From IMG/VR virus record IMGVR_UViG_3300010373_000040, positions 21,240 through 85,239 of that record: DNA of 64,000 bases; one strand, 5' to 3'. The stretch's first letter is position 1. The number at the start of each line of letters is the position of its first letter. Shown here piece after piece: positions 1 to 64,000 of the stretch. This DNA comes from a virus. The notes below the pieces were generated by a model, which saw only the letters and a list, made by a program, of their open reading frames with translations, ran no database searches and was not told the origin of the DNA. The translations under genes and the position numbers were made by a program.

Positions 1-98
1 TAAAATCTAATATCTTCAGGATTTAGAGCATCTGCTAATCTTTCATTAGCATCTTTGATAAACATTTTATAGGTATAATGTCCTCTCTTATCTGTCAT
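1..98 (-). CDS. Hypothetical protein, N-terminal fragment (runs off left edge)
   Basis: An ATG at 98 opens a frame with no stop down to position 1. The visible 32 residues begin MTDKRGHYTYKMFIKDANER and continue past the edge. The start overlaps the end of the upstream gene by 11 nt, as is common in this operon. Too little is visible to name a function. Confidence 0.55.
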   Translation of the reverse strand, partial: MTDKRGHYTYKMFIKDANERLADALNPEDIRF

Positions 99-606
99 AA
101 CTTGTCCAAGTATTATGATTGAATTTATGAATTTTATCATCTTTAAATGCTAGATCACCATTGATTGGCTTATTAGTACTTAATCTAAATAGGTCATTTC
201 CGTCAATTTCAGATGCTTTTACTAAACGTCTATAAGCTTCTAGTTTTACACCTACACATAGATTGAAATAGATAAAAGTATCTTTAATTTCCATTATTTC
301 TGCTATTGTATCTTCATCATGATCTAAGTATCTCAAAGCTTCTGGTAATGTTGTACTACTTCTTAATACTTTGTTAAGTTTCTTCTCTTCAGATTTTAAC
401 CATGTTTGTACATCACATTTAATATCAGTAGTGATACCCATTACCCCTTTGCATCTATTACATGTCTTATAAATAAAACCTTTCTTAGACTTCTGTAGTC
501 TCTTCCAATAAGATTCTTCAGGATGAATGTTGTTACATGATGGACAAACAGCATCTGTGTTACAGACAGTAACCATAGCTCCTCCAATAATCTCTAGTCT
601 ACTCAT
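88..606 (-). CDS. Zinc-ribbon protein of unknown function
   Basis: This 172-aa protein has two Cys pairs near its N-terminus (CPSC at about 21-24 and CNRC at about 49-52), a likely treble-clef or zinc-ribbon site. The rest is a mixed helical region with no family I recognise. The ATG at 606 follows an A-rich leader (TTTAACTATG) like other genes here. A second ATG ten codons in is possible. It lies downstream of the polymerase block and overlaps the next gene. Zinc-binding is inferred from the Cys spacing only. Confidence 0.75.
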   Translation of the reverse strand: MSRLEIIGGAMVTVCNTDAVCPSCNNIHPEESYWKRLQKSKKGFIYKTCNRCKGVMGITTDIKCDVQTWLKSEEKKLNKVLRSSTTLPEALRYLDHDEDTIAEIMEIKDTFIYFNLCVGVKLEAYRRLVKASEIDGNDLFRLSTNKPINGDLAFKDDKIHKFNHNTWTSYDR

Positions 607-626
607 AGTTAAACTTTAAAATGAAA

Positions 627-649
627 GGAGGGAGATTTCTCTCCACTCC
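627..649 (-). terminator. Hairpin terminator between small genes
   Basis: The arms GGAG-GGAGA and TCTCC-a-CTCC pair around a TTTC loop, with one bulged A. On the - strand the hairpin is followed by the T-rich run TTTCATTTT. It sits after the stop at 675 and just before the ATG at 606, so it may terminate or attenuate the polymerase transcript. Confidence 0.45.
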
Positions 650-674
650 CACTGTTCACCTCTAAACAGCAATG

Positions 675-938
675 TTATAGTAATTTATTCTTAAATTCCT
701 CTAGAGAAGTCTTCTCAAAAATGGTCTTTAAAAATGCAATTTTATCTCTAGATTCCCAAGAGTCTGATGATAATACTTCTTCATAAATAGGGTCCTTAAT
801 AGGTACAATATTTAAATCAGGATTATCTTCAATAGCTTGTACTATTTTGAAAGCTTCGTCATTATCACAAAATTCAATAAAGTCTAGCACATCCTCTAGC
901 TCTATTTCTACACTTTTATCTTTACTTACGCTTGACAT
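675..938 (-). CDS. Small acidic protein of unknown function
   Basis: This 87-aa protein is strongly acidic (for example EIELEDVLDFIEFCDNDEAF). It has no Cys cluster, signal peptide or membrane segment. It starts 1 nt after the end of the DNA polymerase gene, so it is surely co-transcribed with it. An acidic partner near replication genes could be a DNA mimic or a polymerase accessory factor, but nothing in the sequence proves this. Confidence 0.7.
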   Translation of the reverse strand: MSSVSKDKSVEIELEDVLDFIEFCDNDEAFKIVQAIEDNPDLNIVPIKDPIYEEVLSSDSWESRDKIAFLKTIFEKTSLEEFKNKLL

Positions 939-939
939 A

Positions 940-2859
940 TTAAAACAGGTTTAATTGTTCTTTTTCAATTCCCCTCATAATCTCTCTCGCTTCATGTACA
1001 TAATATTCGTAATTTATCCTGTAGTCACTCATAGACTTCTCCACATAATCATTAAATATAATCACTCCAGAATCCTTTAAAAGATGCTCCATAGTCTTTC
1101 CATCTCCAGACTTATACAGATACCCAGCTTCTAATCCTTTAGCAGCATAGAACCTGTTAGTCTTGTTCAGGACCTTACCATTGTGATAAGCTTTGAAGGG
1201 CTTTTTGGTCTTCTTTGAAACTCCCATTCTCTCTGACATGCAGAAATCATAGATATTTTTATGATTTAAGATATAGTCTTCCAGTTTGGTTCCTTTAATA
1301 AAGTACTCAAAGAGGGCTTGTTTAACTACAGGGTATTTATATCCTTTAAGGAGAGACAGCTCTTTTTCAAAGAATCCTTTCCTTTTGACTACCAACTCTC
1401 CCTTATATAGCTTGTTTACGCCCTTCTTATCACACTTTACACTTAGATAGGAGTTAATATCTCTCCTGATCATCTTGCTGTAGAACTCCTCATCTAAAGT
1501 CATTCTGGAGTCTATTTCCCATTGTTTACAAATAGAATCAAAGAGCTCCTGCTGATCTTCTGGATAAAATACTTCCACAGAATCTGTGTTCATGCTAATA
1601 GGTGTAAATCCAGCCATTATAAATCTCTCCATCAGCATAGAAAGAAGTAACTGACCATTTATAGTCACCTGATAGAACTCTCTAACCCCGTATACAGGAG
1701 AGTATATGGAGTTTAATTGACCAAATACAGCATTGAGTGAAAGTTTATTTAATTCTGCAGTAAACTCATCTCCTTGCATCTTAGCTTTAATCCTTTGATC
1801 TCTTTTGTTAGAATAGATTTTATTCCATTCAGCTTTCAGATGTGGAGGACATAGTTCATATTTATCTATGATGCTTGGGTAAAATGAATTTACGTCTTTA
1901 CTAACAAACTTCCAGCCTTTTGGAGGTACTATCACTTCAGCAACTCCTCTGTCCGCATGAGCCCCTCCTAATCCATACTTACAAACTAGACCTTTAGGAT
2001 GTATAAGCTTATATACAAATCTATCCTTTTTAGGCATCTTCATAATCCTCTCAAATGTCATAGTGTTATAAGCATCTAAAACATTTTGAAATTCTTTAGT
2101 TTGGAACTTTATATTAGGGAAAATACACTCTGAAAGAGTCAAGTTTCCTAGATAGGTGTATTTAAGCTTTTCAGGCAGTTTCTTAGCAGGTTTCCTATTG
2201 TTGTATAGGAACCTTTCTTTAAACTCCTTATGTCCTGTAACCTTAGTATACTCCTGCATCAATAGTGCCACTCCAATATTAACACCATCCATACTTCTAG
2301 TATCTATAGAGGTAATTTCATTAATCTTCTCTCTATTCTCAAAATCCTTCTTCTTTAGCTTACAGACATGCTTCAATGATTCAACATCATTAATACAATA
2401 TTCTATACACTTGTCAAAGTCTTCTAAGGGTAGAGGTGCATCCCAATCTACTTCAAACTCCTGTACCTTGTGCCATTGTGTAATGACCTGTAGATGCTTC
2501 AATGACACTCTAAGAGCAGATGAAGCAAGCATAGTCATTACATCAATGGAATCAAAGGTTTTACCATACTTCCAAGGTTTATAGTATTCATAGTCCTTGT
2601 CTATAACAGCTTTTGATAAAAGGTACAATTGTTCATTAGTAGCATCAGGATTCTTTAAGAGATAATTTAGAATGATGTCATCATAGCCTGACCCATTATA
2701 GTTCACAAGAACATAGTTAGCAGCTATAGTTTGAATCATCTTTATATCATTTCTTCTCTCACTGATTTCACAAACTATAGTTTTGTCAGAATCCATATCT
2801 TGGAATACCTTACAGAAGAAGTTTGGGAGCACCTCAGAATCTTCTACTACTTTTTTCAT
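940..2859 (-). CDS. Family B DNA polymerase with 3'-5' exonuclease
   Basis: This 639-aa protein is a compact replicative DNA polymerase. The exonuclease part shows D7-x-E9 (motif I), N53-YNGSGYD-D60 (motif II) and Y154-CIN-D158 (motif III), so proofreading should be active. The polymerase part has motif A D322VNSFYPSII, motif B K372LSLNAVFG and motif C NTD426S. Only about 45 residues separate motifs A and B, so there is no large TPR1-type insertion as in classic protein-primed enzymes. The start codon overlaps the preceding stop by 1 nt (TAATG). It anchors the leftward replication operon. Some crAss-like groups use family B and others family A polymerases. Confidence 0.95.
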   Translation of the reverse strand: MKKVVEDSEVLPNFFCKVFQDMDSDKTIVCEISERRNDIKMIQTIAANYVLVNYNGSGYDDIILNYLLKNPDATNEQLYLLSKAVIDKDYEYYKPWKYGKTFDSIDVMTMLASSALRVSLKHLQVITQWHKVQEFEVDWDAPLPLEDFDKCIEYCINDVESLKHVCKLKKKDFENREKINEITSIDTRSMDGVNIGVALLMQEYTKVTGHKEFKERFLYNNRKPAKKLPEKLKYTYLGNLTLSECIFPNIKFQTKEFQNVLDAYNTMTFERIMKMPKKDRFVYKLIHPKGLVCKYGLGGAHADRGVAEVIVPPKGWKFVSKDVNSFYPSIIDKYELCPPHLKAEWNKIYSNKRDQRIKAKMQGDEFTAELNKLSLNAVFGQLNSIYSPVYGVREFYQVTINGQLLLSMLMERFIMAGFTPISMNTDSVEVFYPEDQQELFDSICKQWEIDSRMTLDEEFYSKMIRRDINSYLSVKCDKKGVNKLYKGELVVKRKGFFEKELSLLKGYKYPVVKQALFEYFIKGTKLEDYILNHKNIYDFCMSERMGVSKKTKKPFKAYHNGKVLNKTNRFYAAKGLEAGYLYKSGDGKTMEHLLKDSGVIIFNDYVEKSMSDYRINYEYYVHEAREIMRGIEKEQLNLF

Positions 2860-3713
2860 TAGTTATTTCTTTCATTAACTACTAGCTCATCTGAAGCTTC
2901 ATCACCCCATTTAGATACTACTAAATATCCTCCAGCCACAGGTTGTAATACAATAGGATCTGGAATATCTTTTAAACGATAACCATCTAATTGCATTTTA
3001 GTTGTATCCATATCTTTAATAGGAGCACAGATTTTTAGACCTTGTTGTACTAAATTATAATGAAATTCTCCTCTTCTGTTATCATCAGGATAACCATAAA
3101 ATCTGAAAAATCCTCTGTTTTTATACTCACTTACTCCCATTTGAAAAGCTTTCTTTTTTGTTTTCTTATGAAAGAAGTGGTAATAACCTCCTTCTATTTT
3201 AATTTCATATTCTTCAGCATCAAATATAAGTTTTTTATCATCACCAATTCCTCCCGTTCCAATCCAAATATTAAATTTATACTTTTCTTTAAATTTAGAA
3301 ATTTCTTTTAAGTTTTCTTTAGGAACAAATCCTTTGTATAAAGATACATCGCCACACACAAGACTGTATTTCTTACAAATCTCGCCAACCATATCTTCAG
3401 TAATGAATTTATTATTGGGATATTTAAAAGAATATTCGTGTATAAGCTTTGCAGTTTGTTCAGCTAAAACTTTTTTGGTTTTGACCTCTTCTACTGCTTT
3501 AGCTTGAGGTGTTTGAGTAAAACCAAGACTAGCTAACAATTCTCCTTTTGCTAAATCTTTGGTTTTACAATCTTCTAAAACAGCTAAAGCTTCTTTTAAG
3601 AGAGTTTCTCCAGCTATATTAAATTCATTATGGATTTGCTCAATTTCAGGAGCATATTTAGATGCGGAAACTAATTTAATTTCATCATTTTTCTTGAATA
3701 GTTTTTCAAACAT
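2859..3713 (-). CDS. Conserved phage hypothetical protein
   Basis: This 284-aa protein has a helical, charged N-terminal half and a beta-rich C-terminal half. It ends with a segment (DPIVLQPVAGGYLVVSKWG, then a short Asn-rich tail) that resembles hypothetical proteins common in Bacteroidota phages. I cannot assign an activity. Its stop overlaps the polymerase start, implying translational coupling. The leader before the ATG (AAACCCTAATATTATG) matches the recurring leader motif described in the findings. Confidence 0.8.
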   Translation of the reverse strand: MFEKLFKKNDEIKLVSASKYAPEIEQIHNEFNIAGETLLKEALAVLEDCKTKDLAKGELLASLGFTQTPQAKAVEEVKTKKVLAEQTAKLIHEYSFKYPNNKFITEDMVGEICKKYSLVCGDVSLYKGFVPKENLKEISKFKEKYKFNIWIGTGGIGDDKKLIFDAEEYEIKIEGGYYHFFHKKTKKKAFQMGVSEYKNRGFFRFYGYPDDNRRGEFHYNLVQQGLKICAPIKDMDTTKMQLDGYRLKDIPDPIVLQPVAGGYLVVSKWGDEASDELVVNERNN

Positions 3714-3744
3714 AATATTAGGGTTTAGGTGTGTTTACTATTTG

Positions 3745-3996
3745 TTATTCTCCATAACTCTCCCATTTCTGGGTTTTAATTTCATCTGATATTTCACCAG
3801 CATTATGATTATTCTCAATCCATGTATAGATAGCTGAGAGATCACGCACAGTAGCTGTAGACTCAATTGGAATATCACCATTGATAGTATTGATCCAAAT
3901 ATCTAATTCTCCATTAACTACAGATAGATCATAATCTACCAAGTATTCATCATCCTCTGTTCCAAGAATGGTATTTACAAAATTAAGCTTGCTCAT
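3745..3996 (-). CDS. Small acidic hypothetical protein
   Basis: This 83-aa acidic protein (MSKLNFVNTILGTEDDEYLV...) has no Cys, membrane or signal features. It lies in the co-directional chain between the 65-aa gene and the 284-aa gene, 3 nt after the former ends. The function is unknown. Confidence 0.7.
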   Translation of the reverse strand: MSKLNFVNTILGTEDDEYLVDYDLSVVNGELDIWINTINGDIPIESTATVRDLSAIYTWIENNHNAGEISDEIKTQKWESYGE

Positions 3997-3999
3997 AGT

Positions 4000-4197
4000 T
4001 TATTGTTTAGATAGATTTTCTAGAACTTCTTTAGCAGTTTTAAATATTGCTTGCCTCTCCTCTTCAGTTAAAGAAAGCCCTTTTAGATAAGTGTGAATAT
4101 CATGAATCTTATCTACTACTGAGGACTCATAGTATCCAAATAAACCATGTTTCATTTCAGCCTCCTCATCTCTATCAAAATTGATTATTATTCCCAT
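4000..4197 (-). CDS. Small hypothetical protein
   Basis: This is a 65-aa protein with a helical, acidic C-terminal half (EEERQAIFKTAKEVLENLSK). It begins 1 nt after the stop of the 50-aa gene upstream, so it is part of the same operon. I do not recognise a family. Confidence 0.7.
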   Translation of the reverse strand: MGIIINFDRDEEAEMKHGLFGYYESSVVDKIHDIHTYLKGLSLTEEERQAIFKTAKEVLENLSKQ

Positions 4198-4198
4198 A

Positions 4199-4351
4199 TT
4201 AGTAAAAGATTATTTTATGTTGAACTCCTTTTTTATCTACAGCATATCCAGCATTGAAATTCTGTTTATACTTGCAAAGTTGAGCAGGATGTTGTCCTAC
4301 TGCTACTTTAATTTGATCTTTGGTTCCTTTGAAAGTGCTGTATAGGCTCAT
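4199..4351 (-). CDS. 50-aa hypothetical protein
   Basis: This 50-codon frame begins MSLYSTFKGTKDQ and ends KKGVQHKIIFY. It fills an otherwise empty gap exactly. Its ATG overlaps the upstream stop as ATGA, and its stop lies 1 nt before the next ATG. That packing is the main evidence that it is real. The protein is basic and has no recognised domain. Confidence 0.65.
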   Translation of the reverse strand: MSLYSTFKGTKDQIKVAVGQHPAQLCKYKQNFNAGYAVDKKGVQHKIIFY

Positions 4352-4755
4352 ATTCCTAGCTGAGACATGAGCTTTTTAAGCTCTGATTTATTTTTGATTC
4401 TACCCATGAAGACAGTATTGTTATTAGGAGATACTATTGAGCTAATCTCACCATGATTTAATTCAAAGTAGTCTCTTACTATAAACTTATCTGATTTCGG
4501 AGGATAATAAAGATACCTAGTATCAAATCCTGATATTTCATCTCCTATCCATCCTAAACTTTCAATACACTCTCTGGATAGATATTTAACTCTGAACATT
4601 TCAGGATTATCTCTCAGGTTTTCAAATACTCTCTCAATTCTATTATTGTCTAGAACAAAAGGTTTCCATGTAGTGCCTCCAGTTAGGAATTGAAATTCAA
4701 AGCCTAGATGGAACTCCTCTGAAGTTGGCGTGTAATACTTTTCTTTAATATTCAT
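4348..4755 (-). CDS. Hypothetical protein
   Basis: This 135-aa protein begins MNIKEKYYTPTSEEFHLGFE. It has the look of small Bacteroidota phage and prophage proteins that begin EFHVGFEFE, but no function is known to me. It overlaps the RusA-like gene by 11 nt and the downstream 50-aa gene by 4 nt (ATGA), so it is within the recombination operon. Confidence 0.75.
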   Translation of the reverse strand: MNIKEKYYTPTSEEFHLGFEFQFLTGGTTWKPFVLDNNRIERVFENLRDNPEMFRVKYLSRECIESLGWIGDEISGFDTRYLYYPPKSDKFIVRDYFELNHGEISSIVSPNNNTVFMGRIKNKSELKKLMSQLGI

Positions 4756-5134
4756 AAGTTACATTTTTAAGAACTGTTATTTGAACGCCACAATTTTCCC
4801 TACTAACTTCATATCCTAAGAAATGAGGCTTGACATAAGTCATACAATCATCAGGAAGCCAACCATGCTCCTGCATTAGATCTAGTGGTGCTTGGCAAAT
4901 GTTAACATAGTCGAACTTCCTCTTATCTTTTCTGATAAAATAAAACCCAATGTGATACGGAGGATCTAAACCTTCAAGCATCTTTAGGAATTTCTCTCTG
5001 TTAATATTCCAGAGTAGAAAAGTATTTTTCTTATAGTCTAATGTAAGTTTAGATGATATAAGTCTCTTACCAACAATCCGTTTTGAGTTTTTTTGTGATG
5101 GAGTTGAAAGAGGGATAAAGATACTATTCTGCAT
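4745..5134 (-). CDS. rusA-like: RusA-like Holliday junction resolvase
   Basis: RusA-family enzymes are small dimeric nucleases that cut four-way DNA junctions. This 129-aa protein has the family layout: an N-terminal IPLSTPSQKNSKR strand-turn, then KRKFDYVN (D75), LDLM (D85) and GWLPDD (D95/D96), with a C-terminal GVQITVL strand. The spacing of the acidic residues fits the metal site. The frame extends upstream to a TTG, but the ATG at 5134 gives the usual RusA N-terminus, so I chose it. Junction resolution would fit a phage with recombination-type genes (Sak4-like ATPase, SSB). Confidence 0.75.
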   Translation of the reverse strand: MQNSIFIPLSTPSQKNSKRIVGKRLISSKLTLDYKKNTFLLWNINREKFLKMLEGLDPPYHIGFYFIRKDKRKFDYVNICQAPLDLMQEHGWLPDDCMTYVKPHFLGYEVSRENCGVQITVLKNVTYEY

Positions 5135-5227
5135 AATAAGGCATGTAATAATAGTGAAGAACCTCAAACCAATGAGATTTATTTCTAGTGAGAAAGTAGA
5201 TCAGAGAATGTTTCATAATTCTATACC

Positions 5228-5653
5228 TCATAATCTTCTATGTTCAAAACATTCCTGAGTTTCTAACTGACAATTTCCTGGAATAAAAGAAACAGGTTTA
5301 TTGAACTTACTGCAATCACCATAGCTTATAAGACAAGATTTGTCAAATTCAAAATGATAATTGTTAGCTATTCTCAACAGAGATATTCTACTCTTCTCTT
5401 CAGGATGATTTAAAGCATCATCTATTAGTTTAGCTTTAGTCTCACCAAAAGAAATCATCTGTAACCACCTATTCCATTCTTTCCACACATCAAAGTTAGC
5501 TAGATCTCTAACCATGTGCTTACAGTTAGTGCAGTTACAATCTAATAACTCCAACTCTATGCAAGGTTTGAATGTTACATCAATCTTAGGTCTTTCAGTA
5601 TCACTGATCTCCCAATATCTTTTGTAATATTCTTTTTGAGTTTCTTCTCTCAT
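5228..5653 (-). CDS. Cys-rich metal-binding phage protein
   Basis: This 141-aa protein has many Cys residues: CIELELLDCNCTNC near 32-44, then GDCSKF, GNCQLETQEC and a final FEHRR. The block GDCSKFNKPVSFIPGNCQ looks conserved in phage hypothetical proteins. It probably binds one or two zinc ions. Its ATG lies 4 nt inside the upstream gene (ATGA). The stretch 5135-5227 downstream holds no gene I can support and may be an untranslated leader for the RusA-like gene. Confidence 0.75.
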   Translation of the reverse strand: MREETQKEYYKRYWEISDTERPKIDVTFKPCIELELLDCNCTNCKHMVRDLANFDVWKEWNRWLQMISFGETKAKLIDDALNHPEEKSRISLLRIANNYHFEFDKSCLISYGDCSKFNKPVSFIPGNCQLETQECFEHRRL

Positions 5654-5865
5654 TTCTTAGTCTTAATATAAACAATGGCATTATTGATTTCCTCTAGCTG
5701 AATCCTAAGATCATCTTTAATCTTACAAGCCATCTCAAACCCACTTTCAATCTCTATCTTAACTTTCTCTAGAGGTTCTAATAAATGAGAGCCATCTACT
5801 TTTTCTGATATTACAAAGTTGTTAAACTCTTGTTTCCAATTTTTCCGTAGTTCCATATTATTCAA
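5650..5865 (-). CDS. Small helical hypothetical protein
   Basis: This is a 71-aa, largely helical protein (MNNMELRKNWKQEFNNFVIS...) with heptad-like Leu/Ile spacing suggestive of a short coiled coil. It overlaps both neighbours by 4-8 nt, so translation is probably coupled. The function is unknown. Confidence 0.7.
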   Translation of the reverse strand: MNNMELRKNWKQEFNNFVISEKVDGSHLLEPLEKVKIEIESGFEMACKIKDDLRIQLEEINNAIVYIKTKK

Positions 5866-6307
5866 TAGTTAATTCTTCTTTAGTCAAAGCATAATATAAA
5901 TTCTGTAACTCATGGACATATCTATAATTACTAGGAATATAAATAGTGTCATAATCCATAGCCACATTCATCATATACTCATCTCCAGTAAATAATAAAG
6001 CAGTACCGTTTTCTAGAGTTATTCTTAAAGCTCCTCCATCAAAGTCTTTTGTGTAGAAGTCATAAGGCTCATTGAAAGTGTAAACTTTTGGTTTATACTT
6101 CACAAACCCAAACTTAGTTAACCATTCTTCTGTAATAACAATAGGTATCACAAGTTCCAAATCCATTGTACATTCTCCTAATCCATACCAATCTCTAGCA
6201 TCCCATTGAAAATCAAAACAATCTTCAATATTCTTATCACTTCTATAAGACCAGCCTATATTATGATGGAACCAGTTACCAATTCTTATTTCTTTTTCAT
6301 CAATCAT
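5858..6307 (-). CDS. Conserved Bacteroidota phage/prophage protein
   Basis: This 149-aa protein begins MIDEKEIRIGNWF and ends YRYVHELQNLYYALTKEELT. That pair of end motifs, with ITEEWLTKFGF in the middle, is typical of a widespread hypothetical family of Bacteroidota phages and prophages. I know of no assigned activity. It is coupled to the primase gene by a 4-nt ATGA overlap. Confidence 0.8.
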   Translation of the reverse strand: MIDEKEIRIGNWFHHNIGWSYRSDKNIEDCFDFQWDARDWYGLGECTMDLELVIPIVITEEWLTKFGFVKYKPKVYTFNEPYDFYTKDFDGGALRITLENGTALLFTGDEYMMNVAMDYDTIYIPSNYRYVHELQNLYYALTKEELTIE

Positions 6308-7275
6308 AATCCTAATTGTTCTAATATTTTCATTGATTCTTCAGGTCCATACAGGTAAGCAAAATCTGAGAGATCCTTACATTCAGTATTTAAAGGCATA
6401 CTTACAAATGGTATTTGATATTGATCATAGTACTTATTCATTGTAGCTAATCCTGCAATATCACTATCTAGAAAGCTTACTATTCTTTTGAATCTACCCT
6501 TAATATTATCTACTAAAGGTTGTGATAAGTTAGTTGTTTCTGAGCATAAAGCAAAGGCATCATAACCAAATTCTCGTAGTAAACAAACATCTTTGTAAGC
6601 TTTAGAGATGATCAACAAATCTCCTGTGAAAGGTAACTGTGTCCAGCCCTGAATATCCGTAATTCTACAATTACTAATCCACTTAGCTTTTGGATTAAGT
6701 GGTTGATAGATCTTGTAATTAGAACCTATCAAATACCTTATTACAGGACTCTTATCACTATAGACTGAATAGAGCTTATCATTCAACCAAACCTCCTTAG
6801 CGGCTCTTATATTATATAATTCTAGGGTCTTCTTAGATATGCAGAAACTATTCCAATATTCATAGAAACTCTCAGGGTCCTTGTCAAATAACACCACTTC
6901 AATTTTAGCAGGTTTTGATGGCTTGTACACAAAAGACTGGATAGGAGTATTAGTTAGAGGAAAGTTATTATAGACTAATGCTACCGCCTCCTTATAATTT
7001 ATACAATTAAAATCTGATACCATTTGTATAGCATCACCTGATTTTCCAGAACTAAAGCAATGATACCTCAATCTCTCTTTAACTTGGATAAAACAAAAGC
7101 TAGGATTACTGTCTTTAGTATAAGGGGATTTGTATTTTTTCCTTAACTCAGGATAATAACCCAGTATTCTAAAGTAAATATCCAAATCTGATATATAATC
7201 ATATATGGAGCCATTGGGGTACTTACTATTAGGATATTTATTAGTCTGCTCCTTAGCATTCTCAAAGTTTAGCAT
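6304..7275 (-). CDS. DnaG-type primase with TOPRIM domain
   Basis: This 323-aa protein should make RNA primers for the phage replisome. The N-terminal part (about 45-100) resembles the DnaG zinc-binding/catalytic entry region: SPYTKDSNPSF, then YHCFSSGKSGDAIQMV. The TOPRIM part has DLLIISKAYKDV at 219-230 and FLDSDIAG at 268-275, with metal-binding D270 and D272. The acidic residue usual in the first TOPRIM strand is replaced by Ser224. Only His72-x-Cys73 of the zinc site is evident. It lies next to SSB and near the DnaB-like helicase. Its first residues (MLNFENAKEQ) resemble those of the SSB. Confidence 0.82.
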   Translation of the reverse strand: MLNFENAKEQTNKYPNSKYPNGSIYDYISDLDIYFRILGYYPELRKKYKSPYTKDSNPSFCFIQVKERLRYHCFSSGKSGDAIQMVSDFNCINYKEAVALVYNNFPLTNTPIQSFVYKPSKPAKIEVVLFDKDPESFYEYWNSFCISKKTLELYNIRAAKEVWLNDKLYSVYSDKSPVIRYLIGSNYKIYQPLNPKAKWISNCRITDIQGWTQLPFTGDLLIISKAYKDVCLLREFGYDAFALCSETTNLSQPLVDNIKGRFKRIVSFLDSDIAGLATMNKYYDQYQIPFVSMPLNTECKDLSDFAYLYGPEESMKILEQLGL

Positions 7276-7288
7276 AGGCAGAAAATAA

Positions 7289-7315
7289 AGCCCTAGAAGT
7301 AATTCTCCTAGGGCT
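7289..7315 (-). terminator. Rho-independent terminator after the SSB gene
   Basis: AGCCCTAG (7289-7296) pairs perfectly with CTAGGGCT (7308-7315). On the - strand it is followed by TTATTTTC. It lies between the SSB stop and the primase ATG, so primase expression needs read-through or its own promoter. Confidence 0.75.
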
Positions 7316-7350
7316 ATTGTTATTATAAACTATTGATAATCAACTAGTTA

Positions 7351-7986
7351 TCAGAAAGGCAAATCTGTAGTTTCATCTTCACTACTTGCAGCTTTCTCTA
7401 CAGGTCCAGAAGGAACATCTAAAGTAGCTTCTGATTTAGCGTTGTACTTAATCTGAGACTTCTCAAAAGGAACATCAGCAGGCTCACAAATTACAGAATT
7501 ATAGTAACCTGCAAGGTTAACGTGTTTCTTTGTTTTATCAGCAATGAACTTCATTCTAGTAAATCTACCTACTAAGGGCTGTAGCTTAACAGCAAGTTGT
7601 TCCATGCTAATATCACCCCAGCTTCTAATACTCTTCTCTGTAGCTTCTAAAGCAGCACTAGAAGAGATGTTTTTAAGGATGGTGAAGAATCTATTAAGTT
7701 GATCCTCATTCTGAGGAGTAAGCAAACCAATAACATTCTTAGCTCCTACGCAATCTACTCCAGCAAGCGTTTTAGTAGTCTCTACTTCAATAAGAAGTTG
7801 TTCAATAGAATAGTGTCTAGGACCTTCTTTAAGAGTCTCACCAAGTACTGAATCACCTACAGGTTGGTAAGCAATTCTTAGCACTTTTACATTATGGATA
7901 CCAGTGGTAAACTTAATGAATTTAGTGAAGTTAGAATTTTCATTAACTACGTTCTCTTGTTGTTTGGCATCTTTAAAATTCAGCAT
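7351..7986 (-). CDS. ssb: Single-stranded DNA-binding protein (SSB-like)
   Basis: This 211-aa protein is predicted to coat single-stranded DNA at the replication fork. The body is beta-rich and OB-like (IHNVKVLRIAYQPVG, then GRFTRMKFIADKTKKHVNLAGYYNSVI). The C-terminus is an acidic linker ending DETTDLPF, the classic SSB tip that recruits partner proteins. It lies between the Sak4-like ATPase and primase genes. The leader TAAACCAAATATAATATG is nearly the same as those before 19761 and 41984. Confidence 0.8.
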   Translation of the reverse strand: MLNFKDAKQQENVVNENSNFTKFIKFTTGIHNVKVLRIAYQPVGDSVLGETLKEGPRHYSIEQLLIEVETTKTLAGVDCVGAKNVIGLLTPQNEDQLNRFFTILKNISSSAALEATEKSIRSWGDISMEQLAVKLQPLVGRFTRMKFIADKTKKHVNLAGYYNSVICEPADVPFEKSQIKYNAKSEATLDVPSGPVEKAASSEDETTDLPF

Positions 7987-8009
7987 ATTATATTTGGTTT
8001 AGGATTTAC

Positions 8010-8741
8010 TTATTTAGTTGTTGTAGGTTTTACTTCTGTGATTCCATAGTATTGTCTAATTGTACTATCTACCAGAGATAGGCTATTTGGTATTAAAAAC
8101 TCTTGGAACATTCCTAATGGAGTTTTTGACGAGGATTTATTCTTCTTAGTCTCAAACCTAAATAGGTTATCCCCATTTAAGCCGGATTCTATATTAGTGA
8201 ATAAAACAATAGGCATCAAGCTTTCAGGGAAGATCTTTTTCAATTTCTTACCTGTTGTAGCTAACACTTTTTCAGTAGTCCCATCCACATTATCTACAAG
8301 TTCCACATGACCAAATAGATAGGCAATTTGATCAGGTCTGAGCTTAGTATTACATAAGTCTACTAATTCAATAATATCAAGAGCCATGTCTTTCCATTGA
8401 TCATGAGTCATTTTCTTTCTATCATTAAACTCTTTGAAAGTCAAATAACTATTTAACGTATCAAAAGCAATAGATTTGAATTTAGGTGTTTTAGCTACAT
8501 GTTCTAAGCATTTAAGAGCTATATCATAGCTATCAGTAGACACATAATTACCTTTTTCTTTGCTCCATCTTCCACCAGGGAAAGGGAGTGTCTTTTTATC
8601 AAAATTAATGATAAAATGTGTTTCAGGGTCCATCCCCTTATAGCCCTCTGGAGTAAAATCAAAACCTCCATCAGGATTCACTATTGTACTTGTTGTTTTT
8701 CCATCTCCAGAACTTCCGAAGATTCCGCAAATTACGCCCAT
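8010..8741 (-). CDS. Sak4-like RecA-family ATPase (recombination)
   Basis: This 243-aa protein has an N-terminal Walker A (GIFGSSGDGKTTS, about 6-18) and a Walker B-like strand (SIAFDTLNSYLTF). This is the layout of phage RecA-type ATPases of the AAA_24/Sak4 group, which act as single-strand annealing recombinases together with SSB. It starts just upstream of the SSB gene, the typical Sak4-SSB pairing. It lacks the N-terminal and C-terminal domains of cellular RecA. Confidence 0.8.
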   Translation of the reverse strand: MGVICGIFGSSGDGKTTSTIVNPDGGFDFTPEGYKGMDPETHFIINFDKKTLPFPGGRWSKEKGNYVSTDSYDIALKCLEHVAKTPKFKSIAFDTLNSYLTFKEFNDRKKMTHDQWKDMALDIIELVDLCNTKLRPDQIAYLFGHVELVDNVDGTTEKVLATTGKKLKKIFPESLMPIVLFTNIESGLNGDNLFRFETKKNKSSSKTPLGMFQEFLIPNSLSLVDSTIRQYYGITEVKPTTTK

Positions 8742-8748
8742 TTTTACT

Positions 8749-9849
8749 TTATTTTAAGTTAGTTATTCTATTATACATATCGTCTGTCATTAAATCAGGT
8801 CTAGGAATTTCAAAGAATAGCGAGCTTTCTCCCAAATATCCATAACCTGCAGCTATGTTAGAAGCCCCCCATCTATTCTTCATTATCCCAATAATCCTAA
8901 CTCTATCCTTCAATCTCTCCACATCATACCCCATGAACTCCTTAATCCCATAGTTATGTGGTGCAAACCCATAAATTACATAATCAGAAGACTCATAGAG
9001 ATTACCTGTGCCTTTTAGATCAGAGGCTTGGGGAAGTAAGAGATCATAGTTCCTATTCTTTTCTGATTTACCATGCATGTTCCTTTCTGCATTGTCCAAG
9101 GACCTATTAAGCTGGGAGAGTACTGTAAAACTGGCTCCAAATCTATTTCTACCATATACAGCTTTCTCACAGAATAGGTCTATTTTAGCTTTACTAGTAG
9201 TGGCATCCTTTTCTTGCTTAATACAATCAGAGTGATCTAGCATAAAGTTTCTGACAGCTTTAGGGTTATTAGGGATATACTTTGATCTCTTAGCATTCTC
9301 TTTGGAGCATTCTAATCCATTTTCATCAAAATATATCAAATATCCTTCTCCCATCATTACTTCCTGAACTTTCTTTGAAATACCTGTAGGATTAGTAGGC
9401 TCTTCTATAAACTCTACCATATCGTCAAGTCTCTCAAAGTAGCCTCTGTATCCTGAGATAAGTTTATAGAGCTCATCATTGAGTCTATTTTTAGCATTTC
9501 TGGTAGCAATAATATCAGGAGGAACAACAAGTTTATGATCTTTAAATAACTTCAAAGATATAAGCTTTAACAAAACAGAAACTTTATCAATCTCCATTGT
9601 GTAAAATATGCATTTGTAGTCTATATCAGGTTCCTTCAACATGTGCTCATAGGGAGAGTAGATATAGGAGTACAAAGCCATACTCGTCTTCCCCACGCCA
9701 CTACCCATAGCAAGTGTGGTAAACTTCTTAGGTTGTATATTAGGAATAAAACTTGAGAGTTTAGTAAGACCAAAGTCTACTCCAGTGTTCAACCCTTCTC
9801 TACCTCTATCTATCTCTTCTAAAGCATCATCAAATGTACTTCTTCCCAT
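8749..9849 (-). CDS. dnaB-like: DnaB-like replicative helicase (SF4)
   Basis: This 366-aa protein is the motor part of a hexameric replicative helicase. Walker A is AMGSGVGKTS (47-56), followed by IFYTMEIDK (the E of motif H1a), a FMLDH Walker B-like strand, and FTVLSQLNR (motif H3) with GTGNLYESSDYVI. It lacks the N-terminal primase-binding domain of cellular DnaB. It is coupled to the 203-aa gene upstream (shared base at 9849) and next to the Sak4-like gene. Confidence 0.88.
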   Translation of the reverse strand: MGRSTFDDALEEIDRGREGLNTGVDFGLTKLSSFIPNIQPKKFTTLAMGSGVGKTSMALYSYIYSPYEHMLKEPDIDYKCIFYTMEIDKVSVLLKLISLKLFKDHKLVVPPDIIATRNAKNRLNDELYKLISGYRGYFERLDDMVEFIEEPTNPTGISKKVQEVMMGEGYLIYFDENGLECSKENAKRSKYIPNNPKAVRNFMLDHSDCIKQEKDATTSKAKIDLFCEKAVYGRNRFGASFTVLSQLNRSLDNAERNMHGKSEKNRNYDLLLPQASDLKGTGNLYESSDYVIYGFAPHNYGIKEFMGYDVERLKDRVRIIGIMKNRWGASNIAAGYGYLGESSLFFEIPRPDLMTDDMYNRITNLK

Positions 9850-10460
9850 TATATAACAGTTTTTGTTGTTTCAGACTTACTATTGCTGTCACCAATCAAA
9901 TCATCTAAACTACCCCACATCTCATCAAATATAAATGATCTGAGAGTAAAGTTTAATACTCCTAATTCTTTAGCTTTTCTAACTTTTGATACAATACTTT
10001 GATGAAGCTCTTTATTACTACCAATCTTTTTAGAATACATTAGTATTAAAGCATCTTTATCCCAATAGGTATCACCAATTTTCTCACCCTTCTTTAGAAT
10101 CACTGATCTACCATCAATTATAGTAGTATTAGGATAAGCATCCCAAAGCTCTTCTCCTGCTGTATTAGAATCAACATAGTAAGCTTCTTGAAACTCATCT
10201 GTAAGATAGATATTAGCAAAATTAAGATCATCAGGAGTCTTAATAAATCTACCATCAATAATACCTTTATCAATCATCTCCTGTACACCATCCTTACTAA
10301 ACTTACCTTTTCCTAATTGATCTAGTATAATCTTAATAAATTCTAAGTATTCTGGATGCTGCTCATTAGCCATAAAAGCACAGTGAGCAAGAAGAAGACC
10401 CTCAATACTATGAAGGTCATACTTCTTCATTATTTTTGTCAATTGTTTTACGTCTATCAT
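9849..10460 (-). CDS. Hypothetical protein next to the helicase; possible loader
   Basis: This 203-aa protein is mostly helical at its N-terminus (IDVKQLTKIMKKYDLHSIEGLLLAHCAF), as in winged-helix replication proteins. It ends SKSETTKTVI. It is translated immediately before the DnaB-like helicase with overlapping stop and start. Position and size would suit a helicase loader or initiator, but no diagnostic motif is visible. Treat the role as inference. Confidence 0.7.
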   Translation of the reverse strand: MIDVKQLTKIMKKYDLHSIEGLLLAHCAFMANEQHPEYLEFIKIILDQLGKGKFSKDGVQEMIDKGIIDGRFIKTPDDLNFANIYLTDEFQEAYYVDSNTAGEELWDAYPNTTIIDGRSVILKKGEKIGDTYWDKDALILMYSKKIGSNKELHQSIVSKVRKAKELGVLNFTLRSFIFDEMWGSLDDLIGDSNSKSETTKTVI

Positions 10461-10651
10461 TATTTCTTTTCCCTATCTTTTAAAACCTTTCTAGCCATTT
10501 CCTCTAATGGAGGATAATTATCAAAAGCTTCTATCAACAGAGACATCATACCCATAGAATAACATTTTAAATACATTTGAGTATCTTTAAACTCTTTGGG
10601 TTGTGCTATTAAAATATAGGACTCATAAGTACTATCTAATAGCTTTTTCAT
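10460..10651 (-). CDS. Small hypothetical protein
   Basis: This is a 63-aa helical protein (MKKLLDSTYESYILIAQPKE...). The frame is open further upstream to 10690, but the ATG at 10651 lies 4 nt after the helicase stop with GGAAGA just ahead, so I chose it. It is coupled to the 203-aa gene downstream. The function is unknown. Confidence 0.65.
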   Translation of the reverse strand: MKKLLDSTYESYILIAQPKEFKDTQMYLKCYSMGMMSLLIEAFDNYPPLEEMARKVLKDREKK

Positions 10652-10655
10652 CACA

Positions 10656-11975
10656 TCATCTTCCATCCAATCTTTTCTTAAAATTCTCAACTAATTCACT
10701 AATACTATTCACTTTAATAATTCCTTTTTTACCTTTCTGACATGACTTGAGCCAATGTTCGTCCTTACTATCCTTCAAGTAAACATTCACAATCAAAGCC
10801 AACTTATCCTCTCCTTCATGTCTAGTAGATCTCCATTCCCTTTGAGAGTTCTTCTCTGGTTTAGAATTTCTACCATATACTATAGAAGCGTTACATCCTG
10901 AGATGTCCAAACCTAAGTCAGCAGCTCTCACAGTATTAAGTCTAGTAAAATCTCCAGCATTAAACATCTTGATGTAAAGCTCTCTAACTTTCTTAGCTCC
11001 TAGTTTAGTAGCAGAACCTTTCTTACCAACTTTAAACCCATATTTCTCCAATAACTCATTAGGAAGTTCCTGACCTTTTATCTGACTGTGGTAAGTCTTA
11101 CTATTAGGAAGAAGTTCTGTAAGCTTCTCAGCAGCATCTATTGAAGCTCCAAAGGTAATAGCTTTCCTATCTGGTAGAGCCTTTAGAATCTCTGCTACAG
11201 TCTTGATCTTACCTAGATGATTCTGGATAAACTTAACTCTCTTTTGAGTAGCATCTTGCCAGATATTAGCTTTCCTTGAATATTCCTTAGCTAGAATCTC
11301 ATAAGAAGGTCCTTGAATCCCGTTAGCTTTGACATAGTTTAAAGCTCCTCCATAGGTTAGGCATTCCATAGCAGTATGAAAGTCTTGTCCAAATGTGGCA
11401 AATGTCTCATCTACTACTATGTTATTCTTATCATAGTATTCTCTCTCTGGGAGGGTTAGTTCTAATCCTAGATTGTATTCTATACTATCAGATACCCACC
11501 CCTTCTCTAAAGCTTCCTGCTTAGTTAAAGTATAAGCACAAGGTAGGAATGATCCTATGATTCTTTTATTATCGCTAGACCATGTACCACTGAGTGCAAC
11601 TAAATAGGCTCCATTAGCTAATTCAAATATCCTTGAGAATACACGTCCTATGCAGAACAATGCTGCCTCATCAATGATAGTTATCTCAGTATTGAGAGGT
11701 TCATTCTTTATAGTAACACCATTAATAACTAGAACTTGGTAGTTAGTCACATTCCATTTAGGAAGTTCTAGCTCCCATTGTTCTTTCAAATTATCTGTAG
11801 GAACTATTACAGACACTCTATAAGCAGGTCTAAGGGCTTGAACTCTTAGAATGAATAGTATAGCCATTCTGGTCTTGCCAGCCGCACCTACGACATCTAA
11901 ATAGCATCTACCCTTATGTTTAATAATGGATTCAACCACCTCCTCCTGCATTATGTCTTTTGAAGATTTAATCAT
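10656..11975 (-). CDS. SF2 DNA helicase (UvsW/RecG-like)
   Basis: This 439-aa helicase has motif I VVGAAGKTR (28-36), motif Ia-like VIVPTDNLKEQW, motif II IDEAA (D102-E103), motif III LSGT (128-131) and a C-terminal motif V TVRAADLGLDI. Motif VI is QREWRSTR (378-385) rather than the usual QxxGRxxR, so the second Gly-Arg is altered. Such enzymes unwind branched DNA during recombination-dependent replication. It is the first gene of the replication block, directly downstream of the CpG-rich island. Confidence 0.85.
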   Translation of the reverse strand: MIKSSKDIMQEEVVESIIKHKGRCYLDVVGAAGKTRMAILFILRVQALRPAYRVSVIVPTDNLKEQWELELPKWNVTNYQVLVINGVTIKNEPLNTEITIIDEAALFCIGRVFSRIFELANGAYLVALSGTWSSDNKRIIGSFLPCAYTLTKQEALEKGWVSDSIEYNLGLELTLPEREYYDKNNIVVDETFATFGQDFHTAMECLTYGGALNYVKANGIQGPSYEILAKEYSRKANIWQDATQKRVKFIQNHLGKIKTVAEILKALPDRKAITFGASIDAAEKLTELLPNSKTYHSQIKGQELPNELLEKYGFKVGKKGSATKLGAKKVRELYIKMFNAGDFTRLNTVRAADLGLDISGCNASIVYGRNSKPEKNSQREWRSTRHEGEDKLALIVNVYLKDSKDEHWLKSCQKGKKGIIKVNSISELVENFKKRLDGR

Positions 11976-11977
11976 AA

Positions 11978-12556
11978 TTATTCCTTAATACTAACATTAA
12001 TTTGATGTGGAGCAGTTCTATTCCCTCCAAAATAAGGATAAAGCATGTAATGAACAGCCCTCTGTTCCGAACAACCCCTATATTTTAATACTTTTAGATT
12101 GCCGTTGTAATTAAAATTATATGAATCACCTACAATGTAAATGCTGTAACTCCCTTCCTGTCCTAGTTCAGCGTAACCCATTGAAATTACTTTATCGTTA
12201 GGACTGACGATCTGTCCAGCCTTATGAATGTAAGCCAATATTTCTATTTTGTTCATTGAAGCTACCCAACGCCAACCGAATCTTGCAGAGTTGGTTTCAT
12301 GGTCACAGTTACAGTCTGAGAAGCCGTATAGCTTATTAATGTCGTTCTGGTCTTTAGATTGTAAGTCATAAATACAAGTCTCGTCAAAACGGGCTTTAAA
12401 GTCCAAATGATCAGTGGTAAGAGTTGCTATGTGTAAACCTTCTGATTCGTGATTACCTTCTTTAATATGGTAGATTTTCCACTCGTGAATGCCTAACAGT
12501 CTTTGAAGATCGGATTTGCAGGATGAAAGCACTAACAATAATAACACATATCTCAT
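11978..12556 (-). CDS. Predicted phage-encoded lipoprotein
   Basis: This 192-aa protein starts MRYVLLLLVLSSCKS. A basic start, a hydrophobic core and a lipobox LSSC with Cys13 predict lipidation and export. The ATG at 12556 overlaps the upstream stop as ATGA, which favours it over the earlier ATG at 12574. The mature part is polar with several Cys. Phage lipoproteins often block superinfection at the cell envelope, which is only a possibility here. It lies at the edge of the CpG-rich island, so it is probably a recent acquisition. Confidence 0.78.
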   Translation of the reverse strand: MRYVLLLLVLSSCKSDLQRLLGIHEWKIYHIKEGNHESEGLHIATLTTDHLDFKARFDETCIYDLQSKDQNDINKLYGFSDCNCDHETNSARFGWRWVASMNKIEILAYIHKAGQIVSPNDKVISMGYAELGQEGSYSIYIVGDSYNFNYNGNLKVLKYRGCSEQRAVHYMLYPYFGGNRTAPHQINVSIKE

Positions 12557-12885
12557 AATGCAAGTGATAACCAAATTAGACCAGTAAATATAACTCCAAT
12601 ACCAAAAGGCATACCAAGTAATTGTCTATTCTCACGTTCTAAAATCCCTGTAGCAGAGTAAACGCTTTTGAAATGTTTCTTGCCTATTTTGTGTGTTACA
12701 ACGTAGTAAGACTCATTGCCTGTTTGATCTATGTGCTTGGTCACTGATTTTATTTCATGCCCGTATAAGCTCTCTGAAATGCATACAGGGGCATCGTCTA
12801 TCTCAATGGTTTGCTTTTTGAAGTCAGAAGCGTTTGCTAATGAGTAAGTGAATATTAATGCGAGGGTGAATATTATTTTTTTCAT
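12553..12885 (-). CDS. Exported protein with signal peptide and C-terminal membrane segment
   Basis: This 110-aa protein starts MKKIIFTLALIFTYSLANAS, a typical cleavable signal peptide (cut probably after ANA). A hydrophobic C-terminal helix (FGIGVIFTGLIWLSLAL) would anchor it in the membrane, leaving about 65 residues in the periplasm. It is coupled by ATGA to the lipoprotein, suggesting that the two act together at the envelope. It lies in the CpG-rich island. Confidence 0.75.
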   Translation of the reverse strand: MKKIIFTLALIFTYSLANASDFKKQTIEIDDAPVCISESLYGHEIKSVTKHIDQTGNESYYVVTHKIGKKHFKSVYSATGILERENRQLLGMPFGIGVIFTGLIWLSLAL

Positions 12886-12896
12886 GTTAGTTTTGT

Positions 12897-13106
12897 TTAC
12901 TCTGTGTCTTTAACTTCTTCTAAGAGGTCGTGTTTGGTTGTTTCATTAGATAACCGATACCTGTATTTACCATCTGAATTATAACCTAATCTTTCACCAA
13001 TAGGATTGATTCCTGAATATAAATCGCCAACACGGCTTTCTATAGTGACTCGCTTAAGCCATCCATTGAAATAAACTTTTCCGACTTCTATTTTGAGTTG
13101 TGCCAT
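12897..13106 (-). CDS. Small prophage-type hypothetical protein
   Basis: This 69-aa protein (MAQLKIEVGKVYFNGWLKRV...) is beta-rich, of a type seen in Bacteroidota prophages. It has no metal or membrane features. It lies in the CpG-rich island with short intergenic gaps on either side. Confidence 0.7.
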   Translation of the reverse strand: MAQLKIEVGKVYFNGWLKRVTIESRVGDLYSGINPIGERLGYNSDGKYRYRLSNETTKHDLLEEVKDTE

Positions 13107-13109
13107 AAG

Positions 13110-13520
13110 CTATTTAGTGGTTAATGATGGTTGAGGTAAGGGCATCCAGTGGGTATGAGATAGCTTAAAATTACCTTCTGATTGAAATAATCCCATAGCC
13201 CATGATTCATTAGACCAGTAGTCAATACAATACGTCCCGCTTTGACCGATGCATAATACTCGTTCGTGTACTTTTGGCATGCCATCTTCCACGCTTATCC
13301 ACTTCGGAATCTCCTCTTGCATAAACTTCATTTCTTGCTCGTGAAATAGTTGTAGGGCTTTAAATTCCAATTGAAGTAATTCATAACCAAAGTCTCTATC
13401 ACCTGTCCAAGCCTGTACAACCTGTTCATAAAATTCATAATCAGTTTCAGTGTTGGTTATATGATCCTGCCACTGCTCACGCGTCAATCGCTCACTGGGG
13501 TTTTGTGGTTCTTTTTTCAT
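13110..13520 (-). CDS. DUF551-domain protein
   Basis: This 136-aa protein has a helical N-terminal half and a C-terminal DUF551 domain. The domain is recognised by WISVEDGMPKVHERVLC, then a GTYCIDYW strand and the closing HTHWMPLPQP. DUF551 proteins are common in phages and prophages and have no settled function. The CpG content is high, like its neighbours, supporting a prophage or host origin for the block. Confidence 0.85.
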   Translation of the reverse strand: MKKEPQNPSERLTREQWQDHITNTETDYEFYEQVVQAWTGDRDFGYELLQLEFKALQLFHEQEMKFMQEEIPKWISVEDGMPKVHERVLCIGQSGTYCIDYWSNESWAMGLFQSEGNFKLSHTHWMPLPQPSLTTK

Positions 13521-13522
13521 GG

Positions 13523-13711
13523 TTATACGTTTTTCAAATTAAAATAATTGCCTTTGTGAGACTGCTTACTTTCTATTTCTTCCACTGTTGCTAATCTCCA
13601 TTTCTGGCTAACTATAGGCCTTTCCGATGAATAAGACATCATCCTGCCTTTAGGAATATCAATCCCCTCATAAGAATAGGATTGAACACAAATAACCCAA
13701 TAACTTTTCAT
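13523..13711 (-). CDS. Small hypothetical protein
   Basis: This is a 62-aa protein (MKSYWVICVQSYSYEGIDIP...) ending in a polar tail. It starts after an A-rich leader (AATAAGAAGTAAGATG) and ends 2 nt before the DUF551 gene. It is inside the CpG-rich island. I recognise no family. Confidence 0.65.
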   Translation of the reverse strand: MKSYWVICVQSYSYEGIDIPKGRMMSYSSERPIVSQKWRLATVEEIESKQSHKGNYFNLKNV

Positions 13712-13736
13712 CTTACTTCTTATTTAGTTCCTGTGA

Positions 13737-14147
13737 TTACTTTTTAACTCGTTTATAAGTACCATTGCCTTGATCTATCCACTCACTTAACATATTGATC
13801 TCAAGTTTTGCTTTGAATGCCTTAGCGATGTCATGAGGTGTTAAGCCGTTCCAAGGGACAAGTACACCGATAGAGCGGAGGTAGTCGATCATTTCATAAG
13901 TCATACTTATAAAATCTTGACTTATTCCATCGTGACAATGAAATACCTCGTCTAACATAGCATTGAAATGGCTTTCTTCTTCATCCGTGAGGCTTTCGAT
14001 TGACCGGAGAGATAGGTGATCAGTTCTCCAAATTGTTTCTTGTCCGATCTCCAATAAACCGCATGGGTAATTCATACAAGCTATCGATTGCCCCCAATAA
14101 TTGGCGAAAAACTTCGCTTTATTCTCTGGTGTGTTTTCTGGTTTCAT
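13737..14147 (-). CDS. Bacteroidota phage/prophage hypothetical protein
   Basis: This 136-aa protein begins MKPENTPENKAKFFANYWGQ and contains the block IDYLRSIGVLVPWNGLTP, which I have seen in hypothetical proteins of Bacteroidota prophages. No catalytic motif is visible. It is coupled to the 96-aa gene by ATGA and is CpG-rich. Confidence 0.75.
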   Translation of the reverse strand: MKPENTPENKAKFFANYWGQSIACMNYPCGLLEIGQETIWRTDHLSLRSIESLTDEEESHFNAMLDEVFHCHDGISQDFISMTYEMIDYLRSIGVLVPWNGLTPHDIAKAFKAKLEINMLSEWIDQGNGTYKRVKK

Positions 14148-14434
14148 AGTTTATTTTTTAAATAAGTATACATTTCAGAAGCTATCGTTCCTATCTCTTT
14201 AAGATCTTCACGAGTTTTCAAATTAGGATTATGAATCATCGATATAATTCCTACCACATTTTGAACCAACTCTTCATCATCATGAATAGGAAACACACAC
14301 TTATCTATCATCTTCTGATTACGGGCAGCGTGATAAGCTTCTGCTGTCTCAAAAGGGAAATTAAAGTAGTCCTCTTTTTCGCAAATACGATTCCATGTCT
14401 CTTCGGGTGTCTCTTCTCTGTTTGTATCTGGCAT
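14144..14434 (-). CDS. Hypothetical protein
   Basis: This is a 96-aa acidic, helical protein (MPDTNREETPEETWNRICEK...). It is the last gene wholly inside the CpG-rich island. The start follows a short A-rich leader. The function is unknown. Confidence 0.65.
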   Translation of the reverse strand: MPDTNREETPEETWNRICEKEDYFNFPFETAEAYHAARNQKMIDKCVFPIHDDEELVQNVVGIISMIHNPNLKTREDLKEIGTIASEMYTYLKNKL

Positions 14435-14443
14435 AATGGTTAA

Positions 14444-14740
14444 TTAATATGATTTATGTGCATCCCAACTTTGATCATCATCGAAGTCGCCGCTTTCTTC
14501 ACGATATTGTTGCCATCTTTCAGTGAAAGCTTTACTTGCAGGTGAAATCCTGGTTGTATTATTTTTCTTCTTTGGATCTACAGTATTCCAATAGGCATCT
14601 TTACAAATAGTTCCTGATTTTGTCTTGCAAAAAGCTTGCTGATAACTACTTTTTATAAAATGACTATTACATGAGGGGCAGATAAGAGTAGCACCAACTT
14701 TAGAAATTTTATTTAAAGTATACCTATTTTTGATCTTCAT
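14444..14740 (-). CDS. Zinc-ribbon protein
   Basis: This 98-aa protein has CPSC (22-25) and then CKTKSGTIC and a C-terminal acidic tail (SGDFDDDQSWDAH). The Cys spacing suggests a zinc ribbon or HNH-like zinc module without a visible catalytic His. CpG sites occur only in its 3' end, so the island boundary falls within or beside this gene. Confidence 0.7.
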   Translation of the reverse strand: MKIKNRYTLNKISKVGATLICPSCNSHFIKSSYQQAFCKTKSGTICKDAYWNTVDPKKKNNTTRISPASKAFTERWQQYREESGDFDDDQSWDAHKSY

Positions 14741-14768
14741 ACTTCTCTTGTTTATTCCCTATGGGAGG

Positions 14769-14963
14769 TTAATCTTTATAAACTTCTTTAAAATCACTAC
14801 TCTTCAATCTTCTAATCTTATCCTTAGCATACTCCAGAGAAGCTACTGAATACAAATCAACATCTTTATAATCAAACATCCACCAAAGCCTATATTGAAC
14901 CTTATATGCTTCTTCATTATTCTGCTTTAGAACTCTATATCTAACTCTAAATAGATTTCTCAT
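14769..14963 (-). CDS. Small hypothetical protein
   Basis: This is a 64-aa basic, Tyr- and Trp-rich protein (MRNLFRVRYRVLKQNNEEAY...). Its ATG overlaps the upstream stop by 4 nt (ATGA). The function is unknown. Confidence 0.65.
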   Translation of the reverse strand: MRNLFRVRYRVLKQNNEEAYKVQYRLWWMFDYKDVDLYSVASLEYAKDKIRRLKSSDFKEVYKD

Positions 14964-15328
14964 ATCACTTCACAATAGTACAAATATCCACTACCTGAGC
15001 CATCAGTGATAATTATAATCACTTCACTATTCTTATCAAATAGAACAGTAGCATAGTACTTCCTTCTATGATCATAGTAAACAAATGTTAAATAACTATC
15101 CCCTTTTACTTCTTCATAAGCTTTCTCTTTTATATCAAAAGCTTTATCATGATTAGAGAACTTCAAGAAAGCTCCATCTATAGAAATCTGTTGACCATTC
15201 CCCTCAATCTTACCTCCTACATCTTTAAGGTCTACCTGCTTAATCTTAGATATAACCCTAAAATGTATTGATTCTGCCTGTCCTACTACTGATAGCAAGA
15301 CCAAACAAAGTGTTATAATGTGTTTCAT
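14960..15328 (-). CDS. Exported (periplasmic) hypothetical protein
   Basis: This 122-aa protein begins MKHIITLCLVLLSVVGQAES, a clear Sec signal peptide with a likely cut after GQA. There is no lipobox Cys, so the mature 100 residues should be free in the periplasm. The mature part is beta-rich. It is translationally coupled to the 64-aa gene. An envelope role is plausible but unproven. Confidence 0.75.
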   Translation of the reverse strand: MKHIITLCLVLLSVVGQAESIHFRVISKIKQVDLKDVGGKIEGNGQQISIDGAFLKFSNHDKAFDIKEKAYEEVKGDSYLTFVYYDHRRKYYATVLFDKNSEVIIIITDGSGSGYLYYCEVI

Positions 15329-15330
15329 TA

Positions 15331-15594
15331 TTATTCTAGTATGTTTTTAGGAACTAAGTTCTGTTCTTCTTCATCAAATTCTTTCAAATATACTTCTTTT
15401 AGAGAGCTATAATGATTCATTAAAGCTTCTGTAACATCCCAAGACTCATAAGACTTCTCCAGTAATGCTATAAAATATGCAACATCATCATGGTCTATAA
15501 TATCCTGTATTCTAAATACCAATTCTTCAATTGTTAACTCCTCTCTTGTAGCAAGAGATACAGTTTTCATGTATTTTTTATTTGTTTTTTTCAT
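15331..15594 (-). CDS. Small acidic hypothetical protein
   Basis: This is an 87-aa acidic helical protein (MKKTNKKYMKTVSLATREEL...). It starts 3 nt after the stop of the next upstream gene and ends 2 nt before the exported-protein gene. It has no recognised domain. Confidence 0.65.
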   Translation of the reverse strand: MKKTNKKYMKTVSLATREELTIEELVFRIQDIIDHDDVAYFIALLEKSYESWDVTEALMNHYSSLKEVYLKEFDEEEQNLVPKNILE

Positions 15595-15597
15595 AAC

Positions 15598-15912
15598 CTA
15601 CCCAATAAAACCTTCCATATCTTTAGCAATCATTTGTTCATGCCTTTTATTCATGTAGCTAACCATAGCTTTTTGTTGAATCTCAATCAATGTAGACTGG
15701 TACAAGAACCTAATCTCTGAGAGATTCTTATAATGTTCTCCATTAAACTCTTTTAGCAAATACAAATAAGCTGAATCATTCTCTTCCTCTGGATAATCTT
15801 GATCCAGTACTCTCTTAATCATGTTGCTGAAAGCTACCCTAGGGCAACTACTGTACCCAGGGTAGAACTCTTCTATAAACTCTTGTGATAATGCTTCTTC
15901 ATTTGATTCCAT
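15598..15912 (-). CDS. Hypothetical protein
   Basis: This is a 104-aa protein (MESNEEALSQEFIEEFYPGY...). The frame is open upstream to 15942, but the ATG at 15912 is preceded by AAGGA at a good distance and shortens the overlap with the membrane-protein gene, so I chose it. The protein is helical and acidic at the N-terminus. The function is unknown. Confidence 0.62.
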   Translation of the reverse strand: MESNEEALSQEFIEEFYPGYSSCPRVAFSNMIKRVLDQDYPEEENDSAYLYLLKEFNGEHYKNLSEIRFLYQSTLIEIQQKAMVSYMNKRHEQMIAKDMEGFIG

Positions 15913-16102
15913 CTTGTCCTTGTTTATAGCTCCAATACCCACTGTAAGCAGTATAGAGAGCTGATAAGAACGCCACTAAGAAACCACTAAAAGGATCTTT
16001 ACCTGTATGCAATGCTGTAGTAAGCCATCCTAATCCAGCAGCAATACCAATTAATCCTATTAACCAACTTGTGTTGATAATCTTTACAATTTTCTCTTTC
16101 AT
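15899..16102 (-). CDS. Small membrane protein (two helices)
   Basis: This 67-aa protein has two hydrophobic segments, SWLIGLIGIAAGLGWLTTAL and FSGFLVAFLSALYTAYSGYW, with short charged ends. It resembles holin-sized proteins only in size and hydrophobicity. Its location among early genes, far from any lysis enzyme, argues against calling it a holin. Confidence 0.68.
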   Translation of the reverse strand: MKEKIVKIINTSWLIGLIGIAAGLGWLTTALHTGKDPFSGFLVAFLSALYTAYSGYWSYKQGQDGIK

Positions 16103-16114
16103 ATTTCTATACTT

Positions 16115-16471
16115 TTATTCTCCGTGCAATAAACAATCTGTGTTTCTAATACTATAACCAGTCCCATAAGAATCTTCATTATCCATTTTAGGACAACTAC
16201 ATTTTGGTAATAGCCAGAATTTATGAAAACTAGAATCTTTTTCAAACTTCCAAAGTTCTTGTAAACAATATTCTACGTTAGTTATATTGAGAGCTATCTT
16301 TTTAAGTTTAACTGGATCATTAGTTTTTCTTATCATATCTATATGAGCTTCCTTCAATATATGATAAGCTTTAATAGCTTCTACATTTGGGGTGTCAAGT
16401 CTCTTTAGTTTTATAAGATTGGAGTTTAGGACACTTATCACATCTCCATTATATATAACATTTAAATCCAT
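16115..16471 (-). CDS. Hypothetical protein with C-terminal Cys/His residues
   Basis: This 118-aa helical protein ends with LLPKCSCPKMDNEDSY and a final CLLHGE, possibly a small metal site. A longer form starting at 16486 would overlap the upstream gene by 13 nt. The ATG at 16471 leaves a 2-nt gap and is preferred. The function is unknown. Confidence 0.62.
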   Translation of the reverse strand: MDLNVIYNGDVISVLNSNLIKLKRLDTPNVEAIKAYHILKEAHIDMIRKTNDPVKLKKIALNITNVEYCLQELWKFEKDSSFHKFWLLPKCSCPKMDNEDSYGTGYSIRNTDCLLHGE

Positions 16472-16473
16472 AA

Positions 16474-16866
16474 TCACACTAACCATATTAAAATTCCTAT
16501 ACTTATTAAAAACATTGTAGCTCTTAGCCAGAATGATAGCTCTAGCTTTGATGTACTCTCAGTACTCTGACTAAAGAAGTTATACGAAGGAACGTCTATA
16601 TAATACCTACCTTCATAATAAGCACCATTATGCCAGAACGAATAAGACATACTACAGGCTATTAGGAGCCAGCACATTTGTTCTAAACTATAATCCATGT
16701 ATCTAGCTTCAGCTACCATAGAGGCTGTTAGAACTATGAATAAATCAAACAGGGTGTGTATATCCCATGAGAAAGCTTTAGAAGCCTTACCAGAAAATAA
16801 TACTGCATGGATTACACCAAAGGTCATAGACCATAATGCAAAGTTTGTGAATAGTAAGTATTTCAT
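16474..16866 (-). CDS. Multi-pass membrane protein
   Basis: This 130-aa protein has about four hydrophobic segments: FTNFALWSMTFGVIHAVLF, LFDLFIVLTASMVAEA, MCWLLIACSMSYSFW and FWLRATMFLISIGILIWLV. Its ATG overlaps the stop of the 45-aa gene as ATGA. A role at the inner membrane, such as changing host physiology or excluding other phages, is possible but not shown. Confidence 0.72.
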   Translation of the reverse strand: MKYLLFTNFALWSMTFGVIHAVLFSGKASKAFSWDIHTLFDLFIVLTASMVAEARYMDYSLEQMCWLLIACSMSYSFWHNGAYYEGRYYIDVPSYNFFSQSTESTSKLELSFWLRATMFLISIGILIWLV

Positions 16867-17000
16867 ATCAACAACATTTTAATTTCACTCTCTGAAAACC
16901 CTTCCATCTTCAGATAATACACTAGTTTGGGTTTATTAGAAGTATATCTCATACTCCAGTAAACCCTCTCTAATAGCTCATAGAATCTTTCTTCCATCAT
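16863..17000 (-). CDS. 45-aa hypothetical protein
   Basis: This 45-codon frame begins MMEERFYELLERVYWSMRYT. It overlaps both neighbours by ATGA (ATG at 17000 over the stop at 16997-16999; stop at 16863-16865 under the next ATG). This double coupling makes it convincing despite its size. It is a basic helical peptide with no known family. Confidence 0.72.
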   Translation of the reverse strand: MMEERFYELLERVYWSMRYTSNKPKLVYYLKMEGFSESEIKMLLI

Positions 17001-17224
17001 TTAAACCATTTATAATTGTGACACTTGGTACATAAAGCTTTGTACTTAACTTTAAAAGGAATCCATCTTATATGGATGTGAGAATCTATACATTGTTTCT
17101 TACACTCAGGACATTTGAGATTATCCATTTTCTGTAGAAGCGTGTAGATAATTATAAAGATAATACCTAGAGAAATCAAAACAAAGACAATTATTGTTAA
17201 TCCAAAATTTGGTACTGTATTCAT
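16997..17224 (-). CDS. Membrane-anchored zinc-ribbon protein
   Basis: This 75-aa protein has one N-terminal membrane helix (LTIIVFVLISLGIIFIIIYT), then a cytoplasmic zinc ribbon with CPECKKQC and CTKC pairs. It is one of several small zinc-ribbon proteins in this region. The function is unknown. Confidence 0.72.
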   Translation of the reverse strand: MNTVPNFGLTIIVFVLISLGIIFIIIYTLLQKMDNLKCPECKKQCIDSHIHIRWIPFKVKYKALCTKCHNYKWFK

Positions 17225-17237
17225 AACTTTTTATTAA

Positions 17238-17256
17238 GGAGGGCTATTCACCCTCC
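17238..17256 (-). terminator. Hairpin after a small gene
   Basis: GGAGGG (17238-17243) pairs with CCCTCC (17251-17256). On the - strand it follows the stop at 17265. The following bases (TTAATAAAAAG) are not a clean T-run, so it may be a weak terminator or an RNA-processing hairpin. Confidence 0.45.
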
Positions 17257-17264
17257 ATATTTTG

Positions 17265-17447
17265 TTAAAATGTTTCTACGTCTGCTTTTATTACTAAGAG
17301 CCTTTCTTGTTTTGTCATATCTTTCCAACAATCCCAGCATGTAACTGGTACATCATGAACATATATTCCATCTTCAGGATGTTTGAAGTAGCAACCACAA
17401 TTTTGGCAGCAACTTCCGTCTAGCATGTCTTCTGCAATTTGTCCCAT
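17265..17447 (-). CDS. Small zinc-binding protein
   Basis: This is a 60-aa protein with SCCQNCGCYF and TCWDCWKD Cys pairs, a short zinc ribbon. It starts right after the stop of the upstream 154-aa gene. No target is known. Confidence 0.68.
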   Translation of the reverse strand: MGQIAEDMLDGSCCQNCGCYFKHPEDGIYVHDVPVTCWDCWKDMTKQERLLVIKADVETF

Positions 17448-17912
17448 TTAGTCTTCAATCTCTTTAATTTCAAATAAATGGTCTGCCAGCACAGGTGATA
17501 AGAAATCTACCAGTATATTAGTTCTTTGGTGCTTCAAATATTCACCCATAAATTCATGAAGAAACTCTCTATCTGTAGCATTAAGCTGTTCCCATGTTTT
17601 AACTCTTTCAAGCTCTCTAGGGCTAGTCACTTTAATCTGAGACTTTAGATATTGATGATAGGGCTTACTGTCCCACAGCACTCCCTGACCATCTACAATA
17701 GCACTTTGCTTAATGATGGACATGTAAGACTTCAGTTTCTCCTGAGTCTCTGTATGTCTCTCTATTACACTGGGAAGATGTTCTTGTAACTTAATTGCAT
17801 CTTCATTCTTTACAAACCATTTTTGAATTTGCTCTAGTTTAGCAATTTTGAATGATTTACTGGTTCCAATAAGGGAGATAACTTGATCTCCTAATTTGAT
17901 TGTTAGGTTCAT
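17448..17912 (-). CDS. Hypothetical protein
   Basis: This 154-aa helical protein begins MNLTIKLGDQVISLIGTSKS. The frame is open to 17939, but the ATG at 17912 is preceded by the recurring leader AAACCCTAAAACTATG and lies 4 nt after the stop of the 51-aa gene. No domain is recognised. Confidence 0.7.
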   Translation of the reverse strand: MNLTIKLGDQVISLIGTSKSFKIAKLEQIQKWFVKNEDAIKLQEHLPSVIERHTETQEKLKSYMSIIKQSAIVDGQGVLWDSKPYHQYLKSQIKVTSPRELERVKTWEQLNATDREFLHEFMGEYLKHQRTNILVDFLSPVLADHLFEIKEIED

Positions 17913-17916
17913 AGTT

Positions 17917-18072
17917 TTAGGGTTTAAGTTTCTTAGCAATAAAACATGTGTGAGTATCTTTAGACTTATATCCGTAATACTTCACTTCATGTACTATATA
18001 CTTGTTACCATTCTTGTATAGGATTGATCCTATATCATGGTTGTTAGGTATTTTTATGTAGAACTTAGGCAT
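17917..18072 (-). CDS. 51-aa hypothetical protein
   Basis: This 51-codon frame begins MPKFYIKIPNNHDIGSILYK and ends FIAKKLKP. It fills the gap between its neighbours and overlaps the upstream gene by 19 nt. The protein is beta-rich and basic, perhaps a small SH3-like fold. The function is unknown. Confidence 0.62.
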   Translation of the reverse strand: MPKFYIKIPNNHDIGSILYKNGNKYIVHEVKYYGYKSKDTHTCFIAKKLKP

Positions 18073-18305
18073 TTTTCTAAATCTTTAATAGTGCCTACCC
18101 ATGATTTACTACTGTTAAAACTGATGGTGATGAGAGCTTCTTCTCTTTGTTCATAAGTTGCTCCTGCTCCTTTATATCCATCAACAACAATACTTTTCCC
18201 TTCTGATTTTAAATCACTAATAAGTATCTTAACCTGACCTTTTCTTAAAAGCTCGCTGGGTCTAGTACCGAGTATAGAGATTGTAGAATATAATACTCTT
18301 TCCAT
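18054..18305 (-). CDS. Hypothetical protein
   Basis: This is an 83-aa protein (MERVLYSTISILGTRPSELL...). The ATG at 18305 follows the leader AACCCCTAATATTATG, so I prefer it to the upstream in-frame ATG at 18359, which lies inside the previous gene. No domain is recognised. Confidence 0.65.
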   Translation of the reverse strand: MERVLYSTISILGTRPSELLRKGQVKILISDLKSEGKSIVVDGYKGAGATYEQREEALITISFNSSKSWVGTIKDLEKCLSST

Positions 18306-18309
18306 AATA

Positions 18310-18654
18310 TTAGGGGTTAGGTTGTCTACCTTCTGTTTTAATAAACATTGGTTTTTCACTCCAATACTCTTCTTCTATAAGCCTTACACATAAATAAACT
18401 CGTGTTAATGTATCTATAGCATTATAATCAGTGTATCTAGAATCACGCATGTATGTGTTAGTTTTCCAAAATCCTACTAATTTGTCAAAGTCTTCCAATT
18501 TAGGAAAGAAGCTTTTATATTCAGATTTTATTTCTATAATACTCTCACAATAGCAAACGGCATCACCACTGTCTTCATCAGAAGTATGGTCTATTATAAG
18601 GTCTTTAATACCACTGAATATCTCAGGGTAAAACGATTTAGTTATCTTGTTCAT
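18310..18654 (-). CDS. Hypothetical protein
   Basis: This 114-aa acidic protein begins MNKITKSFYPEIFSGIKDLI and contains a CYC pair near residue 35. The start follows an A-rich leader. I see no known family. Confidence 0.68.
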   Translation of the reverse strand: MNKITKSFYPEIFSGIKDLIIDHTSDEDSGDAVCYCESIIEIKSEYKSFFPKLEDFDKLVGFWKTNTYMRDSRYTDYNAIDTLTRVYLCVRLIEEEYWSEKPMFIKTEGRQPNP

Positions 18655-18674
18655 TTAGTTTAAGTTTTAGGTTA

Positions 18675-18854
18675 TTAACAGAAGGCACATGCCCATGAAT
18701 CACTTGAAGCATTATAGTGATAGTTTATTGTTTTACATTGGGGACATCTTTGAGTGCTAGGTTGAGTTCTATCAGTTCTTATAGACTGTAGAAACTCCAA
18801 AGCTTTTATGTGTTTCAGTTTTTCTTTAGTTATTTCGTCTTCTACTGTTCTCAT
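18675..18854 (-). CDS. 59-aa mini zinc-ribbon protein (paralogue 1)
   Basis: This 59-codon frame has a helical N-terminal half (MRTVEDEITKEKLKHIKALE) and a C-terminal zinc ribbon CPQCKTINYHYNASSD then CAFC at the very end. It is clearly related to the 59-aa gene at 25009-25188: the spacing is identical and NYHY and CAFC-stop are shared. The paralogy is strong evidence that both genes are real. The function is unknown; a role in RNA or protein binding is possible. Confidence 0.75.
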   Translation of the reverse strand: MRTVEDEITKEKLKHIKALEFLQSIRTDRTQPSTQRCPQCKTINYHYNASSDSWACAFC

Positions 18855-18859
18855 AGATT

Positions 18860-19009
18860 TTAGAATTTTACATAAATCTCTAGCAATTTCTCAATATTTA
18901 AGAGATGAATAGCAGCAGCTACAACATCTCCTTTAGCATAAGCACTTTCCATGTTTAGAATCTCACTACATGTAGATTCATAAATTAATGTTGGTGTGTA
19001 ATAGAACAT
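18860..19009 (-). CDS. 49-aa hypothetical protein
   Basis: This 49-codon frame (MFYYTPTLIYESTCSEILNM...) ends 5 nt before the mini zinc-ribbon gene and fills the gap. It is predicted helical. There are no homologues I can name. Confidence 0.55.
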   Translation of the reverse strand: MFYYTPTLIYESTCSEILNMESAYAKGDVVAAAIHLLNIEKLLEIYVKF

Positions 19010-19029
19010 AATAGTGTGTTTAAGGTGAA

Positions 19030-19299
19030 TTACTTCTTTTTCTTACGTTTCTTTTTTGCTGGTGTAAATCTAGGCCCTCTTTTACTAGAGGGATAGTTAA
19101 ACAATTCTGGTTGAAAGGTATTGTTTATCATATAAGGTTCTTGCATAAATAAATTATGAGAAGACTTGATCTCTTTAATCTCATTACTATCTATCATAAT
19201 AATATCTACAGTACCTTGAGCATGCATTTCAGCAATATGTGAAGCTACACCCATATCCGGGTGCGCAATTACTACAGGTTTTGGATTATAATGTTCCAT
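19030..19299 (-). CDS. Hypothetical protein with very basic tail
   Basis: This is an 89-aa protein (MEHYNPKPVVIAHPDMGVAS...) that ends in a Lys/Arg run (AKKKRKKKK), a likely nucleic-acid contact. The frame is open to 19341, but the ATG at 19299 follows an A-rich leader (AACTAAATTTAAATCTTATG). The middle (VVIAHPDMG, then VDIIMIDSNEI) resembles a short alternating beta-alpha unit. The function is unknown. Confidence 0.62.
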   Translation of the reverse strand: MEHYNPKPVVIAHPDMGVASHIAEMHAQGTVDIIMIDSNEIKEIKSSHNLFMQEPYMINNTFQPELFNYPSSKRGPRFTPAKKKRKKKK

Positions 19300-19401
19300 A
19301 AGATTTAAATTTAGTTCTTCTGACTCTACTTGAAAGAGCATAATCTCAGGCGGCAGATTGTTTTACTTAAACTACAGAAGATCCCTTGACTAAGGGGATT
19401 A

Positions 19402-19761
19402 TTAGAATCTTTCTTTCAAAAGATTATTGTAGAACTCTAATGAGTCTTCTACTTGTTTTAAAGCCTCTTCTTTTGCTTCTACAGCTTCTTTAGCTCTGAT
19501 AATACCAGAAGCATAAGCTTTACCATCTCCAATCAGTACTGTAGGATAGATAGCATTCTCATAAGCTTCTTTAGCATCTTCTAAAGCTGATTTAGCATCT
19601 ACCTCAGAAGAACTCAATAAGGCAATCTGTAGGTGAATAGCTGATCTAGCTTTGATCTCATTCTTAGCTGCCAACTCTTCTACTTTGTCACCTTCAATTC
19701 TAGCTTTTACTGCTTTAACAAATGATGTTAGGTCTTTCACTGCATTTTCTACTTTTGTCAT
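19402..19761 (-). CDS. Coiled-coil hypothetical protein
   Basis: This is a 119-aa, almost entirely helical protein rich in Ala, Glu and Lys, probably a helical hairpin or coiled coil. It begins MTKVENAVKDLTSFVKAVKA. The leader TAAACCAAATACAAAATG is nearly identical to that of the gene at 41984 on the other strand. No known family. Confidence 0.7.
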   Translation of the reverse strand: MTKVENAVKDLTSFVKAVKARIEGDKVEELAAKNEIKARSAIHLQIALLSSSEVDAKSALEDAKEAYENAIYPTVLIGDGKAYASGIIRAKEAVEAKEEALKQVEDSLEFYNNLLKERF

Positions 19762-19780
19762 TTTGTATTTGGTTTAGGGG

Positions 19781-20758
19781 TTATAAAACTATTATTTTGT
19801 TACTTGTTTTTACTTTACTAATTAGAATTGGTTGTTCATCTTGTTGGCTATGTAAATCTACTAAATCATCCCATACAGCAATTTTTGCTTTATCTGATTC
19901 ATCTAAAGGTATGCCTATACGCATTTTCATATCTATTTTAAAATCTGGTATAAACCATTCCTCTATTTTAGGAGCTGGTGTTACAATAGTAGCCCACCCA
20001 TATCTATCTGACCAGATTAAACCATCTCCAAATTCAGAAACGATTCTTTTGCTACCATTGTATATATCCTGATATATAGGACCTTTTACTACCCCCTTTA
20101 ATTTTCTATTTATATTATCCCACTCTGAGAATTGAAATTCACTACCTTCAACAAACCCTCTTCTAATAGCTTCTTGAATTAGTTCTTGTTCTGTAGGTTC
20201 TTTTGAGTCTTCTATAACAATACCTTGATTTAGCACAGATTCAAAAGCAGTCTCATCTTTAGGTTTAGTAACAGAAGCTATTTCTTCTGGAGTTGCTTTT
20301 CTATAAGTTTCTTTAGGAAAACAGTATCCTGTTACAAAGGCATTATTATTTTTAATAATTTCTGCTTTTTGTAAACTACCTACAGTAAACGGTGAACCAA
20401 ATGAACTTAACAACACTATATAATTCTCAGGTATTTTTCCATCTTTAACTATCAAATCAGGATGCCCTTCTGGTAAGTACTGCTGGATTTCAAACTCAGG
20501 CTCTTTACTCTTACCTTTCTGAGCTAAATATTCAGCTTCTGTTATAAACCATTCTTTAGGTTTAAAGCAGGTAGTTAGACTAGTACCTAATACTTCTGTT
20601 TTTGTATTGTGTCCATTCACACTATAAGTGTAAGAATCTATACATGTTATTGGATAGGCTGTGTCTTTTGTTAAATCTCTTCTAAAAGATTCTAACTGGC
20701 TCCAAGATTCTAGTGTCTCTATATCTGATCTTAAATATACTATATCTCCATTTTTCAT
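19781..20758 (-). CDS. Hypothetical protein, 325 aa
   Basis: This is one of the longest early accessory proteins. It begins MKNGDIVYLRSDIETLESWS and contains repeated beta-rich segments: CFKPKEWFITEAEYLAQ, and later APKIEEWFIPDFKIDM. The paired EWFI-type blocks hint at an internal duplication. There is no signal peptide or catalytic motif. I chose the ATG at 20758, after AAAGAAT, over the one at 20794. The function is unknown. Confidence 0.7.
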   Translation of the reverse strand: MKNGDIVYLRSDIETLESWSQLESFRRDLTKDTAYPITCIDSYTYSVNGHNTKTEVLGTSLTTCFKPKEWFITEAEYLAQKGKSKEPEFEIQQYLPEGHPDLIVKDGKIPENYIVLLSSFGSPFTVGSLQKAEIIKNNNAFVTGYCFPKETYRKATPEEIASVTKPKDETAFESVLNQGIVIEDSKEPTEQELIQEAIRRGFVEGSEFQFSEWDNINRKLKGVVKGPIYQDIYNGSKRIVSEFGDGLIWSDRYGWATIVTPAPKIEEWFIPDFKIDMKMRIGIPLDESDKAKIAVWDDLVDLHSQQDEQPILISKVKTSNKIIVL

Positions 20759-20830
20759 ATTCTTTAGTTTAAAGTAAATAAGAGGTTGATACATAATACC
20801 AACCTCTCTAACCTCTATTACAAATGAAAA

Positions 20831-20852
20831 ACAGGGTGAATACCCACCCTGT
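20831..20852 (-). terminator. Rho-independent terminator after the lipoprotein gene
   Basis: ACAGGGT (20831-20837) pairs with ACCCTGT (20846-20852). On the - strand it is followed by TTTTTC. It lies 9 nt after the stop of the lipoprotein gene at 20861. Confidence 0.78.
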
Positions 20853-20860
20853 AAATCTAA

Positions 20861-21232
20861 CTATTGCACTGTATAGTAACTAGTATCATTAGGAGGGCAA
20901 TATAAATCAAAGTCCCTCACTACTGTACTATCACTATTCCATAGATGATAGGATATTGTTCTACCATTAGGATAGCATTGGTTGCCGGCATTCACACTAT
21001 ATGAAGCAGGATTACCATAACTAATTAGAGTATCTCTATAGACCATTGGATATGGTCTAATGATATACTCCATATTCCAATCCTGAGAATAGTTAACGGT
21101 GTTGTATGCAATAGCACATCCACTAACATTATTACTAGGCTTTGGATCATTTTTCTTCTTACATGAAGAGAGGTTTAATATAGTAGATAGTACTACTATA
21201 AACATTACGAGCATTAACAATTGTTTTTTCAT
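20861..21232 (-). CDS. Predicted phage-encoded lipoprotein
   Basis: This 123-aa protein has a signal sequence MKKQLLMLVMFIVVLSTILN and a lipobox LSSC at Cys24, followed by KKKNDPKPSN, a typical tether. The mature part has several Cys (SGCAIAY, NQCYPNGR, LYCPPND) that could form disulphides in the periplasm. It is a second lipoprotein, outside the CpG-rich island. Surface exclusion is a possibility. It has its own terminator. Confidence 0.78.
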   Translation of the reverse strand: MKKQLLMLVMFIVVLSTILNLSSCKKKNDPKPSNNVSGCAIAYNTVNYSQDWNMEYIIRPYPMVYRDTLISYGNPASYSVNAGNQCYPNGRTISYHLWNSDSTVVRDFDLYCPPNDTSYYTVQ

Positions 21233-21248
21233 TTTTACTTAATTTAGA

Positions 21249-21328
21249 GGTTAACTTATTTATAATCACAGGGTATTCTGTGATAGTCATCTATCAAGGT
21301 TTCGATCCTTGTAATAATAGAATTAACC
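21249..21328 (-). ncRNA. Candidate structured RNA element D
   Basis: GGTTAA (21249-21254) pairs with TTAACC (21323-21328) around two hairpins: ATCACAG/CTGTGAT (21265-21284) and CAAGG/CCTTG (21295-21311). There is no open frame. The second hairpin has a TTTCGAT loop that recalls a tRNA T-arm, but no acceptor or anticodon arm fits. It lies upstream of the lipoprotein gene, in the leader of that gene. The strand is inferred from the surrounding operon. Confidence 0.35.
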
Positions 21329-21400
21329 CTGAAACTTCACTCATTGAGCTACTCAAGAACTATTAAAGCCACCCTACTTAAAAGGCACTAGATGATATCT

Positions 21401-21478
21401 TCAATTCAATTTAATCTGTTTTACTAACCAATCCATAAGGATTACAAAAGCTAAGAAACATGTTAAGAATAGTATCAT
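21401..21478 (-). CDS. 25-aa membrane microprotein (tentative)
   Basis: This 25-codon frame is a single hydrophobic helix with a basic end (MILFLTCFLAFVILMDWLVK). It starts 2 nt after the stop of the upstream gene. Its size makes it uncertain; position and composition are the only support. Confidence 0.35.
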   Translation of the reverse strand: MILFLTCFLAFVILMDWLVKQIKLN

Positions 21479-21480
21479 AT

Positions 21481-21684
21481 TTACACATAGTTAGGTACGT
21501 CATTCACTGATTCATACTTATCCATTATCTGGTCAAAATCTTCATCTAAAGGATAACCTTTTTCTAATAGAGTGACAGCATTGTTTAATTGTTCTTTTCC
21601 TAGCATTTTACCTATCATTGTGTCTCCATTCTCAATGAGGTTTATTCTAGCATTTTGCAGGATTTCTAAGATTGAAATTGACAT
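21481..21684 (-). CDS. Small hypothetical protein
   Basis: This is a 67-aa acidic helical protein (MSISILEILQNARINLIENG...). The start follows TTGTAAAACTATG. No family recognised. Confidence 0.65.
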   Translation of the reverse strand: MSISILEILQNARINLIENGDTMIGKMLGKEQLNNAVTLLEKGYPLDEDFDQIMDKYESVNDVPNYV

Positions 21685-21702
21685 AGTTTTACAAGTTAAA
21701 GA

Positions 21703-21855
21703 TTATTGAATTACTAAACAACTACCCACATACATAGACCTATAATTGATCTTATCATGGATATTAAAGCTTTTAGAGCCACTTTTGAAGTACTTATCCA
21801 TAACCTCTGAGGTTTGGTAGTACTTATACTGTTGAGAGTTTCCGTAGATGAACAT
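21703..21855 (-). CDS. 50-aa hypothetical protein
   Basis: This is a 50-codon frame (MFIYGNSQQYKYYQTSEVMD...), Tyr-rich. It fills the gap between its neighbours with about 9 nt on its 5' side. The function is unknown. Confidence 0.55.
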   Translation of the reverse strand: MFIYGNSQQYKYYQTSEVMDKYFKSGSKSFNIHDKINYRSMYVGSCLVIQ

Positions 21856-21864
21856 GGTTATTTA

Positions 21865-22128
21865 CTATTTAGAGGCTATACATGCTTTAACATCACAAAC
21901 ATTAACATATCTGCCCCATAATGTAGGAACAGCTTGTTTATAGGTATCAATAGAGCCAGAGTTAGGCTGGTATCTACACCACTCCTTAATAGCAATAGGC
22001 TCTCTATTATCACAAAAGTATATTGTTACTAAGTATAGCTTCTTTTCAGGTAGGCTAGAGTGTATCCAGAATATTAATCCTGCTATCCCAATAACTATTC
22101 CTAGAATCCATTTTGATACTTCATTCAT
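21865..22128 (-). CDS. Single-pass membrane protein with exported Cys-containing domain
   Basis: This 87-aa protein has an N-terminal hydrophobic helix (WILGIVIGIAGLIFWIHSSL) followed by a short domain with four Cys (FCDN, EWCRY, NVCDV, KACIA). The orientation is probably N-in, with the Cys domain outside the membrane and perhaps disulphide-bonded. The function is unknown. Confidence 0.7.
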   Translation of the reverse strand: MNEVSKWILGIVIGIAGLIFWIHSSLPEKKLYLVTIYFCDNREPIAIKEWCRYQPNSGSIDTYKQAVPTLWGRYVNVCDVKACIASK

Positions 22129-22130
22129 AA

Positions 22131-22346
22131 CTATTCATTTAAAATGTGATTTTCAACAAAGTCAACCAACTGGTCAACTGTAATACTATTGGTATCATCC
22201 TGTAGATCATGGTCTAATAGGTATGTTTGATAGATTTTGTAGTATTCTACTATTGTAGATACTTTTAATGGTTCTTTTACTTTAGTAAATAAAGGTTTTC
22301 TTTCTTCTGGATCTTCTTGTTCAAATCCTACAATCTGTATAGTCAT
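22131..22346 (-). CDS. Small hypothetical protein
   Basis: This is a 71-aa acidic protein (MTIQIVGFEQEDPEERKPLF...). It is preceded by an A-rich leader and by a terminator that separates it from the gene upstream. It is co-transcribed with the membrane protein 2 nt downstream. Confidence 0.65.
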   Translation of the reverse strand: MTIQIVGFEQEDPEERKPLFTKVKEPLKVSTIVEYYKIYQTYLLDHDLQDDTNSITVDQLVDFVENHILNE

Positions 22347-22362
22347 AACAATAAGGGTTTAA

Positions 22363-22384
22363 AAGCCCTCAATTAAGAGGGCTT
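22363..22384 (-). terminator. Rho-independent terminator
   Basis: AAGCCCTC (22363-22370) pairs perfectly with GAGGGCTT (22377-22384) around a 6-nt loop. On the - strand the stem runs into TTTTAAACCC. It lies after the gene ending at 22475. Positions 22385-22474 hold no supported gene. Confidence 0.72.
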
Positions 22385-22474
22385 AGGTTTAACACAAATA
22401 CAATTTAACAATACCCATCATAAGAGTGTGCCTGTTAATACAAATGTGCTGTCTAGTTTTTAGTTTGATTCTTT

Positions 22475-22774
22475 TCATAACATCGAAGGATAATCCATAA
22501 TAATAAGTGATTGTGGTTTTGGGTTTTCGGTCCAGACATTTAGTATTCTCCATTTGTAGCCATTATTTAAGGTTTCAACATTAATAAATGACAATGGTTT
22601 TCTACCATTAAAAGAATCAATTTCTTCTTCATAAGGCTCTGTTAGAATCTTTACAGCCATTTGTTCTCTGTATGGTACAGTTGTTCCTGCTGGATAATCT
22701 TTGCAGTCTGGATTAGTGAAGCATATTCTATAAGAGTTATCACAGGGATATACTATTTTTCCAATATTTGACAT
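22475..22774 (-). CDS. Hypothetical protein
   Basis: This 99-aa beta-rich protein begins MSNIGKIVYPCDNSYRICFT. Two Cys lie near the N-terminus (PCDN, RICF, then DCKD). The leader is TTAAACTATAAAATTATG. It might be a small OB- or SH3-like fold. No function known. Confidence 0.68.
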   Translation of the reverse strand: MSNIGKIVYPCDNSYRICFTNPDCKDYPAGTTVPYREQMAVKILTEPYEEEIDSFNGRKPLSFINVETLNNGYKWRILNVWTENPKPQSLIIMDYPSML

Positions 22775-22800
22775 AATTTTATAGTTTAAGGTGAAACAAG

Positions 22801-22845
22801 TAATCCTGTAAGGTTATAAACCTTAGTCTGCTATGCACAGGATTA
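22801..22845 (-). ncRNA. Candidate structured RNA element B
   Basis: TAATCCTGT (22801-22809) pairs perfectly with ACAGGATTA (22837-22845). Inside is a second hairpin AAGGTT/AACCTT (22810-22824). It lies 7 nt after the stop of the 173-aa gene. The T-run is weak, so it may be a processing or regulatory structure rather than a plain terminator. The 9-mer ACAGGATTA recurs in element A. Confidence 0.45.
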
Positions 22846-22852
22846 TTAATAG

Positions 22853-23374
22853 TTAAACAGCAGAAGGGTTCTCTTTAACCCATGTCTTTAAAGAATCAAT
22901 GTTCTTAGCAGGTAGATATTGACCATTATGCGCTAGAGTTTCTTTAGGTACAAGTTTAAAAGCTTCCTTAAAGTCTGTTTCAAGTCTTTTGAGTGTTTTG
23001 AAAGCTAAAATAGCTTCTGCAAGCTCACTCTTTTTCTTTTTAATGTCAGCTTTATCTGCTAGGTATTGCTTAATAAGCTCTAATACAGGTGCTTGATCTT
23101 CTTTTAACAAGTCTTTAACTTCCATATTATAATGAGAGTTTGACGGCATGTTTAAAGCAATGTAATCCAACTCATAAGAGTGGTTAAATCTTCTTTTGTG
23201 ACCAAAGTATTCAGGATGTTCTTTGTAAGCTTTCATTAAGCTTGCAGGAACTAATTTCTTAGCTTTATCTTGTATTTCTTTTTCTAGTGCTGTGAATTGC
23301 TTTTTTAAAGCATCTTCTTTAGGTTTAGATAATTGATTTGCTAGGCTTTCAGCTAGTTGTTTAGTGATTTTCAT
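22853..23374 (-). CDS. Helical hypothetical protein
   Basis: This 173-aa, Lys-rich, mostly helical protein begins MKITKQLAESLANQLSKPKE and contains KAYKEHPEYFGHKRRF in the middle. The overall plan (long helix, then a HP-x-YF segment) resembles a common phage family that I cannot name with certainty. It is flanked by structured RNA elements on both sides. Confidence 0.7.
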   Translation of the reverse strand: MKITKQLAESLANQLSKPKEDALKKQFTALEKEIQDKAKKLVPASLMKAYKEHPEYFGHKRRFNHSYELDYIALNMPSNSHYNMEVKDLLKEDQAPVLELIKQYLADKADIKKKKSELAEAILAFKTLKRLETDFKEAFKLVPKETLAHNGQYLPAKNIDSLKTWVKENPSAV

Positions 23375-23396
23375 ACGATAGTGATTAAATGGTTAA

Positions 23397-23473
23397 ACAG
23401 GATTACAAAAACATTGGTAGATCCTGTATCTTTTACCTAGTAGCCTGTTAATTCAGGCCAGTCTACCAATGTT
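23397..23473 (-). ncRNA. Candidate structured RNA element A
   Basis: AACATTGGTAGA (23410-23421) pairs perfectly over 12 bp with TCTACCAATGTT (23462-23473). Inside is the hairpin GCCTG/CAGGC (23443-23458). A competing 7-bp pairing, ACAGGAT (23397-23403) with ATCCTGT (23421-23427), overlaps the base of the long stem. That allows two alternative folds. On the - strand the stem ends in GTTTTTG. No open frame fits this stretch. Confidence 0.5.
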
Positions 23474-23541
23474 ATCAAATCTATTAGCAGTAGGTCTTCA
23501 TCCTATTAAGGATATATGCTATACACAGAATTGATTGAGTT

Positions 23542-23649
23542 TTAAGAACCAAAGTTCTCAATAAGATATTTAAGTTCAGCTTGTGAACTATAGGTAAATA
23601 CTACATTGTTTATACTCATTAGAGTGTCGGAAATGATTTTAATACTCAT
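23542..23649 (-). CDS. 35-aa hypothetical protein (tentative)
   Basis: This 35-codon frame (MSIKIISDTLMSINNVVFTY...) follows the recurring leader AAACACCTAAAACTATG, which is the main support. The rest of the 23375-23735 gap holds element A and a 19-codon frame that I do not call. Confidence 0.5.
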   Translation of the reverse strand: MSIKIISDTLMSINNVVFTYSSQAELKYLIENFGS

Positions 23650-23735
23650 AGTTTTAGGTGTTTAGAGGTTAGTTTTACATTAATTCAGCTAGCAATTCCA
23701 AATTACTATCAGTTATTAGGATTGTTTGAGGCATT

Positions 23736-24083
23736 TTATTTACAAGCATCTAATACTCTGTTTAAAGCCCAATATTCAGGATTGAAATAACCATTTACTA
23801 CAAATGATATGCAAGCAATAGCTATACATAAGAATATTAAATATATAATTACTAGACAGCCCATAATAATCCAAGTTGCATCATTGTCATAAGCTTCTGA
23901 TTCATTAAATTTTACATGTAATTTGAATAGTGCATATCCTAACAATAGTGTGAATATGATCTGAATTAGAGAGATTGTTGCATCTATAGGTGCTTGTTTA
24001 AGTAAGATAGACCACAAATATTGTGAGGTGGTACCCATTTTAGCTGCAAGTTGTTCCAGAAGTTCTTTAGTGTTTGAATCCAT
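23736..24083 (-). CDS. Membrane protein (two helices)
   Basis: This 115-aa protein has hydrophobic segments near 35-55 (ATISLIQIIFTLLLGYALF) and 71-95 (WIIMGCLVIIYLIFLCIAIA). The N-terminal 25 residues are soluble and helical. The leader TTTAAACCTTACAAATATG is present. The function is unknown. Confidence 0.7.
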   Translation of the reverse strand: MDSNTKELLEQLAAKMGTTSQYLWSILLKQAPIDATISLIQIIFTLLLGYALFKLHVKFNESEAYDNDATWIIMGCLVIIYLIFLCIAIACISFVVNGYFNPEYWALNRVLDACK

Positions 24084-24094
24084 ATTTGTAAGGT

Positions 24095-24466
24095 TTAAAT
24101 AATCTCAATTATATTGTATTTATAAGTATCAGATACTTTCCCAGTTATCTCACTCGTATAGCCCCCAATCTTATCTAATTTTTTGTTAATAATTACATTC
24201 ATTCCTACTAATTCTAGTAGTATTTTAGCTAAAGAGCTATTAATCACCACATAAAACTGTTTAGATTTACTCTCTGCTAACTTAGCCCTACAGTATTTAC
24301 CAGTCATGGATTTATTATCACAGACTTCAATACTTAATAGCTGTACAATACTATCACCCTCAGGTAAAGAGTTGGACCAACTAGCTTTCCCCACACTATA
24401 CAATAGGTGTTGATTTAGCTTGGTTAACTGTATTACCTGAGGATTAGCAGTATTAGTAGATACCAT
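24095..24466 (-). CDS. Hypothetical protein
   Basis: This 123-aa protein begins MVSTNTANPQVIQLTKLNQH and is beta-rich in its second half (MNVIINKKLDKIGGYTSEIT). Its start lies inside the end of the 45-aa gene upstream (14-nt overlap). No domain is recognised. Confidence 0.68.
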   Translation of the reverse strand: MVSTNTANPQVIQLTKLNQHLLYSVGKASWSNSLPEGDSIVQLLSIEVCDNKSMTGKYCRAKLAESKSKQFYVVINSSLAKILLELVGMNVIINKKLDKIGGYTSEITGKVSDTYKYNIIEII

Positions 24467-24590
24467 AAGCAGGATTTGAACCCTCTAAATAGTCTGTAAA
24501 TTCAGTAAAGGCATCATTCCAATGCATTACTATTTCTTCATCTGTAGTATTAGAAGGAGCTGAGGCGAATATGATTTCTAATTGATTCAT
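24453..24590 (-). CDS. 45-aa hypothetical protein
   Basis: This 45-codon frame (MNQLEIIFASAPSNTTDEEI...) starts after the leader AACCACTAAAACCATG and overlaps the next gene. It is acidic. Leader and coupling support it. Confidence 0.58.
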   Translation of the reverse strand: MNQLEIIFASAPSNTTDEEIVMHWNDAFTEFTDYLEGSNPAYGIY

Positions 24591-24613
24591 GGTTTTAGTG
24601 GTTAGAGGTTTAA

Positions 24614-24772
24614 TTACGCTTCTGATATTTCTATAAGTTCTTTAACATCAGCTATTTCTTCTAGCTGACCAATGGCACCTGAGTATTGAGACTGTAAATA
24701 CATTAGTTTGTATTTCAAAAGAGCTATATATTCAGAGTTTAGGATTTGTATTGTATAGTCACTTGGTTCCAT
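24614..24772 (-). CDS. 52-aa helical hypothetical protein
   Basis: This 52-codon frame (MEPSDYTIQILNSEYIALLK...) follows the leader TTTAAACTAAAACACTATG. It is predicted to form two helices with coiled-coil character. The function is unknown. Confidence 0.6.
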   Translation of the reverse strand: MEPSDYTIQILNSEYIALLKYKLMYLQSQYSGAIGQLEEIADVKELIEISEA

Positions 24773-24817
24773 AGTGTTTTAGTTTAAATGTGAGTAATCC
24801 ATAATATGTACCTGGAT

Positions 24818-24997
24818 TTAGGTGTTATTTATGGTTTTTATTAAGTTAGGATTAGTTATGTAGTCATTATTATCTCTAACTAATCTCTTTCTTTTAGTTT
24901 TAGGTTCATGTATCTTACAGTCTACCTTCTCTAGTGAAATTGTATTAGTTTTATGACTTCCACGCTTTTCTACAAGATTATAGATGTTAGTTTTCAT
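24818..24997 (-). CDS. 59-aa basic hypothetical protein
   Basis: This protein begins MKTNIYNLVEKRGSHKTNTI and is rich in Lys/Arg (KTKRKRLVRDNN), suggesting nucleic-acid binding. The frame extends to 25033, but the ATG at 24997 avoids a deep overlap with the mini zinc-ribbon gene. The function is unknown. Confidence 0.58.
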   Translation of the reverse strand: MKTNIYNLVEKRGSHKTNTISLEKVDCKIHEPKTKRKRLVRDNNDYITNPNLIKTINNT

Positions 24998-25008
24998 ATT
25001 GAGTCTAG

Positions 25009-25188
25009 TTAACAAAATGCACAACACCAGCAATCAGTATCAGCATAGTAATGATAGTTTTTAGTGTTACACTCAGGACACACTTTAAATGCTGGTTCAT
25101 CTAAGTCTTTTGTTATAGCCTGTAGTTTGGCTATTTCTTCAAAGTGTTTATCTATTGCTTGTTGTATTTTATCTTTTACAGTTTTCAT
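25009..25188 (-). CDS. 59-aa mini zinc-ribbon protein (paralogue 2)
   Basis: This 59-codon frame has a helical N-terminal half (MKTVKDKIQQAIDKHFEEIA) and a C-terminal zinc ribbon CPECNTKNYHYYADTD then CCAFC ending the protein. It aligns without gaps to the gene at 18675-18854 across the ribbon. The function is unknown; the two may be variants of one regulator or host-targeting protein. Confidence 0.75.
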   Translation of the reverse strand: MKTVKDKIQQAIDKHFEEIAKLQAITKDLDEPAFKVCPECNTKNYHYYADTDCWCCAFC

Positions 25189-25190
25189 AA

Positions 25191-25301
25191 CTATTTATTT
25201 CTTAGATGTTTAAGTATTTCTCTTATATTATAGCTTATGATTAGTAAGACAATTGTGTTCACTGTAGCTATATATGCTATTAGGTTTAGTTCAGGTGTCA
25301 T
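25191..25301 (-). CDS. 36-aa single-pass membrane microprotein
   Basis: This 36-codon frame (MTPELNLIAYIATVNTIVLL...) is one hydrophobic helix with a basic cytoplasmic tail (LKHLRNK). It ends 2 nt before the mini zinc-ribbon gene. Small size lowers confidence. Confidence 0.45.
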   Translation of the reverse strand: MTPELNLIAYIATVNTIVLLIISYNIREILKHLRNK

Positions 25302-25768
25302 AGATTTGTTATTTACAATAGTGTGAATAGATGTTTACAGATTGATAGTTTATGCAACAGAGTTGCAATAAGATGATGATAGTAGAATGTTTTGGTGGTA
25401 ATTCTCAGGATAATGTATCAGTTGTGTGGTAATTGCACCATTTAATTTTGCCAACCCACTAGTATAGCCAAATTATATTCTGTAGAAATATTTAAAAACC
25501 ATAGAATATTCTGTTCACCAAATATTATTCTGTCAAAACTATTAATTACAATAGATTATTTGGTTTATAAATTAACTCTCACAAAGTTGCACCTTGCTAT
25601 GTCTTCAGACTTATCCCGTTACTCAATAGAGGCAAATTGGATGAGAGTTAATACATAATTGCATAACCGCATAAGCAGTTTTGCACTTGACATTCATTAA
25701 AACATAGAGTACTATAGATCAATCACATATAAGATGCAATCAAACTATAGTACTATTTAATCTAAAGA
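25302..25768. other. Non-coding stretch holding structured element C
   Basis: There is no supported gene over about 470 nt. It is very AT-rich with runs of ATATTCTG-like words, and it contains the long stem-loop at 25571-25652. It could hold a leftward promoter for the genes below 25.3 kb, but I find no clear TAnnTTTG with a matching upstream TTTG on the - strand. Confidence 0.5.
25571..25652 (-). ncRNA. Candidate structured RNA element C
   Basis: ATTAACTCTCA (25571-25581) pairs perfectly over 11 bp with TGAGAGTTAAT (25642-25652). The 60-nt interior includes a short GTC-TTCA-GAC hairpin and a possible TTGC/GCAA inner stem. It lies in a long gene-free gap. The strand follows the operon by inference. 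Confidence 0.45.
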
Positions 25769-26149
25769 TTACTCAATAGATTGTAATTCATCCATACAGT
25801 CAGAGAATAATTTCTCAACAGCAGTAAACTCTTTTAATACAGCCTTATAAGTCTTTCTAGCTTTAATACTGTCATCACTGTAGCCAAACTCATAGCAGAA
25901 GTTCTTAAAATCCCCTGGATGATATTTAGTTAAGCACTCAATAATATCACAGATATTTGGAGCCTTACCTCTGAGTACAATAGCTTGACCATATTTAAAG
26001 GTGTAAGACTTTCCATTCCTACTAATTTTAACTTTGAATATAGATCTCTCATGAGAATCATCATCAAAGTATTTACCATAAGACTCATCCAATATAGAGA
26101 GCTTTACATTGTGCTTCTTAGCAAAGTCATAATGACTGATAGTTTCCAT
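25769..26149 (-). CDS. Conserved Bacteroidota phage hypothetical protein
   Basis: This 126-aa protein begins METISHYDFAKKHNVKLSIL. The blocks YTFKYGQAIVLRGKAPNIC and FKNFCYEFGYSDDS, with a closing helix (AVEKLFSDCMDEL), are typical of a hypothetical family widespread in Bacteroidota phages and plasmids. I know of no activity. It is the first gene after the C element going leftwards. Confidence 0.8.
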   Translation of the reverse strand: METISHYDFAKKHNVKLSILDESYGKYFDDDSHERSIFKVKISRNGKSYTFKYGQAIVLRGKAPNICDIIECLTKYHPGDFKNFCYEFGYSDDSIKARKTYKAVLKEFTAVEKLFSDCMDELQSIE

Positions 26150-26177
26150 AATGTTTTATATTAAAATGAATAATGAT

Positions 26178-26387
26178 TTACAGTTTGTTCAATACTTTAT
26201 ATATACCTATTAAACAAAGAATTGTATATGCTATAAATGGTATTAGCATTTTATCAGTATTTGGTATAAAGAATAACGCTATTATTCCGATTAATACCAT
26301 AATAGATAGTATTGTTGTGAATAGTACTTGCAACAGCCTAATTACTATTGTTAATACATTTGTTTTTATGTCTTTCATATTTTTCAT
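26178..26387 (-). CDS. Small membrane protein (two helices)
   Basis: This is a 69-aa protein with a basic start (MKNMKDIKTN) and two hydrophobic helices (LLQVLFTTILSIMVLIGIIA and LIPFIAYTILCLIGIY). The frame is open to 26432, but the ATG at 26387 gives a natural N-terminus. The function is unknown. Confidence 0.62.
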   Translation of the reverse strand: MKNMKDIKTNVLTIVIRLLQVLFTTILSIMVLIGIIALFFIPNTDKMLIPFIAYTILCLIGIYKVLNKL

Positions 26388-26432
26388 TGGTTGTCTTAAA
26401 GGATGAAAATTTAATATAAGTGAGCTATGCAA

Positions 26433-26701
26433 AGAATATCACAAGTCTCTAAGACTGTTGGATAATACTCAAATACATAGCTCTCAAAGCTTCTCACAAG
26501 CTTTTATCAATTTCTGCACTAATACTAACTAATATTAGCTGTATAAAATTTCCAGTTTTACAACTGAGTTAGAAATAATAATTTAGAAAACACCCGGGGG
26601 TACTTCTTCCTTACCATACTTGTATGGGGTGGGGGTTAGGTGGTCCAACCATGTGCCTATCTGGAGGATATTTATAGAACTAGTAGGGGATATAATAAAG
26701 A
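26433..26701. other. Gene-free segment with a G/C-rich core
   Basis: About 270 nt without a supported gene. Positions 26590-26655 hold CACCCGGGGGTAC and GGGGTGGGGGTTAGGTGG, strikingly G/C-rich for this genome. Short hairpins such as CCATA-CTTG-TATGG (26614-26627) are visible. It lies directly after a leftward terminator, so it may contain a promoter, an origin or an untranslated RNA. Confidence 0.4.
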
Positions 26702-26742
26702 ACCCCTAATCAATAAACTCTAAGGTCTATACAACTAGGGGT
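26702..26742 (-). terminator. Stem-loop terminator after the first leftward gene
   Basis: ACCCCTA (26702-26708) pairs with TAGGGGT (26736-26742). On the - strand it leads into TCTTTATTATAT. The loop is long (27 nt). It lies 79 nt after the stop of the 109-aa gene. Confidence 0.5.
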
Positions 26743-26820
26743 AACTTCATCAGGCCATAAAGGACTGGTACTTTGTTCAATACTAGAGTTTTTTTCGAGA
26801 TCTCTATGTAAATATAATAA

Positions 26821-27150
26821 TTATTTCTTATAAATATACTTCTTTTTAAAATCTTCAGTAGTGATAATAGTAACTGGTTCTCCTGCATTAAGAGCTTCCC
26901 AAGCCTCCTTACTCATTATAAGATCAGCTATATGGTCCTTACCAATACCAATAACTACATTTACAGATTCTACAAAGAACTCTGTTTTAAACCCTGGATT
27001 ATTAATAGTAATGTTAGCTTTAGGGGAGATCTTAATCTCTCTACCTAGTCTACCATAGTGATTAATTGAGTAGTCATAGGTCCTTGTGGGATCTGTGGAT
27101 TCTAAAGTAAAGTTCTCTACTTGTATAGATTCTCTGGTTAATTTATTCAT
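26821..27150 (-). CDS. First leftward gene; hypothetical protein
   Basis: This 109-aa protein begins MNKLTRESIQVENFTLESTD and is beta-rich (REIKISPKANITINNPG). It is the promoter-proximal gene of the leftward half, next to the divergent control region, and has its own terminator. That position suggests a highly expressed immediate-early product. A TATTTTTG element at 27208-27215 (- strand) fits the Bacteroides -7 consensus. No family recognised. Confidence 0.72.
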   Translation of the reverse strand: MNKLTRESIQVENFTLESTDPTRTYDYSINHYGRLGREIKISPKANITINNPGFKTEFFVESVNVVIGIGKDHIADLIMSKEAWEALNAGEPVTIITTEDFKKKYIYKK

Positions 27151-27207
27151 TTCTGTATGGGTTTTAGTAATTCTAGACCTAAATATAGAAAAATATTCCC
27201 ATAATTA

Positions 27208-27215
27208 CAAAAATA
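27208..27215 (-). promoter_or_regulatory. Possible leftward early promoter (-7 element)
   Basis: Read on the - strand this is TATTTTTG, matching TAnnTTTG, and lies 58 nt upstream of the 27150 start. No TTTG is present 19-21 nt further upstream, so the match is partial. Confidence 0.35.
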
Positions 27216-27345
27216 AAAACACTCTACTTTGAGTATATCCAGGGAGCAGAGTGAAAGTCTATAGGTGTATTCAGAGAAGTTTAGCTGAAACCAATCTGAA
27301 TAGCCTAATACTATCCAAACTTTATGCCACAACACTTGACTTTAG

Positions 27346-27360
27346 TAAGACATTGTCTTA
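27346..27360. promoter_or_regulatory. Perfect 15-bp palindrome, likely operator
   Basis: TAAGACA-T-TGTCTTA is a perfect inverted repeat. It lies 26 bp upstream of the ribbon-helix-helix gene, between the leftward and rightward units, and just after TTGACT. RHH repressors typically bind short palindromes next to their own gene, so auto-repression is likely. Confidence 0.6.
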
Positions 27361-27386
27361 CATTTATACTATAACTATTAACCTAT

Positions 27387-27557
27387 ATGAAGAAAAAGGA
27401 AGAATCAATTACAGTAAGGGTAGAAGAAGGAACTAAAGAACTTCTACAGAAGATTGCTGATAGTCTAGATAGGGATCTATCAGACTATCTAAGAGTGGTA
27501 TTTAAAGAGGAAATCAGACACTATAAAGAGGAAGGAGTATTAGATGGAACAGTATAG
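27387..27557 (+). CDS. Ribbon-helix-helix DNA-binding regulator
   Basis: This 56-aa protein has the RHH plan: a basic start MKKKEE, beta strand SITVRVEEG, helix A TKELLQKIADSLD and helix B DLSDYLRVVFKEEIRHY. RHH (Arc/MetJ) proteins bind DNA as dimers through the paired beta strands. It is the first rightward gene, directly downstream of a perfect palindrome, and overlaps the next gene by 14 nt. It probably controls the early/late switch or its own operon. Confidence 0.8.
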   Translation: MKKKEESITVRVEEGTKELLQKIADSLDRDLSDYLRVVFKEEIRHYKEEGVLDGTV

Positions 27558-27864
27558 TAACCCTAACTCTGAGATATTCAAAAAGTATGCTAAAGAAGCA
27601 TTTGAATTAATGAAGACAGATAAGTTATGGCCCTCTTATGTGGTAAATAAATGTACAGACTACGCCTTAGCTAGTAAGATCTTCCCAGACTATGAAGATT
27701 GGGAGTATGTAGCTTATCTAATTAACTACAAGAAAGCCTGGGCTTATCTGCAGGTAGGAAGATACATTGGATTAGCTAAGTCCAAGGGGTTAATCTTTGA
27801 AAAACCTACTAAGCCAATACCTAAACCTAAAGAACCTAAGCAGCCTAAAATTGAATGGTTCTAA
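27544..27864 (+). CDS. Hypothetical protein coupled to the RHH gene
   Basis: This 106-aa protein begins MEQYSNPNSEIFKKYAKEAF and has a Pro/Lys-rich tail (KPTKPIPKPKEPKQPKIEWF). Its start lies inside the RHH gene, so the two are translated together and may act together. The structured part is helical and aromatic. No known family. Confidence 0.75.
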   Translation: MEQYSNPNSEIFKKYAKEAFELMKTDKLWPSYVVNKCTDYALASKIFPDYEDWEYVAYLINYKKAWAYLQVGRYIGLAKSKGLIFEKPTKPIPKPKEPKQPKIEWF

Positions 27865-27918
27865 TAATCAAGTGCTTATAAATACTTTGAAAATAAATAT
27901 GAAATATAGCTTGACAGA

Positions 27919-27950
27919 TTTGGATACCACCTTTCCAGCAATTATATTTG
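27919..27950 (+). promoter_or_regulatory. Bacteroides-type promoter
   Basis: TTTG (27919-27922), 20 nt, TATATTTG (27943-27950). This is an exact match to the Bacteroides housekeeping consensus (-33 TTTG, -7 TAnnTTTG). It would start transcription near 27957 and drive the 28113-28668 genes. Confidence 0.7.
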
Positions 27951-28112
27951 CACGGAGTATTTATGAGTACAAATATCCTACACTGCGATTTAAGGGAAGA
28001 TAAGCTAAAGATTAGAAGAGTAGCAATAAGAGATGTATTATACTCCTGAGTTTGACCACGAGATCCGTCCAATCCATACTCATATAAATAAACTAAGATA
28101 GAATATAACTAT

Positions 28113-28253
28113 ATGGGTTTTATAAAAACTAAAATTACAAGTAGAGCGAGAGCTATAGGATCATCAACATTAAAGTACAAGTTTTTAAAATCAAATTCAT
28201 CAACCACAACTATAAATACACCGCTACATAAATTAAAATACAAGTATGATTAA
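28113..28253 (+). CDS. 46-aa basic protein
   Basis: This 46-codon frame begins MGFIKTKITSRARAIGSSTL and ends LHKLKYKYD. It is rich in Lys, Ser and Thr and overlaps the next start by 8 nt. It lies downstream of the 27919 promoter. Its basic composition suggests nucleic-acid or membrane contact. The function is unknown. Confidence 0.55.
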   Translation: MGFIKTKITSRARAIGSSTLKYKFLKSNSSTTTINTPLHKLKYKYD

Positions 28254-28668
28254 AGCAATAGTAGATTCAGTAAGTGTTAGTAATGGAGAAGTAACCAAGT
28301 TCTCAGTAATAGATGATGCTAGAGGTACTGTAGGAAGCTTTCAGTTGTTTGAGAGTGATGAGAGTAAATATGGACAGTATAAGGTTGGTGATGAGTTTAG
28401 CTTAGAGTTATTCCCTACTGGGTTTGTTATGCCTGAATACAAACATAAAGAACCTACTTCAGTGGTTGAGCCTATACCAGAGCCTGTAGAAGAACCAACC
28501 TTTATAGATAAGGTGAAAGACTTTTTCACCCCAGCTTCTACTACAGAAAGCCCAGAAACAGTATCTATCACTCCAGAGGTTGTAGTTCCTCCTGTAGAAC
28601 CAACTCCAGGATTAGATGCTCCTACATTTACAGCACCAACTACTGATAGTCCTGCTCCTACAGTATAA
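28246..28668 (+). CDS. Hypothetical protein with Pro/Thr-rich tail
   Basis: This 140-aa protein has a beta-rich N-terminal domain of about 65 residues (MIKAIVDSVSVSNGEVTKFS) that resembles a small barrel, then a low-complexity tail of Pro, Glu, Val and Thr. The tail is probably disordered or extended. It could be a virion decoration or a regulatory protein. The gene ends before a strong terminator. Confidence 0.72.
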   Translation: MIKAIVDSVSVSNGEVTKFSVIDDARGTVGSFQLFESDESKYGQYKVGDEFSLELFPTGFVMPEYKHKEPTSVVEPIPEPVEEPTFIDKVKDFFTPASTTESPETVSITPEVVVPPVEPTPGLDAPTFTAPTTDSPAPTV

Positions 28669-28780
28669 TCAATATACTTATTCTGCATCCCATTAGAACT
28701 GCACGCTTAGAATAAGTCTTATGTTAACCCCTCCCTAGATAGTATCTTTGGACCCCATCCTATCTCGAATTAGGAAACTA

Positions 28781-28820
28781 TCCCTCTGAGGTTAAAATCT
28801 TAGAGGGATTTGTTTGTTTA
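28781..28820 (+). terminator. Rho-independent terminator
   Basis: TCCCTCTGA (28781-28789) pairs with TTAGAGGGA (28800-28808), 9 bp with one G-T pair, followed by TTTGTTTGTTTA. It ends the 27.9-28.7 kb unit. Its T-run doubles as the upstream element of the next promoter. Confidence 0.8.
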
Positions 28821-28843
28821 TATTAATCTATCTACTATATTTG
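28813..28843 (+). promoter_or_regulatory. Bacteroides-type promoter upstream of sRNA/tRNA region
   Basis: TTTG (28813-28816), 19 nt, TATATTTG (28836-28843). It is a perfect match to the Bacteroides consensus. Transcription would begin near 28850. Confidence 0.7.
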
Positions 28844-28849
28844 TTGCAT

Positions 28850-28980
28850 GAACAATTTATCACTACATCTTCAACCGCAGCGCACTCCCTTATCTAGGGA
28901 AGCAAGTGGTTATTGTGTGTAGTAGTAAAAAAGCTCCAACATTATTTATCCCCTTGCTGAGAAGTTAGGGGATTTCTGTT
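28850..28980 (+). ncRNA. Candidate orphan small RNA gene
   Basis: There is no open frame between the promoter at 28813-28843 and the terminator at 28948-28980. The interior can fold: ACTACA (about 28862-28867) with TGTAGT (about 28919-28924), enclosing CACT-CCCT/AGGG-AGTG around 28885-28911. A promoter, a folded core and an intrinsic terminator together make a complete sRNA-like unit. It resembles no tRNA or known RNA family I can name. Confidence 0.5.
28948..28980 (+). terminator. Hairpin terminator before the tRNA cluster
   Basis: ATCCCCT (28948-28954) pairs with AGGGGAT (28967-28973), followed by TTCTGTTTT. It lies just ahead of tRNA-Pro, so the tRNAs are transcribed by read-through or processed from the same RNA. 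Confidence 0.6.
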
Positions 28981-28990
28981 TTATATACAT

Positions 28991-29064
28991 ATAGTGGGAT
29001 AACGGTCAGGTTGTTTACCTGCCTTGGAAGCAGGAGGTCGAGGGTTCAAATCCCTCCCACTATA
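28991..29064 (+). tRNA. tRNA-Pro(UGG)
   Basis: Acceptor ATAGTGG/CCACTAT, anticodon arm CCTGC-CTTGGAA-GCAGG (anticodon TGG, codon CCA), T-arm GAGGG-TTCAAAT-CCCTC, 74 nt. Position 8 is G instead of the usual T. CCA is not encoded. Confidence 0.88.
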
Positions 29065-29140
29065 CGACACAGGTTTTACGTACTGTCACCTGCCGAGAAA
29101 CAAAAAAGACAACGATACAGTTAGGGAGAGACCTAAACAT

Positions 29141-29212
29141 TTTCCTGTATGCTAATTGGCAGGCAATCTGACTTTGACTCAGATGGTACAAGTTCGAATC
29201 TTGTCGGGAAAA
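29141..29212 (+). tRNA. tRNA-Gln(UUG)
   Basis: Acceptor TTTCCTG/CGGGAAA, D-arm TGCT/GGCA, anticodon arm TCTGA-CTTTGAC-TCAGA (anticodon TTG, codon CAA), T-arm ACAAG-TTCGAAT-CTTGT, 72 nt. CCA is not encoded. Confidence 0.92.
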
Positions 29213-29214
29213 CT

Positions 29215-29287
29215 GTAGAGTTGCGCTAAGTGGTTAAGCGGACTGCCTGTGAAGCAGTTTATATGAGTTCGAGCCTCATACTCTACC
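29215..29287 (+). tRNA. tRNA-His(GUG)
   Basis: Acceptor GTAGAGT/ACTCTAC with C discriminator, D-arm CGCT/AGCG, anticodon arm ACTGC-CTGTGAA-GCAGT (anticodon GTG), T-arm ATGAG-TTCGAGC-CTCAT. The exact 5' end may shift by one base because tRNA-His carries an extra G. Confidence 0.9.
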
Positions 29288-29290
29288 CAC

Positions 29291-29362
29291 ATCTCTGTAG
29301 ATCAATGAATAGATCAAGTAGCTACGAACTACTAGATAGAGGTTTGAATCCTCTCGGAGATA
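29291..29362 (+). tRNA. tRNA-Arg(ACG)
   Basis: Acceptor ATCTCTG/CGGAGAT, D-arm GATC/GATC, anticodon arm AGTAG-CTACGAA-CTACT (anticodon ACG, needs A-to-I editing by the host), T-arm AGAGG-TTTGAAT-CCTCT, 72 nt. Confidence 0.92.
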
Positions 29363-29365
29363 CCT

Positions 29366-29439
29366 GCCCAATTGGTGGAATTGGTAGACACACAGGTCTT
29401 AGAAACCTGTTTTTATAGGTTCGATTCCTATATTGGGTA
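29366..29439 (+). tRNA. tRNA-Leu(UAG) with short variable loop
   Basis: Acceptor GCCCAAT/ATTGGGT, a Leu-type D-loop (GGTGGAATTGGTAGACAC), anticodon arm CAGGT-CTTAGAA-ACCTG (anticodon TAG, codon CUA), T-arm ATAGG-TTCGATT-CCTAT. The variable region is only about 5 nt (TTTTT), whereas tRNA-Leu normally has a long arm. The anticodon decodes Leu CUA and is not an amber suppressor. Confidence 0.87.
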
Positions 29440-29449
29440 CTTTAAAATT

Positions 29450-29485
29450 AAAGGTATGTTCTCTTGTGAGTATGCCTTTTTTTAT
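29450..29485 (+). terminator. Rho-independent terminator of the tRNA operon
   Basis: AAAGGTAT (29450-29457) pairs with ATGCCTTT (29472-29479), one G-T pair, followed by a run of T. It ends the tRNA cluster. Confidence 0.75.
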
Positions 29486-29562
29486 TTACTATTGTACATA
29501 ATCACATATAGGTAAACACCTAAGTACATATATGTGAATAACACCTAAACACTAAACTTATT

Positions 29563-29898
29563 ATGGAAACACTAATGACTTTTGGAGAAGCTCTTGAACT
29601 TGTTAAACAAGGGAAATTGATTTCTAGACAAGGTTGGAATGGTAAAGGTATGTTCATCTTCCAAAGACCTGAAGACAGCATTCACATCAGTACTGTAATT
29701 ACTCAAGTAAAATCGCTCCCTGCTGCAGTAAAGAGCTTTTATACTTCTAGAGTATGGGCTGATTCTGAGAACCAGATGGTTAAATTCACTCCATACTTGT
29801 GTATGAAAGCTGCTGATGATAGCATTGTAAATGGTTGGTTAGCATCTCAGACTGATATGTTGGCTAATGATTGGTCTGAGTTCAGCTACGGAGTATAA
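29563..29898 (+). CDS. tad2: DUF2829 protein; probable Thoeris anti-defence protein Tad2
   Basis: This 111-aa protein fits DUF2829: an N-terminal helix (MTFGEALELVKQGKLI), then SRQGWNGKGMFIF (21-33) and the C-terminal block PYLCMKAADDSIVNGWLASQ with DMLANDW. Characterised DUF2829 phage proteins are Tad2, which sequester the cyclic ADP-ribose signal made by Thoeris immune systems. By family this protein should act as a soluble tetrameric sponge in the host cytoplasm. It has its own leader (AAACACTAAACTTATTATG) and sits after the tRNA terminator, apart from virion genes. The family match is strong; the Tad2 role is inferred from homology. Confidence 0.85.
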   Translation: METLMTFGEALELVKQGKLISRQGWNGKGMFIFQRPEDSIHISTVITQVKSLPAAVKSFYTSRVWADSENQMVKFTPYLCMKAADDSIVNGWLASQTDMLANDWSEFSYGV

Positions 29899-29977
29899 AC
29901 ATTTACCGTATGATGGCTAAGGAGATCTTGGTCTGGGCCTGTAAACCTCATGAAACAAAGGTAATTTTAACACTAGA

Positions 29978-30229
29978 ATGAATATCCCAAAAGAAGCAGT
30001 AGAGAAGTTTAAGACCATAGTTGAATTACGACTCTACTGCTATATTTGTGATAACTCTTTTGAAGGTATGTGGCAACTCACCTGGATAGAGAAGATGGAA
30101 TTGAAAGATCAATACTTCATTAAAGCCAATCAAATCCCTAGAGCTTTAGAGAACCTAGTAAAAGAAGGAGTATTGAGTAGAGTTAAAAAAGGGGTTTATA
30201 AACTAGAAACACTTAATGAAGCCATATAA
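29978..30229 (+). CDS. Small winged-helix-like protein
   Basis: This 83-aa protein ends with FIKANQIPRALENLVKEGVL and a KKGVYKLE hairpin, a typical wing-and-recognition-helix arrangement. It begins MNIPKEAVEKFKTIVELRLY. It may bind DNA or a replication partner. Its last 14 nt overlap the metallopeptidase start. Confidence 0.68.
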   Translation: MNIPKEAVEKFKTIVELRLYCYICDNSFEGMWQLTWIEKMELKDQYFIKANQIPRALENLVKEGVLSRVKKGVYKLETLNEAI

Positions 30230-30605
30230 AACCTATCACTTTGAGATACCTTTACACATCTATCCTTTTAAGGTGTTGTTTAGTATGGGTGAATCAGATG
30301 AGGTCCTTCTCAAGAAATTGAAGAAGTATGGAGAGTTTCATCAAGAAGAGTCTGACAATCTCAAATTGACAGGTGTTGGAAGATGTATAATGTGTTTTGA
30401 TTATAGGCTGGTAATTATAAGAATAGACCCATTGTTTTCTGAGAAGCATGAAACATTAGGAACTATTAATCATGAAATACTCCATGCTGTTATCTATATA
30501 TTAGATGCTTGTGGAGTTAAGTTAGAGAAAGGAGTTAGTGATGAGGCTTTTACTTACTTAATGGGGTACATATCTGCAGAAATCCACAAGAAAATCAAAC
30601 TTTAG
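30216..30605 (+). CDS. Zincin-like metallopeptidase
   Basis: This 129-aa protein has the zinc motif H86-EIL-H90 within INHEILHAVIYIL, with a third-ligand candidate E110 in VSDEAFTYLMGYI. The HExxH plus downstream Glu layout is that of gluzincins. Small phage proteins of this type are common in Bacteroidota phages; their substrates are unknown. It is coupled to the winged-helix gene. Confidence 0.72.
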   Translation: MKPYKTYHFEIPLHIYPFKVLFSMGESDEVLLKKLKKYGEFHQEESDNLKLTGVGRCIMCFDYRLVIIRIDPLFSEKHETLGTINHEILHAVIYILDACGVKLEKGVSDEAFTYLMGYISAEIHKKIKL

Positions 30606-30625
30606 AAACACTTAAACAATAATAT

Positions 30626-30913
30626 ATGACAATTCTATTTCAACCTGACAGAGGGCATTTGATCTTAACAAAGCCAGCAGAGCCTACAGAAAAGGAGCTT
30701 AAATTACCAGACCATCTTACTAAATCAAAAGTGAAGATATGGGATGTAGTAGCTTCTAATCCAGGTAATGTTCACCAAGTTGGTGAAAAGATTATTCTTA
30801 CAGATGGGGCTAAAGTATTTACAATATCATTGCCTACTACAGAAGGTTCTATGGAATTCTGTACAGTGGATGATGACTGGGTATTTGGTAAAGTGGAAGA
30901 TGTCGCTATCTAA
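30626..30913 (+). CDS. Possible GroES-like co-chaperonin
   Basis: This 95-aa beta-rich protein begins MTILFQPDRGHLILTKPAEP. The order of features resembles GroES: R-x-L-I-L-KP strand, a polar loop (KELKLPDHLTKSK), VASNPGNVHQVGEKIILTDG and a closing CTVDDDWVFGKV strand. Phages such as T4 encode co-chaperonins for capsid folding. The mobile-loop hydrophobic tripeptide is not clear, so this is a structural analogy only. It overlaps the zinc-ribbon gene by 14 nt. Confidence 0.5.
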   Translation: MTILFQPDRGHLILTKPAEPTEKELKLPDHLTKSKVKIWDVVASNPGNVHQVGEKIILTDGAKVFTISLPTTEGSMEFCTVDDDWVFGKVEDVAI

Positions 30914-31121
30914 CCTTCCAGAGGCTATAGTATCGAGGATTCAGAAAGCTAGAGGTTTAGCAACTGAATCCTCTTTATCTTTGCAGAAACAAAGGTTAGA
31001 GATTTGTGATAAGTGTCCTGAGAAGAAAATGATAGGGACTGAGGTTTGTGGCCTCTGTGGCTGTTTTTTGCAGCTCAAGACATTAGTAGAAGATGAACAT
31101 TGTCAAATTAAGAAATGGTAG
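30900..31121 (+). CDS. Zinc-ribbon protein
   Basis: This is a 73-aa protein (MSLSNLPEAIVSRIQKARGL...) with CDKC, CGLCGC and a late CQIKKW, giving six Cys for one or two zinc sites. The closing C-x-x-KKW and the CGCxLxxK block are typical of small phage tail-region proteins of unknown function. The ATG at 30900 is preferred to an earlier in-frame ATG that lies deep in the previous gene. Confidence 0.72.
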   Translation: MSLSNLPEAIVSRIQKARGLATESSLSLQKQRLEICDKCPEKKMIGTEVCGLCGCFLQLKTLVEDEHCQIKKW

Positions 31122-31675
31122 ATATAGAAGAAATTACTATAGACAAGCTTATAAACGAATATGGAGGAATTCATATTAGAGGGTATGAAGATTATATAGT
31201 CCTTCCGACAAGTGAAATATTTTCTATAAAGTTCAATACTATAAGAAAATTAGTTCCTCAGATATTACATAAAAATGGAAAACCTTCGGCCTATAGACAA
31301 ATTGTGGTAAGACAGCAGGGCAAAGACCCTGCCAGGAGGTTGATTCACAGAATTGTAGCAGAGACATTCATACCTAATCCAGAAAACAAACCTCAAGTGA
31401 ATCACAAAGATGGTAATGGGTCTAATAACCATGTTGACAACTTAGAGTGGTGTACAGGTCATGAAAATATGGCTCATAGCTTCAGAATATTAAAAAGAAG
31501 AATGGCTGTAGGAGAAAAAGTACATTTAAGTAAACTTACAGAAGAAGAGGTTATAATGATACGAAAAATATATCCAAAGGGACATGCTACACAACAAGAG
31601 TTAGCCAAAATATTCAATTGTCATCCAACAACAATATATTCTGTTTTAAGTTACATAACATGGAAACATATTTAA
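31115..31675 (+). CDS. Free-standing HNH homing endonuclease
   Basis: This 186-aa protein has a NUMOD4-like N-terminal part, an HNH nuclease core (IHRIVAETFIPNPENKPQVN, then HKDGNGSNNHVDNLEW at 97-112) and a C-terminal helix-turn-helix (TQQELAKIFNCHPTTIYSVL) for target binding. Such genes spread by cutting related phage genomes. It overlaps the neighbouring genes at both ends by 7 and 16 nt, so it has settled between them without breaking either. Confidence 0.88.
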   Translation: MVDIEEITIDKLINEYGGIHIRGYEDYIVLPTSEIFSIKFNTIRKLVPQILHKNGKPSAYRQIVVRQQGKDPARRLIHRIVAETFIPNPENKPQVNHKDGNGSNNHVDNLEWCTGHENMAHSFRILKRRMAVGEKVHLSKLTEEEVIMIRKIYPKGHATQQELAKIFNCHPTTIYSVLSYITWKHI

Positions 31676-32466
31676 ATAGACCTACGTTTTTCGAGAAAGA
31701 TCATAAATATTTAAATTTAACCACTGGTGAACAATACACGAGTGTTACACAACTACTCCATAAGTATGCTCCAAAATTTGATGCTGATGTCATAGCTCAG
31801 AAATATGTAGCTAAAAGAACTGAAAACAAGCTTATAGCTGATTTAATGGCTAAATACGTAATTTCTAAGGATTCTTTATTGGAGTCATTTGAGAATATTG
31901 GTTATGTAGAGACAGTAAAGCTTCTTTGGAGAGAAGAGAATGAGAGATCTTGTATTTCTGGTACAGCTTATCATAAGAAGAAAGAAAACATTGATTTAGC
32001 TACTATTGAAGTAGGTCAAGTCCCTGTAGAAATAGAGGATCTATACCAATTAATTGACGGCACATATTTAGAGTTACTTATTTGGTCTAATGAATTAGGT
32101 ATTGCAGGTCAGGCAGATAAGGTGATTATTGAGACTATTGGAGAAGACAGATTTGTAACCATAATTGATTATAAAACAAACAAAGAGATTAAGAACTATA
32201 ACTACCTTAACAAAAGAGATGGTACTCCAGTAATTAATGAGTATCTTTTAGCTCCAGTGAACCATCTATGTAATTGTAATTATAACTTGTACCAATTACA
32301 ACTAAATTTGTATGCGTATCTTTTGGTACAGTTTGGCTTTAAGATTAAAGGTGGAAAGATCATCCATGTTACAGATAATGATAAGATTTATCCTTTAAAT
32401 AATCATCAAGCAGATATTGAAGCTATTATAGAAGACTATCGAAATGGTTCAAAAAGAGATAATTAA
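31660..32466 (+). CDS. PD-(D/E)XK nuclease (RecB/Cas4-like)
   Basis: This 268-aa protein has the nuclease signature: GTAYH (101-105), E138 in TYLELLIW, GQAD153 and IDYKTNKE (D170-x-K172), followed by YQLQLNLYAYLL. This fits RecB/Cas4-type exonucleases found upstream of the IHF-like gene in crAss-like phages. It probably acts in recombination or genome processing. I chose the ATG at 31660 (METYLNRPTF), which removes most of the overlap with the HNH gene. Confidence 0.85.
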   Translation: METYLNRPTFFEKDHKYLNLTTGEQYTSVTQLLHKYAPKFDADVIAQKYVAKRTENKLIADLMAKYVISKDSLLESFENIGYVETVKLLWREENERSCISGTAYHKKKENIDLATIEVGQVPVEIEDLYQLIDGTYLELLIWSNELGIAGQADKVIIETIGEDRFVTIIDYKTNKEIKNYNYLNKRDGTPVINEYLLAPVNHLCNCNYNLYQLQLNLYAYLLVQFGFKIKGGKIIHVTDNDKIYPLNNHQADIEAIIEDYRNGSKRDN

Positions 32467-32968
32467 GAAGATTGCTGAAAGAGAAGAGCTTACAGAAAAG
32501 CAGGTTGAGGAAATAATCAAATCTCAAGGTGACTTTACTGTAAAGTCTATGAAAGAGGGAAAATCTATTAAATTGAGTAGGTATGGGAAGTTAGTCCCTA
32601 TTGCCAGATTGAGAGATTATAGAGAGGGTAATATGCCTAAACCTAGTAGAAGGGTTAGAATTAGAGCTAAACTTGATACTCCAACTAGTAAGAAGCTTCC
32701 TACCTACAGAAGTATTATTGATCCTGATAAGTTAGTAAGAGCGTTCTGGATAGATTCTATTGCTACAGATGATAACTTCTGTGAGCTGTTCTTGTCTCAA
32801 GAGGAAGTAGAATTAGAATATTCTAAATCCTTTACTACAACAAAGATATTTTACATGGATCATAAGCCTAGAGAACAGGAAGGATTCTTTGTCTTGGGTT
32901 TAGAAGGGGTTATGAGCTATGTGATAGAAAGTGAGTTTAAAGCTAAATATGAAAGAATTTATGATTGA
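32444..32968 (+). CDS. IHF/HU-like DNA-binding protein
   Basis: This 174-aa protein has an HU/IHF-type N-terminal half: two helices (KEIIKKIAEREELTEKQVEE and IIKSQGDFTVKSMKEGKSIK) and the SRYGKLVPI strand. A basic extension follows (PSRRVRIRAKL). These proteins bend DNA. In crAss-like phages such proteins lie near the terminase genes and could help packaging or late transcription. Its start overlaps the nuclease gene by 23 nt. Confidence 0.75.
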   Translation: MVQKEIIKKIAEREELTEKQVEEIIKSQGDFTVKSMKEGKSIKLSRYGKLVPIARLRDYREGNMPKPSRRVRIRAKLDTPTSKKLPTYRSIIDPDKLVRAFWIDSIATDDNFCELFLSQEEVELEYSKSFTTTKIFYMDHKPREQEGFFVLGLEGVMSYVIESEFKAKYERIYD

Positions 32969-33224
32969 GTATAAGACTTATAGAAATAGATTTCATGGAT
33001 TTACCATAGAAGCTTTTAAAATAATGGGGGCTTCTTGGGATGGTGAAGTAGCTAGAGTATTCACAGAGAATGGTACAGTGAGTAACGGTGGCTTTGTAAC
33101 CGTTTCTGAGGATTTTTATAATAAGAATCTATCTGAATTAGTTTTTGGGTATCTTATAAAAGACGAAGAAAATATGATAACTCGTGATGAGTTTTCAAAA
33201 ACTTACACACCTGTAACAGAATGA
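32961..33224 (+). CDS. Hypothetical protein upstream of terminase genes
   Basis: This 87-aa protein begins MIEYKTYRNRFHGFTIEAFK. The ATG at 32961 overlaps the IHF-like stop by 8 nt. The frame extends further upstream to 32931. It is beta-rich and small. It is coupled by 4 nt to the next gene. The function is unknown. Confidence 0.65.
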   Translation: MIEYKTYRNRFHGFTIEAFKIMGASWDGEVARVFTENGTVSNGGFVTVSEDFYNKNLSELVFGYLIKDEENMITRDEFSKTYTPVTE

Positions 33225-33805
33225 TTAAGTTATTTGAAGTAAATGATCAAGGAATACCTGAGATTTCTACAGAAGCTAGGACTATTCAGGTGTTTAAGAA
33301 GCTAATTACCAGAGATAAGGGTAGTGAAGGTGATCATGATGGTAGAAAGAAACATCAAGCTACTAAAGAATTAGCTTTTATTTACTTCTATGCTAAGTTT
33401 GATAGTCCTTATGAGCAGTTTACAGTGGAGTCTGATAAGGTCCTACAGATTAAAAAAGCTGTTGGATTGGAAGATAAGTGGAAAATAGACTCAGATATAA
33501 AAGAGGCTATAGCTTATTTCCAGATGATTCAGAATACTAGATCAATGAAGCATTTAGCTTCTGTAGAAAATGCTATAGATAGCTTGTCTGATTATTTAAG
33601 AGATACTGATGTAAATGAAAGGATTAAAATAGGACCTAAGTCAGGGGAACTGGTGCATGATCTCAACAAGTATAAGTCCTTGGCTAAGGAGATGCCTGAT
33701 CTTATAGAGGCTTATCATAAGACTAAAGACCTTGTTAGAAAAGAATTACAAGAAGAACAACAGTTAAGAGCTGGGAGAACTACTAATAAGTATACCGAAG
33801 GTTGA
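33221..33805 (+). CDS. Putative small terminase-region protein
   Basis: This 194-aa helical protein begins MIKLFEVNDQGIPEISTEAR and has a long central helix region (DIKEAIAYFQMIQNTRSMKH) and a basic, coiled C-terminus. It ends exactly where the TerL start begins (TGATG). By position and helical nature it could be the small terminase subunit, but I see no clear helix-turn-helix, so this is inference. Confidence 0.62.
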   Translation: MIKLFEVNDQGIPEISTEARTIQVFKKLITRDKGSEGDHDGRKKHQATKELAFIYFYAKFDSPYEQFTVESDKVLQIKKAVGLEDKWKIDSDIKEAIAYFQMIQNTRSMKHLASVENAIDSLSDYLRDTDVNERIKIGPKSGELVHDLNKYKSLAKEMPDLIEAYHKTKDLVRKELQEEQQLRAGRTTNKYTEG

Positions 33806-35859
33806 TGAGTAAACAAGACTTCAAGTTTAAAAGTACCTGGAAATTTAGGGAAGCTGCTATCCACTTTGAGAAGCATAAGTGCTACACCTTTCATATTCCA
33901 GGTACTTTTAGTTATTTTGAGTTTTGGGATGAAGAAAAGAGAAGATGTACAGAAGGTTATATTGTAGGTGGTGTCAGAATTACAGGATACCACTATTTTT
34001 ATCTTAACTACTGTCCTATCATACAGGTAAAGGCTATTGGAGTAAATGATGGTCTTAAAAAACAAGCTGCAGAAAGGATTGAAGGGTTCCCTAAGTTTTG
34101 GGACCTAGATTGGAGGTACTTTACAGCTCTGGATATTGCTGAGTATGGTATATCAGAGGAAGACTATGCTAAACTCCCTGTAGAAATAGATATAGTATTA
34201 GATGAAGATAACACTTCTGGGGGTAAGCACTTTATCTGGTTAAAACCTAGAGGGGTTGGAGCTTCTTGGAAAGGTGCTTCTATGCCAGCCAGAAACTTCT
34301 TCTTTGTTAAGAATTCAAAATCTTACATGTTTGCTGAAAGTACTGAATATCTTAATAAGGATGGTATTTTCAGTAAATTTTTGCTTTATAAGAACTTTAT
34401 AAATGAACATACTCCCTTCTACAAATACACAGATGTAAAGAATGATCTAAACAAAATGCACCTCAGAGCTTCTCACAAAGATATGAAGGGGAATGAGATT
34501 GGGTTTATGTCAGAGGTGATGGGAGTTGCTGTAGAAGGTAAGGATGATAAGGTCCGTGGGAAAAGGGGTAAGATTACTTTATTTGAAGAGTTTGGAGCAT
34601 TTACTAATGCTGATAAATGTATAGAAGTTTCTAAGTCTTCTCATGAAGAAGGTAACTTGGTCTTTGGTACTATGGTCTGTTTTGGTACTGGAGGTACTGA
34701 GGGTAAGGCATTTGAATCTATGGAGAAGTTATTCTTCAATCCTATTTCTCAAGGAATGCTTAGATTCCACAACGTCTATGATGATGACTTAATTGGGACT
34801 GAATGTGGATTCTTCACTCCAGCTACATTCAACGTAGCATTTATAGATGAGGAAGGAAATACTGATAGAGTTAAGTCTAAAGCATTTTTAGATAAGGAAA
34901 GAGAGAAGAAATTAAAGTCTCCAGATCCTAATGATGCTGCCAGAGCAAAAGCAGAACATCCTTATACTCCTCAGGAAGCTCTACTAAGAACCAGCAGTAA
35001 CATCTTCCCTAAAGCAGAATTACTATCTTGGAAGACTGAATTAGTTTCTACTAGAAAAGCTGTAAATCTTGCTATTTATGGAGATTTAGAGGATACTAAA
35101 ACAGGGGTCAAATTCAGACCTAATCCTGATGCCAGGCCTGTTATGAAATATCCTCATGATAAGAAAGAAGATAATACTGGTTGTATAACTATATGGGAAA
35201 CACCTTTTAGGAAGGATGGGATAATATATGACAACATGTATATCCTAGTAGTCGATCCATATATGCATGATACCACTACAGGAGATTCCTTGGGAGCAGC
35301 CTATGTTATTAAGAACATAAACCCTTTATCTAAACCAGATGATATTATAGTAGCTTCTTTGGTTGGAAGACCTGCTACAATGGATATTTTTCATAAAAAA
35401 GTTAGACAATTATCAGAATACTACAATGCTAAAATTGGATTTGAAAACAACGCTGGTCAAGCTTTATTGGCCTACTTTAAGGCTAATAGAAAAATGCAAC
35501 TACTTGCTCCAGAGTTCTCTCTAGGGTTCAATGAAAATATCCCTAAATCTGGAGTCAGAAGAGGATATGGTATGCATATAGACCAAAGAAGAAAAGATAT
35601 AGGTCTTAGCTATTTAGCTGATTGGCTTATTAAAGAATGGACTGTAACTGAAGAAGGAGAAGTTCTGTATAATTATCATAAAATCTATGATATAGGTCTA
35701 TTAGAGGAGTTGATTAAGTTCAATCCTGATAGTAACTATGATAGAATTTCTGCTATGGTAGTTGGAATGTTCCACCAAAAGGAGATTGAGTGGAAATATG
35801 GTAATAAGGCTTTCGCTAAAACCCAATCTTCTGCCTTTTTTACCAACGTTCATTACTAG
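33805..35859 (+). CDS. terL: Terminase large subunit (TerL)
   Basis: This 684-aa protein is the ATP-driven DNA packaging motor. Its ATPase Walker A is KPRGVGASW (147-155), and Walker B is ITLFEEFG (257-264) with the catalytic Glu at 262. The RNase H-like nuclease follows with YILVVDPYMHD (D484) and further acidic residues downstream. The ATG at 33805 overlaps the upstream stop (TGATG). It precedes the portal gene, as in crAss-like phages. Confidence 0.93.
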   Translation: MSKQDFKFKSTWKFREAAIHFEKHKCYTFHIPGTFSYFEFWDEEKRRCTEGYIVGGVRITGYHYFYLNYCPIIQVKAIGVNDGLKKQAAERIEGFPKFWDLDWRYFTALDIAEYGISEEDYAKLPVEIDIVLDEDNTSGGKHFIWLKPRGVGASWKGASMPARNFFFVKNSKSYMFAESTEYLNKDGIFSKFLLYKNFINEHTPFYKYTDVKNDLNKMHLRASHKDMKGNEIGFMSEVMGVAVEGKDDKVRGKRGKITLFEEFGAFTNADKCIEVSKSSHEEGNLVFGTMVCFGTGGTEGKAFESMEKLFFNPISQGMLRFHNVYDDDLIGTECGFFTPATFNVAFIDEEGNTDRVKSKAFLDKEREKKLKSPDPNDAARAKAEHPYTPQEALLRTSSNIFPKAELLSWKTELVSTRKAVNLAIYGDLEDTKTGVKFRPNPDARPVMKYPHDKKEDNTGCITIWETPFRKDGIIYDNMYILVVDPYMHDTTTGDSLGAAYVIKNINPLSKPDDIIVASLVGRPATMDIFHKKVRQLSEYYNAKIGFENNAGQALLAYFKANRKMQLLAPEFSLGFNENIPKSGVRRGYGMHIDQRRKDIGLSYLADWLIKEWTVTEEGEVLYNYHKIYDIGLLEELIKFNPDSNYDRISAMVVGMFHQKEIEWKYGNKAFAKTQSSAFFTNVHY

Positions 35860-35870
35860 TAATATTTGTA

Positions 35871-35878
35871 TATATTTG
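35871..35878 (+). promoter_or_regulatory. Possible late promoter (-7 element) before portal
   Basis: TATATTTG lies 15 nt upstream of the portal ATG in the 34-nt gap after TerL. No TTTG is found 19-21 nt upstream, so it is only a half match; it may be chance in AT-rich DNA. Confidence 0.3.
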
Positions 35879-35893
35879 TAAAAATCACTACTC

Positions 35894-38329
35894 ATGGCTA
35901 AAGCTACCAGACAGAAATTACTATATTCTAAGAAAAATAAAGATTGGAGAAGGGAGTCTGTAGCATATTACTACCAGAGATGTAGACCAAACAATATACT
36001 TTTTCAGACATTATATAAAGCAGCTAATGGTGAGATAGATACTACTGACTATTCCTACATAACTAATCCTTATGGGAATGCTGTAGCTACTAGACCTGAA
36101 TTACAATCATATCCTGCTAAACTTAGAAACTATCCTATTATCCCAGAGATCATCCAATTGTTATTGGGAGAAAAGAGAGATAGACCTCTTTTAAGTTCTG
36201 TAATAGCTATTAATCCAGATACTATCAATAGAAAGAAAGCTGAGCAAGTTATTGCCATGAAAGGAGCTTTACAGCAAACCTTTGTAAATACTCTTAATGC
36301 TTTAGGGATGGATACTGGATTAGATACTAAACCAGTTCCTCCTTTAGATGAGTTTATGACTTCTCTGGATGATAATTGGGCTGATCAGAGATCTGTAGTA
36401 GGTCAGGAAGTACTTAATTACATCATTGAGGACCTAGATATTCCTGAGAAGTTTATACAGGCTTTTAAACATTGGTTAGTAACAGCTACTACCTATACTA
36501 TTAAAGATGTAATCAATGAAGATATTGTCTATAGAATCCTAAACCCTAAACATGTTGGATTTATAGCAGATGAAAATACTGAATATGTAGAGGATGCTGA
36601 AGCTGTCTGTGTGGATGAGTACATGTCCAAAGCTTCATTTTTAGACAGATATTGGTCTTTAATTCAAGAAACTATTATAGCTAATCCTGATCAGACAGAA
36701 AAGCAAACTAGAGAAGACCTTACTGATACTATAGATAGAGATGATAGATATACTACTAATAATCTTATCACAACCTTTGGCTCTTCCAGTAATTTATCTT
36801 CTGGTTTTTCTACAAGTTTGTATGATACTAACTTGTCTAGCTCTCAATTTATAGGGGTACTCGGTGAGAACATTAAGGTCAGTTATGTGAACTGGACCTC
36901 AATGAAGCTTATTAAGAAAGTAGCTATAATGAATGAAACAGGAGAATTAGAGACTATAATGGTTCCTGATGATTATAAAGTAGAACCAGCTTTTGGTGAA
37001 ACTCTTATTGAAGAGTACTGGGTAAATGAGAAGTGGGAGGGGTATGTAGTAGATAATGATAAATTCTATTTTGGGGTACAACCTATCCCTATTCAAAGAA
37101 ATGGTATCAATAATAAATCTTCTTGTAAGAATCTTATTAATGGTAGAATCAGAAGAATGGGTGATAGAAAGGCTTTATCTGTTGTAGAGCTTTTAATGCC
37201 TTTCCAACATCTATATAACTTTGGTCACTATAAGTTAAATAACATCTTAGCTAAGAATAAGGAGAAATTACTTCTTATGCCAATGGGATTAATGCCTGAT
37301 AAAAATGGCTGGGATATGTATACTACTATGTATCATGCAGATGCTAATGGTTTTATGTGGGTTGATGAAACCAAAGAGAACTTTATTACTGCAGTAAACG
37401 CTATTAAAGCTATTGATCTAGGTCTTGGTAATTATATAGAGTTTATGTATAGGTATCTACAGAATATTAAAGCTGAGGCTGAAGGAGTGGTAGGTATCAA
37501 TCCTCAAAGAAAGGCTGCTGTATCTGCTGGAGATGGATTAGGTACTACACAAACTGCTATAGCTCAATCTAGTGTTATTACTGCAGATCTATTTGAAGAC
37601 TTTGAGAAGTTCCAGGAGAAAGATCTTTGTGGGCTTTTGGACCTATCTAAATTTGCTTACATCAGTGGTAAGAAAGCAGCTTATTTGAACTCTGCAGGTA
37701 GAACAGCTTTCCTTGAGATTAATGCTGAAGATGAAGACTTCTCTGAATCTGAGTTTGGTGTTAAGGTATCTTCTTCTGCTAAAGAGAAAGAGAAGTTTGA
37801 TAAGATGAAGCAATTTGCTGAGACTTTAGCTAGTCAGAAAGTTAAAGCTTCTCAATTAGCTGCTATACTTAATGCTGAATCTAACTTTGGTAAGTTAGTT
37901 ACAGAACTTAAAGAAATTGAAGCTCAAGAAGATGCTCTAGCGCAACAAACTGCTCAAGCAGAAGCTGACTTCAAGAACCAAGAGCTACAGAGTAAAATGC
38001 AGTTAGAGCAACAGAAGATTAATCTTAAAATGTATGAGATTGATCAGAATAACATCACTGCTGAGAAGGTAGCTCTTATTCAGTCTGAGACTCAATTATT
38101 AGGATTGGATAAGAATCTTAATGGGGTAGATGATTCTCTAGAGGTAGAGAAAAATGCTTTAGCTAGAGATAAGCATCTTAATGAGATGGGTTTAAAGCAA
38201 AGAGAGCTTGATATGAAAGCTAGTGAAACTAAGATAAAGGCCGATACAGAGATATATAAAGCTGATACAATGCTTAAAATCGCCCAGGAAAACCAAAATA
38301 AAGCAGAAATTAAAGCTAAAAAGAAATAA
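35894..38329 (+). CDS. Portal protein
   Basis: This 811-aa protein should form the dodecameric ring through which DNA enters the head. It begins MAKATRQKLLYSKKNKDWRR. The block RPELQSYPAKLRNYPIIPEI is typical of crAss-like portals, and the body has the long central helical region expected. The last 150 residues are a Gln/Lys/Glu-rich coiled coil (QAEADFKNQELQSKMQLEQQ), perhaps a barrel extending into the head. It follows TerL and precedes small virion genes. Confidence 0.88.
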   Translation: MAKATRQKLLYSKKNKDWRRESVAYYYQRCRPNNILFQTLYKAANGEIDTTDYSYITNPYGNAVATRPELQSYPAKLRNYPIIPEIIQLLLGEKRDRPLLSSVIAINPDTINRKKAEQVIAMKGALQQTFVNTLNALGMDTGLDTKPVPPLDEFMTSLDDNWADQRSVVGQEVLNYIIEDLDIPEKFIQAFKHWLVTATTYTIKDVINEDIVYRILNPKHVGFIADENTEYVEDAEAVCVDEYMSKASFLDRYWSLIQETIIANPDQTEKQTREDLTDTIDRDDRYTTNNLITTFGSSSNLSSGFSTSLYDTNLSSSQFIGVLGENIKVSYVNWTSMKLIKKVAIMNETGELETIMVPDDYKVEPAFGETLIEEYWVNEKWEGYVVDNDKFYFGVQPIPIQRNGINNKSSCKNLINGRIRRMGDRKALSVVELLMPFQHLYNFGHYKLNNILAKNKEKLLLMPMGLMPDKNGWDMYTTMYHADANGFMWVDETKENFITAVNAIKAIDLGLGNYIEFMYRYLQNIKAEAEGVVGINPQRKAAVSAGDGLGTTQTAIAQSSVITADLFEDFEKFQEKDLCGLLDLSKFAYISGKKAAYLNSAGRTAFLEINAEDEDFSESEFGVKVSSSAKEKEKFDKMKQFAETLASQKVKASQLAAILNAESNFGKLVTELKEIEAQEDALAQQTAQAEADFKNQELQSKMQLEQQKINLKMYEIDQNNITAEKVALIQSETQLLGLDKNLNGVDDSLEVEKNALARDKHLNEMGLKQRELDMKASETKIKADTEIYKADTMLKIAQENQNKAEIKAKKK

Positions 38330-38330
38330 G

Positions 38331-38537
38331 ATGAAAAAACTAAGAGATATTCCTACAGATGCTTATACTAAGTATGCTAAGGGTGGCATTCATATCAAAG
38401 CTGCCAACAAAGGGAAATTTGACGCCACTAAAAAGAGGACTGGAGAGTCTACTGAAGAGTTAACTCATTCTAAAAATCCAGTCACAAAGAAGCGGGCTAT
38501 ATTTGCTCAAAACGCCTCTCACTGGAAAAAGAAATAG
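38331..38537 (+). CDS. Small basic virion-region protein with KG-repeat motif
   Basis: This 68-aa basic protein contains YAKGGIHIKAANKGKF and then LTHSKNPVTKKRAIFAQNAS before a KKK end. The first segment matches motifs repeated in the 647-aa tail-side protein at 51867. Similar small proteins with KRAxFAxNAxxW occur next to portal genes in related phages. It probably goes into the virion. The function is unknown. Confidence 0.75.
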   Translation: MKKLRDIPTDAYTKYAKGGIHIKAANKGKFDATKKRTGESTEELTHSKNPVTKKRAIFAQNASHWKKK

Positions 38538-38539
38538 TT

Positions 38540-39256
38540 ATGCCAGATAATAAGCCAAAGAAAAAAGCTGCAGCAACTCCTAAACCTAGTGTTTTAAGAA
38601 TAGCTGATTATAATGAATATGTCTCTAGAAAAAGAGCCTATGATGATAGTTCCACCACCTATCAGAACTCTATAGACAATCATAATAAACTTTTAGCTAT
38701 AGGCATGAAGAAGACAGGCTCTTCTAAACCCACAAAAGATGAAGCTGATGAAATGCTAGTTACTGGTGGAACCATGAATAATTTTAAGCATTCTTATACA
38801 GATGAATCAGGTAATACAGTAAATAAGAAAGCTAAACTTTTTCAAACCACATCTTCTAAAATAGCTCCAGTTAAAACTAATACCTATACAGGAAAAGCTT
38901 TAACAGATGCTGATGGGGTATCTTATCAACAAGAAACTACCATTCCTATTTATAAAGCTCCTTCTCAGAGAGTAGCTTATGATGATTCTATTGATAGAAA
39001 GGCAGCAGAGATAGTTAAACAACAAGCTCCTGCAGAAAAGGCTAGAGATCTTCATGCTAAAAGAAGTGTAGGGGGCTATAAGAAGGTAGCTTCTTCTGAT
39101 CCTAAATATAAGAATTTGAGAGAATATTCTACCTACAAACAGAATTCTGATAGTTTGGTAGAAGATCCATTTAAGAAGAAAATGATTGAAAATAGAAATA
39201 AGACACTTTCTAAACCTACTACAAAGGCACTTCCTAAGAGAAATTCTGGAACTTGA
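38540..39256 (+). CDS. Hypothetical virion-region protein
   Basis: This 238-aa protein is very polar and low in hydrophobic residues, rich in Lys, Ser and Thr (MPDNKPKKKAAATPKPSVLR). It is probably largely disordered. It lies between portal and scaffold-like genes, so it may be a minor head or internal protein. No domain recognised. Confidence 0.7.
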   Translation: MPDNKPKKKAAATPKPSVLRIADYNEYVSRKRAYDDSSTTYQNSIDNHNKLLAIGMKKTGSSKPTKDEADEMLVTGGTMNNFKHSYTDESGNTVNKKAKLFQTTSSKIAPVKTNTYTGKALTDADGVSYQQETTIPIYKAPSQRVAYDDSIDRKAAEIVKQQAPAEKARDLHAKRSVGGYKKVASSDPKYKNLREYSTYKQNSDSLVEDPFKKKMIENRNKTLSKPTTKALPKRNSGT

Positions 39257-39323
39257 TAAGAAATAGGATAATAGAGTTTCTAGATTTTAAAAATAACAGA
39301 GGTTTTAACACAAACCTATTTTA

Positions 39324-39331
39324 TATATTTG
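39324..39331 (+). promoter_or_regulatory. Possible capsid-operon promoter (-7 element)
   Basis: TATATTTG lies 28 nt upstream of the scaffold-like start, in a 102-nt gap. A TTTG at the usual -33 spacing is absent. High capsid expression would be helped by a promoter here. Confidence 0.42.
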
Positions 39332-39358
39332 AGTACCTACACACTAAACTAAACACTT

Positions 39359-40435
39359 ATGAGTACTAAAGATAAAGATCCTTTAGAGGATATTGATTAT
39401 GCTAAGTTAAATGAACTTAGTACTACAGGAGGAACTAATGATGAATATCTACATCCTGAAGAAGAAACTGAGGAAACAGAAGAAACTACTGAAGAAGAGG
39501 TAGAAGAACAAGCTGAAGAAGGAAATATACCAGAAACTGTTTTAGACAGCACTGAAGAAAGTGGTATAGAGTTCTTTATTAGTGATTTTCAAACTAAAAC
39601 AGGTTTGGAGTTTTCTGATGAAGAATTAGAGGTAGCTGCTGGATTAGGAGAAGATATTGAATCACTTAGTGAATTAGCTCTATTAGCTGGTAGAAAGATA
39701 GCAAATGCAGAATTAGAAGGATTCTATGCAAAAAACCCTGACTTATATGAAGCACTTCTTTATAAGCAAGCTAATGGCTCTCTTAGTGGATTCGGTAAAG
39801 AAGTTGGTAGTCCCGACTATTCCACTTTAGATCTAGATGAGGTAGATAATCAAAAATTGATTTATACTGAATACAGGAGGTTAAAAGGAGATACTGATGA
39901 AGAAATTGCTGAAGCTATTGAGTTAGCTGAAACAAAGAATATTCTTCAAAAGAAAGCTGAGGATGCTAAAGAAGTAGTAACTAAACATTTTGCTAAAGCA
40001 GAAGAAACTAGAAAGAAGAATCTAGAGATTACTATAGCAAAAGAAAGAGAAGAAGAACAAGCTATTGTAAAGCAGGTCTTTGATATTATTGATACTGGAA
40101 AGATAATGGGTGTTCAATTATCTAAGAAGGAGCAACAAGAATTTAAGGACTTCTTAGCTAAACCTGTAGATAAAGATGCTAATACAGCAAAAAGTTTAGC
40201 TTACGATAAGCTGACTATTGAGCAAGAACTTCTTATTGATATGTTTGTAAAGAATGGGTTTAAGAACATAGCTGCAATTGAAAAACCAACTGTAGATAAG
40301 CTTAAAAAACTTAAAGAAAACCTAAAAAATAGAATTCCTCCGGTGGGTGATACCAAGAAAGGTCAAGATTTGAAGCAAGGGACAGGAGCTGATGAATTTG
40401 ACTTTAAGGCAATGGAGGAGATGCTTAAAAAGTAA
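39359..40435 (+). CDS. Scaffold-like acidic protein
   Basis: This 358-aa protein has an extremely acidic N-terminus (EETEETEETTEEEVEEQAEE near 36-60), a helical coiled centre and a Lys-rich C-terminal region (PTVDKLKKLKENLKNR). Such a layout directly before the capsid gene is typical of phage scaffolding proteins. The role is inferred from position and composition. The leader ACTAAACACTTATG fits the recurring motif. Confidence 0.72.
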   Translation: MSTKDKDPLEDIDYAKLNELSTTGGTNDEYLHPEEETEETEETTEEEVEEQAEEGNIPETVLDSTEESGIEFFISDFQTKTGLEFSDEELEVAAGLGEDIESLSELALLAGRKIANAELEGFYAKNPDLYEALLYKQANGSLSGFGKEVGSPDYSTLDLDEVDNQKLIYTEYRRLKGDTDEEIAEAIELAETKNILQKKAEDAKEVVTKHFAKAEETRKKNLEITIAKEREEEQAIVKQVFDIIDTGKIMGVQLSKKEQQEFKDFLAKPVDKDANTAKSLAYDKLTIEQELLIDMFVKNGFKNIAAIEKPTVDKLKKLKENLKNRIPPVGDTKKGQDLKQGTGADEFDFKAMEEMLKK

Positions 40436-40458
40436 AAACTAAATTTAATATATAAACT

Positions 40459-41907
40459 ATGGCTAATTTTAATCAGAAACTCAGCTTATATACAGATACG
40501 TATAATACGGATAAGTATACCAGCATTAACTACCTAGCTGCTGGAAAGCTTGCAGCTGCTGAGGAGTTAACCACTACAGTTGTTCAATTGTATGGTAACT
40601 GGTCAGACAGGTTCCCTCTTTATCTATCTACAAAAGGTAGAAAAGGTGGTACTAAAATGATCAAGTCTCCAGATGCTTTGTTCACTATCCCTATTATGGG
40701 TAAACCAAAGAAGTCTTCCTCTATTGCTAAAACAATCTATGCTGCTACAGATAAGATTGGTGCTGGTAAAGCAGAGTTCTACATCTACATGGTAGATAAG
40801 TGGTTGAAAAAAGGTGACATTGTTGAAACATACAAAAAGAATAAACTTAAAATCCAAGAACAAGATAGAGAAGAAGGTGGCTATTACAGGTATATTGCTC
40901 AAGTAGTAGGTGCTGATTCTTTGAACTACCTTACTAATGATGAGATTTCTCCAGGTAGAAAACTAGCTGTGATGTACCAAGGTGCTGGTCTTGTTAATTC
41001 TAGAGGTAGAGAATCCCGTTCTCAAGCTCCTGCTAGAATGCAGAACCAATGTGCTTTCTTGAGAAATTCTTATAATTGGAAAGGCAATATTGAAAATAAA
41101 GTTATGGCTATTGATTTGCCTACAATGAGTGGTACTACTACTTTGTGGCAACAATGGGAGTTGTTTCAATTGGAACTTCACCAAATGGAAGAGACTGAAA
41201 ACTACTTGTGGTATTCAGAATGGAACAGATCCCCTGAAGGTATTGTAATGGATACAGATCCTGATACTGGAGAGAAAATGCCATTTGGTTCTGGTTTGCT
41301 AGAACAAATCCCTAATCAATCTACTTATGGTCAATTGACTGTAGAGAAGATTAAAAGAGTAGTGCGTGATGTAATGTATAACTCTGCTGCTGATAAAGTA
41401 CGTGAAATTACTCTTTATACAGGTAGAGGTGGTCAAGAACAATTTGACCTTGCAATGAAATCAGATCTAGTAGGAATGGGTTACCAATATCAACAATCTA
41501 CTAAACAGATCTCAGGAACTCCAAACTCTCATGATCTAGTTTACGGATCTTACTTTGGTACTTTCAAACATGTTGATGGTCACACAGTATCTATCAAGTA
41601 TCTACCATTACTAGATCTTGGTGCTAGAGCTGAAGCTGCTCCTAAACATCCTTTGTCAGGTCTTCCAATTACATCTTATGATATGTATTTTGTAGATGAG
41701 TCAGTGATTGATGGTATGCCAAACATCCAGTATGTTCAAGAAGAAGGTAGACAAGAAATCAAGAAATTCATTTATGGTTTGAATGCTAAAGACCAAAATA
41801 TAATATCTTCTGATGCAGATGCTTCTTCTGTACAAATGGGTAGATCAGTGGGTATCCACATGTTTAATCCTATCAACTCATTCAAGTTAATTTGTAACTT
41901 GTCTTAA
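40459..41907 (+). CDS. Major capsid protein
   Basis: This 482-aa protein is the right length and position for the crAss-like HK97-fold capsid protein: after the scaffold-like gene and before a strong terminator. It begins MANFNQKLSLYTDTYNTDKY and contains RMQNQCAFLRNSYNWKGNIE and GHTVSIKYLPLLDLG, typical of the family. Translation should be strong. Codons are unusually even and the gene stands in its own promoter-terminator unit with the scaffold-like gene. Confidence 0.85.
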   Translation: MANFNQKLSLYTDTYNTDKYTSINYLAAGKLAAAEELTTTVVQLYGNWSDRFPLYLSTKGRKGGTKMIKSPDALFTIPIMGKPKKSSSIAKTIYAATDKIGAGKAEFYIYMVDKWLKKGDIVETYKKNKLKIQEQDREEGGYYRYIAQVVGADSLNYLTNDEISPGRKLAVMYQGAGLVNSRGRESRSQAPARMQNQCAFLRNSYNWKGNIENKVMAIDLPTMSGTTTLWQQWELFQLELHQMEETENYLWYSEWNRSPEGIVMDTDPDTGEKMPFGSGLLEQIPNQSTYGQLTVEKIKRVVRDVMYNSAADKVREITLYTGRGGQEQFDLAMKSDLVGMGYQYQQSTKQISGTPNSHDLVYGSYFGTFKHVDGHTVSIKYLPLLDLGARAEAAPKHPLSGLPITSYDMYFVDESVIDGMPNIQYVQEEGRQEIKKFIYGLNAKDQNIISSDADASSVQMGRSVGIHMFNPINSFKLICNLS

Positions 41908-41929
41908 TTATCAATAAGTACACAATAAG

Positions 41930-41957
41930 AAAGGGGAGCATAAACAACTCCCCTTTT
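41930..41957 (+). terminator. Rho-independent terminator after the capsid gene
   Basis: AAAGGGGAG (41930-41938) pairs with CTCCCCTTT (41948-41956), followed by T-rich sequence. It is perfect over 9 bp and would reduce transcription of the downstream structural genes. Confidence 0.85.
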
Positions 41958-41983
41958 ATTTATAACCTAAACCAAATACTAAA

Positions 41984-42886
41984 ATGACTGAGCAAAAATT
42001 TGTAACACTTAGAGTAAAACCTAATGGTAGAATCCCTGCAGAAATTCATTCTGACACTAAATACTACTTAGGTAGTGGTTTTGATTCTGAAACTAATGAT
42101 GTTTTGAGAGGGCTTACTCTAGATGAAGAAAGAGTTCTACTACCTACTATGAAAGGTATTGGTTGTACTGCAGATTCCCCAGAGTTCTATGATAAAGTAA
42201 GGACATTCTGGAATAACATTGATATAGAAATAGATCCCGTATTAGGCAAGAAACTTAATGTAACTACTACAGAAGCAGAGGTTAAGTTTGTAAGAGATGG
42301 TAAGCAAATTACTGAAAAAATGCAAATGCCAGTAAATAAGGTTGATTATATTCATTACAGGTTAGCATTGAAGCATTCAGAAGTGGCTCCTAATCTTGCA
42401 GAATGTAGATCTAGAAAACAATTCATGTGCTATATTGAAGATCTTGGAGCTGAAACCAAATCCAAAACAGAAGCTTTAGCTATCAGAAATAAAGCAAGAA
42501 CTAAATATTTGGAAATTGCTGGAGGTGAAGTTAAGGATGAATCTGTATTAAGGTCTATTGCTGTAGCTATGAAGGACATTCATAATATGACAATTCCTTC
42601 TACTAAGGAAGGATTACTTATATTTATTGAAGAAGTTTCAGAGAAATATCCAGAAGCATTTACCGCTACTGCTTCAGATCCTAATCTAAAAGATAGAGCT
42701 TTTGTAATGGAGTTGTTGAATTACAACATCATTACTTCTGTAGCTAATAGTATTTTTGATGAGGCTTTAGGTATAGATGCAGTAGCTGATTCTCTAGATG
42801 CCTACATTAAACTAATTAACCTGGAGGGCAGATCTACCTACAAAGGGCAGAAGAAAGCACAACTACAAGCTAAAAAAGGTAAATAA
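41984..42886 (+). CDS. Conserved virion protein after the capsid gene
   Basis: This 300-aa protein begins MTEQKFVTLRVKPNGRIPAE. It is mixed alpha/beta with a basic end (KKAQLQAKKGK). Position right after the capsid gene suggests a head-completion or auxiliary capsid protein. The leader CTAAACCAAATACTAAAATG is nearly the same as two early-gene leaders. It shares one base with the next start. Confidence 0.75.
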   Translation: MTEQKFVTLRVKPNGRIPAEIHSDTKYYLGSGFDSETNDVLRGLTLDEERVLLPTMKGIGCTADSPEFYDKVRTFWNNIDIEIDPVLGKKLNVTTTEAEVKFVRDGKQITEKMQMPVNKVDYIHYRLALKHSEVAPNLAECRSRKQFMCYIEDLGAETKSKTEALAIRNKARTKYLEIAGGEVKDESVLRSIAVAMKDIHNMTIPSTKEGLLIFIEEVSEKYPEAFTATASDPNLKDRAFVMELLNYNIITSVANSIFDEALGIDAVADSLDAYIKLINLEGRSTYKGQKKAQLQAKKGK

Positions 42887-43575
42887 TGAAAATATCCGAG
42901 ATATTTTATGAGGTTGACCAGAATATGCAAAATATGGGGAGTTATGTTTTTGGAAACATGCTACCTCAAGAACTTGCATTACAATGGGATAGAACTGTAA
43001 ATAAATACTTGGATAGCTATCTTAAACCTAGTGTAGCAGGGAATCTAGAGGGTATTGATGAAATTCAAATAGACATTGATACCCTCAGATTACTTAAAAT
43101 CATAGATGCTCCAATAACACTAACAGCAGGTGTCGGCACTCTACCAGCAGATTACAGAAACTTACTAAATGACAGAAGTCTTGTTACAGTATGTGGGAAT
43201 CCTCAGATTGTACCTAATAGGTTATTTGGAGATGAGGATTTATATCAAATTTTACAGAATCCTTTCACAAAGCCTAAATTACTCAGTCCTATCTCTCGCA
43301 TTTATGGTAATAGCATCAAAATCTACACAGACAACTTTGTTGTCCCAACTGTGTATATAGACTATATTCGTAAGCCAGTAAGTCTAACAGATTTAGGTTT
43401 AACATTTCCTAATACCTACTATGACACTGGATTTATGAATTATGACTACCAGGAATTCCCAACACAAGCCCTGCAAGTTATAATAGACAATATGAGAGAC
43501 AGATTGTTAGAGCTGGTAGAATCAGATAGATTGCCTTCAGCAGTTCAAGAAAGTCAGGATTTTGGTAAAAAGTAA
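42886..43575 (+). CDS. Putative head-tail connector (ring) protein
   Basis: This 229-aa protein begins MKISEIFYEVDQNMQNMGSY and includes IDAPITLTAGVGTLPADYRN, a pattern of connector or adaptor proteins that fold as helical bundles with a beta arm. In crAss-like phages, ring proteins follow the capsid genes. The assignment is by position and general layout. Confidence 0.65.
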   Translation: MKISEIFYEVDQNMQNMGSYVFGNMLPQELALQWDRTVNKYLDSYLKPSVAGNLEGIDEIQIDIDTLRLLKIIDAPITLTAGVGTLPADYRNLLNDRSLVTVCGNPQIVPNRLFGDEDLYQILQNPFTKPKLLSPISRIYGNSIKIYTDNFVVPTVYIDYIRKPVSLTDLGLTFPNTYYDTGFMNYDYQEFPTQALQVIIDNMRDRLLELVESDRLPSAVQESQDFGKK

Positions 43576-43596
43576 AAACTATAAAAACGATAAACT

Positions 43597-44916
43597 ATGA
43601 AGGAATTCTTAATTTCAAAAGCCACAGTATACGCTGGCTCTAAAGCTGCACCAACAACTGTTAGTTCAGCTACAACTCCTGATCTATTAGCTGATGGAGC
43701 TGTAGGTATTTATTACAGAGATCTATCTACTGGTACAGGTAAATTAGTCTTATTGACTGCTGCTGTAACTGGTAACATCTCTGAGACAGATATTATCTTC
43801 GCTCAAGGTACAGCCTCTGGTTGTGTAGTATGTAAAACGGTAAAAGCTAAGAATGCTATTAGTGTATACGCTGCTGAATATGCTGCTACTATTAAACAAG
43901 TATCTTTCTTAGGTTTTAATGGTGTTGCTGGTTCTTTAAATTTGAACCTTGCTACATTAGTAGACTATACTGATGCTGGTGTAGAAATTATCTCTAGGTT
44001 GGGTAAACCAAATCCTGAAGATGATTATACTTCTTCTTCTGCAACACTTATGGCTGTTGACACAGCTTACACTGCTGCTGGAAAAGTATCTGCTGCTATT
44101 AACAACGACAAGAAAGCTTTCTCTTATGTGATTGCCAATCTTCAAGTAGGAGCTGTAACAGCTACTGCTGCTTCTGGAGCAACATTCTTAAAAGGCTCTG
44201 CTTCTGTAACAGGTATTACTGCTGGTCTTACTACTGGTAACTATCTTACTCTTACAGTTGATCCTCAGACAGGTCTTATTGTAGCTATTGCTACTGCAAA
44301 CTCTATCTCTCAGCTTTATAAACTGACTGTATCTGGATCTACTGTTACATTAGATAGACCGTTTGAAGGTGCTTCTCAAACAGTATCTGCTACAGCTTTC
44401 AATGCTGCTACTACATCTTCTGGTACTGCTCCTACATCTGTAGGTCTTGCTATAGTAGGTGCTGTATCTCAATACCAACAATTCTCTGCTCTTGGAGAAG
44501 GTGCTTTTGTAAATGCTACTAGAACTCAACCTTCTGATGGTGCGCCTGCAGTAGGAATGTTCCCTGGAGCTGGTACAGTAGATCAAGTTCAAGCCTTAGA
44601 AGCAACCTACTTCCAAAATGCTGGATTCTGGGATACAGCAGATAAGTACATTAGAGGTCCAGTATCTCAAGTAGATACTACTAAGATTTATGATGTATAC
44701 TTCATGAAATTTGCTAACGTGTTTAATTCTTATGCTCCTCAAGAAGCTAGACTTACTGAAGAATATGAGATTAGACTTGCTGTAGTAGGTGGATCAGGTA
44801 ACCCCGCTGGTAATGCTATTATAGATGCAATCATTGTGTCATTGTTCTCTACTACTACTACTCCGGTATCTGTAGGTGAAACAATTAAAGAAGGACCTTT
44901 GAATCCTGCAGCTTAA
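43597..44916 (+). CDS. Ala/Ser/Thr-rich structural protein
   Basis: This 439-aa protein begins MKEFLISKATVYAGSKAAPT and is rich in Ala, Thr, Ser and Gly with a beta-rich middle. It could be a head decoration, fibre or tail-tube protein. It follows the connector-like gene and precedes a strong terminator, suggesting abundant expression. There is no recognised catalytic motif. Confidence 0.72.
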   Translation: MKEFLISKATVYAGSKAAPTTVSSATTPDLLADGAVGIYYRDLSTGTGKLVLLTAAVTGNISETDIIFAQGTASGCVVCKTVKAKNAISVYAAEYAATIKQVSFLGFNGVAGSLNLNLATLVDYTDAGVEIISRLGKPNPEDDYTSSSATLMAVDTAYTAAGKVSAAINNDKKAFSYVIANLQVGAVTATAASGATFLKGSASVTGITAGLTTGNYLTLTVDPQTGLIVAIATANSISQLYKLTVSGSTVTLDRPFEGASQTVSATAFNAATTSSGTAPTSVGLAIVGAVSQYQQFSALGEGAFVNATRTQPSDGAPAVGMFPGAGTVDQVQALEATYFQNAGFWDTADKYIRGPVSQVDTTKIYDVYFMKFANVFNSYAPQEARLTEEYEIRLAVVGGSGNPAGNAIIDAIIVSLFSTTTTPVSVGETIKEGPLNPAA

Positions 44917-44938
44917 TCTCTTTAGTGTTTAGGTGTTT

Positions 44939-44976
44939 AAGGGCAGTTGGATTAAATATCTGGCTGCCCTTTTTTA
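44939..44976 (+). terminator. Rho-independent terminator
   Basis: AAGGGCAG (44939-44946) pairs perfectly with CTGCCCTT (44964-44971), followed by TTTTT. It separates the head genes from the tail genes. Confidence 0.82.
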
Positions 44977-44994
44977 CAGTTTAAAGAAAGTATT

Positions 44995-45657
44995 ATGGTA
45001 GAAGCTAATATTAGCCTAAACAAATTGGCATATAATTTTGCACTTGTTAGAAATAGACAGTATGATAACTATTTTATAGAGAAGGTGAAAATGGACTGCA
45101 TTGGTGTGCGGGCTATGTTGATTAGGAGAGATCTTGAGAGAAATGGTATCTCTAGGGAGTTTCTACAATCGTTAGGTTGTATACCTTTGGTGTGTGCTGA
45201 TCCTAAAGAATGTTGTGTAGGTCTTCCTGCAGAATATGAACTGTTAAGAACAGATAGAAAAGTCCCTAAACCAGCTAGAACTAAAGACTCTGATAGTTTT
45301 TATTTTGTAGGAACTGTAGATAAGAGAAAATCATTCTATGAGATTCCTTTTGAGCTTTATGATTTTGTAGGTTATAATAAGTATACAGGAAATTTAACTT
45401 ACTATATCTACATGAATGATTATGTATATATAGTAAACCCTCCTACAGATACATTCAAATGGCTTAATATTACTTCTGTATTTGCAGATCCTAGACAAAT
45501 AGCTGATTTTCAAACATGTGAAGGAGATTGCTATTCAGATGATGATCCTTTCCCTTTATCAGAAGATTTGTTACCTTTACTTATGGCTGAGTTACTTAGA
45601 ATGTATTCTCAAGATCTGCCTACTGAAGACAAAGAAGTAAGGGTTAATAATAACTAA
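44995..45657 (+). CDS. Hypothetical structural protein
   Basis: This 220-aa protein begins MVEANISLNKLAYNFALVRN and has several Cys (LGCIPLVCADPKECCVG) and an acidic C-terminus. It lies between the terminator and the connector-type 254-aa gene. Probably a minor head-tail joining protein; not confirmed. Confidence 0.68.
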   Translation: MVEANISLNKLAYNFALVRNRQYDNYFIEKVKMDCIGVRAMLIRRDLERNGISREFLQSLGCIPLVCADPKECCVGLPAEYELLRTDRKVPKPARTKDSDSFYFVGTVDKRKSFYEIPFELYDFVGYNKYTGNLTYYIYMNDYVYIVNPPTDTFKWLNITSVFADPRQIADFQTCEGDCYSDDDPFPLSEDLLPLLMAELLRMYSQDLPTEDKEVRVNNN

Positions 45658-45659
45658 AT

Positions 45660-46166
45660 ATGAAGAAAAAGAGGATTCTTTCAGATATTGTAAACAAAGA
45701 TTTCTATAGAAACTATTGTGCTACAGTTAAAAGTCCAGTATCTGAAAAAGTCTTTACTAGAGTATTAGATGCTCATAATGTTGAAATGTATAACTTAGTA
45801 GTAGATGGTTTTAGAGTCTATTTCCACAAAGGATTAAGTACATTTTCCATTATAGAGAAAAAGAGATATTTCAGAACTATGAAGAATGGAGAACCTATTC
45901 TTCCTGTTAACTGGAGTCTCACTAAATCTAGAAATGAGTATGATGAAAAAGGTTTCTTAGTAAGACAGTATATAATTGAAGATTACTATTATAAAGTAGC
46001 ATGGTATAAGTATTATGCTGAATATGCTATTAAGTATAAATTTATTCCTTGTAAAGCCTTTAGAATGAGCATATTTCAAAGAATAAAAGCTGATCCTTTG
46101 ATCAAGTTTAAATATAGAAGTAATGTTAGTGAAGTGAGACACTACGGTAAAGATAAAAACGTATGA
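45660..46166 (+). CDS. Hypothetical structural protein
   Basis: This 168-aa, basic and Tyr-rich protein begins MKKKRILSDIVNKDFYRNYC. It overlaps the next gene by 4 nt (ATGA) and follows the 220-aa gene by 2 nt. The function is unknown. Confidence 0.68.
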   Translation: MKKKRILSDIVNKDFYRNYCATVKSPVSEKVFTRVLDAHNVEMYNLVVDGFRVYFHKGLSTFSIIEKKRYFRTMKNGEPILPVNWSLTKSRNEYDEKGFLVRQYIIEDYYYKVAWYKYYAEYAIKYKFIPCKAFRMSIFQRIKADPLIKFKYRSNVSEVRHYGKDKNV

Positions 46167-46927
46167 TATACAAAACCACCTCTTATAAGCAAGTAGTTAC
46201 AAAGGTACAGAGAGACTTTAATCTTACAGGTGGGAATTGGGTTGCCGCTACTCCTGAATGGATAGGCGAGTGCTTGGCTGAGATAGGTTGTCATGCTCAC
46301 TTAGAGAGAATATCATGTGAATTAGAGGTGAGTAATCATAGAGTACCTTATCCGTGTAATCTGGAATCTACATTAGCTATTGAATATCATGGTCATAATT
46401 TGAAGAAAGGAGGTAGTTTAAGAGCTGGTTCTTTTAAAAGACCTTATGTATCAGAAGATGGTTTTTATGGTGGAGTTTTTCCATTAGTAGATCCAGACAC
46501 TAATTCTGTAGAGGAACAAAAAGTGATGAGTCTTGGTAGATATACTGAGAATTATTATATGGAAAATCCTGACTACATTATCACATCTTTTGAATGTGGT
46601 ACTATAACTTTACATTATCAGGGTTATAAATTAGATGAAGATGGTATGCCAGTGGTTCCAGATTCTTCTGAACATAGAGAAGCATTAGCTTTTTATATCC
46701 TCTATAAATATCTTAGTAGAGGTAATCAACATAAAGTGTGGGGTGTTAAAGATGCCTATGATATGTGGGTTAAATATAAAGCTAAGGCTCAGAATATGGC
46801 TAAATTCCCAGATATTCAATCTATGGAAAGATTTACTAATATGTGGGCCAGAATCAAAACTGATCATTTCTTGAATGATAAGTTTTTTGAGAGTAGTGAG
46901 CATAAGGGCAGCAATTACAATATATAA
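46163..46927 (+). CDS. Putative tail ring/hub adaptor protein
   Basis: This 254-aa protein begins MIYKTTSYKQVVTKVQRDFN. The PEWIGECLAEIGCHAHLERI helix, then a beta-rich centre, is characteristic of ring proteins of crAss-like and P22-like podoviruses that join portal and tail. It lies immediately upstream of the muzzle gene. The assignment is by layout. Confidence 0.68.
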   Translation: MIYKTTSYKQVVTKVQRDFNLTGGNWVAATPEWIGECLAEIGCHAHLERISCELEVSNHRVPYPCNLESTLAIEYHGHNLKKGGSLRAGSFKRPYVSEDGFYGGVFPLVDPDTNSVEEQKVMSLGRYTENYYMENPDYIITSFECGTITLHYQGYKLDEDGMPVVPDSSEHREALAFYILYKYLSRGNQHKVWGVKDAYDMWVKYKAKAQNMAKFPDIQSMERFTNMWARIKTDHFLNDKFFESSEHKGSNYNI

Positions 46928-46929
46928 GT

Positions 46930-49900
46930 ATGGATCTACTAGGAGGGCTTAATCAAGACGAATTATATAGTAATCAACCATTGTCTACTTATAGATGGGC
47001 TTTAAATTGGGTTGTAAATCTTAAAGAAGGAACACTGCAAAGTGAGCCTGGATTTGATTTTCAGTTTAAGCTTAGAAATAATTTACAACCTATTGGTATG
47101 GTAGAACTTGCTGATGGGGTTGTAATATTCTCTACAAATCCTGATGGTACAGACTGTGAGATAGGTCTTTTCACAGAAACACCTAAAACTCAGTGGGCTT
47201 TAGATGCTACAACTACTGTAGACTATCCTGCTAATACCTATATTCCTGTACTTAATAATTCTATTGTAACTACTTTAAATGGTACTGCTACAGAGACAGG
47301 ACTTAACTTTAGTCCTTTACATCAAATACAGGGAGTCTATAGATATAATAATATCAGAGAGCTTGAAGTAGCTTTTACTGATTGGTTTAATATTCCTAGG
47401 GTGTTTTATTTAGGAGATTACAATACTTTAGTGAGATATTACCAACCCTACAGTGCTGGAAATCTAGACATTTTCCAAAGGTTTACTGTAGCTAATGTAG
47501 ATAGAAAGATCACTGCTTCTGGGGCTATACCTTCAGGAACTTACTTCTTATTCTATAGATACCAAAATGCTGATTTATCAACCACTCAAACTGTAGTAGT
47601 TGACAGACCTATCTACATTACATCTTTTAATGATGATAGACCAGGGAATACTTGGGGTGATTCTATTATAGCCACTCCTACTAGTAAAGGGATAGCTGTA
47701 AATTTTAAAGATCTTGATATATCTTTCCCTAATTTACAGATAGGCTTATTTAGAGTAAATGATAACAAAGCTGTTATTATAACCTCTCAATCTATTAATG
47801 GACCTATACTACCAGAGATAGTTTTAAAAGCTTTTCAGGGTGATGGTACATTTGGCTCTGGAGATTTAGCAGGAGGTAACCTTAATGTCTTAGTACAGCA
47901 AATTAGGTATATTAGAGCTAAGACTGTAGCCACACAAGGCTCTAGGCTGTACTTTGGTAATCTTATAGGTAATGATTCTACTCAATTAGGTATTTCTCAG
48001 AAATATGTAAACTCATCTAAAATGCAATGGGTTTTAGATATTATTGATACTACTTCTGAAGTACTAGATAATGGTAAGGAGAATAACATAAAAAGTTATA
48101 ATAACTATTATGATCAAAATTTCACTAAGTCTTTTCAGGCAGGTGAGGTCTATGCATTCTTTTGTAGAGCTAGATTAAAAGATGGTACATTATCTCCTTG
48201 GTTTCATGTACCAGGAAATGAGCCTACCAATTTTGATATGCTAATTGTTCCTCCTACATTAACTTCAGCCCCTACTTCTGTAAATATAGCTCAGGATGCT
48301 AATATTAATGATTTACCTATAGTTACAGAAGGGTTGGATGAATTTACTATGGATAAGGAGATCTCAGGTGGAGATCCTTTGGCTAAAGTATACCAGTTGA
48401 GAGATACTGTATCTTATAATACTACTGTAGCATTTAATGCTTTTAGTGGTCAGCCTAATGATTTTGGATATTGGGAGAATCAAGGAGAGTCTTATACTCA
48501 ATATTTCTTAGATGAAGATTTGGATGTTATAGATGCTACAGCTTATGCTAGTGGTGTTGTAACTAAAAGGCTTACTGGGAATGTGAAGCATTTTAGATTC
48601 CCATCTAACTACTGGATCAATAATGCTTATCATTTGAATAATAACACTCTATTCTATGATAGAGATATGACATTTAGGAATCATGCTCTAAATCCTACAC
48701 ATGATCTATTTGTCACTAAGATTCCTAGATTAGGTATTAAGTTCACACCTCCTTTCTTACCTCCAGATATACAAGATACTGTAGATTATTGGGAGTTAGG
48801 ATATGCTGGTAGAGATGGTCAAAATTGTACTGTAATAGGTCAGGATCTATCATTATTTGCTACAGCTAGTTCTAAGAATGATGGTAATTCTGCTGCAGTT
48901 ATACAAGATATAGAAGGGGGTTCTAGAGGACTTTATACTCATACTAGAGAATTTGATTTAAGTAATAAATTCCCTTCTGGGGTATTTTATACAGGTGGAA
49001 CACCTCTCACAGGATATGCTTGGACTAATAATATTGATAGTCAAAGTACATACAATGCTACTTATTATGGTGATAATCCTCCAAATCAAACATTTGATGT
49101 AAATGGTAATCCTGGATTTATATTAGAAGCTGATGGTGGTATTCCTAAATTACCTAAAGCTCAGATGATTGTTCATCCTGACGTTGTAGATATTGGGACT
49201 GATTCTGGATTCAGTATAGATTATGTTTCTTATGAGGTATTTCTTGGAGAAAGAGTGGTTAATCCTAATGCTACAGCCAATAATCCAGGACTGACCACAC
49301 TTGGCAAAAGACCTGATTTAGGTATATCTTATGTATATCCCCCATTTATGCTACCTGATATTCCTACAGATGGTAGTGTTACAAGTATTACCACGGTAAA
49401 ATCATTAGCTGATCCTACTAAAACAGTAGATTTAAAATATGATGATTACCCTGGTAGAGGAGTTTTAATAAAAGATAATCCTGAATACCCTAATCATATT
49501 AGTCCTACTTATGGTATTGAATCATTTTCAGATACTTCTTTATCTTCTATTTCTTTAAATAGAAAAGTTGCTGGAAGTCCTTTAAATATAGATTTAGATA
49601 GTTCTACAACACTAGCTCAATTTATTCCGGGTTATCCTGATTTACAGGTTACTAGTGGCAACCCTATAGAAGGGTATCAGGTAGATACTCAAGTTAAAAT
49701 ACCTTCATCTCAGATATATAAGCTATCATTTAATCCTCCAGTAGTACTTAATAAATTTCCTTATGTTTTAGGACCTTTGGGTGGCAGATCAGCACAACAT
49801 TATGGTGGGATTTCCACTTTTAGTACAGATATATCATTTGACCCTAATAACTTCTCAGATGCTGCTGACTTCTTATCTCACATGGATAGACCTCCAGCTA

Positions 49901-51867
49901 CAGCAGCTCATCCTTCTAATGGGAGGATCTACCCATTAACTACAGATGATAGCTTATTAGGAAATAGGTTTACTAATGGGCATAGCTTTAGTCAAAGTGG
50001 TGTAGGCAATCATTCTAGAAAAGACATGATTTGTACCTATAGAAGGTATACTAATAACGTCTATTCTGGATTATTTAATAGTCTAGGAATTATAAAAGCC
50101 GGGGAGACTAATAAAGAAGATGTGATTTATTTTGGAGATGTATTTTTGAATAAGGTTAATTACAAATTCAGAGGTATGTCAAGATCTAATGATGCAGAAT
50201 TAACAGTTCAAACAACAATAAGTGGTAGTAGATCAGGAGCTTCTTTTGTTGGAGGGATAACCACCCCTTATTTCTTTGCCTATACTGTAGGAGAAGGTAC
50301 ATATAAGAAGATCTCTTTTAGGAATATTGTAAAAGTAACAGAGTTTAACTTCTTTGGAACCACAAGAAAGAATTTAGCATATAGGGATTTAGCTAATTAT
50401 AATTTAGGCTATCCTGATTGTAATAGATCTAACATTAACTATGACATACAGAATTCATTCTTTCCTAAAACTGAAACATCTATTAAGACATTAGATAGTG
50501 CTGCCTTAGCTGGTAAGTATCCTTTTAGATTAATATTTGGTCAAGAACAAGGGACTGATGCTAAAGTTAATAACTGGAGACAATTCTTATCTACAGATCT
50601 TTATGAGATGGATAAGGTAAAAGGAGAGATTGTAAATTTACAAGGGTATGATGAGCAACTACTTATTCATACAGAAAGAGCTTTATGGATTACTAGACCT
50701 GTAAGTAGATTAGCTTTAGCTGATGGATCTAATTATGAGGCTATATTAGGCACAGGCTCTCTATTTGATCCTACACCTAATGAAATATCTCCTTCACCAT
50801 TAGGTACAGGAGGGACTGTACATCAATTCTCCTGTAAGCTTAGTAAGCTAGGTTATTCTTTTATAAATGCTAATACTGGTAGATTCTATCTATATAGAAA
50901 AGATTTTAATGGTATAGGTAATTTAGGAGATTTAGGTATGTATCAATTCTTGCAAACCTATGCTAATATTGGTAGAAATGACTTCTCTAATAATAGAGCT
51001 GCAGGTATTTCAGCATTCTGTTCATGGTATGATCCACATCTTAAAAGACTAGTATTTGGCTATAATCAGGTATCAGAGAATGTAGATACTACTCCTAATG
51101 GAGATTATGAGAGAAGTAAGGAAGCTGGATTTCAACCTTATACACTATCAGTATCTGAGGTAGAAAATGAGAAGTTGGCTTTCACATCTTTTCATGATTA
51201 TCATCCTACATTGGCTATATCCACTATGTTTCAAGTGTATTCATTTGATGGTCAGAATTTCTATAGACATAATAGCCCAGATAGTATTAATAAATTCTAT
51301 GATGGAGATGTGTTTAACTCTATAATAGATGTAGTATTTAATACTACCAAAATTAGAACCCAAGACGGAGGTACTGTAGAAGGAGCTAAAAATGCATTCA
51401 AGGAATTTCAGAACTTTAAATGGATGACAGAAGTAGGTCTTTTAGGTCCTAATCCTCCTTCTAGTCAAGAAAGGCAAAGATACCTGGAGACTTTTGATTT
51501 TGCTACTGTGTACAATACTGTACAATTATCAGAAAGAATGGCTTTAGTTCCTTTTCAGACTATTAGAGTATTTGATGGATATTGGAATTTTAATGCTTTT
51601 AGAGATAATCTTCAGAGAAATAGCTATCCTTCTGCTAATAAATTCGAGGATTTTCCTAAATTTATAGGAGATCCTATTACAGGTTATAGTTTGGATTACA
51701 CTAAGTTAGATCCTACAAAACCTTATAACAAGAGATTTGTAAATACGTATAGTATACTTAGGTTGGAAGCTAATCCTTTATACACTCCACAAGGTGGTTC
51801 TCCACAACCTATAAAGCAAATATCTATTATAGATATAGATTCATTAAATAAAACTGTTACAAAGTAA
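46930..51867 (+). CDS. Muzzle-type tail protein (nozzle, very long)
   Basis: This 1,645-aa protein is likely the tail nozzle or muzzle of a crAss-like podovirus. The N-terminus MDLLGGLNQDELYSNQPLST, then YRWALNWVVNLKEGTLQSEP, fits the nozzle pattern (Gln-x-D start, repeated Asn and a Gly-rich turn) of the T7 gp12/P22 gp10 group. The rest is a series of beta-rich repeats with many Tyr, Asn and Thr. Its C-terminus overlaps the next gene by 1 nt. Confidence 0.78.
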   Translation: MDLLGGLNQDELYSNQPLSTYRWALNWVVNLKEGTLQSEPGFDFQFKLRNNLQPIGMVELADGVVIFSTNPDGTDCEIGLFTETPKTQWALDATTTVDYPANTYIPVLNNSIVTTLNGTATETGLNFSPLHQIQGVYRYNNIRELEVAFTDWFNIPRVFYLGDYNTLVRYYQPYSAGNLDIFQRFTVANVDRKITASGAIPSGTYFLFYRYQNADLSTTQTVVVDRPIYITSFNDDRPGNTWGDSIIATPTSKGIAVNFKDLDISFPNLQIGLFRVNDNKAVIITSQSINGPILPEIVLKAFQGDGTFGSGDLAGGNLNVLVQQIRYIRAKTVATQGSRLYFGNLIGNDSTQLGISQKYVNSSKMQWVLDIIDTTSEVLDNGKENNIKSYNNYYDQNFTKSFQAGEVYAFFCRARLKDGTLSPWFHVPGNEPTNFDMLIVPPTLTSAPTSVNIAQDANINDLPIVTEGLDEFTMDKEISGGDPLAKVYQLRDTVSYNTTVAFNAFSGQPNDFGYWENQGESYTQYFLDEDLDVIDATAYASGVVTKRLTGNVKHFRFPSNYWINNAYHLNNNTLFYDRDMTFRNHALNPTHDLFVTKIPRLGIKFTPPFLPPDIQDTVDYWELGYAGRDGQNCTVIGQDLSLFATASSKNDGNSAAVIQDIEGGSRGLYTHTREFDLSNKFPSGVFYTGGTPLTGYAWTNNIDSQSTYNATYYGDNPPNQTFDVNGNPGFILEADGGIPKLPKAQMIVHPDVVDIGTDSGFSIDYVSYEVFLGERVVNPNATANNPGLTTLGKRPDLGISYVYPPFMLPDIPTDGSVTSITTVKSLADPTKTVDLKYDDYPGRGVLIKDNPEYPNHISPTYGIESFSDTSLSSISLNRKVAGSPLNIDLDSSTTLAQFIPGYPDLQVTSGNPIEGYQVDTQVKIPSSQIYKLSFNPPVVLNKFPYVLGPLGGRSAQHYGGISTFSTDISFDPNNFSDAADFLSHMDRPPATAAHPSNGRIYPLTTDDSLLGNRFTNGHSFSQSGVGNHSRKDMICTYRRYTNNVYSGLFNSLGIIKAGETNKEDVIYFGDVFLNKVNYKFRGMSRSNDAELTVQTTISGSRSGASFVGGITTPYFFAYTVGEGTYKKISFRNIVKVTEFNFFGTTRKNLAYRDLANYNLGYPDCNRSNINYDIQNSFFPKTETSIKTLDSAALAGKYPFRLIFGQEQGTDAKVNNWRQFLSTDLYEMDKVKGEIVNLQGYDEQLLIHTERALWITRPVSRLALADGSNYEAILGTGSLFDPTPNEISPSPLGTGGTVHQFSCKLSKLGYSFINANTGRFYLYRKDFNGIGNLGDLGMYQFLQTYANIGRNDFSNNRAAGISAFCSWYDPHLKRLVFGYNQVSENVDTTPNGDYERSKEAGFQPYTLSVSEVENEKLAFTSFHDYHPTLAISTMFQVYSFDGQNFYRHNSPDSINKFYDGDVFNSIIDVVFNTTKIRTQDGGTVEGAKNAFKEFQNFKWMTEVGLLGPNPPSSQERQRYLETFDFATVYNTVQLSERMALVPFQTIRVFDGYWNFNAFRDNLQRNSYPSANKFEDFPKFIGDPITGYSLDYTKLDPTKPYNKRFVNTYSILRLEANPLYTPQGGSPQPIKQISIIDIDSLNKTVTK

Positions 51868-53810
51868 TGCTGAAACCAAGAAAATCTAAAATAGGTAAGA
51901 TCTTTAAAGCTGCTCAAGGTGGTATTTATGATCAGAATGGTAACTTAACTACTAATGTAGCTCAATTAGGTGGTAATCCTATGTATGGTGCTACAGGAAA
52001 TAGTCTATCTCCTGTTCCTAAGATTAAGGTTAATCAGGATAATACTAACTATGTACAACAATATGCTTTAAAAGGAGCTACTGCTGGAGCTTCCTTAATG
52101 GCAGTTAATCCTGTAGTAGGTTTAGCCGCTACTGCTGTGGGAGCTACTGCTGGAGCTATAGGAGGTGCTATTAAGCAATCTAAAGCTCAAGGTCAGAATA
52201 GAAATATGATGAGAGAAGCTGCTACACAACAGATAGCTCAGAATAAAGCTTGGAATAATGATTCTATTAATGTAGCTAAACAAAATGATCTTAGAAATGC
52301 TCAATTACAAAAGCAACAATCTATAGGGGCTAAGACATCATTTTATGGAGATTATAATTTGGCTAAGAAAGGTATGAAGGTTGTTAAGGCTGAGGATGGT
52401 TTATTCTCTAATAAGAATCTAGGTATTTCTTCAGTTAATACTCCCTATGAAGCACCTACTCCAACAGGAAATACTTTGCCTGGAAATAATAAAAGGTCCT
52501 TTAATATAGGGAATGCTGGAGCCTATGCTAATGCAGCAATAGGTTTAGTAGGAGGTATTATGGATTATTCTCAACCTACTACAGGTTATATTTACAAAGC
52601 TAAGAATGGTATAAAGTTAGCTAAAGGAGGAAGTTTAGATAAAATGGCTTCTGATTCAGTAGCTATTAACGGACCTTCTCATGAGAATGGTGGGGTGGAT
52701 ATGACAGAGGTTGTAGATAGTCCAGATGAAGAAAAGTTAGAAGCAGAAGGAGGAGAATCTATGAAAGACTCTGATGATGCTACTATGATATTTTCAGATA
52801 CTTTAAAGATCCCAGGGAGTAAATTAACATTTGCAGATGTACATAAATCATTGGCTACTAAAAGAGGCTCTATGGAAAAGAAGATATTAAAATATGCTCA
52901 AAGACCTTCTATTGATAATAAAACAGCTATTAAAGCTTTGGGAGCTAAAACAGCTAAAATAGATCAACAGGAGAACATGTTATTTCAACTACAGCAACAA
53001 ATGAATGGTAATCATTCTAATGAGAATACTGCTAGAAAAGGAATGCATGTGACTAAGGCTGCTAATGGGGCTGCTTTCAATACTGGCTTATCTGTATTGG
53101 GAGGAGGTTTAGAATACTTTAATCTGGAAAATAGAGTTAGACAGAATCAGAAAGCTAGAGCCAATGCTGTAGATCAGATTGCTGGCTTACAGATTCCTCA
53201 GCAAAAAAGACTTGATAATATCACTTTAGGATATGCTAGAAATGATGTAGCTAGAGCTGATATTAATACACAACTTCAAAATGCTACTAATATTGTAGGT
53301 AAATCTACTTCGGGTAATCAAGTAGGAGCTGCTTTAACAGGCTTATTAGGAAAAGGTTTAGAACAGAATGCTGCTCTTATTCAGGAACAACAAAATAATA
53401 TGGTTCAAGCTGGTAATGAAACTAAGTTGCAAAACCTAAGTATTAATCAAATTAATAATCAGAATGCCTACCAATCTCAATTGATGAATCTTGAAAGAAA
53501 CAAGGATGTCATTAATGATAAAGCTAACCTAGTTACTGATTACAATAAGGAGCATTCTGAATATGTTACAGATAATTTCAGAAAAGAGAAATATGCTGAT
53601 AAGTCTTTAGCTATTCAGTATGCTGGTTTAGATACTCAAAGTCAAAACTATCTTAAAAACATGGGATTATCTCCAGATCATTGGACTGATCCTACAAATA
53701 GAGTTTTAGGGTCTTTTAAGAAGGGCGGTAGTATCTTGAAGAATAGATGTGGAGGTAAGCTTGTAAAAGCAGGATTAGGTGCTAAATTGCAGAAAGATTG
53801 TGGTTGTTAA
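51867..53810 (+). CDS. Tail/internal virion protein with repeated KG motifs
   Basis: This 647-aa protein has an N-terminal hydrophobic Ala/Gly-rich stretch (MAVNPVVGLAATAVGATAGA), then a conserved block GPSHENGGVDMTEVVDSPDE through FSDTLKIPGSKLTFAD near 270-325, a long helical region, and a Cys-rich end (KNRCGGK, then KDCGC). The block is characteristic of Bacteroidota phage virion proteins. Five short motifs of the form K-x-G-(I/M)-(K/H) recur. It may be membrane-active during DNA entry. Confidence 0.75.
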   Translation: MLKPRKSKIGKIFKAAQGGIYDQNGNLTTNVAQLGGNPMYGATGNSLSPVPKIKVNQDNTNYVQQYALKGATAGASLMAVNPVVGLAATAVGATAGAIGGAIKQSKAQGQNRNMMREAATQQIAQNKAWNNDSINVAKQNDLRNAQLQKQQSIGAKTSFYGDYNLAKKGMKVVKAEDGLFSNKNLGISSVNTPYEAPTPTGNTLPGNNKRSFNIGNAGAYANAAIGLVGGIMDYSQPTTGYIYKAKNGIKLAKGGSLDKMASDSVAINGPSHENGGVDMTEVVDSPDEEKLEAEGGESMKDSDDATMIFSDTLKIPGSKLTFADVHKSLATKRGSMEKKILKYAQRPSIDNKTAIKALGAKTAKIDQQENMLFQLQQQMNGNHSNENTARKGMHVTKAANGAAFNTGLSVLGGGLEYFNLENRVRQNQKARANAVDQIAGLQIPQQKRLDNITLGYARNDVARADINTQLQNATNIVGKSTSGNQVGAALTGLLGKGLEQNAALIQEQQNNMVQAGNETKLQNLSINQINNQNAYQSQLMNLERNKDVINDKANLVTDYNKEHSEYVTDNFRKEKYADKSLAIQYAGLDTQSQNYLKNMGLSPDHWTDPTNRVLGSFKKGGSILKNRCGGKLVKAGLGAKLQKDCGC

Positions 53811-53813
53811 TTT

Positions 53814-55829
53814 ATGGGAAATTTCTCTTTAGATAAATATCAAGCAATGAAGCCCCTCTTTGTAGAGGCTTTAGATGCTTCTAAGACTGTTGACATTTTA
53901 AATCATGCTCAAAAGGAAGCTGCTTTATCTGCTAATATTAAGAGAACTCCTGCAGTTGAGGGAGTTGATCTTAAAAATAGAGATATTATACATGATCAAT
54001 ATGGTAACATTATAAACCAAGCTGCAGATGCTGAAGGCAACCCTTTGGATAAAGCTTCTTATGTAAGAAAACTAGGTGCTGAATATGTCAATAATCCTTT
54101 GCTAGAAGCTTATGGCAAAAGTGATGCTCAAAGAAATGATTATAATTCAGCTTTAGTAGATAGAGTTAAGAAAGCTGATATTAAAGCTGAGGATGCTGAT
54201 TTAGCATCTCAGGCTGCTTTATTAAAGCATAACTATAAAGGTGGTACTAATCCTCAAACAGGTAATTACTTTGCTAATTCATTATATAATGTCCCTAATG
54301 TTGTAGATGAACAAGGTATTGTAAAAGATATTGTAGCTACTCCAGATGGCTATAGAACAGAGAATCAATCTATAATCAAGTATGATTCTGCTACAGGAGA
54401 AATATTTTCTAGATCTGTAGTTAATGGGAAAGAGTATTTTCAGCAAGGCAGAGAAGTGGGGGAATATTTATATGCTAATAATGAGAAAGGTATCAGAGAT
54501 AGACATATATGGGATGCTAAAAAAGAAGTAGCTAGACAGTTAGTAAATGATGGTAAGTATAGAAATGAAGCTGAAGCTTTTATTGCTGTAGATCAAAATG
54601 CTAATGGTGACTTCACCAACAGACTTACTGAAAGAATGAAAGAAAAGAAATCTAGATTTATTAATAGTTTAGTTGCTCAGAAAGACTTCTTACAACAAGA
54701 AAGAGCTACTAAAGAATCTATAAATCCTGCTGCAGTAGGTGGTGCTGGAGCTACTAAAGAGCCTACTGAATTAGTTATAGATACTAGATCTGATGTTCAT
54801 ACTTTATCATTCAATGATGATGAACTTAATAACTTAGATCTTGATAAGTTTGTACAAGAATATAAAACTGCTCAAGCATCTAGTATTAATGAAGATTCTA
54901 AAATGTCTCAAGCTCAAGCAGCTAGATTAGGTTTAGTAGGAGGTATATATGGACCTAATGACCCTAATATGGTTAAACAGGCTAAGGCTAAACATGCTGA
55001 GTTTATTAAAACAGTAGAAGACTTTAGAGCTGGTAGATCAGAAGTATTAAAGAAATACGGATTTTCACAGGAGGTATGGAAAGGGTTATCTAAAGAAGAA
55101 CAAGATATTAAAATTAAAGATCTTATTAGACAGAGAAGAAATACTACATCCAGTGTTGGTATTCTAGAAGCTAATAATACCAATGTATACAAAGGAGCAT
55201 TAGATAATGCTAGTGAGATATTTGTGTTTGATCACAATAAGAATAACTATGAGAAGGTAGACAGGAAAGACTTTAAATCTAAATATTTAAATAATGGAGG
55301 TTGGTTTAGCTCTTCATTGTCTGAGCAAGATATGAAACAATTAAAACAAAATTCAGGGTTTAAATCTAACAATGAGTCAGCTAGTATAGACAGCTATGAA
55401 GAATATGCTGGACATGCTGCTAGTAAAACTCCTACTCTAGCTTTTGATTTTACTGGCTATAAAGTTAAACCCTATTTACAATTTAATGCTGGAGATAACA
55501 ACTCTTCTGTAAGAGTACCTATTTCAGATATTACTGAGAGTTCTTTAGTACCTATTCAGAATGCTTTCAAAGAGTTTAAGAATCCTACAGGCAATGAAGT
55601 TAAGATTGCTCCTCATATAGAGCTTTCTTCTGGAGGTCAATATAAAGAATACAATAATCTAACTGCTAGATGGGTAGATGGTACTTATACTATATTTGCA
55701 GAAGGTAAGCCTACTACTTTAACTCTAGAGAAACTTGCTGTGGGTATGGTAGGTAGACAGATTAATAATTTGAATACTACTGCTAATACTGTTAAAGTAA
55801 AATCCAACAAACCTGAAGGAGGTCAATAA
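53814..55829 (+). CDS. Internal virion/cargo-type protein
   Basis: This 671-aa protein begins MGNFSLDKYQAMKPLFVEAL. It is mostly helical with charged repeats and has no membrane segments or catalytic motif. In crAss-like phages the genes after the muzzle encode cargo proteins injected with the DNA. Position and size support that role. Confidence 0.68.
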   Translation: MGNFSLDKYQAMKPLFVEALDASKTVDILNHAQKEAALSANIKRTPAVEGVDLKNRDIIHDQYGNIINQAADAEGNPLDKASYVRKLGAEYVNNPLLEAYGKSDAQRNDYNSALVDRVKKADIKAEDADLASQAALLKHNYKGGTNPQTGNYFANSLYNVPNVVDEQGIVKDIVATPDGYRTENQSIIKYDSATGEIFSRSVVNGKEYFQQGREVGEYLYANNEKGIRDRHIWDAKKEVARQLVNDGKYRNEAEAFIAVDQNANGDFTNRLTERMKEKKSRFINSLVAQKDFLQQERATKESINPAAVGGAGATKEPTELVIDTRSDVHTLSFNDDELNNLDLDKFVQEYKTAQASSINEDSKMSQAQAARLGLVGGIYGPNDPNMVKQAKAKHAEFIKTVEDFRAGRSEVLKKYGFSQEVWKGLSKEEQDIKIKDLIRQRRNTTSSVGILEANNTNVYKGALDNASEIFVFDHNKNNYEKVDRKDFKSKYLNNGGWFSSSLSEQDMKQLKQNSGFKSNNESASIDSYEEYAGHAASKTPTLAFDFTGYKVKPYLQFNAGDNNSSVRVPISDITESSLVPIQNAFKEFKNPTGNEVKIAPHIELSSGGQYKEYNNLTARWVDGTYTIFAEGKPTTLTLEKLAVGMVGRQINNLNTTANTVKVKSNKPEGGQ

Positions 55830-55832
55830 CCT

Positions 55833-58800
55833 ATGATACAACCTAATAAGGAAAATGCTATAACTCCTGAAGAAAATGTTGGTACTCCAGCTACCAAACA
55901 ACAAGCTAAAGAGTTTACTCAGCAGGAAGCTACTAGTCAACAGCAGTTTGGTTTAGATACCTCTAATACTAATAGGGCTGATTTTTGGGAAAGTGTAGGG
56001 GAAGCTGATTTTGGTTCTTCTAAGTTTGATACTCAAAAGCTTACCCTAGAAGATACTAGTGCTACTATACAACAACACAGGTATGAGAGTCAAGATAAAC
56101 TAGATAAAACAGCTAATACTATAGCTAGAACAGTAGCTGGCACAGGACTTAAAATGCTTGATGGAATAGCTTTTTCTGGAGCTATGATAGGTAATGGTAT
56201 TGAAGGAGAATTTGATGTTAATGATGCTGCTGAGAATGCAGTATCTAAAAAACTCCAGGATCTTGAACAAACTATAGATAAAGCACTACCTATCTATAAA
56301 CCAGCTAACTATGATAAGCTGGGGTTCTATGATAAGATTATGAATACTAATGGGGGCTTCTTTTTTGATGAAGTGGCTGAAGCTTTTGAATTTGTAGGAT
56401 CTACAGCTCTATCTACTTACTTAGGTTCGGGAATGATTAATGCTGGTTTGAGAAGTGCTAGACTAGCAGCAACCACTGCTGGTAATGTAAACAAGATTAA
56501 GAAAACAGCTAGTCTTTTAAATAAAGCCTCTAAAACATTTGGTACTTCTGAGATAGGAGCTGTTGTATCTAAAGCCAAGAACCTCTCTGTATTTGGTGAA
56601 GCTCAGACTGCTGTATACAAAGAAGCTTATGATGCATCTAAGACATTCTTAAAGAATAATGTTCTTACTAAAGAGACTGCTTTAAACATTTACAATACTG
56701 CTGTAGAAGCAGGGATGGAAGGTCATGAAGTAGCTAAACAATATTTAGATTCTGTAGAAGCAGACATTAATGCTAAACAAGCACAGCAGTTTAAAATAGC
56801 TTCTGATAAAATCATGAGTGCTGTTGGTATTAGTGATGAAGAAAAACAACAAACACTGGAAGCTTTAAAATTAGATCAATCTAAAGAAAAAGAAGACATA
56901 CTAACTAAATCTTTAGATGAAGCTAAAAGAAGAGCTAATAATACTTTTGTATTGAATGCTGTAGCTTTGTATGGGCCTAATATGATCCAAACCAAAGCTT
57001 TACTAGGATCTATGGGAGCCAGTAGATCTGGAATTCAGAAATATGGTAAAGACTTAGCTGAAGTAAAAACCAACTTGCAAAAAGTTAAACCTTCTTATTT
57101 CTCTGAATTAGGAAAAAGTTATGCTACTAACTATCCTAGTGAATTAGGACAGGAAATTATACAGAAAGGTATTACCGATTACCAATTAGAATCTCATCCT
57201 GATACTAATAAAGGGTATTTAGAATCTGGTATTGATCAGGTGAGAGGTAGTATTACAAGTGCTATTAAAGGTATAGCTACTCAAGAGACTGCTGAAACAG
57301 CTCTGATTACAGCCCTTATTACAGCCCCTACTACATTTATAGATGCTAGTCATAGAACTAAGGCTGCTGAAGGAGAAGTTAAATCAATGTCTACTTTATT
57401 AGACAGTGCTGATAAGATCTATACTAATTACAGAGCTGATGTAAAATCAGTATATAAAACTGATGCAGAAGGTGAGGTACTTACAGATAGAGATAATAAT
57501 CCTATTGTAGATCAAGATGTAATTGACAGAAATGTATATGGTCAGATTGCAGATTTTGCTACAGCTCTAGAGACTTCTGATGCTATACTTAATAATGATG
57601 AGACTAGATTGAATCTTGTAAGAGGAAGATCATTAGCTGTATTGGCCCATGATTATGCTTCTATGGGAGAGAATGGTAGGGAATTAGCTAAGATGGTTAT
57701 AGATGATAAAGCTAATGAAGCTCAAGATAATGGTGATCAAGAAGAAGCTAGGTATTTACAAAATCAGAAGAAATATATTGATCAGTATATTGATACTTAT
57801 CATAAGATTGAAACATCTGAAGGAGATAGTACTGATCTTCTAGAACCTTCTAATGACAAAGAGGAAACTCAGGCTGCTAGAGATTTTGCTTTCCATAAGA
57901 AATATAAGAAGTCTTTATATCATCAAGCTGCTACTAGGTTAAACTTACAGAATGCTATAGCTGAAAATAATAATAAAATAGTAAGTCTTGAGAAAGATCT
58001 TGATGGTAAGCCTAGAGATGCTAAAACCAATGAAAAACTAGCCTCTGAAAATGAGAAGTTAGGTAAGGCTTTGGAACAATCTTTTGCTATTTCTAATAGC
58101 ATTAGAGAAAACTATGATAAGCTCAAAAAAGATTATTATAACAAAGTAGATTCTACTATTAAGATTCAAAAAGAGGTTAAAGCTCTTAATGATAAAGTTA
58201 AAGCTTTAGAAGTTGAAAGAACTACAGCTACTCCTGAAAGACAAATAGAAATTGACTCTGAAATACAAGATTCTAAGAATAAAGCATTAGGAGCTTCTCA
58301 GATATTAAATCAGAATGCTAAATATTCTGGTACAGCTTTTACAGATGCTCAGGATATAGTTAGGCAACCTTTCTCTAATATTGAAGATACTACTAATGAT
58401 TATGCTGAGAAAACTGTTAGTAGAAGTAAATTCTTTGATAAGAGGTATAAGATTCTACAAGCTCAATATAATGATGCTAGACAGAATGGTTTAATCCAAG
58501 AGCAAAAGAATCTGAGAGAACAATTAGAAGATTTAGCTAAGAAGATCCCTGCCGCTCAAGAACAAGCTGCAGCTTATCAGGAGCAGCTAGAGGGTTTATC
58601 TGAGAAAGTCAATTCTAATGCTTTACAAGGTGAGGAGAAAGATCAGGTAGATCAAGCTTATGCTGAAGCAGAGCAAGGTTTAGCTGATGTATCTGCTAGT
58701 ATAGATAATATGCTTGATACACAATACAAAGCTCAAGATAAGCTTTATAGTATTGATCAGCATAATCCTATAGCTAAGAAAGTATTTCATGACTATGAGG

Positions 58801-61800
58801 ACCTAAGACAATTTGCTCAGGACTTCCAGAAACAAAATAAAGATAACTTTGATAATCATCTTATAAAGTCTGCTATAGGTTCTATTATAGATTCTTTTAG
58901 TGAAGATGCTATTGGTAACAATCCTATAGAAATCTATGAAGATGTCCTAGAGAGAATCAGACTTAGTAACATATCTGAAGATGATATTATAAAAGAACTA
59001 AAAGCTTCTTTACAGGGATTCCAGAAGTTTGAAGAACTAGCAGCAGAGATGCCTGATCCAGAAGAATTCACTAATAGTTTTGGTGATATTCAGACTATAG
59101 CTCAGAATATTCAAACATTAGTAGAATATGCATCTAAGGTTAAAGGTGATGTGAAATACAATATTCCTAGTAACAAGTTAGGGGACTTGTTTGTACAGCT
59201 AGAACATGAACAACTTTTAGACATTACAGAAGACTATGCTGTAAAAGGTTTGAACAATAAAGGTTTTGTAGATGTAGCAGGACTATCTACTTTAAAAGAT
59301 AGTTTAGTTGGATCAATAGAGAGTTTAAAACATCCTAGCAGAGCTGACTTAACTTCTTCTCCAGACTATTTAAAGTTTAAGAATAGTGAGGGTATTACAG
59401 CAAGACTAGAGAAGTCTTTAACTGCTGTGAATAATCTGCTTGATGTAGCAAAAGCTAACATGGCTAGAAAACAAGGACAACAGATTACTATCAGAACTGA
59501 GTATCCTTTACAACAAGCAGAACAGATTGATATTGAAGGTTCTCCTATGCCTGTGGTATTACAGAGATTCTTACCAGAGTACCAATCTATATTAGATGCT
59601 GATCCAGTAAATGGTGTAGCTGTATTATGGGAGAAAGTAAGAAGTTCTAATAATAAAGAGTTCTTAAAGCAGTTTAAAGAAGCTATTGCTTATAACAGAG
59701 ACATTGATAGGTACAAGACTGCTCAATTCTATACTGCAGGTGGAGAGTTGAATAGAGAAATGTTAAGAGAAGCTTATGGTTTAGATTCAGCTACAGAGCT
59801 TCCTAATATTAGATTCAGCTCTGATTTAAGGACTGACATCCCTTCTATCCTACCTTTATACAATAGTCTTAGAACTAAAGAAGCTCTGGATGCTATTGAG
59901 AAAGCTATTGATACAGACTATACCTATGCTACAGCATTAGGTGATGAATTAGCTGCTGTAGAAGGTTCAGCCTTAGCTCCATCTCCTGAGCAATTAATAT
60001 CTATCAGGGAACTTTTAATGGCTCTTACTTCTGATAATAAGAATATAAGCTTCTTACAAGGTTCTGCTGGTACTGGTAAGTCTTCTGTAGTTATTCCTAC
60101 AGTACTGAAAGTAGCTAAGAAGTTAGGAGTCATTACTTCAGATGATCAGGTTTATGCTTTTGGTCATACACAAAGAAGTTCTGAGAATATAGCCCAAACT
60201 AGTTCTGGAGTATTGGGTTCTACCAAAGAGTTCCTAGAGATGGAACCTTCAGAATTTGATAAATACTCTGTAATAGTTATAGACGAGTTCCCTATGATGG
60301 ACTACTCTTCTTATACTAGAAAGATTGATGAGATAGTAAAGCATAAGCCCTCTATTAAGATTATAGCTCTGGGAGATTATAACCAGAATGTAGCAGGTAC
60401 TACTTCAGAACTTACTACTCAGAGGTCTAATAAGAAGTTTAACTTCATTCATCCATTGACTATAAAATATAGATCAAATAATGAATCTATAAACAACCTC
60501 AGCGATTTCTTCCAGAATACCAGAAAGAAGGTAAACAAAGTATCTGGTACAACTACAGGACCTTTGGGTACTTCAGGAATACAAGGATCTATTGTAACTA
60601 ATAGACTACAGGACCTACAGACTCAGATTAATGCTGATGCTGGTAATGCTTCTAAGGTAGTTGTAATAGCTTCTTACTTCCCTCAAGAAGTAGAAGCTTA
60701 TAAGAGAATGTTTGAAGGTTCTGGAATTGAAGTATTATCTACAGAAGAAGCTCAAGGTATTACTGTGGAAAGAGTTTTTACTATAGCCTCTCAGGTTCCT
60801 AACAATACAGCAATCTATACAGCCATTAGTAGAGCTTCACACTTCTCAATGTTGTATATGCCTACTCTAGAAGAGTTCCAGAACTTCACCAATCCTTCTG
60901 ATGCTACATATTTAGATGCTGTGCAGAGAGAAAGAGATATTCAGCTAAAAGCTACTAGAGAGAACTACAATGAACAAGTATCAGAACTATCTGGACTACT
61001 TGATAGATTTGGTATTACAGCTAATGTTAAAGCTGATCCTATTGATGTAACACCTGTAGGAGAAGTGGTAGCTGATGAAGATGTAGAGATTGAAGAAGGT
61101 GAAAGCTATGATGCTCCAGTAGTAGGTAATACTCCTGTTACATCTAAAGGTGGTATAACTGTTACATGGCCTGAGTCTAGCCCTTTAAAATCTAGAATTA
61201 TTAAATCTGGAGATGAGGTTATTCTTACTGAAGGTGACAAAGGACCTGAAGGATATAGAATTACTCACAAAGAAACAGGAGCCTTATTAGGGTTTATTTC
61301 TAGAACAGATCTACCTAGTACAGTATTAAGAACCTTAGAGAAAGGCCCTGCTACTTTAGAAGTCAATGAAGCCAACTATACCAACTACTTATATAAAACT
61401 GGTACAGATGCTTTTGGGGATAATCTTATTGAAGATAAGATCACAGACTTTGTGAATGGTCTTTATAAAGAAGATGAGGAAAAGCCTACAGCTTCTCAGG
61501 TTCTACAGAAAGCTAGATTTAGTGTAGTAATGGATGATAAAACTCCAGAAGGTTATGCTAAAGGAAGTATTGAGCTTACAATGAAGCTACCTAAGAGAGG
61601 TGAGCATTCTTTGAACTTCAACCAGATTACTACTAAGAACTATAAAAATTCTATAGTTGAAACTAGAGTTAAACTGGTTCAAGATTTTACTGATAAGGTA
61701 GTTAAGCTTAACGAGTACTTGACTGAGAGTTCCCAATATGGTACTTCTGCTTTCACAATCCTAGTTAAAGCTGCTTCTAATAACCTTGAGATACAAGAAG

Positions 61801-62672
61801 GTGTAGTTAAAGACAAGACTGTACCAATGTCTTCTGAGGATTTCCAAGAAGTATTCCTAAGTCTTTCTGATGAAACTTATGATAAAACTCCTTTAAATCA
61901 AGCTTTGAAGTATGCTAAGGATCTGGAGGATATAATGTATGTAGCTACTGAGATAGCTAAACTTACTTATGGACCTAGAAATAGCAAGATTAATTTCTCT
62001 GATGTAGCTCAAGCAGATGCTGCAGGAACTATCAACCTAGATGCTCTTAAAGGATACCAGAAGAAGAAATATGATCTCTATGCTAGAGAGAAGTATTCCA
62101 ATGGTAATAAATTAAGTAAAGAGGGCTTCTTTGTAAATAAGGAAGGTAAGGTTGTAGAAATAGAAACTCTAGAGTTAGGTGATGGACCTGCTCAGAAAGC
62201 ATTCTCTAGTATAGTAAAGACCTCTCAAAGATTCCTAGAAAAAGGAGGTTTGAAATATACATATAATGCTAAGGTAGGAGAGAAGTCATTGCTTACAGGA
62301 CTACCTCTACTAAGTACCAATCAAAGTCTAGTTAACATAATGTCAGACTTTGCTGTTCTGTCTTTAGGCCATTTGAATAATTTATTAGAGGTCCATAATA
62401 CTGTAGGGCTTAAAATACCTCTTACTGTAGCTGAGGTAACTAAAGCTAATGATTCTTTAGAATCTAAGATTGAGCTAGGTAAGAAGCTTACCTCTAATTT
62501 CATTGGTGTTACTCCTGGAGCCTTGACTTTAAGAATGCCTGGATTTGCGGAAAAAAATATAATAGTCACTACTCCTGCTGAAGTAGCTCAAACAATTACT
62601 CCTAAAACAAGTGGTCTTACAGATAATATTAGTAATTTGCTAGACAATTCAGACAATTTTACTTGTGACTAA
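55833..62672 (+). CDS. Giant polyvalent virion protein with SF1 helicase core
   Basis: This 2,279-aa protein has a long helical N-terminal half (including IDKALPIYKPANYDKLGFYD and many coiled stretches), then an SF1 helicase core: motif I GSAGTGKS (1410-1417), motif II IDEF (D1484-E1485), motif III IIALGDYNQ near 1512, motif IV-like IKYRSNN, and C-terminal QGITVERV with YTAISRAS near 1640-1670. This resembles RecD2/Pif1/TraA-type helicases. The C-terminal 600 residues are of unknown fold. The size, context and next gene suggest a large polyvalent protein injected into the host. Confidence 0.78.
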   Translation: MIQPNKENAITPEENVGTPATKQQAKEFTQQEATSQQQFGLDTSNTNRADFWESVGEADFGSSKFDTQKLTLEDTSATIQQHRYESQDKLDKTANTIARTVAGTGLKMLDGIAFSGAMIGNGIEGEFDVNDAAENAVSKKLQDLEQTIDKALPIYKPANYDKLGFYDKIMNTNGGFFFDEVAEAFEFVGSTALSTYLGSGMINAGLRSARLAATTAGNVNKIKKTASLLNKASKTFGTSEIGAVVSKAKNLSVFGEAQTAVYKEAYDASKTFLKNNVLTKETALNIYNTAVEAGMEGHEVAKQYLDSVEADINAKQAQQFKIASDKIMSAVGISDEEKQQTLEALKLDQSKEKEDILTKSLDEAKRRANNTFVLNAVALYGPNMIQTKALLGSMGASRSGIQKYGKDLAEVKTNLQKVKPSYFSELGKSYATNYPSELGQEIIQKGITDYQLESHPDTNKGYLESGIDQVRGSITSAIKGIATQETAETALITALITAPTTFIDASHRTKAAEGEVKSMSTLLDSADKIYTNYRADVKSVYKTDAEGEVLTDRDNNPIVDQDVIDRNVYGQIADFATALETSDAILNNDETRLNLVRGRSLAVLAHDYASMGENGRELAKMVIDDKANEAQDNGDQEEARYLQNQKKYIDQYIDTYHKIETSEGDSTDLLEPSNDKEETQAARDFAFHKKYKKSLYHQAATRLNLQNAIAENNNKIVSLEKDLDGKPRDAKTNEKLASENEKLGKALEQSFAISNSIRENYDKLKKDYYNKVDSTIKIQKEVKALNDKVKALEVERTTATPERQIEIDSEIQDSKNKALGASQILNQNAKYSGTAFTDAQDIVRQPFSNIEDTTNDYAEKTVSRSKFFDKRYKILQAQYNDARQNGLIQEQKNLREQLEDLAKKIPAAQEQAAAYQEQLEGLSEKVNSNALQGEEKDQVDQAYAEAEQGLADVSASIDNMLDTQYKAQDKLYSIDQHNPIAKKVFHDYEDLRQFAQDFQKQNKDNFDNHLIKSAIGSIIDSFSEDAIGNNPIEIYEDVLERIRLSNISEDDIIKELKASLQGFQKFEELAAEMPDPEEFTNSFGDIQTIAQNIQTLVEYASKVKGDVKYNIPSNKLGDLFVQLEHEQLLDITEDYAVKGLNNKGFVDVAGLSTLKDSLVGSIESLKHPSRADLTSSPDYLKFKNSEGITARLEKSLTAVNNLLDVAKANMARKQGQQITIRTEYPLQQAEQIDIEGSPMPVVLQRFLPEYQSILDADPVNGVAVLWEKVRSSNNKEFLKQFKEAIAYNRDIDRYKTAQFYTAGGELNREMLREAYGLDSATELPNIRFSSDLRTDIPSILPLYNSLRTKEALDAIEKAIDTDYTYATALGDELAAVEGSALAPSPEQLISIRELLMALTSDNKNISFLQGSAGTGKSSVVIPTVLKVAKKLGVITSDDQVYAFGHTQRSSENIAQTSSGVLGSTKEFLEMEPSEFDKYSVIVIDEFPMMDYSSYTRKIDEIVKHKPSIKIIALGDYNQNVAGTTSELTTQRSNKKFNFIHPLTIKYRSNNESINNLSDFFQNTRKKVNKVSGTTTGPLGTSGIQGSIVTNRLQDLQTQINADAGNASKVVVIASYFPQEVEAYKRMFEGSGIEVLSTEEAQGITVERVFTIASQVPNNTAIYTAISRASHFSMLYMPTLEEFQNFTNPSDATYLDAVQRERDIQLKATRENYNEQVSELSGLLDRFGITANVKADPIDVTPVGEVVADEDVEIEEGESYDAPVVGNTPVTSKGGITVTWPESSPLKSRIIKSGDEVILTEGDKGPEGYRITHKETGALLGFISRTDLPSTVLRTLEKGPATLEVNEANYTNYLYKTGTDAFGDNLIEDKITDFVNGLYKEDEEKPTASQVLQKARFSVVMDDKTPEGYAKGSIELTMKLPKRGEHSLNFNQITTKNYKNSIVETRVKLVQDFTDKVVKLNEYLTESSQYGTSAFTILVKAASNNLEIQEGVVKDKTVPMSSEDFQEVFLSLSDETYDKTPLNQALKYAKDLEDIMYVATEIAKLTYGPRNSKINFSDVAQADAAGTINLDALKGYQKKKYDLYAREKYSNGNKLSKEGFFVNKEGKVVEIETLELGDGPAQKAFSSIVKTSQRFLEKGGLKYTYNAKVGEKSLLTGLPLLSTNQSLVNIMSDFAVLSLGHLNNLLEVHNTVGLKIPLTVAEVTKANDSLESKIELGKKLTSNFIGVTPGALTLRMPGFAEKNIIVTTPAEVAQTITPKTSGLTDNISNLLDNSDNFTCD

Positions 62673-62675
62673 AAA

Positions 62676-64000
62676 TGGGATGTAAATTTGAACCTTTAGA
62701 TGGTGGACCTATTCTTTATTTTAAAGACAGATCTGAGGCCATTGAATTCTTTACTAAGAACCCTGAATATCAGAATCAATTAACTACTTCTGAATCAGGG
62801 TTTTATTACAATGGACCTAAAGATACTCTAGAGCCTAATACTAAGGACCTTGGAGAATTAATCTCTCAGGTGGAAGCTGTGAAGTTATTTAAAGAGCTTC
62901 TACCTTCTGCTGATACTAAAGATTTAGTATTCCTAAGTACTTTGTCAGATAAAGGTAGATACTACAAAGGGGTTATTCAGTTAGCTAATACAGGTAGAAT
63001 TAATGAGAATGTTGTAAGACATGAGGTATTTCATAAGATTTTTAATGAGTATCTTACAGAGTCTGAAAGACAAGACTATATAAATTATGCTAAGGAAATC
63101 TGGCCTACAGCAGATACCGCTATAGCAGAAGAATTACTAGCTAGAGATTTCCAAACCTATAGAAATAAGCCAGAATCTATCTCTTTAAAGATTGCTAAGA
63201 TCCTTAGAAGAATACTTAATCTATTGAACTTAGTTAGATCTACTCCACAGGAGAAGCTTAATAAGCTATACAATCAAATTAACAAAGGTAAGTACAAGAA
63301 GATTTCTGGTAATGGTTACTTAGATACTGCTGTTAAAAACTATAGTGGGTTTAAGAAAGACTTCCAGAGTCCCGAAGCCTATAAGAAAGCTTCTGCTACT
63401 TTAGATTTAGATATTTACAATAGGTCTAAGCTTGTGCATCCCGACCAGTTAAATTCCAAGAACATAGAAAACATATTAGGGGATACACTTGGGAAAAAGG
63501 ATGCCTTGCTTTTACTTCCTTATTTATACAAAGATAAGATAGCCTCTTTAACCAAAGAGCTATCCAGGGACTCTGTAGATGCTTCTACTAAGCTATCTAT
63601 TCAAGACTCTATTGAGAACCTAGAGAACATCCTTAAAAACTATGATAAGTTAGCCAAAGAACTATATCCTCAAGAATTTGCTGCTGTGGAAGAAGGTATT
63701 TCTGCAGCTATGAAAAATGATTTTAATGATGAAGTAGCTGTAAGAAATCATACAGAAGTTAAGCAATTTCCTGAAGTTGCAGAAGATCCAGATATAGACT
63801 CTGATGCTGTTACAGACTTTACAGATAGAGAAGATTCAGGAGCTATCTTTGCTTCTGAGATTGGAGATAACAATCAGAAGGATCTAGAGACTACTGTAAA
63901 TGAAGATGTAAAATGGTTTCTTAGTCATATACCTGATGGTAAAGGAGGCTTCTATAATTCTAGAAAAGTATTTCCCGTAGCTATTAAGCTAGTGAATACT
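62676..64000 (+). CDS. Large polyvalent protein with zincin motif (runs off right edge)
   Basis: The open frame starts at the ATG at 62676, 3 nt after the giant protein ends, and continues past 64000 (at least 441 residues). H116-EVF-H120 within VVRHEVFHKIFNEYL is a zinc metallopeptidase motif, with E152/E153 in IAEELLARDF as third-ligand candidates. The following part is helical and acidic. Zincin domains are known in large polyvalent phage proteins. The rest of the gene lies outside the window. Confidence 0.75.

Follow-up and report, generated by a model that had tools for sequence, protein, structure and literature searches.

The 64,000-nucleotide stretch of DNA analyzed here (the window) comprises bases 21240 to 85239 of an 85,239-base contig, an IMG/VR virus record; complete circular Crassvirales genomes are roughly 83 to 105 kb. 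Replication genes, coding for a DNA polymerase, a Sak4-like annealing protein, a DnaB-like helicase, and a helicase, lie on the minus strand of the left arm. The window also encodes a crAss-type TerL (33802 to 35859, plus strand; phrog_6681, 1e-108), a portal protein (35894 to 38329; phrog_6547, 4e-93), and an MCP (40459 to 41907; phrog_11589, 1.6e-64), of which TerL and MCP are about 36% and 32% identical, respectively, to proteins of uncultured crAss-like phages. Judged by these three matches to crAss-type PHROG profiles, the phage is crAss-like (Crassvirales), as a first-pass annotation made from the letters alone had proposed.

The gene under study, a tad2-like gene, lies apart from the virion genes, since packaging and structural genes start 3.9 kb downstream, at terL. 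It occupies positions 29563 to 29898 on the plus strand, starts with ATG, ends with TAA, and encodes a product of 111 amino acids (aa) with the N terminus METLMTFGEAL and the C-terminal end GWLASQTDMLANDWSEFSYGV. Upstream of it, five tRNA genes, Pro(tgg), Gln(ttg), His(gtg), Arg(acg), and Leu(tag), were identified on the plus strand at 28991 to 29440 with ARAGORN and Rfam RF00005; the tRNAs reported at first reading are real. Between tRNA-Leu and tad2 there is a hairpin resembling an intrinsic terminator, with 12 pairs followed by a T run (29450 to 29479, plus strand). Transcription of the tRNA genes should stop at this hairpin, so that tad2 has a leader of its own of 83 nucleotides (nt) (29480 to 29562, plus strand), as had been suggested. 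The leader holds two copies of AACACCTAA at 29515 to 29556, the second of which lies inside CCTAAACACTAAA just before the start codon, and the repeat is a possible leader or promoter motif. Promoter matches in the leader were not above those in shuffled sequences in a scan that covered sigma-70 types, and a search for a shared promoter motif yielded weakly similar strings before 2859 to 3713 (minus strand) and 39359 to 40435 (plus strand), none of them convincing.

Several small genes follow tad2 on the same strand. A 23-aa open reading frame (ORF), MMAKEILVWACKPHETKVILTLE (29910 to 29981), lies between tad2 and the gene of an 83-aa wHTH protein (29978 to 30229), and its stop codon overlaps the wHTH start (ATGA), which suggests translational coupling. 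The wHTH protein scored 21.3 bits against an AbiEi antitoxin-type winged-helix domain; this is below the cutoff of 25, and we did not accept it as part of a toxin-antitoxin pair. The 129-aa protein encoded at 30216 to 30605 matches phrog_1365 (unknown function) and carries an HEXXH motif (NHEILHAV), and it is possibly a small zinc metalloprotease. The gene at 30626 to 30913 (95 aa) stands where relatives have a GroES-like gene, with 26% identity over 84 columns (hhalign E = 0.06). PF00166 gave no match in its product, which is possibly a diverged GroES-like co-chaperonin. A DUF6171-like match at 30768 to 31121 lies at the place corresponding to that in two related contigs, L086 and L091.

The family of the tad2 product was established by profile and sequence searches. 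In hmmscan, PF11195 ("Thoeris anti-defense 2-like domain," formerly DUF2829) was the sole Pfam family found, at E = 2e-24 and 86.4 bits (gathering score, 25) over residues 5 to 105. The match covers profile positions 1 to 71 of 73 and is thus one to the full domain, as had been proposed, and both motifs quoted for it, RQGWNGKGM and GWLASQTDMLANDW, are present in the product. With phmmer, eight distinct PDB sequences were matched at E ≤ 1, all but one being Tad2/AcrIIA7 chains. The best match was AcrIIA7 9kzr (7.6e-41), with the HgmTad2/AcrIIA7 chain (8kbi to 8kbm and 8wjc) at 2.4e-40 and SptTad2 at 2.8e-31; ModTad2 and SPO1 Tad2 gave far weaker matches (about 1e-15), their alignments being broken in two and leaving out the long insertion described below. 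Relatives of the product were found by tblastn in 330 phage records. These data indicated, far beyond chance, that the product is a member of the Tad2 family by sequence, and the presence of such a protein in a crAss-like phage is thus confirmed.

To place the window Tad2 within its family, a maximum-likelihood tree was built from 97 Tad2 rows, which were taken from viral contigs, genomes of bacteria, and records of phages, together with three chains from the PDB. The window Tad2 and HgmTad2 share a 16-row clade (support 98/99), nested in a clade of 33 rows into which SptTad2 also falls (support 97/99); the named bacterial genomes and phage hosts of the members of the larger clade are Bacteroidota. 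Over 99 columns, the window protein shares 65% identity with HgmTad2; with SptTad2 the figure is 58%. Members of the HgmTad2/SptTad2 clade are marked by a long insertion, which separates the FIF strand from the (K)FTxYLCM strand and carries the motif R-P ... (V/I)-K-S-L-P ... K. In the window Tad2 the insertion spans codons 34 to 74 (29662 to 29784, plus strand), 41 residues in all, and reads R35-P36 ... V49-K50-S51-L52-P53 ... K57. Four of its residues, R35, S51, P53, and K57, are invariant in all 24 aligned clade members, and at every column conserved at ≥80% the protein agrees with the clade consensus except at I40, a conservative L-to-I change, while the tip of the insertion (residues 61 to 70) is variable.

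An AlphaFold2 monomer model, computed from an alignment of 45 window and locus sequences, was obtained with a pLDDT of 91.5 and a pTM of 0.79; the insertion tip, residues 61 to 70, is of lower pLDDT (block mean, 75). The predicted structure has the Tad2 fold. In a Foldseek search of the PDB, its top match was the apo AcrIIA7/HgmTad2 crystal structure 8kbi (TM 0.83/0.88, rmsd 2.2), and the other leading matches were 8kbk ("AcrIIA7 complexed with 1',2'-cADPR and cGG"), 8kbj, and 8wjd ("SptTad2 complexed with cGG"), followed by ModTad2 with hisADPR and SPO1 Tad2 with gcADPR. All 24 PDB matches at E ≤ 0.001 were Tad2/AcrIIA7 chains. Agreement with the ligand pockets of these structures was judged through clade-wide conservation and the fold match.

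By sequence, then, the window Tad2 is closest to HgmTad2 (AcrIIA7), a protein from the human gut, rather than to the founding anti-Thoeris protein, SPO1 Tad2. Likeness to HgmTad2/AcrIIA7 (8kbi, 8kbj, 8kbk, 8kbl, 8kbm, 8wjc, and 9kzr) extends to fold, insertion class, clade, and sequence identity; the window protein differs in its insertion, which has one more residue and varies in the stretch from residue 61 to residue 70, in a short C-terminal tail, SEFSYGV, and in its setting, a crAss-like phage in which the gene follows tRNA genes and has a leader to itself. SptTad2 (8wjd, with cGG) shares the KSLP-type insertion in a shorter form, of 34 residues versus 41 in the window Tad2 when counted between reference columns. 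By comparison, SPO1 Tad2 (8sme to 8smg and 8wje) and Myroides ModTad2 (8v3e and 9eib) share the family and the core fold but leave the long insertion unaligned, and their ligands are gcADPR or His-ADPR. Because the nearest characterized relative is HgmTad2/AcrIIA7 and the CBASS-associated insertion is present, the label of the first-pass annotation, an anti-Thoeris Tad2, holds for the family but is probably too narrow as a statement of function.

What is on record for the family gives this assignment its functional content. Tad2 is described in a review as a homotetramer in which gcADPR is sequestered in pockets between the protomers, with an insertion between beta2 and beta5 by which cyclic dinucleotides are bound at separate sites, cGG with high affinity, and as a suppressor of TIR-STING signaling (PMC12043709). 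The remark at first reading that some relatives are reported to bind other cyclic nucleotide signals was correct. Elsewhere, SPO1 Tad2 was found not to bind 3'3'-cGAMP (PMC11722364), and His-ADPR was reported as the ligand of ModTad2 (PMC13299392). Because of its subclass, the window Tad2 is expected to act like HgmTad2, and we reasoned from sequence, model, and analogy that it is very probably a dual sponge, taking up the signals of both Thoeris and CBASS/TIR-STING. By analogy with its relatives, it would form a homotetramer during infection and would bind, without degrading them, cyclic ADP-ribose-type Thoeris signals in the inter-protomer pockets, while sites built by the insertion would hold the cyclic dinucleotides (such as cGG and 3'3'-cGAMP) of CBASS, including TIR-STING CBASS. 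Effectors would then be starved of their signal, so that the infected cell would not abort and the phage would be protected.

Were dinucleotide binding by the insertion lost, the protein would be a sponge for ADP-ribose-type signals only (gcADPR or His-ADPR), like SPO1 Tad2 and Myroides ModTad2. Such a protein would also carry the conserved core seen here (GWNGKGM, GWLASQTDML, and DW), which is common to Tad2 proteins, and the structures of SPO1 Tad2 and ModTad2 also match the model. Furthermore, ThsB-type TIR domains were found in more of the sampled Bacteroidota genomes than prok_STING (76/297 versus 14/297, a phylum-wide sample), although many of the TIR matches are weak or lie in larger proteins and thus need not be Thoeris. 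However, the window Tad2 groups with the cGG-binding HgmTad2 and SptTad2 and has kept the invariant residues of the insertion, whereas SPO1 Tad2 and ModTad2 match it far more weakly and in pieces that skip this very segment. We therefore consider loss of dinucleotide binding unlikely.

The name AcrIIA7 would point to an anti-CRISPR acting on Cas9, since the nearest PDB sequence, 9kzr, was deposited under that name and AcrIIA7 originated in a functional screen with Cas9 (reported in PMC6739867). Yet reports of AcrIIA7 activity conflict (PMC13131331), its homologs are scattered among six phyla and are seldom found together with II-A self-targeting (PMC6739104), and the HgmTad2/AcrIIA7 chain has been crystallized with cADPR and cGG, so that an action of the window protein on Cas9 appears exceedingly improbable. 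The fold might also have been turned to a different role, structural or involving another small molecule, and no longer serve as an immune sponge, given that the family is large and mostly without tested members and that crAss phages encode very divergent Tad2-like proteins (ctbg_1, 18% identity; cr108_1, 23%). The window copy, in contrast, is not divergent, all of its highly conserved clade positions being intact but for the one conservative change, and a switch of this kind is very unlikely. The dual sponge of the HgmTad2 subclass thus remains the reading we favor.

Contigs related to the window phage were compared for the surroundings of tad2. One viral contig (L084, IMGVR_UViG_3300010371_000199) is 99.99% identical to window positions 29984 to 39741 and may represent a second sampling of this phage, provided that the window record does not itself derive from the sample of L084; since it begins just past tad2, it is uninformative on the conservation of the gene in place. 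A second contig (L085), 83% identical to the window phage, begins inside terL. In L086 and L091 (40 to 42% TerL identity) no Tad2 was found, L086 being a record of a fragment. The order upstream of TerL in these two contigs is a GroES-like gene (PF00166 above the cutoff), a DUF6171-like gene, an HU-like gene, and a gene of a conserved protein of 165 to 169 aa; tad2 precedes this GroES/DUF6171/HU block, in a stretch whose content varies between relatives.

Tad2-like genes were then located in more distant crAss-type genomes. Among 24 reference Crassvirales surveyed, PF11195 was found in two, ctbg_1 and, below the Pfam cutoff, cr108_1. In ctbg_1 (Intestiviridae, L133) the Tad2-like gene lies at 3976 to 4281 and TerL starts at 7520. 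In cr108_1 (Steigviridae) it lies at 10677 to 11069 (L159:4678-5070), preceded by a tRNA gene and a small ORF and followed by GroEL, and TerL starts at 15063. The two proteins (AXH74485, UniProt A0A345MSY5; QOR58949) are only 18 to 23% identical to the window Tad2 and lack GWNGKGM. A third case, contig L015 (TerL, phrog_6681, 1e-50), carries an HgmTad2-type gene at 1483 to 1785, downstream of which lie GroEL (PF00118) and then TerL, all on one strand. In the window phage, L015, ctbg_1, and cr108_1 alike, the Tad2-like gene is thus on the strand of terL and 3 to 4.5 kb upstream of it, and some of the four adjoin tRNA and/or chaperonin genes. Counterexamples are contigs L016 and L021 and csAssE-Sib, a 151-kb gut phage with a crAss-type TerL (OR575929.1). 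Its two Tad2-like genes, at 13792 to 14061 (minus strand) and 100391 to 101146 (plus strand) (loci L083 and L123), lie in different modules, neither of them at that position; one is of the HgmTad2 type (WOZ57239), and the other encodes a long protein whose C-terminal domain is Tad2-like. In a random-placement estimate made by hand and post hoc (about 95 kb, either strand; the 10-kb contig L015 left out), the position occurred in 3 of 7 loci against an expectation of about 0.026 per locus, a chance of about 6e-4 for a small sample in which the family match of cr108_1 is weak. We regard this recurrence as a lead, not a result. Tentatively, and with the balance somewhat against it, we suggest that Crassvirales might keep a preferred counter-defense slot where the chaperonin/terminase module begins, after the strand switch or tRNA genes and 3 to 4.5 kb upstream of terL, where Tad2-type sponges of very different subclasses stand in distant lineages (the four named above) through repeated gain at a hotspot or through ancient retention and rapid divergence. 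Other accessory genes there may then also serve in counter-defense.

Kinship places the host no more closely than Bacteroidota. It had been suggested that the sponge would tell us which defenses this host carries, a claim that the analysis does not support: the likely ligand range spans several defenses, such that a multi-ligand sponge indicates no single one, and both ThsB-type TIR and prok_STING are patchy in Bacteroidota. prok_STING was above the cutoff in 1 of 300 Bacillota genomes; together with the Bacteroidota counts, this agrees with the idea that a sponge able to bind cGG would be of use in Bacteroidota.

Earlier records already cover the Tad2 family, with its fold and types of ligand, and also its presence in crAss-type genomes, where the ctbg_1 protein is annotated as "Tad2-like" in UniProt and a csAssE-Sib protein as "DUF2829"; current knowledge is not overturned by the window Tad2. 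Instead, a well-studied type of sponge, that of HgmTad2, is placed in a crAss-like phage, and the window Tad2 is a candidate protein ready for study, for which known structures serve as a strong template. The position upstream of terL is a practical place to seek further counter-defense genes in crAss-like genomes. Finally, the finding predicts that cyclic-nucleotide defenses (Thoeris and CBASS/TIR-STING) would act on crAss-like phages in Bacteroidota.
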